Shown piece after piece: positions 1-28,506 of a DNA stretch of 28,506 nucleotides. The position numbers were made by a program, and so were the translations under genes. Source of the stretch: a virus; the IMG/VR virus record IMGVR_UViG_3300000101_006892, positions 4,856 through 33,361 of that record, one strand, 5' to 3'. Position 1 is the first letter of the stretch. Every line of letters starts with the position of its first letter. The notes beneath the pieces are model-generated. The model was not told the DNA's origin. It saw only the letters and a list, made by a program, of their open reading frames with translations, and made no database searches.

Positions 1-411
1 TATGATGGTGTAATTATTGAAAGAAATATTCCACTTACATCTATGTGTTCACACCACCACCAAACAATTGGAGGTGTAGTTCATATTGGTTATATTGCTG
101 GTGAAAATGGACAAGTAATTGGTTTATCTAAACTAAATCGAATTGTTGAACTATTTGGCCGCCGTGGTGCAATCCAAGAACAATTAACCTCAGCGATTCA
201 TAATGCAGTAGATAAAATTACAGCTGAAAACAAGGGTGTAATTGTTACTATTGTAGGTACTCATAATTGTGTATCTTGTCGAGGTGTTAAACACCAGGGA
301 GCTGCTATGATTACTACTAAAGCATCAGGTGCATTTAGAGATGATACAAATCAAGCACGTAAAGAGTTTTTTGACAGTTTAAAAATTAATAACGGGGGGC
401 ACAATATATAA
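1..411 (+). CDS. folE: GTP cyclohydrolase I (FolE), 3' part only
   Basis: The reading frame is open from base 1, so the gene starts before the window; the ATG at 43 is internal. The visible 136 residues are the catalytic C-terminal part of type I GTP cyclohydrolase, which converts GTP to dihydroneopterin triphosphate. The zinc site is intact: a CSHH motif just after base 43 and the THNC motif further on match the family's Cys-His and His-Cys ligands. The segments VHIGY, GLSKLNRIVE and GAFRDD are also typical. In phages this enzyme usually feeds folate or 7-deazaguanine (preQ0-type) synthesis; which one applies here depends on genes upstream of the window. Its stop codon overlaps the next gene's ATG (TAATG), so the two are probably translationally coupled. 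Confidence 0.93.
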   Translation, partial: YDGVIIERNIPLTSMCSHHHQTIGGVVHIGYIAGENGQVIGLSKLNRIVELFGRRGAIQEQLTSAIHNAVDKITAENKGVIVTIVGTHNCVSCRGVKHQGAAMITTKASGAFRDDTNQARKEFFDSLKINNGGHNI

Positions 412-803
412 TGATTACATTAGAAAATAAAATTATACTGAGTTGGGATGATGTTAATAAGTTAGTAGACATACTATGTGAAAAAATAACTCATGACCTT
501 CCTAATATAGATTCAGTACATGGAATCCCTCGAGGAGGATTAATTCCATCTACCCTTGTAAGTCATAAATTAAACTTACCATATTCAAATGTAATATTAC
601 CTAACACTTTGGTAATAGATGATATTTGTGATTCGGGTGTTACAATTAGAGATAGTATAGGAGTTAATACTGCTACTCTATACTACAAACCAAATGAAGT
701 AGCCAAACCAACCATATTTGCAGAAGAAATAATTACCAGTAAATGGGTTATTTTTCCTTGGGAACAACCTGAAGCACCCATGGTACAAAATTATTTACAA
801 TGA
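411..803 (+). CDS. Type I phosphoribosyltransferase-like protein
   Basis: This 130-residue protein carries the PRPP-binding signature of type I phosphoribosyltransferases, LVIDDICDSGVT at about residues 67-78, preceded by a pyrophosphate-loop-like segment GIPRGG (about 38-43). The C-terminal VIFPWE resembles xanthine-guanine phosphoribosyltransferase (Gpt). Such enzymes join a purine base to PRPP to make a nucleotide; the base cannot be told from sequence. At 130 residues it is somewhat shorter than typical Gpt (about 150), with a reduced hood region. It begins inside the stop codon of folE and ends overlapping the next small gene by ATGA, so the three form one transcription unit. The placement suggests purine salvage or supply of a modified base. 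Confidence 0.82.
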   Translation: MITLENKIILSWDDVNKLVDILCEKITHDLPNIDSVHGIPRGGLIPSTLVSHKLNLPYSNVILPNTLVIDDICDSGVTIRDSIGVNTATLYYKPNEVAKPTIFAEEIITSKWVIFPWEQPEAPMVQNYLQ

Positions 804-970
804 GATTAGGAGATATCGTTGAGAGGTTAATTTTCTTTATTACATTGGGGCAAGGAAAAAAAATTGCAACTTATATCGCTAAATTAAGAGGTAAAGAAGA
901 TTGTGGTTGTGACCGTAGACAAGAAAAATTAAATAATTTAACAAAACCAAAACCAACACCAAAAATTTAA
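800..970 (+). CDS. Small cysteine-containing phage protein, 56 residues
   Basis: The ATG at 800 overlaps the TGA of the phosphoribosyltransferase gene (ATGA), and the frame runs to TAA at 970. The product has a mildly hydrophobic stretch, VERLIFFITLG (about residues 7-17), a central KEDCGCDRRQEKLN segment with a CxC pair, and a Lys/Pro-rich tail. Small proteins with a CGC..R...LN core are, as I recall, common in tailed phages, but I cannot name a function. The CxC pair could bind a metal, though two cysteines alone are weak evidence. Its reality rests on the overlap-type start, the tight packing and the motif. Confidence 0.7.
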   Translation: MRLGDIVERLIFFITLGQGKKIATYIAKLRGKEDCGCDRRQEKLNNLTKPKPTPKI

Positions 971-972
971 TT

Positions 973-1170
973 ATGGAATATTGGCAAGTAAAAACCATTA
1001 CAGAATTTGAAAACGAAAAAGGTCGTATTCAAAAAACAACAGAATTGTATCTTACAGTAGCAATATCAGCTACAGATGCAGAAGCTAAAATGTATAAACA
1101 TAATGAGGGTTTATCTAATTTTAGAGTAGTAGAAGTTAAGAAAACTAAAATCTTAGATGTTATTCAATAA
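973..1170 (+). CDS. DUF4494-like small protein
   Basis: This 65-residue protein starts WQVKTI, continues with a KGRIQKTTELYL segment, then ISATDAEAKM, and ends with VVEVKKTKILDVI. The order (W.vK, a Lys-rich turn, TE.YL, a TEAEA-type segment, then a basic strand KK.KI) matches my recollection of the Bacteroidota family DUF4494. Function is unknown. It is likely a small alpha/beta protein with no membrane segment. Its stop overlaps the ATG of the next gene (TAATG), so it is probably co-translated with the MazG-like enzyme. It has no Shine-Dalgarno sequence; the start context is AATTATG. The family link is one of the pointers to a Bacteroidota host. Confidence 0.72.
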   Translation: MEYWQVKTITEFENEKGRIQKTTELYLTVAISATDAEAKMYKHNEGLSNFRVVEVKKTKILDVIQ

Positions 1171-1751
1171 TGAAAAAACAACTATCACTATTTGAAGATC
1201 TCGAACCGGCAATGGACCCAAGCACTGGATTAAGTGTTGATGTTCCTTTTGTTAACGAAGTAGAAACTTTTAACGCAACATTTGGTAAACCAAACAATTA
1301 TGAACCGACTATCCCAGAAGAAAAAGAATGGAAGTTTGTTTACGACTTCATCCTTGAAGAACTCGAAGAATATAGAGAAGCTTGCGAAAACGGAGATATC
1401 GTGGAAGTTCTGGATGCTTTGTGCGACATTGCTTATGTTTCCCTTGGGAACGGTACTATGCTACATGGCCTTAAAGATAAGATATGGCCCGCATATCAAG
1501 AGGTACAAGCTAGTAATATGTCAAAAGCTTGTACAACTGAAGAAGAAGCCATACAGAGTGTCAGCCAAAGAAGTAAGGAACAAGGTGAGGCCTGTCATTT
1601 TGAGAAGATCGAGGAGGGAAGGTATATTGTCTATCGTACCAGAGACAGAAAAGTAATGAAATCTATCAATTATTTTAGACCAGACTTACATCAGTTCTTT
1701 AATGCTGAAGATATTCAAAGAACAAAACCACAACAACATGTAGGAATTTAA
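1170..1751 (+). CDS. MazG/PRA-PH-like nucleotide pyrophosphohydrolase
   Basis: This 193-residue protein has the all-alpha NTP pyrophosphohydrolase signature: an EExxE-type helix (EELEEYRE, residues 63-70) followed by EVLDALCDIAYV (79-90), supplying the acidic Mg2+ ligands E63, E64, E67, E79, D82 and D86. Enzymes of the MazG, dUTPase-2 and phosphoribosyl-ATP pyrophosphohydrolase superfamily cleave nucleoside triphosphates to monophosphate and pyrophosphate; here a role in clearing unwanted or modified nucleotides, or lowering alarmones, is plausible. Residues 1-30 are an extra N-terminal segment and about 125-193 form a C-terminal extension of unknown role. Bases 1381-1500 are about 45% G+C by hand count, well above the neighbours, which suggests separate acquisition. 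It overlaps both neighbours by one base. Confidence 0.83.
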   Translation: MKKQLSLFEDLEPAMDPSTGLSVDVPFVNEVETFNATFGKPNNYEPTIPEEKEWKFVYDFILEELEEYREACENGDIVEVLDALCDIAYVSLGNGTMLHGLKDKIWPAYQEVQASNMSKACTTEEEAIQSVSQRSKEQGEACHFEKIEEGRYIVYRTRDRKVMKSINYFRPDLHQFFNAEDIQRTKPQQHVGI

Positions 1752-3520
1752 TGTATAGAAAGTGCTATCAAGGTAAGAGAATAAAACACAATGTATATGA
1801 AATGCATTTATGGGAATCGGATGGTGAACACCAATCGATTGAATACTTAAATACTGCCTATCAACTTTGTGACGAAGATAAAGCAGAGGCATTTGGTTTA
1901 ACAGGAGAACCTGTTAGACAAATACAAAACTGGAGTTATTCTAAAAATGAAAAATACTCTATGAATAATACCCCTAATCTTTATTTTAATGATATGGGTA
2001 TAGTTCAAAAATTTCTAGTTGAAAAGTATGGTACTAATGATGAACCTTCAACAGGTCATCGTGAATTATATTTTGACATTGAATGTGAAATAGGGGGGGC
2101 TTTAACTGAAGACTATATTGAAACTGCTCCTATGACTATTACTTCAATTGCCTGGTGGGACAAATTAAAAGATCATTGGGCTATTTTAATTCTAGACAAA
2201 AAAGACCAGTTAAACTATACTGAAACAGGTGAAACCAAAAATAAAAAAATAATCCCAGTTAAAACTGAGTATGAGTTGTTAAAGGAATGGTTAAAACACT
2301 TCAAATCAATATCACCTGATATTTTAATTGGTTATAACAGTGATTTTTTTGATATCCCTTATTTATACTATAGAATGTGTAACGTATTGGGTAAAGAGGT
2401 AGCTGATCAAATGTCCCCTTTGTATGGTAAGGTAAATGAGCCTATTAAATCTAAACGATACTCAAAATATTTTTATTATAATGATCAAAAGGTAAAAATA
2501 ATGGGTATAGAGTCTTTAGATTATATGAGACTACACAGAAAGTATAGTTGGAAAGATGAACCATCTTGGAGGTTAGATGCCATTGGTGAAAAATATGTTG
2601 GGGTGAATAAAATTGAATATGAAGGAAACTTAGATCAATTATTTGCTACTGACATTCATAAATTTATTCAATATAATTTTCGTGATGTTGAAATTTTAAA
2701 ATTACTAGATGAAAAGTTAGATTATATAGCTTTAACTAAAAACATCTCCCATAAAGGAAAACATAATTATGAAGATATTTATTATAACAGCATTACTCAG
2801 GATGGAGCTATTTCTGCTTATCTTTTATCAAAAAATATCATCCCACCTAATAAAGAAAAAAACCCACGGAAGAAAGAAGGCTATGCCGGTGGTTGGTTAT
2901 TTTGTCCTACAGCTGGTTTGTATAAAAACATGTTTGATTTAGATTTAACATCGCTATATCCTTCAATTATTATGACGTTAAATATTGGTAAAGAGACATT
3001 AGTTGCGCGTATTATTGATGCTGATGACCGTAATAATAGACTTGGGTTAAGTGATCTTAAAGAAATGGATAGTGATAAGGAATTATTAGTCCATAATATG
3101 GTTAATAATACTCAAGAGATGAAACCCGTAAGTAAAATTATCTCTTCCATAGAAAATTACCAACTAACAATATCAGCTAATGGTTGTATGTTTAGAACAG
3201 ATAAAGAATCTACTTTATCAACTATCCTAAATAAATGGTTTCAACAACGTGTTGAGTTTAAGAGATTAATGAAGGATGCATATAAATCAGGTGATAAAGA
3301 AAAAGGTGCATATTATCACCTAATGCAATATACAATGAAAATTTTATTGAATAGTTTGTATGGTGCTACTGCTTTACCTAGTTTTAGATACGGTATGAAT
3401 TACGCCATAATTAGTGAAGCAATTACTTTATCTGGACACAGAATTATTCAAGAATCCGCTTTATGTGGGAATAGATATTTAAATAAAGTCTTAAGAAATG
3501 AAGTTAAATTAGAAATATGA
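1751..3520 (+). CDS. 43A: DNA polymerase family B, N-terminal piece (exonuclease, palm, fingers)
   Basis: This is the first of two pieces of a T4 gp43-like polymerase. The 3'-5' exonuclease motifs are intact: ExoI FDIECE (D109, E111), ExoII FFDIPYLYYR (D201), ExoIII YNFRD (Y308, D312). Polymerase motif A is DLTSLYPSII (from D398) and motif B is KILLNSLYG (K530, N534, G538). The frame stops at residue 589, after the helix that normally leads to motif C, so the piece lacks the second catalytic Asp pair and the thumb. The missing part is encoded at 4517-5461. Together the pieces make 903 residues, close to T4 gp43 (898), so little or nothing seems lost. The 3' end overlaps the cupin gene by ATGA. 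The symbol 43A follows usage for split T4-like polymerases. Confidence 0.95.
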   Translation: MYRKCYQGKRIKHNVYEMHLWESDGEHQSIEYLNTAYQLCDEDKAEAFGLTGEPVRQIQNWSYSKNEKYSMNNTPNLYFNDMGIVQKFLVEKYGTNDEPSTGHRELYFDIECEIGGALTEDYIETAPMTITSIAWWDKLKDHWAILILDKKDQLNYTETGETKNKKIIPVKTEYELLKEWLKHFKSISPDILIGYNSDFFDIPYLYYRMCNVLGKEVADQMSPLYGKVNEPIKSKRYSKYFYYNDQKVKIMGIESLDYMRLHRKYSWKDEPSWRLDAIGEKYVGVNKIEYEGNLDQLFATDIHKFIQYNFRDVEILKLLDEKLDYIALTKNISHKGKHNYEDIYYNSITQDGAISAYLLSKNIIPPNKEKNPRKKEGYAGGWLFCPTAGLYKNMFDLDLTSLYPSIIMTLNIGKETLVARIIDADDRNNRLGLSDLKEMDSDKELLVHNMVNNTQEMKPVSKIISSIENYQLTISANGCMFRTDKESTLSTILNKWFQQRVEFKRLMKDAYKSGDKEKGAYYHLMQYTMKILLNSLYGATALPSFRYGMNYAIISEAITLSGHRIIQESALCGNRYLNKVLRNEVKLEI

Positions 3521-3867
3521 AATACGAAGCAGAAACTAGACCTTGGGGGATGTTTGAAGTATTATTAGATGCTTCTGAATATAAAGTTAAACGTATTACT
3601 GTAGCCCCTGGGCATAGATTATCATACCAGTCTCATAAAAATAGACAAGAGCAATGGACTGTAATAAAAGGTAGATTAACAGTAATTTTAGATAACAAAC
3701 AATTAATTCTAGACCCAGGCGAATCAGTTCATATTCCATTAGGTGCAAAACATAGGGCATGGAATGAGACTGATGAGATAACCCAATTTATAGAAGTTCA
3801 AACTGGAACTTATTTTGGGGAAGATGATATCTTTAGGTACGAAGACGATTACGAACGAATACAATAA
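3517..3867 (+). CDS. Mannose-6-phosphate isomerase type II-like cupin
   Basis: This 116-residue single-domain cupin begins ETRPWGMFEVL, the signature of the C-terminal isomerase domain of bifunctional GDP-mannose pyrophosphorylase/phosphomannose isomerase. Metal ligands are visible: H40 in SYQSHKNR, E45 in RQEQW, and H79 in GAKHRAWN; the GES.HIP turn is also typical. In full-length enzymes the domain interconverts fructose 6-phosphate and mannose 6-phosphate; free-standing versions are common in phage and polysaccharide gene sets, where the substrate may be another sugar phosphate. The gene lies between the two polymerase pieces, overlapping the first by ATGA. It is intact, so this is not a decayed insertion. 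Its natural partners by function are the sugar genes at 11611-25192. Confidence 0.85.
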   Translation: MKYEAETRPWGMFEVLLDASEYKVKRITVAPGHRLSYQSHKNRQEQWTVIKGRLTVILDNKQLILDPGESVHIPLGAKHRAWNETDEITQFIEVQTGTYFGEDDIFRYEDDYERIQ

Positions 3868-3868
3868 T

Positions 3869-4129
3869 ATGGCATTAAAACCACAATCCATAAGAAATGG
3901 AGTTGAAATTCTCCTTGAGGGCCAAAAAACTACAAAGGCAGAAATAATAGCCTTAAGTGAAGAATGGAGTGAAGTCCAAGAAAACTTCTTTAAAAAAATG
4001 TTAAAACAAGGTGGGGAGTTTAAAGTAAAAGGTCGTAAATTTAAAGTAATCCCTGCTAATAGAATTACTAACTCTAACGGAGAAAAGGATAGTGGAGTAG
4101 TACAAATACCAGGTGATAGCCGATTTTAA
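3869..4129 (+). CDS. Hypothetical protein, 86 residues, between polymerase pieces
   Basis: I place the start at ATG 3869, one base after the cupin stop, rather than at an upstream start that would run deep into the cupin gene. The 86-residue product is charged, with a predicted helix from about 10 to 50 (SIRNG..., ALSEEWSEVQENFFKKMLKQ), a basic strand pair EFKVKGRKFKVIP, and a polar tail. There is no signal peptide, membrane segment or cysteine. I do not recognise the family. Its fixed position between polymerase halves and close spacing suggest co-transcription with them. Confidence 0.72.
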   Translation: MALKPQSIRNGVEILLEGQKTTKAEIIALSEEWSEVQENFFKKMLKQGGEFKVKGRKFKVIPANRITNSNGEKDSGVVQIPGDSRF

Positions 4130-4132
4130 ATT

Positions 4133-4516
4133 ATGAAAGTAGAAATATCAAACGGAGAGTTATTGGATAAAATATCCATTTTAGAGTTAAAATTACTAAA
4201 AATTAAAGATGAAGAAAAATTAATTAATGTTAAAAAAGAATTTGAAACTCTAAATCCTTTAGCCCAAGATTTATTTGAAAAATATGATGATCAACTCCAA
4301 AACCACTATCTTGAATTATCTAAAATTAATGGTCAACTTTGGGATATAGAAGATTGGATTAGAGATTGTGAACGGGAAAAGAGATTCGATAAAGAATTTA
4401 TAGAATTAGCTCGTTCTGTGTATATTACTAATGATAAAAGATGTGAAGTTAAAAAAATAATTAATATATTAACCTCCTCTGGTTTAACTGAAGAAAAAGG
4501 ATACCAACCATATTAA
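4133..4516 (+). CDS. DUF6165 family protein
   Basis: This 127-residue protein matches the DUF6165 pattern throughout: SNGELLDKISILELKL at the start, an alpha-helical middle with INGQLWDIEDWIR, then FIELARSVYITNDKR and a closing SSGLTEEKGYQPY. It looks full-length. Function is unknown; as I recall, members are often found near glycosyltransferase genes in bacteria and phages, which suggests a role in glycan synthesis. Here it is the last of three genes separating the polymerase pieces, and its TAA is followed directly by the ATG of the C-terminal polymerase piece. A second glycan-linked gene in this gap, with the cupin, suggests the gap was filled from the phage's own sugar gene pool. Confidence 0.85.
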   Translation: MKVEISNGELLDKISILELKLLKIKDEEKLINVKKEFETLNPLAQDLFEKYDDQLQNHYLELSKINGQLWDIEDWIRDCEREKRFDKEFIELARSVYITNDKRCEVKKIINILTSSGLTEEKGYQPY

Positions 4517-5461
4517 ATGAAACAATTAATAGATACCATACCATGGTTTATTTGTGATAAGGATGATAAAAATCTTTGTACTTACGTAGATACTGATTCT
4601 AATTATTTCTCAGCCTACCCTATTTTAAAATATAAGTACCCAGAAATTGATAATATGGATCCTAAAGAGATAGACAACCTTACTGAATCCATTGGAAAGA
4701 AGATGCAGGATGTTTTAAATAATTTCTATGAAAAAGAATTAGCACCTAAAACCTTTAATATAGGGGATAGAAAAAATTTTTTAGAAATGAAAACAGAATG
4801 TGTTATTAGATCTGGATATTTTAGAAATACTAGGCGTTACGCCCAATGGATTACTAAATCAGAAGGTATTGAAGAAGAATCTCTAGACATTAAAGGCCTA
4901 GAGTTTATGAAAGCAAACTTCCCTCCTATTTTAGGAAAGTTTTTTAACAAAATTCTTAAAGAGGTATTAAAAGGAGAAGAACATCAAAATATTATTAACC
5001 AAATAAAGGTGTTTAAATCTCAAATATTAAAAGATATTTCTATTTATGAGTTAGGTAACCCAACAGCAGTTAAAAAATTAGAAAAATATACTGGTACATC
5101 TGCAAGGGCGGGTGAAATGTTTACTCAAATTGAAAAGGGTGCTCCTGCTCCCGTTCGAGCAGCTATTAAATATAATGATTTATTAAAATTCTGGAAGTTA
5201 GATAAACAGTTTAATTTAATTACCCAAGCTGATAAGGTTAAATGGATTTATTTAAAAGATAACCCATATAAAATAGAAGCATTAGCCTTTATGACATCAG
5301 ATGTTCCCCCAAAAATTGAAGATTTCTTAAACCAGTATGCTGACCGCAAAAAAGTATTTGAAAGTATTTTATTAAATAAATTAGAAGGATTTTTTAGTGA
5401 TTTAGGTTGGTCTTTAAGTTTGAATCCTTACCTAGATAAGGTTAAAACATTTGTTATTTAA
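4517..5461 (+). CDS. 43B: DNA polymerase family B, C-terminal piece (palm motif C, thumb)
   Basis: The 314-residue protein opens with about 20 residues and then the catalytic motif C, TYVDTDSNYF (D25, D27), which supplies the second metal-binding Asp of family B polymerases. The segment MKTECVIRSGYFRNTRRYA fits the conserved KxY/KKRY region, and the remainder has thumb-like helices. The C-terminal PYLDKVKTFVI could be the clamp-binding tail, by analogy with T4 gp43. It cannot work alone, since motifs A and B and the exonuclease lie on the piece at 1751-3520; the two must associate. The start is ATG immediately after the previous stop. The first residues show no intein-type Cys/Ser/Thr junction, so protein trans-splicing is unlikely. 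Confidence 0.93.
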   Translation: MKQLIDTIPWFICDKDDKNLCTYVDTDSNYFSAYPILKYKYPEIDNMDPKEIDNLTESIGKKMQDVLNNFYEKELAPKTFNIGDRKNFLEMKTECVIRSGYFRNTRRYAQWITKSEGIEEESLDIKGLEFMKANFPPILGKFFNKILKEVLKGEEHQNIINQIKVFKSQILKDISIYELGNPTAVKKLEKYTGTSARAGEMFTQIEKGAPAPVRAAIKYNDLLKFWKLDKQFNLITQADKVKWIYLKDNPYKIEALAFMTSDVPPKIEDFLNQYADRKKVFESILLNKLEGFFSDLGWSLSLNPYLDKVKTFVI

Positions 5462-5485
5462 AAATAAGTTACGTATATTCCCATT
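5451..5485 (+). promoter_or_regulatory. Candidate leaderless promoter of the sliding clamp gene
   Basis: TTGTTA (5451-5456), a 17-base spacer and TATATT (5474-5479) make a sigma-70-like pair. With a standard -10 position the start of transcription falls on base 5486, the A of the clamp ATG, so the mRNA would have no leader. The core CGTATATTCC (5472-5481) followed by four bases and ATG recurs exactly at 6748-6764. The -35 half lies inside the end of the polymerase gene. The recurrence is seen directly; promoter activity is inferred. Confidence 0.5.
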
Positions 5486-6202
5486 ATGATAAATAAAAAC
5501 ACATTACAGTCTGTAATTTCCAAATACTACCTGGGTGGTATATTTAACCAAGTTAAATGGAGGATTAAAGATAATACCTTAACTATATATGCTGGTTCTG
5601 CTGGTAAAGCAGCTAAGGTTTATTTAAAAAACTTTCAATTTGAAGATGGTGAATTGGGTATTTTTAACACCCACCAATTAATTAGATTGTTAGCTATTAC
5701 TAAAGGTGAACTAGTATTTGATGTTGAAAAAACAAATAAAGTATTTACTAAACTTAAAATATCAGATTATAATTTTGATGTAAATTACTCTTTAGCAGAT
5801 ATATTTGTAATACCAACTGCTACCTACTATGATGAAATAGAAAATTACATTGCTAAATTTGAATTAGACTCAGAAGCAATTGAAGCCCTAATTAAAGCTA
5901 AATCGGCATTGTCCGAACAAAGTGAATTGCTTGTAAAAACTAACACTAATTTAGATGGAGATAGAGTATGTGAGCTTATATTTGGTGACCTTGAAGGTTT
6001 TTCAAATAAAGTAACATACACATTAAATGGTGAAATCAAGGGTGATATTGAATTCCCACTTAATTCAGATACGTTAAAAGATGTCTTTTCTGCTAATAAG
6101 GATATGGAAAGAGGCATCATGAAAATATCAGAATGGCATATACAATTAAACTTCTACTCAGATGAAATAGAAAGTGAATATTTTATAGCAAGAAATGAAT
6201 AA
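5486..6202 (+). CDS. 45: T4 gp45-like DNA polymerase sliding clamp
   Basis: The 238-residue product has the length (T4 gp45 is 228) and segment order of phage sliding clamps: INKNTLQSVISKYY, a first strand set with IKDNTLTIYAG, a GELGIFNTHQLIRLLAI segment matching the family's 'lgifdl..fL..l', and a second domain starting near 125 with LDSEAIEALIKAKSAL and ending ESEYFIARNE. Clamps form a ring around DNA and hold the polymerase on its template; the ring is loaded by the gp44/gp62-like proteins encoded at 9412-10962. The assignment rests on pattern and position directly after polymerase rather than on invariant residues, as clamps have few. It has its own candidate promoter and is followed by a terminator. 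Confidence 0.82.
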   Translation: MINKNTLQSVISKYYLGGIFNQVKWRIKDNTLTIYAGSAGKAAKVYLKNFQFEDGELGIFNTHQLIRLLAITKGELVFDVEKTNKVFTKLKISDYNFDVNYSLADIFVIPTATYYDEIENYIAKFELDSEAIEALIKAKSALSEQSELLVKTNTNLDGDRVCELIFGDLEGFSNKVTYTLNGEIKGDIEFPLNSDTLKDVFSANKDMERGIMKISEWHIQLNFYSDEIESEYFIARNE

Positions 6203-6222
6203 TTAATATATTTATAATAAAT

Positions 6223-6260
6223 TAACATTTGTAGCTAGGGCACAATGTTATGTTTTTTTT
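6223..6260 (+). terminator. Rho-independent terminator after the clamp gene
   Basis: TAACATT (6223-6229) pairs perfectly with AATGTTA (6244-6250), with a 14-base loop that can add a short inner G-C/T-A extension. TG and a run of eight T (6253-6260) follow. It lies 21 bases after the clamp stop and ends the polymerase-clamp transcription unit. The rest of the 95-base gap (6261-6297) is the hsp20 leader, in which I see no clear promoter; TATAAT at 6213-6218 is a possible -10 but lies upstream of this terminator. Confidence 0.7.
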
Positions 6261-6297
6261 AACCCGACGATCTTAGGACGTCACAAATTTAAATGAT

Positions 6298-6708
6298 ATG
6301 AATACATTTTACACCGAACGTAATCCGTTCGACATTTTAGTAAGGAATTTTTTCCAAGACGCAGGAGCTTACAGACCTCTTACAGAATCCAAATTACCCC
6401 ACCCTTTAGATATTTACGAAAGAGACAACGGTCTAGGACTAGACATAGCTTGTACCGGGATCTCTAAAGAAGATATCGAAATTCTTATCGAGGGTAATAT
6501 AATCAGAGTAAATTACGATAAACCAAAAGAAGAAGATTTAGGTGAATATATCCATAAAGGTATCGCTAAAAGATCTTTTAATTTAGGTTGGAAGATTGAT
6601 AGTAGATATGATCTATCAAAATCAACAGCCGAATTTAAAAACGGACTGTTACAGATTATTATACCTTTTGCTAAAGGATCAGAGCCAAAAACTTTGAAAA
6701 TTAGCTAA
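6298..6708 (+). CDS. hsp20: Small heat shock protein (Hsp20/alpha-crystallin family)
   Basis: The 136-residue product starts with a short variable N-terminus (NPFDILVRNFF, typical of the family), then an alpha-crystallin domain from about residue 36: PLDIYERDNG, DIACTGISKEDIEILIEGN, the AKRSFNLGWKID strand, and the closing GLLQIIIPFAKG, followed by a C-terminal KTLKIS tail resembling the IxI oligomer anchor. Such proteins are ATP-independent holdases. Genes of this type are well known in T4-like cyanophages. Bases 6361-6480 are about 43% G+C by hand count, higher than the flanks. Its terminator lies at 6723-6747, so it may be a single-gene unit ahead of the groES-groEL unit. Confidence 0.93.
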   Translation: MNTFYTERNPFDILVRNFFQDAGAYRPLTESKLPHPLDIYERDNGLGLDIACTGISKEDIEILIEGNIIRVNYDKPKEEDLGEYIHKGIAKRSFNLGWKIDSRYDLSKSTAEFKNGLLQIIIPFAKGSEPKTLKIS

Positions 6709-6722
6709 AAAGTTTTATTAAA

Positions 6723-6747
6723 AAATGTGTCCTAGCACATTTGTTTT
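6723..6747 (+). terminator. Putative terminator after hsp20
   Basis: AAATGTG (6723-6729) pairs with CACATTT (6736-6742) across a six-base loop, followed by GTTTT. The 7-bp stem is A+T-rich and the T tract short and interrupted, so termination may be partial. A candidate promoter for the next gene begins immediately after it. Confidence 0.5.
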
Positions 6748-6761
6748 CGTATATTCCGGTT
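6748..6761 (+). promoter_or_regulatory. Second copy of the CGTATATTCC leaderless promoter element
   Basis: CGTATATTCC (6748-6757) is identical to the element before the clamp gene and stands at the same distance from its ATG (four bases). TATATT at 6750-6755 as a -10 would put the transcription start on the A of ATG 6762. There is no TTG at the usual -35 distance here; the shared part is only the -10 region and flanks, as might be expected for a phage-specific sigma factor or activator. It would drive the unit 6762-8969 (groES-groEL). Confidence 0.45.
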
Positions 6762-7057
6762 ATGAAGAAATTTAAAGGTATACAAACAATCAAAGACCCA
6801 GTTCTCGAACCTTATTTTATTACTAAGGACGAGCATGGCTACACTCTCAAAGAACTAATTCAACCCAATTCTGGCCATTTTAGAACACAGGGGGAAGGAA
6901 AGTCTTATGAAAAATCACTGTCTTATTATCCAAAACTTGAAATGGTATTAGAACGAATATCTCGTTTAAAAATGGATAGTAAAGATTATAATTCATTAAC
7001 CGAATATATTAGTGAGTTCAAATTAATAAATAATAATTTAATTAAGTTTTTAGAAGT

Positions 7058-7061
<4 letters not shown>
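6762..7061 (+). CDS. Conserved phage protein of unknown function, 99 residues
   Basis: The start is ATG 6762, directly after the CGTATATTCC element; an upstream in-frame TTG would run through that element. The product begins MKKFKGIQTIKDPVLEPYFI, then has a TKDEHGYTLKELIQPN segment, GHFRTQGEGKSYEK, and a helical second half (KLEMVLERISRLK, YNSLTEYISEFKLI). I recall similar DP.LEPYFI..D..GYT proteins in marine T4-like phages, but no function. There is no membrane segment, signal peptide or cysteine. Its stop overlaps the groES start by ATGA, so it is co-expressed with the chaperonins. Confidence 0.75.
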
Positions 7062-8969
<1,908 letters not shown>

Positions 8970-9001
8970 AAAGTGAATACTAATAAATTTAAATTAAAAT
9001 T

Positions 9002-9172
9002 ATGAACAAACAAGAATTATTTGAACAACTAACTAGTCTATTTGCTACCTTTACAGAGGAGCATAACACAACAACTAAAGCAGGAGCACAACGTGCTCGT
9101 AAAGCTTTAGGTGAAGTTAAAAAACTAGTTACAGCTTACCGTAAAGCATCAGTTAGTGAGTCAAAAAATTAA
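9002..9172 (+). CDS. Histone H1-like Hc1 family DNA-binding protein
   Basis: This 56-residue basic protein runs from ATG 9002 to TAA 9172. After an N-terminal helix (ELFEQLTSLFATF) it has a KAGAQRARKALGEVKKLVTAYRKAS segment, which fits the Hc1 family (histone H1-like proteins of Chlamydiae and Bacteroidota): a helical pair with evenly spaced Arg/Lys. Such proteins bind DNA and condense or organise it. In a phage it could coat incoming or newly made DNA or alter the host nucleoid; that is inference. The start follows an A+T-rich leader with no Shine-Dalgarno. Its end overlaps the next reading frame by 17 bases. Confidence 0.8.
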   Translation: MNKQELFEQLTSLFATFTEEHNTTTKAGAQRARKALGEVKKLVTAYRKASVSESKN

Positions 9173-9425
9173 CATAACTGAAACCACCACTTTAATCGCT
9201 CGGAGGGTACCTCCGGGCGATAAATGGAGGTTAGTTGCTAATGAACCTGATGGTAAAGTACATACTACTTTAACTGATACCTTAGAAGCCTACATGGTAA
9301 AAACAGGATTTAAAGGTGAATACCGACTTGCCCCCTTAAAAAGTGAGTTGTATATTATCACTACAACAGAAGAAATAATTGAACCAGAACCAGAAAGAAA
9401 ATTTTCACTATATGGTGAGTACTAG
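9156..9425 (+). CDS. Hypothetical protein, 89 residues, GTG start
   Basis: No ATG exists early in this frame; the first plausible start is GTG 9156, inside the end of the Hc1 gene. The product has ITETTTLIARRVPPGDKWRLV, then LTDTLEAYMVKTGFKGEYRLAPLKSELYII, and an acidic Pro/Glu tail ending SLYGEY. The alternating strands and helix suggest a small alpha/beta fold; I do not recognise a family. It fits exactly between Hc1 and the clamp loader with short overlaps at both ends, which supports it being real. Codons for residues 14-22 (LIARRVPPG) form the striking hairpin at 9195-9221, so the peptide there may be constrained by an RNA or DNA structure. Confidence 0.65.
   Translation: MSQKINITETTTLIARRVPPGDKWRLVANEPDGKVHTTLTDTLEAYMVKTGFKGEYRLAPLKSELYIITTTEEIIEPEPERKFSLYGEY
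9195..9221 (+). promoter_or_regulatory. 12-bp G+C-rich hairpin inside a coding region
   Basis: ATCGCTCGGAGG (9195-9206) pairs with CCTCCGGGCGAT (9210-9221) at all 12 positions in RNA (one U-G wobble), closing a three-base GTA loop. It is exceptionally stable for this A+T-rich region. It starts 22 bases after the Hc1 stop and lies about 190 bases ahead of the clamp-loader start. No T run follows, so it is not a simple terminator. Possible roles: mRNA 3'-end protection for the groEL-Hc1 message, a translational operator, or a DNA palindrome bound by a protein. Confidence 0.6.
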
Positions 9426-10323
9426 GGAAAACACATTACTTAATGAACGATATCGTCCTGATAATTTAGACAACTATGTTGGTAATGCTAATCTAAAATC
9501 TGCTTTAGCCAAACAGTTATCACAAAATGATATTCAAAATTATTTATTTTATGGGCCCGCGGGTACAGGTAAAACTACACTTGCTAAATTAATTATCCAT
9601 AACTTAGACTGTGATTCTTTATACATTAATGCCTCAGATGAACGAGGTATAGAAACCATTAGGGATAAAGTAACTGGATTTGCTTCTGTGGCCTCTATGA
9701 AACTACTTAAAGTGGTTATTTTAGATGAAGCAGATTTTTTAACAATTCAAGCACAAGCTTCTTTAAGGAACGTTATTGAGACATTTTCACGCACTACACG
9801 TTTTATACTTACTTGCAACTTTGTAGAGCGCATTATTGACCCTATTCAATCAAGATGTCAAACGTTTAAAATCATCCCTCCTACTAAAAAAGAAGTAGCC
9901 ATTCACATAGCGGGAATATGTGATAAAGAAAATATAGGTTATGAAATACCAATATTAGGGAATTTGGTAAATAAGCATTATCCTGATATTAGAAAGATGC
10001 TTAACACCTTACAGTCTAGTATTATAGACGGGAAAGTAGAGTTAGATGATAGCTTACTAGTATCTTCCAATTACATGAATGGCGTGCTTGAAGCGTTAAA
10101 ATCCAGTGACTTTAAACAAGTTAGACAAATTATAGCTGATTCTGGGGTAGAGGATTATGATGAATTGTTTCGTTTCTTATATGACAATTCTTCTGATTAC
10201 CTCCCAGGTAAAGAAGGTACAGCTGCTATTATAATTAATGAGCACTTATATAAAGCTAATTTCCGAATAGACAAAGAGATAAACTTAATGTCTTTAATTC
10301 AAAATTTAATAAATAATAAATAA
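9412..10323 (+). CDS. 44: T4 gp44-like clamp loader ATPase (large subunit)
   Basis: I choose ATG 9412, giving MVSTRENTLLNERYRPDNLDNYVG, the usual RFC-type opening; a longer start at 9379 would lie deep in the previous gene. The 303-residue AAA+ ATPase has Walker A GPAGTGKTT (48-56), Walker B VVILDEAD (101-108), sensor 1 ILTCNF (N136), and the SRC arginine finger (147-149). It belongs to the RFC small subunit/gp44 family, which with gp62 opens the sliding clamp and loads it on primed DNA. T4 gp44 is 319 residues. The gp62-like partner lies at 10552-10962, separated by one small gene, unlike T4 where 44 and 62 adjoin. Confidence 0.93.
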   Translation: MVSTRENTLLNERYRPDNLDNYVGNANLKSALAKQLSQNDIQNYLFYGPAGTGKTTLAKLIIHNLDCDSLYINASDERGIETIRDKVTGFASVASMKLLKVVILDEADFLTIQAQASLRNVIETFSRTTRFILTCNFVERIIDPIQSRCQTFKIIPPTKKEVAIHIAGICDKENIGYEIPILGNLVNKHYPDIRKMLNTLQSSIIDGKVELDDSLLVSSNYMNGVLEALKSSDFKQVRQIIADSGVEDYDELFRFLYDNSSDYLPGKEGTAAIIINEHLYKANFRIDKEINLMSLIQNLINNK

Positions 10324-10565
10324 TGGAACCAACAATTCAACAACCCCAAATCGATCTTAAAAATACTACTGGGGTAAAAACTAGTGATGGTACTAGTATA
10401 TTTCAACAAGGAGTATTACTTCGTAAAGTATCTAAATTTGTAACAGGCACTTCAGAAGATGCTATGTTACCAATCCCTGTATTTTATGAACCATCAACTG
10501 GTAAAATTCTAACAGATTCTGTACCTAAAGAATTACGTGAAGAATTAGCTGATGAACTTATTTGA
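10323..10565 (+). CDS. Hypothetical protein, 80 residues, between clamp-loader genes
   Basis: Starts with TAATG coupling to the gp44-like gene and overlaps the gp62-like gene by 14 bases, so it is translated as part of the clamp-loader operon. Residues 1-35 are polar and probably flexible (PTIQQPQIDLKNTTGVKTSDG); then VLLRKVSKFVTGTSEDAMLPIPVFYEP and a C-terminal acidic helix KELREELADELI. The segment I(P)VFYEPSTGKIL could be a short beta hairpin. I do not recognise a named family, though the location suggests a replication or late-gene role. No cysteines, signal or membrane segment. Confidence 0.75.
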   Translation: MEPTIQQPQIDLKNTTGVKTSDGTSIFQQGVLLRKVSKFVTGTSEDAMLPIPVFYEPSTGKILTDSVPKELREELADELI

Positions 10566-10962
10566 TTGGTTAAAAGAAATAAATAGTAAGAAGTCCCCCA
10601 TTAATTCCTTCTCTCAAGAGGATTGGGATCAATGGAACTCTTATATGGTACATCGATTTTTATCTATGAATATTGATTATTTAGAATTAGTAAACGAAGT
10701 ACAAAAATTACCCCCTACTAGTAAAAAAGAAATATATTCAATATACAAAGAATATATTCCCAAAAATAATAAATGGAATAAATATATTAAGTCTACAGTC
10801 AAGCAAAAAAACAAAGACTTAATTGACCATTTAGCTAGTTACTGGTCAATATCTAAAAGAGAAGTAAAAGATAATATAGAAATTTTGGATAACGATGATA
10901 TTATTCGTATATTAGCTCAAATAGGAATTGATAAAAAAGAATCTAAAAAACTACTAAAATGA
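10552..10962 (+). CDS. 62: T4 gp62-like clamp loader small subunit
   Basis: This 136-residue protein has the features of the phage clamp-loader A subunit family: an opening NLFDWLKEINSKK, a YMVHRFLSMNIDYLELVNEV helix, a Pro-rich turn, IYKEYIPKNNKWNKYIK matching the family's 'Y..fiPk....W.ky.K' core, then a helical C-terminus with HLASYWSISKREVKDNIEIL. It is shorter than T4 gp62 (187 residues) but similar to versions I recall from cyanophages. With the gp44-like ATPase it would form the clamp loader (four gp44 to one gp62 in T4). Its start overlaps the previous gene by 14 bases and it ends in ATGA overlap with the next. Confidence 0.82.
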   Translation: MNLFDWLKEINSKKSPINSFSQEDWDQWNSYMVHRFLSMNIDYLELVNEVQKLPPTSKKEIYSIYKEYIPKNNKWNKYIKSTVKQKNKDLIDHLASYWSISKREVKDNIEILDNDDIIRILAQIGIDKKESKKLLK

Positions 10963-11186
10963 AACGAGAACTTTATTTAATGTTATTCAATCAAGCAATG
11001 GCAGAACGATCTAAAGCACTTTTATCTTTAGAATTATTGGGCAACAATGGGGTTGGTATTGGGGATCATTCAACAGGTGATTTTTATGACAATGCTAATG
11101 AAGCACTTATTATGTTAGTTGATGCTGATGATAAGATTACTACTCTTGAAAAGTATTTCAAAACTAAAGAAATTATTAATGAGTGA
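10959..11186 (+). CDS. Conserved phage protein of unknown function, 75 residues
   Basis: Begins by ATGA overlap with the gp62-like gene and overlaps the following gene by eight bases. The sequence is mostly helical: an N-terminal helix LYLMLFNQAMAERSKALLSLELL, a glycine-rich turn NNGVGIGDHSTGDFYDNANEAL, and a second helix LVDADDKITTLEKYFKTK. The GDHSTGDFYDNA segment is distinctive and resembles small conserved proteins I recall from T4-like phages near the clamp loader, with no known function. There is no membrane segment or zinc motif. Confidence 0.75.
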   Translation: MKRELYLMLFNQAMAERSKALLSLELLGNNGVGIGDHSTGDFYDNANEALIMLVDADDKITTLEKYFKTKEIINE

Positions 11187-11610
11187 TTCAATTACCAAAT
11201 GGTATGAAACGAATACGGGAACACCTGAATTTATGAGTGATAGAGAAATTATAAATGCCAAATCAAGTAGTAATAAAAGGAAAGCAAGTGAAATACTTAA
11301 AGAAGAGTATCCTACTATTTACGCTGGTTATATGAATATCATAGAAGAGCAGTTGGAACTATTTAGCAAAAAACATCTTGACTATGGTATGTCTAATATC
11401 TCCGCTGGTACTAGTCTATCTAATAAAGAAGAAAGGGATTTTGCTCTCACAGGACTTTGGTATCGTATGAGTGATAAAATTAATAGATGGAAAAATCTTA
11501 TTGTAAGTAACCGTAGACCACAAAATGAAACAATTATTGATACATTTCAGGATGTATGTAATTATGCTATTATTGCTCAATTGGTAGAGCGTAACCAGTG
11601 GAAAAAATAA
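11179..11610 (+). CDS. Nmad1/DUF1599-like nucleotide-modification-associated protein
   Basis: I choose ATG 11179 (143 residues); an in-frame ATG at 11119 would overlap the previous gene by 68 bases. The second half fits the DUF1599/Nmad1 family: FSKKHLDYGMSNIS, then LTGLWYRMSDKINRWKNL, and ETIIDTFQDVCNYAIIAQL. The arrangement of Y-G, R..DK..R..NL and E..DT..D..NYA is the family signature and resembles MazG-like all-alpha folds, with acidic residues placed to bind a metal. The family was named from its association with DNA-base modification genes in phages; whether it is an enzyme is not settled to my knowledge. It lies next to the sugar-transfer island and shares the window with folE and a phosphoribosyltransferase. 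Confidence 0.78.
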   Translation: MSDSITKWYETNTGTPEFMSDREIINAKSSSNKRKASEILKEEYPTIYAGYMNIIEEQLELFSKKHLDYGMSNISAGTSLSNKEERDFALTGLWYRMSDKINRWKNLIVSNRRPQNETIIDTFQDVCNYAIIAQLVERNQWKK

Positions 11611-12585
11611 ATGAAAGATTTATTTCTAATAACGGCTTATACTCCTGATAACCAAAGAAAGGAAATTCTAAGAAAGTTTGTAAAATCTATAAATAGAAAT
11701 ACATTTGATGTTATGGTGGTTAGCCATAGTAGTATTCCTTTAGATGTTATAGATAATGTAGATTACTTTATATACGATTCAAATAATCCACTTTTAACTA
11801 ATATAGAGCATAAATATACTATGTTTTATAATAGTAATGATTTTAAAATTGTATCCACTGAAAATAGACCTTTCAATCATGCCCTAGCAGCCTTAAAATT
11901 AGTAACTTTAGGCTTAGCAACAGCACGTAATGAGGGGTACTCAAAAGTTCATTGTATAGAATACGATACAGAATTAGAATCTGATATTGAATTTATAGAA
12001 AACTCCCAATTATTAGAAAAAAATAGTTTAGTATGTTACAAAACAGATTATAGCCCCTATTTAATTAGTTTTCCTGTTTCTTTTAATTTAAACACCATAA
12101 ATGAAAAATGGTTTCAATTTAATTTAGAAGAATTAAAAGAGTGGGTTAAAAATGATCCTTTTAAAACAATTGAAAACTATGAAATGCTTTTATTAGCAAA
12201 TGAAAAACCTTATGAAAAATTAGGTAGGGACTTATTAAAAAATGGGGTTATAATCAACACATTCTACTCAGGAGGTGAAGATACATGGGTAACCCCTATT
12301 ATAAATCCTAATGATGAATTATTATTATTTATTTTGAATAGATCAAGCCAACTTCAAGTAGAAGATGTAGATCTATACAATGTAAAAGTAATAATTAATA
12401 ATACTAATTACTATAATTGGGATGTGCCATTAAATACTTGGAAATTAAATAGTTTAGGAAATTTTAGTGATATAAGTTATTTAACTATTATTAGAAACGA
12501 TGGAAGAATTGTAAATTATAATTTTACTCAAATAGATAAAGAAGTTTATAAAAAACATAATTTCCTAACTTATTTAAATGGCTAA
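11611..12585 (+). CDS. Probable glycosyltransferase-like protein, 324 residues
   Basis: The start follows the previous stop directly. The N-terminal 130 residues look like a GT-A nucleotide-sugar-binding fold: LFLITAYTPDNQRKEILRKF, then FDVMVVSHSS and VDYFIYDSNNPLL, then LATARNEGYSKVHCIEYDTEL, where EYDTE could serve as a DxD-like metal motif. The remainder (about 130-324) has no motif I recognise and is rich in Asn, Tyr and Ile. Proteins of this layout occur, as I recall, in marine phage glycan gene sets. Without a clear DxD or retained catalytic base I rate the enzyme call as moderate. It heads the island of sugar genes that runs to 25192. Confidence 0.55.
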   Translation: MKDLFLITAYTPDNQRKEILRKFVKSINRNTFDVMVVSHSSIPLDVIDNVDYFIYDSNNPLLTNIEHKYTMFYNSNDFKIVSTENRPFNHALAALKLVTLGLATARNEGYSKVHCIEYDTELESDIEFIENSQLLEKNSLVCYKTDYSPYLISFPVSFNLNTINEKWFQFNLEELKEWVKNDPFKTIENYEMLLLANEKPYEKLGRDLLKNGVIINTFYSGGEDTWVTPIINPNDELLLFILNRSSQLQVEDVDLYNVKVIINNTNYYNWDVPLNTWKLNSLGNFSDISYLTIIRNDGRIVNYNFTQIDKEVYKKHNFLTYLNG

Positions 12586-13546
12586 AAAAATCCCTAAAAT
12601 AATAAAGGAGATTAGGAATAACCCCCCATCTCCTGTGAATTATGCCTTCCAAAAGAATGTATCCTATTCACAGATGAGCATATTCCGCTCTTGCCCCCAT
12701 AGATGGAAATTACAGTATAAAGATAAAATTAAGAAATTTACTTCTTCTATTCATACTGTATTTGGAACTGCTATACATGAGGCAATGCAAGAATATCTTT
12801 CTGTTATGTATGAAACATCCGCTAGCAAAGCAGATTTGTTAGATCTAGAATCTAACTTTAAAAATTATTTTATAACAGAATACAACAAACAATACAAATC
12901 AAACAAATCAGAACACTTCTCCTCAGCTGAACAAATGAGAGAATTTTATGAGGATGGTATAGCTATTCTAAACTGGTTTAAAAAGAAACGATCTAAATAC
13001 TTTAGTAAACGGGGTTGGTATTTAGTTGGATGTGAAATACCATTGGTAATTGCGCCAGATAAAATGCGTAATAATGTATTGTATACTGGATTTTTAGATG
13101 TAGTAATGTATAATGAAAAAACAGATATATTTAAAATCATTGATATCAAAACTAGTACTAGAGGCTGGAGGGATCAAGATAAGAAAAATGAAGATAAACA
13201 GTTCCAACTACTATTATACAAACAATATTTCTCAGAACAATATGGAATTCCTTTAGATAAGATCGAAATTGAATTTTTTATATTAAAACGTAAAGTATTA
13301 GATTGGGATGATGAAAAAATAATGTCACCCCACCAAGCATATAGAGTGCAAATATTTACCCCTCCTAGTGGGAAAATAAAACTAGGACGTGCTAATAAAG
13401 CTATAATTGATTTCATAAATGAATGTTTTGGTAGTGGTGGGGAGAATAAGGAATCAACCTACCCTACATCACCTAGTAAATGGAATTGTAATTTTTGCCC
13501 GTATAAAGAAGATAAAACCCTATGTGCAGAGGGGGGTAAATTTTAA
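12578..13546 (+). CDS. Cas4/RecB-type PD-(D/E)XK nuclease with probable Fe-S cluster
   Basis: The 322-residue protein has the motifs of the RecB/Cas4/AddB nuclease domain in order: YSQMSIFRSCPHRW (C39), GTAIHEAM (H67), a GFLDVV segment (D174), IIDIKTS (D189, K191), and QLLLYKQYF. A C-terminal CNFCPYKEDKTLC (C304, C307, C316) with the N-terminal C39 gives the four cysteines that hold a 4Fe-4S cluster in Cas4 and AddB. It is probably a DNA exonuclease or end-processing enzyme for recombination, repair or host DNA degradation. Homologous proteins are known in T4-like cyanophages. There is no CRISPR array or cas1/cas2 here. It overlaps the previous gene by eight bases. Confidence 0.87.
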   Translation: MAKKIPKIIKEIRNNPPSPVNYAFQKNVSYSQMSIFRSCPHRWKLQYKDKIKKFTSSIHTVFGTAIHEAMQEYLSVMYETSASKADLLDLESNFKNYFITEYNKQYKSNKSEHFSSAEQMREFYEDGIAILNWFKKKRSKYFSKRGWYLVGCEIPLVIAPDKMRNNVLYTGFLDVVMYNEKTDIFKIIDIKTSTRGWRDQDKKNEDKQFQLLLYKQYFSEQYGIPLDKIEIEFFILKRKVLDWDDEKIMSPHQAYRVQIFTPPSGKIKLGRANKAIIDFINECFGSGGENKESTYPTSPSKWNCNFCPYKEDKTLCAEGGKF

Positions 13547-13552
13547 GAATCC

Positions 13553-13590
13553 TTATATACGTATAATAAACGTTTTAAATAATAAAGACT
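13553..13590 (+). promoter_or_regulatory. Weak candidate promoter before the RHH gene
   Basis: The 44-base gap after the nuclease gene holds CGTATAAT (13560-13567), similar to the CGTATATT core of the elements at 5472 and 6748, inside a small inverted repeat TTATA/TATAA (13553-13566). A TATAAT -10 would start transcription near 13574, leaving a leader of about 17 bases. There is no TTG at a normal -35 distance. The inverted repeat could be an operator for the adjacent RHH protein. Confidence 0.3.
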
Positions 13591-13785
13591 ATGCCAACAA
13601 AAGACATGACACTAACGAGTGTCAAAATTAAATCCGAACTATTTGAGAATTTTAAGATTGAATGCGTAAAACGTAAATTTTCTTTCCAAAAACTTGCAGA
13701 CCGAGCTATTTTTTTGTATCTTACGGACGAAGATTTTAGAAAACAAATTAACAATCAAACAAATCTCGAATTAAATGGAGAGTAA
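13591..13785 (+). CDS. Ribbon-helix-helix (Arc/CopG-like) DNA-binding protein
   Basis: The 64-residue product has the RHH order: a short strand TLTSVKIKSE (about 7-16), helix A ELFENFKIECVKRK (16-29), a turn FSFQ, helix B KLADRAIFLYLTD (34-46), and a polar tail. RHH proteins dimerise through the strand and bind DNA as transcription regulators. This one probably regulates phage genes, perhaps its own promoter. Its last 11 bases overlap the following glycosyltransferase gene, so the two are co-transcribed. No toxin gene lies next to it, so an antitoxin role is unlikely. Confidence 0.75.
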   Translation: MPTKDMTLTSVKIKSELFENFKIECVKRKFSFQKLADRAIFLYLTDEDFRKQINNQTNLELNGE

Positions 13786-15214
13786 ATTTAAACACTTACC
13801 ACAAAATGAAAGAAAGAAAATTCTTTTAATTTGTGATGATATCCGAGTACATTCCGGGGTAGCTACAGTTGCTAATGAAATTGTTAGAGCAACAGCACAC
13901 CATTTTAACTGGGTTAACATTGGAGGAGCCATAAAACACCCGGATGCAGGAAAAATATTAGATGTAAGTGAATCACTCAATTCTGAAATAGGAATTAAGG
14001 ATTCTAATATTAAAATATACCCCACAAATGGTTATGGGGATGAAAATATCCTTAGACAGATTATTTCCCTTGAAAACCCTGATGCCATTATGCTTATTAC
14101 TGACCCACGTTATTTTATGTGGTTATTTAATATAGAACAGGAAATACGTAAAAATATTCCAATTAGTTATTTAAACATTTGGGATGATTACCCTGCTCCA
14201 ATGTACAATAAAACATATTATGAAGCATGTGATTTACTAATGGGTATTTCTAAACAAACCGTTAATATTAATAGAATTGTTTTAGGTGAAAAAGCCAATG
14301 ATCGTATTTTAAAATATGTTCCACATGGTTTAGACACCCAAATTTACAAACCTTTACCAGATAATGATGAAGGTTTAATTAAATTTAGAAAGGAATTCTT
14401 TAATAAAGAAAACCCTGAATTTGTATTGTTCTTTAATTCACGTAATATTCGTAGAAAACAAATCCCAGATACTATGTTAGCTTTTAGGGCTTTTTTAGAT
14501 AGTTTACCTAAAGAAAAAGCGGATAAATGTAAGATGGTTTTACATACGGAAGTTATTAGTGATGCAGGTACCGATCTTAGAAAAGTAAAAGAATATTTTT
14601 TTGATGGTTTGTATCCAAATGCCATTAGGTTTTCTACACAAAAGTTATCTAGAGAACAATTAAATTACCTTTATAATATAGCTGATGTTCAAATATTATT
14701 AACTTCTAATGAGGGTTGGGGTTTAACCATTACAGAAGCAATTTTAGCAGGTACTCCTATTATAGCTAATGTTACAGGAGGTATGCAAGATCAAATGAGA
14801 TTCGAAAATAATAAAGGAGATTGGTTTGTACCCTCCCCAGATATTCCTTCTAACCATAGGGGTACATATAAAACACATGGTGATTGGGCATTCCCCATTT
14901 ACCCTGCTACTAGATCAATTCAAGGTTCACCTCCTACTCCTTATATATTCGATGATAGGTGCCGTTGGGAAGATGCTACAGAACGTATTAAAGAACTTTA
15001 TAACTTAACTCGTGAAGAACGTAAGGCATTAGGTAAGCTAGGTAGTGAATGGGCTCGAGGAGATGAAGCAGGTTTCACTGCCTTTCACCAAGGTGAAAGA
15101 GTAATGGAGGCATTTACTGAATTATTTAATACTTGGACACCTAGAGAAAAATATGAGATTGTAAATGGAACTGAATATATAGGACCACAATTAAAACATA
15201 AAATTATTTATTAA
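13775..15214 (+). CDS. GT4-family glycosyltransferase
   Basis: This 479-residue protein is a GT-B fold enzyme. The N-terminal domain opens KILLICDDIRVHSGVATVA, the Gly-rich loop typical of GT4. The C-terminal domain has LYNIADVQILLTSNEGWG and the E-x7-E retaining motif (E313 and E321) in EGWGLTITEAILAGTP, followed by VTGGMQD. Such enzymes move a sugar from a nucleotide donor with retention. An insertion of about 45 residues after GGMQD (about 341-385, with DWAFPIYPATRS) is longer than usual. It overlaps the RHH gene and stops directly before the second GT4 gene, making a pair. Confidence 0.9.
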   Translation: MESKFKHLPQNERKKILLICDDIRVHSGVATVANEIVRATAHHFNWVNIGGAIKHPDAGKILDVSESLNSEIGIKDSNIKIYPTNGYGDENILRQIISLENPDAIMLITDPRYFMWLFNIEQEIRKNIPISYLNIWDDYPAPMYNKTYYEACDLLMGISKQTVNINRIVLGEKANDRILKYVPHGLDTQIYKPLPDNDEGLIKFRKEFFNKENPEFVLFFNSRNIRRKQIPDTMLAFRAFLDSLPKEKADKCKMVLHTEVISDAGTDLRKVKEYFFDGLYPNAIRFSTQKLSREQLNYLYNIADVQILLTSNEGWGLTITEAILAGTPIIANVTGGMQDQMRFENNKGDWFVPSPDIPSNHRGTYKTHGDWAFPIYPATRSIQGSPPTPYIFDDRCRWEDATERIKELYNLTREERKALGKLGSEWARGDEAGFTAFHQGERVMEAFTELFNTWTPREKYEIVNGTEYIGPQLKHKIIY

Positions 15215-16501
15215 ATGAATAAACCAGTTTTCGTAATTAGTAGCCCATTTGACACATATTCAGGTTATGGTGCTAGAGCAAGGGATGTAATTAAATCCAT
15301 CATTAGTTTAGATAAATATAATGTCAAATTAATACCTCAAAGGTGGGGAAATTGTGCTTGGAATTTTTGCTCTGATAACCCAGAATGGGAATATTTAAAT
15401 CAATATAAAATCCAACCCCAATTAAAAACCAAACCTGATGTTTTTATGCAGATTACTATACCTAATGAGTTTAACCCTGTAGGTAAGTATAATATAGGAG
15501 TAACAGCGGGTATTGAATCTACACTTTGTAAAGCAGAATGGATACAAGGGGTAAATAGAATGGATACTACATGGGTTTCATCTAACCATGCAAAAACAGT
15601 ATTTGAAAATAGTAAATTTACTGAAAATGATAAGCATGGTAATAAGATAGCAGAGATTTCATTAAATAAACCAGTTGAAGTAGTATTTGAAGGGGCTAAT
15701 TTAGATATTTACAAACCTGTTACAAAATCCGAAATTAAAACAATTACTTTAGATGAGGTTAAAGAATCATTTTGTTATTTGTTTGTAGGTCATTGGATGC
15801 CTGGTGAATTTGGGCATGATAGAAAAAACGTATCATTAATGGTTAAAGCCTTTTATGAAACATTTAAAAATATTAAGGGTCAAACACCTGCATTAATACT
15901 AAAGTCATCAACTGGTACTTCTTCTTATACTAGTAGAGAAACACTTCTAGATAGAATTAAACAAATCAGAGAAACAGTAAATAGTTCAAACTTACCTAAT
16001 GTTTATTTACTTAATGGTGAATTTTCAGATGGTGAAATGAACGAGTTATATAATAATTCTAAAGTAAAAGCTATGATTAGCTTAACTAAAGGAGAAGGAT
16101 TTGGAAGACCATTACTGGAATTTAGTCTTACCGGCAAACCTATTATTGCAAGTAATTGGTCAGGACACACAGATTTTTTAAAACCTAATTTAAGTGTAAT
16201 GTTAGGGGGGCAATTAGAAAATGTACACCCTAGTGCTGCTAATAATTGGTTAATTAAAGAAAGCCAATGGTTTAAAGTTAATGATATTGAAATTGGAAAA
16301 AGTTTAAAATCGGTATTTAAAAAGTATAAACAGTATATAGTTAAATCCAAACAGCAGAAACAATTCAGTAAAAGCAAATTTAGTTTTGAAGCCATGACTA
16401 ATCTTATATCTACCCAGTTAGATAAACTTCCTGAGTTTCCAAAACAAGTGGAACTTACTTTACCTAAACTTAATTTACCAAAATTAAAAAAAATTAATTA
16501 A
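15215..16501 (+). CDS. GT4-family glycosyltransferase, second copy
   Basis: The 428-residue product begins with SSPFDTYSGYGARARDV, a GT4-type N-terminal loop seen in many phage and cyanobacterial enzymes, and contains GVTAGIESTLCKAEWIQGVN, LLNGEFSDGEMNELYNNSKV and the E-x7-E motif GEGFGRPLLEFSLTG (E294, E302) followed by SNWSGHTDF. It is only distantly similar to the preceding enzyme, so the two probably add different sugars rather than being a recent duplication. The C-terminal 30 residues (LTLPKLNLPKLKKIN) are a basic/hydrophobic repeat of PKL units that could be an anchor or oligomer contact. TAATG-coupled to the next gene. Confidence 0.9.
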   Translation: MNKPVFVISSPFDTYSGYGARARDVIKSIISLDKYNVKLIPQRWGNCAWNFCSDNPEWEYLNQYKIQPQLKTKPDVFMQITIPNEFNPVGKYNIGVTAGIESTLCKAEWIQGVNRMDTTWVSSNHAKTVFENSKFTENDKHGNKIAEISLNKPVEVVFEGANLDIYKPVTKSEIKTITLDEVKESFCYLFVGHWMPGEFGHDRKNVSLMVKAFYETFKNIKGQTPALILKSSTGTSSYTSRETLLDRIKQIRETVNSSNLPNVYLLNGEFSDGEMNELYNNSKVKAMISLTKGEGFGRPLLEFSLTGKPIIASNWSGHTDFLKPNLSVMLGGQLENVHPSAANNWLIKESQWFKVNDIEIGKSLKSVFKKYKQYIVKSKQQKQFSKSKFSFEAMTNLISTQLDKLPEFPKQVELTLPKLNLPKLKKIN

Positions 16502-16938
16502 TGGCACACGATAATTTAAAAATTTGTACTAGATGTGGGTCTAACGCTTGTTATTCACAAGAGGTAACTAAAGATATTACTATTGAACTATGTTATGGTT
16601 GTGGTTTCCAATCCAATACTATAATGACCGTAGGCTCTGATTTATTTAATGAGCAGTTAGAATCATTACCTGAATTATATAAAGTATTAATGGATGAAGA
16701 AGAAAATGGTAAAACTTGGATGCCCTCATTCCATAATGTAGAAGGCAAAGGTATGGTATTTGCTAATGGTTCAGGTAGAGATAATTGGGTTTGGTCCGCG
16801 GTAAAATCTATCCCTGTACTAGAAGAGGAAAAAGAAAAATATAAAGGAGTTGAAACACGGGCAGATATGACTACCATAAAAAATTTCCCAGAAAAAGATT
16901 TTATGGATGCCCTTTCATATGTTAATTTAATACCATAA
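16501..16938 (+). CDS. Zinc-ribbon protein of unknown function in the glycan island
   Basis: The 145-residue product starts with a zinc-ribbon-like domain: cysteines at 9, 12 and 17, and 31 and 34 (CTRCGSNAC and CYGCG), spaced as in CxxC-x18-CxxC ribbons. After it comes LFNEQLESLPELYKVL, then a WMPSFHNVEGKGMVFANG segment and a conserved-looking NWVWSAVKSIPVLEEEK. I recall similar proteins in marine phages but no function. Being translationally coupled to the GT4 gene upstream and one base from the GlcNAc-transferase-like gene downstream, it may be an accessory of glycan assembly or simply lie between such genes. Confidence 0.75.
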   Translation: MAHDNLKICTRCGSNACYSQEVTKDITIELCYGCGFQSNTIMTVGSDLFNEQLESLPELYKVLMDEEENGKTWMPSFHNVEGKGMVFANGSGRDNWVWSAVKSIPVLEEEKEKYKGVETRADMTTIKNFPEKDFMDALSYVNLIP

Positions 16939-16939
16939 T

Positions 16940-18208
16940 ATGAATTTACTAGGGAAATTATTTAATTCAAATGAAAAAATATTTGTACAAATTGCTAGTT
17001 ATAGAGACCCTGAACTTATACCTACTATTAACAATCTAATAAAAAATGCAGACTCTCCAGAAAACCTAAAAATTTGTATTATTAATCAATGGCATAGTGA
17101 CGATAACATTGATTTATCTGAATGGAAAGATGATTCTAGATTTGAAATTTTATCTGTTAAATCTAAAGACTCTAAAGGAACTTGTTGGGCACGACATAAT
17201 TTAAACCAAAAGTATAATGGTGAAAAGTATACCCTTCAATTAGATTCACACCACCGCTTTATTAAAGGTTGGGATACTGAATTAAAAAATATGTTAAACG
17301 GGTTAATGCAAGATGGTGTTAAAAAACCCATACTTACTGCTTATGTCCCATCTTACGACCCAAGTAATGATCCTGAAGGGAGAATACTTACTCCGTGGCA
17401 ATTAAATTTTGATAAATTTACCCCTGAGGGAGCATTAATGACTTTACCCGCAATAATCCCTAATTATAAAAAATTAAAATCACCAATTAAAAGTAGATTC
17501 TTTTCAGGTCATTTTATGTTTACTTTAGGAAAATTTATTGAAGAGGTACCTTATGATCCTGATTTATATTTCCATGGTGAAGAAATTACAATGGCAGTGC
17601 GTGCTTTTACTAATGGGTGGGATTTATACACACCACATAAAGTAATTTTATTTCATGAATATACACGTGAAGGTAGAATTAAACATTGGGATGAACACGA
17701 TAGATGGTTTGAATTAGATAATTTATCACATGACAGGATGAGAAAAATCCTTGGGGTTGATGGTAATGTTTGCAGTCCCTGTTTAAAGAAAAGGATTGGG
17801 GTATACTATTTAGGTAATAAGAGATCTAAAGAAGATTATGAAAGATATTCGGGTGTTCATTTTTTAACTAAAGGTGTAACAGAATATACTCTTTCTCATA
17901 AACCACCCCCAAATCCCGAAATAAATTTAAAAAGGGAGTTTTTAAAACGTCAACCTTGGAAAGTTAAATTTCCTAAAGTATTTCTTGATAATCATTTGGA
18001 ATTTGAATTTTGGGCCATTATATTACTAGATGCCCAAGGTTCAGAAATTCATAGACAAGATTTAGATATGGGTACTATAAAATTGATACTTGAAAAACAT
18101 AACGATGAAATAGAAGTAAAGGGGTTTTATCGAGGTAGACCTTATACAAATTGGGTAGTTTGGCCTAATAATGGGGAATGGTTAAGAAAAATAGGGGGTG
18201 AAAAATGA
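16940..18208 (+). CDS. GlcNAc-transferase-like glycosyltransferase (PF11397 type)
   Basis: The 422-residue protein opens IFVQIASYRDPELIPTINNL and carries GTCWARHNL (80-88) and YTLQLDSHHRFIKGWD (97-112), the core of the GlcNAc-transferase family that includes the Skp1 hydroxyproline GlcNAc-transferase (GT60); LDSHHRF is that family's DxD-like metal site (D102). FFSGHFMFTLGKFIEEVPYDPDLYFHGEE follows, as in the family. The last 100 residues are a separate C-terminal beta-rich part (FEFWAIILLDAQGSEIHRQD). It may transfer GlcNAc or a related sugar to a protein, for example a phage structural protein; the acceptor is unknown. Overlaps the next gene by ATGA. Confidence 0.85.
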   Translation: MNLLGKLFNSNEKIFVQIASYRDPELIPTINNLIKNADSPENLKICIINQWHSDDNIDLSEWKDDSRFEILSVKSKDSKGTCWARHNLNQKYNGEKYTLQLDSHHRFIKGWDTELKNMLNGLMQDGVKKPILTAYVPSYDPSNDPEGRILTPWQLNFDKFTPEGALMTLPAIIPNYKKLKSPIKSRFFSGHFMFTLGKFIEEVPYDPDLYFHGEEITMAVRAFTNGWDLYTPHKVILFHEYTREGRIKHWDEHDRWFELDNLSHDRMRKILGVDGNVCSPCLKKRIGVYYLGNKRSKEDYERYSGVHFLTKGVTEYTLSHKPPPNPEINLKREFLKRQPWKVKFPKVFLDNHLEFEFWAIILLDAQGSEIHRQDLDMGTIKLILEKHNDEIEVKGFYRGRPYTNWVVWPNNGEWLRKIGGEK

Positions 18209-18828
18209 AAATAAGTTATGCAATAACAGTTTGTAATGAATTTGTAGAGATACAAAGATTAGTTACTGTGCTATTAGAAAATAAACGCTTAGAAGATGAA
18301 ATAGTTATTTTATTTGATTCTTCAAAAGAAGATCTATATATAGAAGATTATCTTAGAGCTAAATCAGTCAATGGAGCTTTCAGTTGGCACAAAGGTACAT
18401 TTGAAGGTCATTTTGCAGATTGGAAAAATAAATTAACAGAGTACTGTAAAGGAGATTACATCTTTCAAATAGATGCTGATGAGTTTCCACACAAATCTCT
18501 CATTACTGCACTACCTATTATACTAGAAGGCAATCCGGATAATGAGGTTTTTTTAGTACCTAGAGTTAATACAGTAGAAGGTATTACTGAAGCTCACATA
18601 GCTAAATGGCGATGGAATGTAAATAAGGACGGGTGGGTTAACTACCCTGACTACCAGTGGCGTATATGGAAGAATAAACCAGAGATTAAATGGAAGAATA
18701 AAGTACATGAAGTATTAGAAGGCTTTAAAACTTATGCTCCTCTTCCAGGTAAAGAGGAACTATCCCTATATCACCCAAAAGATATCAAACGTCAAGAGAG
18801 ACAAAATAATTATTACAACACATTATGA
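18205..18828 (+). CDS. GT2-family glycosyltransferase, short
   Basis: This 207-residue GT-A enzyme starts ISYAITVCNEFVEIQRLV, a typical GT2 opening, and contains DYIFQIDADEFP (D90 and D92 as the DxD metal site). The C-terminal half has WRWNVNKDGWVNYPDYQWRIWKN and KVHEVLEGF, which fits SunS/WaaE-like short GT2 proteins. It would be an inverting transferase. There is no membrane anchor. ATGA overlaps on both sides place it firmly in the operon between the GlcNAc-transferase-like gene and the aminotransferase. Confidence 0.88.
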   Translation: MKISYAITVCNEFVEIQRLVTVLLENKRLEDEIVILFDSSKEDLYIEDYLRAKSVNGAFSWHKGTFEGHFADWKNKLTEYCKGDYIFQIDADEFPHKSLITALPIILEGNPDNEVFLVPRVNTVEGITEAHIAKWRWNVNKDGWVNYPDYQWRIWKNKPEIKWKNKVHEVLEGFKTYAPLPGKEELSLYHPKDIKRQERQNNYYNTL

Positions 18829-20024
18829 AAAAAGAAATACCATTATTTAAAGTTTATATGTCCCCTTTTGCTAAACAAGCAGTTAATGAAGTACTAGATA
18901 GTGGGTTTATAGGAGAGGGACCTAAAGTAAAACAATTTGAATCTAATCTAAAAAATTATTTTAGAGCAAGTAATAATTACTATGATATTGTAACAGTAAA
19001 CTCAGCTACATCAGCAGAACATTTATTGTATTCTTACTTTAAGAAGGATAGAGAAATTGTTACTGAAGTGTTTGATGGGGTTGCTTTTACTACTAATAAA
19101 TGGGAAGCATTACAACCCGATGATGAGGTATTAACTACTGCATTAACCTGTACTGCTACTAATTGGCCTATTATTCATGAGGGTTTAAACCTTAGATGGG
19201 TTGATGTTGACCCACTAACTTGTAATATGTCTTTAGATTCGTTAGAGCAAGAGATTAACGAGAAAACTCGTATTATTACTGTAGTGCATTGGGGTGGAAA
19301 CCCAATTGATTTAGATAGATTAGAAAATATAGTTGTAAATGCTAAGAAAAAATATGGTAGAGAAATTATAGTTATCGAAGATTGTGCCCATTCCTTTGGT
19401 TCAATGTATAAAGGTAAAAGTGTAGGATTTACAGGCAATTACTCTACATTCAGTTTACAAGCAATCAAACATATTACTTCAGGTGATGGTGGGTTTATAG
19501 GAGTACCTTCTCAATCAGTTAGTAAAGATTTTAGAATTTTAAGATGGTATGGTATCGATAGAGAAGGGCCAAGAGCTGATTTTAGATGTGAAGCCGATGT
19601 GTTAGAAGCAGGGTATAAGTATCATATGAACGATTTATCAGCAGCTATCGGATTATCAAATTTAGCAGATGCAGACCATGTTATTAATACTAATAAATCA
19701 AATGGTAAATACTATGATAAAGAACTAGTTAATATTGACGGAATTACTATAATACCACAAGTAGAGGGAGCAGAATCCGCATATTGGCTATATACATTTC
19801 ATGCAGAAAGAAGAGATGATTTGATGAAACATTTAGATGAACATGGTATTAAATCTTCAAGAGTGCATGAACGAAATGATAAACATACTTGTACCATCCC
19901 TTATAGAACAGAACTACCAGGAGTAGACAAAGCAGTTAAAACTATGATTAGCATCCCAGTTGGATATTGGGTTACCCCTGAGGATAGAGAGTACATTATT
20001 AAATGCATAAAAAAAGGATGGTAA
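18825..20024 (+). CDS. DegT/DnrJ/EryC1/StrS-type sugar aminotransferase
   Basis: The 399-residue protein has the fold-type I PLP aminotransferase features of the sugar aminotransferase family: the VNSATSAEHLL phosphate-binding loop, EDCAHSFGS (D186 against the PLP ring nitrogen), and STFSLQAIKHITSGDGG with Lys215 as the Schiff-base lysine. Such enzymes convert a 4-keto or 3-keto nucleotide sugar to the amino sugar. An unusual stretch, about residues 70-98 (KKDREIVTEVFDGVAFTTNKW), widens the N-terminal region. With the acetyltransferase that follows it could make an N-acetylated amino sugar for the transferases of this island. The keto-sugar precursor might come from the SDR enzyme at 24344 or from the host. 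Confidence 0.92.
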   Translation: MKKEIPLFKVYMSPFAKQAVNEVLDSGFIGEGPKVKQFESNLKNYFRASNNYYDIVTVNSATSAEHLLYSYFKKDREIVTEVFDGVAFTTNKWEALQPDDEVLTTALTCTATNWPIIHEGLNLRWVDVDPLTCNMSLDSLEQEINEKTRIITVVHWGGNPIDLDRLENIVVNAKKKYGREIIVIEDCAHSFGSMYKGKSVGFTGNYSTFSLQAIKHITSGDGGFIGVPSQSVSKDFRILRWYGIDREGPRADFRCEADVLEAGYKYHMNDLSAAIGLSNLADADHVINTNKSNGKYYDKELVNIDGITIIPQVEGAESAYWLYTFHAERRDDLMKHLDEHGIKSSRVHERNDKHTCTIPYRTELPGVDKAVKTMISIPVGYWVTPEDREYIIKCIKKGW

Positions 20025-20064
20025 TAGATATAACCCCTTTATTATTTGTAACTATTAAGAAGCA

Positions 20065-20481
20065 ATGGTTAGTCTAAGAAAAATGAATGTTAATGATCTT
20101 GAGTTTTTACTTGAGGTAAGAAATGATGAGTCAACTCGTAACAACTTAGAGAATAACTCAGTATTCAATTATTCAGAATGTAAAATGTGGTTTGAGACAA
20201 TGAACCCTCAATGGTATATTATTGAAACCAATGGACATCCAGTGGGATATATTAGAACGGATGGTGATGAAGTAGGCGCAGATATTCATCCAATCCATCG
20301 TAGAAATGGATACGCTAGAATGGCGTATGAATTATATCTAAAAGATAAAGAATATGCTACTTTGTGGGTATTTGAAGATAACTTTGCCAAGACATTATAT
20401 ACTAAATTAAACTTTAAAGACACAGACGAAATAAAAACTGTTAGAGACAGAAAATATAGAAAAATGGTTTATCAAAAATAA
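20065..20481 (+). CDS. GNAT-family N-acetyltransferase
   Basis: The 138-residue GNAT protein begins VSLRKMNVNDLEFLLEVRN, a common start for sugar and ribosomal acetyltransferases, and has the acetyl-CoA pyrophosphate-binding motif RRNGYA (R79, G82, A84) after ADIHPIH, then ATLWVFEDNFAKTLYTKLNF, the usual B motif. It transfers acetyl from CoA to an amine. Its position right after the aminotransferase suggests it acetylates the amino sugar made there (compare PseH, WecD or FdtC), though protein or antibiotic substrates cannot be excluded. A 40-base gap (20025-20064) precedes it, with a weak AGAAG Shine-Dalgarno-like sequence, rare in this window. Confidence 0.87.
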   Translation: MVSLRKMNVNDLEFLLEVRNDESTRNNLENNSVFNYSECKMWFETMNPQWYIIETNGHPVGYIRTDGDEVGADIHPIHRRNGYARMAYELYLKDKEYATLWVFEDNFAKTLYTKLNFKDTDEIKTVRDRKYRKMVYQK

Positions 20482-20485
20482 TTTA

Positions 20486-21457
20486 ATGTTACAATATAGA
20501 ATAACTAAAGACCGTAAAATCACAGTTAAACAAACTGATAGGATAGGATATGAAGGAAACTTTGAACACAATCCTTTTTTTGGTTTAGATAGAAGTACTA
20601 AGTTTGATTTTATATTTGCTCATACCGGTTTTTCATTAGGAGATTGGGGTATTATTTCTAGTTTACCAAAATTTTTTAAAAAAATATACCCAAATTCTTC
20701 CTTTTATTATCTCCACCCTGAAGTAAACAAAAAATTATTTGCTGATGAATTTGCCGCTGGGTGGTGGCAGGAAGTTATTTCAAATCCTTGGGATATAGGT
20801 GTATATTTAATGGGCTATAACCCGTATGTAGATGGATTTTTACCTTATGACTCAATCCCTCCTAATAAAGAATTATTTTCAGATCACCATAGAATATGGA
20901 AGTCAAAAGAACTTACCCATGAACCCCTAATTGAACAATTACTAAGGGGATTTGGAGCTACTGAAGAAGAAATTTTATCATGGGATACTCGTCCTAAGTT
21001 ATATTATTCTGATGAAGTTAAGGAGAAGGGTGATGAAATTATTAATAAATACGTTGATAAAGAGTATGGGTGTTTATTAACCTCTTGCCGTTATAAACAT
21101 TTAAGAAATCAATGGAAACACGATAATTATCTCCTAGAAGCATCTAAAAAATACCAAGAATACCCTGTATTTTATTACTCAAATTTTGACTATAAAAACA
21201 CTCATTGGGATAATTTCTTTAAAAACCAAATTCCTTTTAAAGATTTAAATTTATCTTTATTAGAACAAATGTATATTAAACAAAAAGCAAAATTTAATGT
21301 AGGTTACCAAGCGGGAATAACCGATTCGATTATAGGTGGGGGGACTGATTCAATATGTTTAGCGGGTTATAATAAAAATGATTATTTAAATCTAGGTGTT
21401 AATATAGGTAGAAAAGTAAAGTATATTTTCCCTGATGGTTCTAATACAGTATTTTAA
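20486..21457 (+). CDS. Glycosyltransferase-like protein, possibly GT9-like, 323 residues
   Basis: I cannot place this protein with certainty. The segment FAHTGFSLGDWGIISSLPKFFKKIYPNSSFYYLHPE (about 44-79) is like the heptosyltransferase (GT9) opening, GD-x5-P followed by a helix and a strand. A Trp/Asp-rich stretch AGWWQEVISNPWDIGVYLMGYNPYVDGF follows. The C-terminal QAGITDSIIGGGTDSICLAGYN could be the nucleotide-sugar-binding loop seen in GT-B enzymes. By neighbourhood a glycosyltransferase is the likely role. Four bases separate it from the acetyltransferase; no membrane segment or signal is seen. Confidence 0.5.
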   Translation: MLQYRITKDRKITVKQTDRIGYEGNFEHNPFFGLDRSTKFDFIFAHTGFSLGDWGIISSLPKFFKKIYPNSSFYYLHPEVNKKLFADEFAAGWWQEVISNPWDIGVYLMGYNPYVDGFLPYDSIPPNKELFSDHHRIWKSKELTHEPLIEQLLRGFGATEEEILSWDTRPKLYYSDEVKEKGDEIINKYVDKEYGCLLTSCRYKHLRNQWKHDNYLLEASKKYQEYPVFYYSNFDYKNTHWDNFFKNQIPFKDLNLSLLEQMYIKQKAKFNVGYQAGITDSIIGGGTDSICLAGYNKNDYLNLGVNIGRKVKYIFPDGSNTVF

Positions 21458-21460
21458 AAA

Positions 21461-22360
21461 ATGACAGTAGCATTTTTCACTGAGATGAAATTTAATGGTA
21501 AAATACCTAGAACTCATACTAATATGAGAACTGAATTTGCATGGATGGTTGCCCTAAATGCTGATCATTATAACCTTACTCAAACCCCCAATAAAAAATA
21601 TGATTTAGGTATAGTAATCAATTCTAAAACCTCCCCAGAACAAGTTAATGTAAAAAGGTATAAGACTAAATGTGATAAAGTAGCTATAATGCAAGAAGGT
21701 CCCTTTTGGTATTATCAAGATTATACTTTAGATAAACAAATACATTATTTTAATAATTTAACTAACGCTGACCTTATACTAGCTCATAATAATGTAGATG
21801 TTAATTACTTTAAAGGGTTAGTAGATAATAAAGAAGTTAAAGTGTTAAGGTCATTAATGATAGAAGACCCAATCTTAAATCTTACTAATACTCAAGATAG
21901 GTCCGGTGTAATGATAGGAGGTAATATGAAAAGCTGGTACGGAGGCTTTGATTCCTATATATTAGCACGTTCTATAACTTCAGAAATATATTCACCTCAA
22001 ATGGGGAGACGCCAAGAAGGAGAAGAGCAACTAGGTATTAAACAACTCCCTTACATGGAATGGAATCAATGGATATCAGAATTAAGCAAACGTAAAATAG
22101 GCATTCATATGATGAGAACACATGCCGCGGGTACATTTGCTCTAAATTGTTCTTATTTAGGTATCCCATGTATTGGGTATAAAGGATTAGATACTCAAAG
22201 AATTCTCCACCCTAAATTAACTGTAGAAGATGGAGATTTAAATACGGCAAGAAAGTTAATTAATAAATTGGAAAATGATAAAGAATTTTATACATTATGT
22301 TCTGATTTGACTAAATTGTTATATCAAGAACATTATCATGAATCTAACTTTAAAATATGA
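21461..22360 (+). CDS. GT-B-like glycosyltransferase, 299 residues
   Basis: The protein begins MTVAFFTEMKFNGKIPRTHTNMR, followed by GT-B-type Rossmann segments: KYDLGIVINS, KVAIMQEGPFWYY, ADLILAHNNVDVNYFKGL. The C-terminal half has GVMIGGNMKSWYGGFDSYILAR and then AAGTFALNCSYLGIPCIGYKG, a counterpart of the 'E-x7-E...G.P.I' region, though the first Glu is replaced (RTHAAGTFALN), with DLNTARKLINKLENDKEFY resembling the usual last helix. It is shorter than GT4 (about 380). A retained E-x7-E is not visible, so activity is uncertain. It ends in ATGA overlap with the next gene. Confidence 0.6.
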   Translation: MTVAFFTEMKFNGKIPRTHTNMRTEFAWMVALNADHYNLTQTPNKKYDLGIVINSKTSPEQVNVKRYKTKCDKVAIMQEGPFWYYQDYTLDKQIHYFNNLTNADLILAHNNVDVNYFKGLVDNKEVKVLRSLMIEDPILNLTNTQDRSGVMIGGNMKSWYGGFDSYILARSITSEIYSPQMGRRQEGEEQLGIKQLPYMEWNQWISELSKRKIGIHMMRTHAAGTFALNCSYLGIPCIGYKGLDTQRILHPKLTVEDGDLNTARKLINKLENDKEFYTLCSDLTKLLYQEHYHESNFKI

Positions 22361-23532
22361 AAATAAGTTTAATACAGCCTGGGAGGAATAATCTTAAGTA
22401 CTTAAAATGGTCATACGATGCTACCAGAAAACATCAAGGAGATCATGAAGTAGAAATTTGTGTAGCAGACGATGCTTCAACAGACGGTACATGGGATTGG
22501 TGTTTAGAAATGATGGATAAAGACCCATTATTTAAAGCACATCGTAATGAAGGACCTAGTAGATTAGGACACACTATCTTATATGATACATTAATTAATG
22601 ACGTAGCTACTAATGATATTGCTATGATTTACCATGCTGACATGTACTTATGCCCGGGAGCTTTAGACGCCATTGAACGTGAAATTGAACAAAAAACTAT
22701 AGTATCATTAACCCGAATTGAACCCCCTCTCCACCCAGATGGACCCGAAAAGATATTATGGAATGGAGGGGTTGAACCTGAAGAATTTAAAGAAAAAGAA
22801 TTATTAGATCAAATCCCTAATTTCCAATCCCCCTCTAAAATTACTGAAGGTATATTTGCTCCATGGGCTTTCTATAGAAAAGACTTTCAAGAGATAGGAG
22901 GACATGATCCATTATATGCCCCCCAATCAAAAGAAGATTCAGATATCTTCAACCGCTTTCAATTAAATGGTATTAAATTTAAACAGGTATGGGATGGTTT
23001 TGTATATCATATGACATGCCGAGGAAGTAGACGTAATACAAATGATAAAGCAGTAAACATATACCAAGATAGCCCAGAATGGTTAGCTCAAAATCAAAGA
23101 TCCACTCGTAACTTTATTCGCAAGTGGGGACACTTTGTTATGCATGATGCCTTGATGAAACCTATTGTACCTCCTAAATATAACATAGGTATAATATTAG
23201 TAAATAGCAATGAACAGTTATTAAAAATACTTGAGCCTTGGGGTGATTGGATTAAAGTAGATATTAATTTTGATAGTTATATTAAGGAAGAACAAGTTAA
23301 TACTTCTTATGATTTAACTAAAAGAATACTAAATAAATCATCCGAAATCAGCTCAGATATTTTTATTACTATAAATGGAGAAAATTTTAATAAAACCGAT
23401 TATCAATATCTTCAACAAATATCTTCCATTATACAAGATAGTGGTGAAGAAAATTCTGTATACCAATTAGGTAATATTACAGTTAAAATAAATAATAAAA
23501 CAGAATATACTAAACAATTAGTTAACTTATGA
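22357..23532 (+). CDS. GT2-family glycosyltransferase, 391 residues
   Basis: The N-terminal GT-A domain (about 1-270) has ISLIQPGRNNLKYLKW, VCVADDASTDGT-type residues 35-45 (D38/D39), and IYHADMYLCPGAL, where HADM (D95) is the DxD-equivalent. Later come SPSKITEGIFAPWAFYRKDFQEIGGHD and KEDSDIFNRF, the usual acceptor-side signature. Residues about 270-391 form an extra domain of short strands and an Asn/Ser-rich C-terminus (NIGIILVNSNEQLLKILEPW) not found in most GT2 proteins. Overlaps both neighbours by ATGA, so it is in the same transcript as the dehydrogenase. Confidence 0.88.
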   Translation: MKISLIQPGRNNLKYLKWSYDATRKHQGDHEVEICVADDASTDGTWDWCLEMMDKDPLFKAHRNEGPSRLGHTILYDTLINDVATNDIAMIYHADMYLCPGALDAIEREIEQKTIVSLTRIEPPLHPDGPEKILWNGGVEPEEFKEKELLDQIPNFQSPSKITEGIFAPWAFYRKDFQEIGGHDPLYAPQSKEDSDIFNRFQLNGIKFKQVWDGFVYHMTCRGSRRNTNDKAVNIYQDSPEWLAQNQRSTRNFIRKWGHFVMHDALMKPIVPPKYNIGIILVNSNEQLLKILEPWGDWIKVDINFDSYIKEEQVNTSYDLTKRILNKSSEISSDIFITINGENFNKTDYQYLQQISSIIQDSGEENSVYQLGNITVKINNKTEYTKQLVNL

Positions 23533-24347
23533 TAGGGATAATTGGACAAGGGTTTGTTGGTAATGCAGTATATCAAAAGTTTAAAAAGTTTTATGACGTA
23601 TTGACATTTGATATTGATGAAAGTAAATCCAACAGTACTTTCTTCGACGTAGCTAACTGCAAAATTGTTTTTGTCTGTCTTCCTACACCTATGAACAGAG
23701 ATGGTAGTTGTAATACTTCTCTAATAGAAAAAACCATAAGTGAACTTACCGAATACGTCTCAGTAGAAACTATAATTATTAAGTCTACAGTTAGCCCCGG
23801 TACTACCGAAAGGATTAACTCTGACTACCCAAATGTAGATATAATTTTTAATCCTGAGTTTTTAACTGAAAGAAATGCTGTAGAAGATTTTAATAATCAG
23901 ACTAGAATTATTCTAGGAGGTCCTAGACCAGCAACTACTTTGCTTAAACAAATTTACTCAAAAGTATTTCCTAAAGCTCATATAATCAAGACAGGTTCTA
24001 CTCATGCTGAAATGGTAAAATACATGACCAATACCTTTCTAGCTACTAAGGTTTCGTTTGCTAACGAGATGTTCCAAATATGTCAGGCATTAGGTTTAGA
24101 TTACGATAAGGTTGTTGAGTACTCAACACTAGATAATAGATTAGGTAATTCTCATTGGTCAGTCCCAGGACCGGATGGTGATTTTGGTTTCGGTGGTCAT
24201 TGTTTTCCTAAAGACCTTGCAGCTTTAATTAATATAGCTAATAATTTAGATATTCCATGTAAGGTACTAGATGCAACTAAAGATACTAATGATTTAGTTC
24301 GTAAGGATAGAGATTGGGAACAAATGAAAGGAAGGGCAATAGTTTGA
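23529..24347 (+). CDS. UDP-glucose/GDP-mannose dehydrogenase family, short form
   Basis: The 272-residue protein has the NAD-binding GQGFVG motif (residues 6-11), VFVCLPTP, STVSPGTT, NPEFLTERNAVEDF, EMVKYMTNTFLATKVSFANE (K164) and the catalytic-thiol motif GFGGHCFPKD (C225). These residues carry out the two-step oxidation of a nucleotide sugar to its uronic acid. Cellular enzymes are about 390-450 residues; this one ends soon after the catalytic region and lacks the C-terminal UDP-binding domain. It may work as a dimer with altered binding, or on another substrate. It precedes the SDR enzyme; the pair resembles UDP-glucuronate formation followed by decarboxylation or epimerisation. Confidence 0.85.
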   Translation: MIGIIGQGFVGNAVYQKFKKFYDVLTFDIDESKSNSTFFDVANCKIVFVCLPTPMNRDGSCNTSLIEKTISELTEYVSVETIIIKSTVSPGTTERINSDYPNVDIIFNPEFLTERNAVEDFNNQTRIILGGPRPATTLLKQIYSKVFPKAHIIKTGSTHAEMVKYMTNTFLATKVSFANEMFQICQALGLDYDKVVEYSTLDNRLGNSHWSVPGPDGDFGFGGHCFPKDLAALINIANNLDIPCKVLDATKDTNDLVRKDRDWEQMKGRAIV

Positions 24348-25192
24348 AAATATTAATCACAGGAGGAGCTGGTTTTATTGGAACTAACCTTTGCAAACGT
24401 TTAGTAGCAGAAGGTCATCAAGTATCATCATTAGATAACTATGATTCAGGGTTAGAATCCAATCATATTAATAATGTTATTTATAAGAATGCAGACATTA
24501 TGACACTTACATCAGGTCAGAAATATGATAAAATATTTCATCTAGCTGCGTTATCTCGTATACAACCGTCATTTAACAACCCATCAGAGACTTATCGAGT
24601 AAATGCTCTTGGTACCCAACATGTATGTGAAATAGCAAGGTTGACTGGTGCTAAAGTTATCTATGCAGGTTCATCATCAAGATGGCATGATCCATATCAA
24701 TCACCATACGCTGCTTGTAAATATATGGGGGAAGAAGTATGTAAAATGTACAAGAAGACATACGGAATGGATATTGAAATTGCTAGATTTTATAATGTTT
24801 ACGGCCCAAATGAAATTATTGAAGGAGATTATGCAGCCGTAATCGGTATTTGGAGAAGACAAGTTAAAGATGGTAAAAAAATTACTATAATTGGTGATGG
24901 AGAACAACGAAGAGATTTTACTCATGTAGATGATATTGTAGAAGCATTATTTAGGATAGGATTTAAAACAAAAATTCATAAAGATGCTTGGGAACTTGGA
25001 ACTGGAGTAAATTATTCAATTAATGAAGTATACAACATGTTTAAAGACCGGTATATTAATATAACATGCAAGTATTTACCAAATCAAAACGGTAACTACA
25101 GAGTTACTCTACAAGAAAACAAAGATGCTCAAAATAGATTAGGTTGGAAACCTAAAGATAGATTAAAGGAATATATAAATTCCCTTGTCTAA
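24344..25192 (+). CDS. NAD-dependent epimerase/dehydratase (extended SDR)
   Basis: I choose TTG 24344, which overlaps the previous stop (TTGA) and gives MKILITGGAGFIG, the standard start; the upstream in-frame TTG at 24314 adds ten residues that fit no SDR. The 282-residue enzyme has the Rossmann GGAGFIG (7-13), HLAALS (66-71), catalytic Ser in YAGSSS and Y122/K126 in SPYAACK, then RFYNVYGP and RDFTHVDDIVEA. The fold matches UDP-glucose 4-epimerase, UDP-glucuronate decarboxylase and dTDP-glucose dehydratase; the substrate is open. With the preceding dehydrogenase, a UDP-glucuronate to UDP-xylose or epimerised-uronate step is plausible. This is the last gene of the sugar operon; a gap with a promoter follows. 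Confidence 0.9.
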   Translation: MKILITGGAGFIGTNLCKRLVAEGHQVSSLDNYDSGLESNHINNVIYKNADIMTLTSGQKYDKIFHLAALSRIQPSFNNPSETYRVNALGTQHVCEIARLTGAKVIYAGSSSRWHDPYQSPYAACKYMGEEVCKMYKKTYGMDIEIARFYNVYGPNEIIEGDYAAVIGIWRRQVKDGKKITIIGDGEQRRDFTHVDDIVEALFRIGFKTKIHKDAWELGTGVNYSINEVYNMFKDRYINITCKYLPNQNGNYRVTLQENKDAQNRLGWKPKDRLKEYINSLV

Positions 25193-25224
25193 ACAACCCC
25201 CCTTTAGTATATTTATGGGTCCTG

Positions 25225-25252
25225 TTGATATGTATGTAAATATATATATAAT
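25225..25252 (+). promoter_or_regulatory. Sigma-70-like promoter for the 25283 unit
   Basis: In the 90-base gap 25193-25282, TTGATA (25225-25230) and TATAAT (25247-25252) are separated by 16 bases; the expected start of transcription is near 25259, leaving a 24-base leader before ATG 25283. This is the best-matching conventional promoter in the window. No clear terminator lies between it and the sugar operon. Confidence 0.55.
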
Positions 25253-25282
25253 AACAGTACAAACATAATAACTTATATACAA

Positions 25283-25582
25283 ATGGATATACAAATGATA
25301 CCTTGCCCCAAATGTGGAAACAACTTCCCAGAGCTAAGACTTACTCAATATGGGTATAATTTTTGTGTTGAATGTTCTACTGTAGGAGCAAAACGTGGAG
25401 TACCAGTTCAAATGGGACAAGGTGACCATACATGGACTGAAACTATAATTATGGATGAAGATGTTTATAAAAAATATGCTGAAGAAACATCAAAACAAAA
25501 ACCAGAACCCAAGTTAGAAGACGATCATCCCGATTTAAAAGGCCGTAATGTTCAGGGTCCTTTTAAAATTATTAATAAATAA
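25283..25582 (+). CDS. Small zinc-ribbon protein, 99 residues
   Basis: The product opens with a zinc-ribbon: CPKCG (C8, C11) and CVEC (C28, C31), spaced 16 residues apart, followed by an AKRGVPVQMGQGDHTWTETIIMDEDVY segment and an acidic, Pro-rich tail ending GPFKIINK. The HTWTET stretch is distinctive; I recall similar proteins in Bacteroidota phages and marine T4-like phages, without a function. A DNA- or protein-binding adaptor is possible. Transcribed from the promoter at 25225; the next gene starts eight bases after its stop. Confidence 0.75.
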   Translation: MDIQMIPCPKCGNNFPELRLTQYGYNFCVECSTVGAKRGVPVQMGQGDHTWTETIIMDEDVYKKYAEETSKQKPEPKLEDDHPDLKGRNVQGPFKIINK

Positions 25583-25590
25583 AATAAGTT

Positions 25591-26205
25591 TTGCCAAAAC
25601 CAAAACCATTATCTAAGGCACAAATAGAAGCAGCTCAAAGTCAAACGTTATCCAATATGGCTGCCGCAAGGTATTTACATGTCTCTTATCAACATTACAA
25701 GAGATATGCTAAAATGTATGGTATTTTTGAAAGTCATAAAAACCAAAGTGGTAAGGGTGTTCCAAAATTCCTCAAAGGTAGCGGTAAAGAACCGGCTCTG
25801 TTAGATATTATTGAAGGCAGAGCATCCGCGGCTCATTTTAAACCTGCAAAAATAAAGTATCGTTTAATAGAGAGTGGATATTTATTAGAGCAATGTTCAA
25901 TGTGTGGGTTTAATGAACGCCGCGTTTTAGACTATAAAATGCCCTTGTTATTGCATTTCAAGGATGGTAATAAATCAAACTACCTACTTGATAATATAGA
26001 GTTACTGTGTTACAATCATTATTTCTTGACTGTAGGAGATATTTTTAACGAAAAAGATGTTAAACAAATCGAATCACATCAAGAACATTTTGGCACTAGT
26101 GAAAAAATTGAATGGGAAGTAGATGATTACCATCTACAACGTTTAAAAGAATTAGGACTAGATGATGATAAGGATGATGCTAACCAGTATATCTCTAGAA
26201 TATAA
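25591..26205 (+). CDS. HNH-type endonuclease-like protein with N-terminal helix-turn-helix
   Basis: The frame has no earlier ATG; TTG 25591 gives MPKPKPLSKAQIEAAQ. Residues 19-45 (SNMAAARYLHVSYQHYKRYAKMYG) look like a helix-turn-helix. A zinc-bound HNH-like region follows: CSMC (102, 105), LLLHFKDGNKSN (H122, N130), LDNIELLCYNHYF (C140, H143). In classical HNH enzymes the last motif is CxxCH; here the fourth zinc ligand is His in place of Cys and the position of the catalytic His is Tyr (144). It may be a structural or inactive relative. I recall such C.N..FL phage proteins. It could also be a remnant homing endonuclease. The C-terminus is acidic. Confidence 0.72.
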   Translation: MPKPKPLSKAQIEAAQSQTLSNMAAARYLHVSYQHYKRYAKMYGIFESHKNQSGKGVPKFLKGSGKEPALLDIIEGRASAAHFKPAKIKYRLIESGYLLEQCSMCGFNERRVLDYKMPLLLHFKDGNKSNYLLDNIELLCYNHYFLTVGDIFNEKDVKQIESHQEHFGTSEKIEWEVDDYHLQRLKELGLDDDKDDANQYISRI

Positions 26206-26364
26206 ATGAAACGTAGCAAAAAACATACTCGAATCGTAACTGACTACGATAGAATCAAATCTAAACACTTAGATGGGCTTGCTTCTAAGATATTAGATAA
26301 TGATGAAAAAGCTCAAAATCTTAAATCAAAACCTATTAAAGGTAATTTTCTTAAAAATTTTTAA
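26206..26364 (+). CDS. Small basic hypothetical protein, 52 residues
   Basis: ATG follows the previous TAA directly and the frame ends at TAA 26364, two bases before the next ATG. The sequence is basic at both ends (MKRSKKHTRIV and KSKPIKGNFLKNF) with a helical middle HLDGLASKILDNDEKAQNL. Function unknown; nucleic-acid binding is possible from charge alone. Its tight fit between neighbours supports it as a gene. Confidence 0.65.
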   Translation: MKRSKKHTRIVTDYDRIKSKHLDGLASKILDNDEKAQNLKSKPIKGNFLKNF

Positions 26365-26366
26365 TT

Positions 26367-26957
26367 ATGAAAAACTTAATTTTAACTATTGTTGTGTCTT
26401 TAGCTTCCACTTTTGTTATGGCATTTACAATAGCGACAAGAATGAAAGTTGATATAATAGAGATAGAACCTCCCAGGCCCTTGGCCTTAGAAGTTATAAC
26501 CCCAAAAGTAGAAGCTCCAAAAGTAGAGCTAATTGTTAAAAATCACGACAAATTTTTAGAAGACTTAGGATTTAGAGAGTCTTCCGGAAACTATAAAGCA
26601 GTTAATAAATATGGTTACTTGGGCAAATACCAGTTTGGTAGAAAAACCCTAAATGCTATTGATATGAAACATATTAGTAATCGTCAATTTTTATCTTCTC
26701 CTGAATTACAAGAAGAAGCTATGCAACGTTTAATGCTTGCTAATTATAAATCACTTAAACGTTATATTAAAAAATATAATGGAACAATAGTTCACGGTAT
26801 TTTAATTACTAAATCTGGTGTATTAGCAGCAGCCCATTTAGGTGGGGCTGGTAATGTAAAGAAATGGTTTAGACGTGGGATTGAATTTAAAGATGGTAAT
26901 GGTACTAAAATAACTTCTTATATGAAACAATTTGGAGGTTATAATTTAGATATTTAA
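26367..26957 (+). CDS. Membrane-anchored lysozyme/transglycosylase-like protein
   Basis: The 196-residue protein has an N-terminal hydrophobic segment (LILTIVVSLASTFVMAFTIA, about 4-23) after a short basic start, then a Pro/Val/Glu linker with a PKVEA-PKVEL repeat, then a lysozyme-fold domain: GFRESSGNYKAVNKYGYLGKYQF with Glu71 in the transglycosylase ESSG motif, and SGVLAAAHLGGAGNVKKWF. It would cut peptidoglycan. The hydrophobic segment lacks an obvious signal peptidase site, so it may be an uncleaved anchor or a signal-arrest-release segment, as in some phage endolysins. No holin is visible beside it. It could instead be a virion protein for entry. Confidence 0.8.
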   Translation: MKNLILTIVVSLASTFVMAFTIATRMKVDIIEIEPPRPLALEVITPKVEAPKVELIVKNHDKFLEDLGFRESSGNYKAVNKYGYLGKYQFGRKTLNAIDMKHISNRQFLSSPELQEEAMQRLMLANYKSLKRYIKKYNGTIVHGILITKSGVLAAAHLGGAGNVKKWFRRGIEFKDGNGTKITSYMKQFGGYNLDI

Positions 26958-26984
26958 ATTTAATATTTATAATCAAAAAAGATT

Positions 26985-27122
26985 ATGGCAAAAGGTATTA
27001 ACCTAGGTTCTTATATAGAAAAACCTAGAAAAAAACGCCCAGGTATACATTCTAAAAGCAAAACATCTAAATTAAAAAATAGCAAAAATTATGCTAAATC
27101 TTATAGAGGTCAAGGAAAATGA
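26985..27122 (+). CDS. Small very basic phage protein, 45 residues
   Basis: The frame runs from ATG 26985 to TGA 27122. The product begins AKGINLGSYIEKPRKKRPGIH and is dense in Lys, Arg and Ser (KSKTSKLKNSKNY), ending YRGQGK. I recall nearly identical KPRKKRPGIH.K.K.S..K.SK.Y.K.YRGQG proteins in many T4-like marine phages, always unassigned. It probably binds nucleic acid. A TATAAT (26968-26973) twelve bases upstream may be a -10 with a short leader. Confidence 0.75.
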   Translation: MAKGINLGSYIEKPRKKRPGIHSKSKTSKLKNSKNYAKSYRGQGK

Positions 27123-27123
27123 T

Positions 27124-27276
27124 ATGGTAGGAACACCTGTACAATTATTTAATAATTTAAGCAATATTGATTTAATTGCTATTGCTGAAGCAGGTGAATT
27201 GGAAAACTTTTGCTATGCTTTATCTCTAGATTTACACTCAGGTAAAAATGAAAAAGGTACAACTTACGAGGCATGA
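27124..27276 (+). CDS. Small hypothetical protein, 50 residues
   Basis: I choose ATG 27124, one base after the previous stop; a start at 27091 would overlap the basic protein's gene. The sequence VGTPVQLFNNLSNIDLIAIAEAGELENFCYALSLDLHSGKNEKGTTYEA is mostly helical with one Cys and no recognisable motif. It overlaps the next gene by 29 bases if the latter starts at 27248. Function unknown. Confidence 0.6.
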   Translation: MVGTPVQLFNNLSNIDLIAIAEAGELENFCYALSLDLHSGKNEKGTTYEA

Positions 27277-27394
27277 ATGGCAGGAAGCGATGAAGGTACC
27301 TTTACCACATCGTAATAAAAAGAAATATTTTCGCAAGGAAAAGCATAAGAAAAGTGGCGATCAATTTGATCGTCATTGTTATTTCTTAATATAA
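27248..27394 (+). CDS. Small basic hypothetical protein, 48 residues
   Basis: The frame from ATG 27248 encodes a protein rich in Lys, Arg and His (PHRNKKKYFRKEKHKKSGD), ending FDRHCYFLI. A later ATG at 27290 would give 34 residues and avoid overlap with the previous gene; the sequence does not decide between them, and the longer form keeps a plausible N-terminal helix (LTRHEWQEAM). Charge suggests nucleic-acid binding. Small basic genes occur in a row here (26206, 26985, 27248). Confidence 0.5.
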   Translation: MKKVQLTRHEWQEAMKVPLPHRNKKKYFRKEKHKKSGDQFDRHCYFLI

Positions 27395-27404
27395 ATAGTT
27401 AAGT

Positions 27405-28506
27405 ATGTATATATCTCCTAATTTAAAACATTTCCAATTTGGTATTGCTTCTAATAATGACAATATAGATGATGGTGGATGGGCTAAAACCTTTATTGAT
27501 TATAGTAATTCCAGTGGTTTTACTCAATATCTAGAAACAGAAGGAATCAAATGTTGTTGTTTAGATTTAAATAGTTTTGTGATCTGGGTGCATTACCAAT
27601 TTCGTTTACCAGTAGAAGAAAACTTCAAAAAATTATTTCAAAAAAATTTTAAAGATGATAATCCTTTAGATTATAAGTTTATTATATCTCATCTTGGAGA
27701 AGGTTTATCATTTCTCCCTACGTTAAGAGCTTCTCAATTACTAACTTTGTGTGGTTTTCCTAAATCAAACATTTATCATATGTTAAGTTGTAAGGAAGAA
27801 AATTATTCAAATATTAAATGTATTTCTTTTTGGGAATATTTTCTTCGCCCTCCTTTTACTACAAAAACAAGTAAACTTAATCCTATAGGGTTATGTAAAG
27901 ATAAATTTGAAAACTTAGTGCCCAATAAACATTTTATATGTTTAATGAGAAGATTAAAGCTAGATAGGTTAAATGTTTATAATGAAATAAAAAAATATAA
28001 TTGGGCCCAATTGGATACTAATATAGATTTATCTTTAGGTACTTTTTATCATGAGGGAATGAATAAAACACCAGAGGATATTTTAGGAAATCAGCTAGTT
28101 TTATTTAGAGATAATCTACAAAATAAACTTCCAATTATTTGGGATAAACCTAATGTTGATGATATTGAACAACATGAGTTAATTCCACAAAAACCTTTTA
28201 ATCAAATGGTTAATGTTGTAGTTGAAACTTTTATATCTATAAATAGTTTTTATTATGGTAATGGGTTTATAACTGAGAAAAGTTTAAAACCTTTTGCTTT
28301 ATATCAATTACCTTTATTTATAGGACAAAAAGGGTTAGTTGCTAATATTCGAGATCTAGGGTTTGATGTATTTGATGATATATTTGATAACCATTCTTAT
28401 GATAATATAGAAAACCCTTATGTTAGAACAGCAGAAGTAGTTAAATTAATGGATAAGTTTTATAATCAATATCCTCATAATAAACTAGGTGAATTAAAAC
28501 AATCAT
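27405..28506 (+). CDS. Glycosyltransferase-like protein, 3' end outside the window
   Basis: The frame is open from ATG 27405 to the window end, giving 367 residues without a stop. The N-terminal part has no motif I recognise. From about residue 275, VVETFISINSFYYGNGFITEKSLKPFALYQLPLFIG followed by IRDLGFDVFDD and NHSYDNIENPYVR resembles the C-terminal domain of alpha-1,3-fucosyltransferase-like (GT10) and related phage proteins, where 'E......fiTEK..kp......P.f.G' binds the nucleotide sugar and 'lGF..f....d.SYD' follows. The acceptor is unknown. TATAAATA at 27390-27397, eight bases before the ATG, matches the T4 late promoter consensus but also occurs by chance at this base composition. Confidence 0.6.
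   Translation, partial: MYISPNLKHFQFGIASNNDNIDDGGWAKTFIDYSNSSGFTQYLETEGIKCCCLDLNSFVIWVHYQFRLPVEENFKKLFQKNFKDDNPLDYKFIISHLGEGLSFLPTLRASQLLTLCGFPKSNIYHMLSCKEENYSNIKCISFWEYFLRPPFTTKTSKLNPIGLCKDKFENLVPNKHFICLMRRLKLDRLNVYNEIKKYNWAQLDTNIDLSLGTFYHEGMNKTPEDILGNQLVLFRDNLQNKLPIIWDKPNVDDIEQHELIPQKPFNQMVNVVVETFISINSFYYGNGFITEKSLKPFALYQLPLFIGQKGLVANIRDLGFDVFDDIFDNHSYDNIENPYVRTAEVVKLMDKFYNQYPHNKLGELKQS

Follow-up and report, generated by a model that had tools for sequence, protein, structure and literature searches.

How does a replicative DNA polymerase work, and how does it come about, when its gene lies in two pieces with other genes between them? As a rule, a replicative polymerase has a single catalytic chain, and the splits known so far resemble scars, found in a few phages. 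The question is raised by a stretch of viral DNA of 28,506 nucleotides (hereafter the window; bases 4856-33361 of a 33,361-base viral contig), in which a family B DNA polymerase (PolB) is encoded on two genes. An initial annotation, made from the letters alone, had read these as the two parts of one polymerase of the T4 gp43 type; here, we examine that reading using profile searches, structural models, and relatives from metagenomes.

Results and discussion

A complete polymerase on two genes

The N-terminal chain (1751..3520, + strand; 589 aa) carries the exonuclease domain, motif A (D398 of FDLDLTSLYP), the fingers, and motif B (K530..NSLYG), and the C-terminal chain (4517..5461, + strand; 314 aa) carries a new N-terminal head (MKQLIDTIPWFICD), motif C (YVDTDS, with aspartates D25 and D27), palm strands, and the thumb. 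Pfam and PHROG assign the exonuclease and the N-terminal half of the DNA_pol_B domain to the N chain and the C-terminal half to the C chain, in the same open reading frames where the initial annotation had placed a polymerase split between motifs B and C. Over the 856 positions of phrog_262, the N chain covers 23-569 and the C chain 565-842. AlphaFold models of the single chains, made from 83-sequence alignments, correspond to RB69 gp43 residues 4 to ~612-634 for the N chain (Z 36.3, 520 residues aligned) and ~607-903 for the C chain (Z 19.1, 280 residues aligned). Because the two chains cover complementary parts of phrog_262 and RB69 gp43, the polymerase is complete with one cut, which upholds the claim that the pieces together make a whole gp43-type protein. 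The features of a T4 gp43-type family B enzyme are all present on the two chains: exonuclease motifs, motifs A, B, and C in order, and the RB69 gp43 fold.

The predicted catalytic aspartates lie on separate chains, D398 on the N chain and D25 and D27 on the C chain. This, too, had been read from the window, and it holds well beyond it: none of these residues varies among 146 distinct pairs, and 244 distinct relatives are split in the same way. Modelled alone, the N chain is of low confidence only at residues 381-398, the motif A strand, which may reflect a palm sheet that lacks its partner strand from the C chain; the model of the C chain by itself is of moderate confidence (pLDDT 76).

Three intact genes in the gap

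The 996-base gap of the window holds three intact, non-polymerase genes, as annotated. The first encodes a cupin of the mannose-6-phosphate isomerase C-terminal type (3517..3867, + strand; PF01050, E 5.9e-30), the second an 86-aa protein (MALKPQSIRNGVEILLEG..FFKKMLKQGG..; 3869..4129, + strand) that is kept across relatives' gaps and whose conserved start is the ATG at 3869, not the TTG at 3815, and the third a DUF6165 protein (4133..4516, + strand; PF19662, E 6e-17). The cupin gene start overlaps the N-chain stop by 4 bases (ATGA at 3517), which places the whole locus in one tight operon, and the C-chain start lies directly 3' of the DUF6165 stop. The gap had been described as free of homing endonuclease and intron-like sequence, and the searches agree: no intein or homing-endonuclease profile of Pfam or PHROG matched in the window gap, no Rfam intron or other RNA family matched in the window, and an Rfam intron search in six relatives gave no match.

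A split fixed across a lineage

Relatives were drawn from IMG/VR scans, many at 55-76% identity, and those with both parts were sorted as fused or split according to whether the two parts lie in a single frame; every contig comes from metagenomes, and the majority are fragmentary. The clade comprised 244 distinct split pairs and 10 distinct fused sequences, with the split seen across many IMG/VR samples and in MAG contigs. Exonuclease, motif A, motif B, and motif C residues were invariant in 146/146 distinct full-length N/C pairs, pairwise dN/dS was low (median 0.21 for N and 0.16 for C), and the identities of the two chains were correlated (r 0.87). Judged from these comparisons, both chains are under purifying selection, and the split is a fixed trait of a large, mostly uncultured lineage of marine T4-like viruses, neither accident nor decay.

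The survey of gap content that the initial annotation had proposed showed that gap genes vary from one relative to the next, apart from one small gene that is nearly constant, represented by the 86-aa gene in the window. The smallest gap was a 4-base ATGA overlap and the largest spanned 4,214 bases: the halves were separated by <30 bases in 39/244 distinct pairs (many with the 4-base ATGA overlap), by 30-199 bases in none of the 244, and by 200-4,214 bases in 205/244. Across 133 gapped loci, open reading frames covered a median of 99.7% of the gap, and both gap junctions had a median 4-base overlap with the flanking half-genes. The near-constant gene, mostly 82-99 aa in size, lay within the gap at 133 of 156 distinct loci, was not found outside the gap in the fetched stretches of these 156, and was absent from nine long contigs with adjacent halves; in phage records, no homologue of the 86-aa gene was matched. 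One fused relative (G031) has a homologue of it ~6.8 kb downstream of the polymerase. The other gap genes belong mostly to sugar or surface metabolism, with DUF6165 in 64 of the 156 loci, cupin in 26, Smr-like in 24, and cytidylyltransferase in 17, and with rarer DegT aminotransferase, DAHP synthase-family, transaldolase, phosphomannomutase-like, epimerase, and GNAT genes. Traced over a tree with 83 representatives, the gap state changed at least 7 times, the cupin at least 13, and the cytidylyltransferase at least 10; the junction is a hotspot where cargo genes turn over. A single gap (that of L272) holds a GIY-YIG endonuclease.

Alignment with fused relatives places the cut in a loop that joins the long palm helix following motif B to the motif C strand, at ~residue 610 of RB69 gp43, to which the alignment suggested by the initial annotation was run, and ~residue 609 of T4, where the counterpart of the loop is a few residues (NKVCGTNDEDFIAAGDTDS). 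The N chains of split proteins have an added short tail (..NKVLRNEIKLEI) and the C chains an added conserved head (MKHLEETPWWICD). In the window, the cut ends are the tail RNEVKLEI and the head MKQLIDTIPWFICD, and the C-terminal end of the N chain (..NKVLRNEVKLEI, then the stop) is kept in relatives. Within the head, P9 is invariant in 146/146 distinct pairs, and W10, I12, and C13 are nearly so. Such new conserved segments at both cut ends would fit a docking role.

Affiliation, hosts, and replication module

A gp23 was found in 5/10 long relatives, while the window contig is without it. The gp23 of one relative (L303) has 59% identity to that of Flavobacterium phage immuto, 50% to Microcystis phage Mel-JY01, 48% to huge phage LR756508, and 35% to Rhodothermus phage RM378, the Far-T4 reference (PMC4360716), which points to a Far-T4-like lineage rather than an Aeromonas T4-like phage. 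Some relatives' contigs sit in Flavobacteriaceae or Flavobacteriales MAGs, and Bacteroidota are likely hosts for at least part of the lineage. The replication module is intact, with clamp loader genes 3' of the polymerase, including the large subunit (9379..10323, + strand; phrog_168, E 8e-80). The product of the downstream gene at 5486..6202 (+ strand) had no Pfam or PHROG match; from its position alone, adjoining PolB and preceding the clamp loader as in Mel-JY01, it is probably the sliding clamp.

Origin of the split

The nearest fused relatives (the L417 group, L315, and L316) group with the split set L472-L488 inside the split clade (SH-aLRT 93-98). On the tree, two cuts, or one cut and a re-fusion, each need two changes, and holding all split rows as one clade is marginally rejected (p-AU 0.042). 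The loop of the L417 fused group is long (TGKDVYEIRTTPRQRYEECSSVVVYEDTDS), with a length that matches N tail plus C head, whereas that of deeper fused outgroups is short (LSTENKDYVVTSDTDS); N tails (..NKVLRGELKLEL, then the stop) and C heads (PWWIC) are similar between the two split groups. We take the split to be most likely old and inherited, and the fused group (10 sequences) to have probably re-fused after a single cut, a history favoured because the length of its loop fits tail plus head. It is less probable, but still credible, that the L417 group kept an ancestral fused state, the loop having been cut once or twice later. Two cuts are as parsimonious as one cut and a re-fusion, and with all splits in one clade a single later cut would suffice, at the marginally worse fit given above. 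However, ancestral fusion sits poorly with the likeness of tails and heads between the two split groups, and with a long loop resembling a re-fusion scar where deeper fused outgroups have a short one.

Cuts also arose independently in the same loop in freshwater cousins. Within the Mel-like freshwater clade, which is otherwise fused, L451 (and L452, with the same layout) is cut there with ~1.1 kb between the halves. Four NUMOD3 motifs (E 6e-22), typical of homing endonucleases, occur in the gap gene of L451, whereas that of L453 resembles glycosyltransferase family 2 weakly, with a match under the cut-off (E 0.02). In LR756508, the polymerase is cut near the same loop and carries inteins at motifs B and C. 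An intein remnant suspected by eye in the N tails of L451, L453, and LR756508 was set aside, as Pfam gave no intein match for L451. A mobile element may have started the split of the window clade, or else a simple shift that gave rise to an ATGA overlap.

Two probable chains of one enzyme

We conclude that the two genes very probably encode two chains of one replicative T4 gp43-type PolB, which folds, unjoined, from two polypeptides. Cargo genes would enter and leave the junction with ATGA start-stop coupling kept at both ends, and one operon would have both halves and the cargo read together. The chains, made together, would assemble around the palm sheet without joining, and the palm and its metal site (D398 of N; D25 and D27 of C) would form only on their association. 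We infer co-translation, assembly, and activity of the two chains; for assembly, the active, co-purifying split gp43 of an Aeromonas phage (PMC2988022) offers an aid by analogy. One could go further and propose that selection keeps the cut, with heterodimer-only activity as a control point (through assembly, stoichiometry, or an exonuclease-only N chain), that the 86-aa gap protein intervenes at that step, and that the lineage shows a full cycle of fission, cargo loading, and re-fusion, but we think this extended proposal rather unlikely.

That the pieces become one protein, by trans-splicing of a split intein or by splicing of a transcript intron, is very improbable. Precedents are at hand in a distant relative (L202) with a split intein at motif C (Pfam Intein_splicing, E 7e-6), in the inteins of LR756508, and in the split-intein PolB of phage MIJ3 (PMC6892783). 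Yet neither window chain has intein sequence or a profile match, so there are no intein halves for trans-splicing, and no RNA family matched; moreover, each piece has its own start and stop, 39/244 distinct relatives have <30 bases between the genes (many with an ATGA overlap), and gap content varies freely.

It is just as hard to credit that the pieces are decaying remnants in a genome replicated by another polymerase. Polymerase swapping is known in phages (PMC11348598), and immuto, which is close to this lineage, has a PolA at the corresponding place beside GroES/GroEL and no annotated PolB in the 150 kb covered; against this stand purifying selection on both chains and intact catalytic residues throughout. 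The initial annotation had itself raised another complete polymerase, or decay in relatives, and we looked for both without finding either: 10/10 long contigs had no second PolB, and no PolC or PolA above cut-off. One of these ten (G017) has a weak, sub-cut-off PolA-like ORF of 425 aa, possibly of the divPolA1 type (PMC11348598).

Production of a fused protein as well, by frameshifting or readthrough at the junction, is even less plausible: a -1 shift would join the frames at the ATGA stop/start overlap in part of the relatives, but in the window and 205/244 distinct relatives, a stretch of 200 bases or more that holds intact genes separates the halves. Finally, although the contigs are metagenomic, an assembly or sequencing artefact is scarcely conceivable, given that the same break recurs in 244 distinct sequences, drawn from numerous IMG/VR samples as well as MAG contigs, and that the gap genes are intact and coupled.

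Comparison with known split polymerases

Split gp43 (43A/43B) is described for Aeromonas phages 25 and 44RR in PMC2988022, which cites Petrov et al. 2010; in phage 25 the separate chains co-purify and are active and a homing endonuclease is present, and in 44RR an untranslated separator lies between the halves (PMC2988022). These phages and Ceceduovirus AS-zj, P19, and CC2 likewise have a gp43-type PolB on two adjacent genes, so the Aeromonas precedent drawn by the initial annotation holds, but not as a match. Mapped against T4, the cut of P19 falls within the fingers, at ~residue 518 and between motifs A and B, whereas that of the window falls at ~609, between B and C; 44RR and 25 are compared by description. 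The halves of P19 overlap by 4 bases with no cargo, whereas the window has coding cargo in a lineage-wide split, and in place of an Aeromonas-type separator (untranslated or homing endonuclease) its gap has three coupled genes with no endonuclease profile match.

In Methanobacteriales, too, the PolB cut leaves motif C on a different chain from motifs A and B. This enzyme, PolB3, is a family B polymerase on two chains like that of the window (Kelman 1999, as cited in PMC4104785), but is archaeal and is likened here by description only; erratic intein excision has been proposed as its origin (PMC4104785). Nanoarchaeum equitans, with a fractured PolB gene and split intein (as cited in PMC4104785), and MIJ3 (PMC6892783) likewise have a PolB gene broken near conserved motifs with other DNA between the parts, but their class needs intein halves at the cut ends, and the window chains have no intein match; L202 is a true member of it. 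RM378, a Far-T4 phage, resembles the window in having PolB on two genes, but its cut lies between the exonuclease and polymerase domains, the genes are ~57 kb apart, and all polymerase motifs are on one chain. The text of the Far-T4 paper contains neither "split" nor "gp43" (PMC4360716). OM43 phages with split DNA polymerases were set aside as a precedent, being Zobellviridae-related and, in the part of the source consulted, with PolB not named (PMC10580990). The literature searched yielded no published description of this split polymerase and its cargo, though one may still exist. A split PolB is not in itself new; what sets this one apart as a new form is its position, its fixation, and its cargo hotspot taken together.

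Conclusions

These findings describe an active site divided between two chains across a broad, diverse aquatic phage group, with a cargo hotspot at the junction and no loss of the enzyme. The fused sisters, the independent freshwater cuts, and the probable re-fusion form a natural series of essential genes splitting, staying split, and rejoining, and the independent cuts (L451, L453, LR756508, and L202) illustrate how such splits arise. For surveys and annotation that use PolB as a marker gene, a lineage with a split polymerase can be missed or counted twice.

Divided PolB genes in other phages

Family B DNA polymerase (PolB) is also divided in phage RM378, where its exonuclease and polymerase domains are encoded by two genes ~57 kb apart (L308 21996-22937; L309 29587-31155), and in LR756508, whose PolB carries an intein at each of motifs B and C and consists of two parts separated by ~3 kb containing a cytidine deaminase-like ORF (L002 3301-11288). 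The PolB gene of the distant relative L202 is a fractured gene, with a split intein at motif C and an endonuclease-like ORF separating the halves (6001-10084). Similar tails of ~45 residues (..ILRNGVL..KGSELLETDEI / VMRDGMKMKVKGKELQEEDELVI) end the N chains of LR756508 (to 6417) and of the freshwater Mel-like cousins L451 (968-2746) and L453 (4938-6767). By eye these tails look intein-like, and a Pfam search of L451 returned no intein match.

Family A polymerases and gene context in relatives

In Flavobacterium phage immuto, a cultured relative of the window lineage as judged by gp23, a family A polymerase adjoins GroES/GroEL (L305 37898-42237) at the place of the lineage's split PolB, an apparent replacement of PolB by PolA. 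The long split-PolB relative G017 also has a weak family A polymerase match (C1 81320-81664) inside a 425-aa frame, possibly divPolA1 as in immuto. Three genes occupy 6298-8969 of the window, between the presumed clamp and the clamp loader: Hsp20 (6298-6708), GroES-like (7058-7363) and GroEL-like (7347-8969), the latter two named from sequence reading and synteny with immuto. Farther along, 13775-25192 is a large cluster of nucleotide-sugar genes and genes for glycosyltransferases and aminotransferases, and its make-up resembles that of a cluster in immuto. Finally, a homologue of the near-constant 86-aa gap gene lies ~6.8 kb from the fused polymerase of the relative G031 (C1 32711-32896), and this gene can therefore exist away from the junction.
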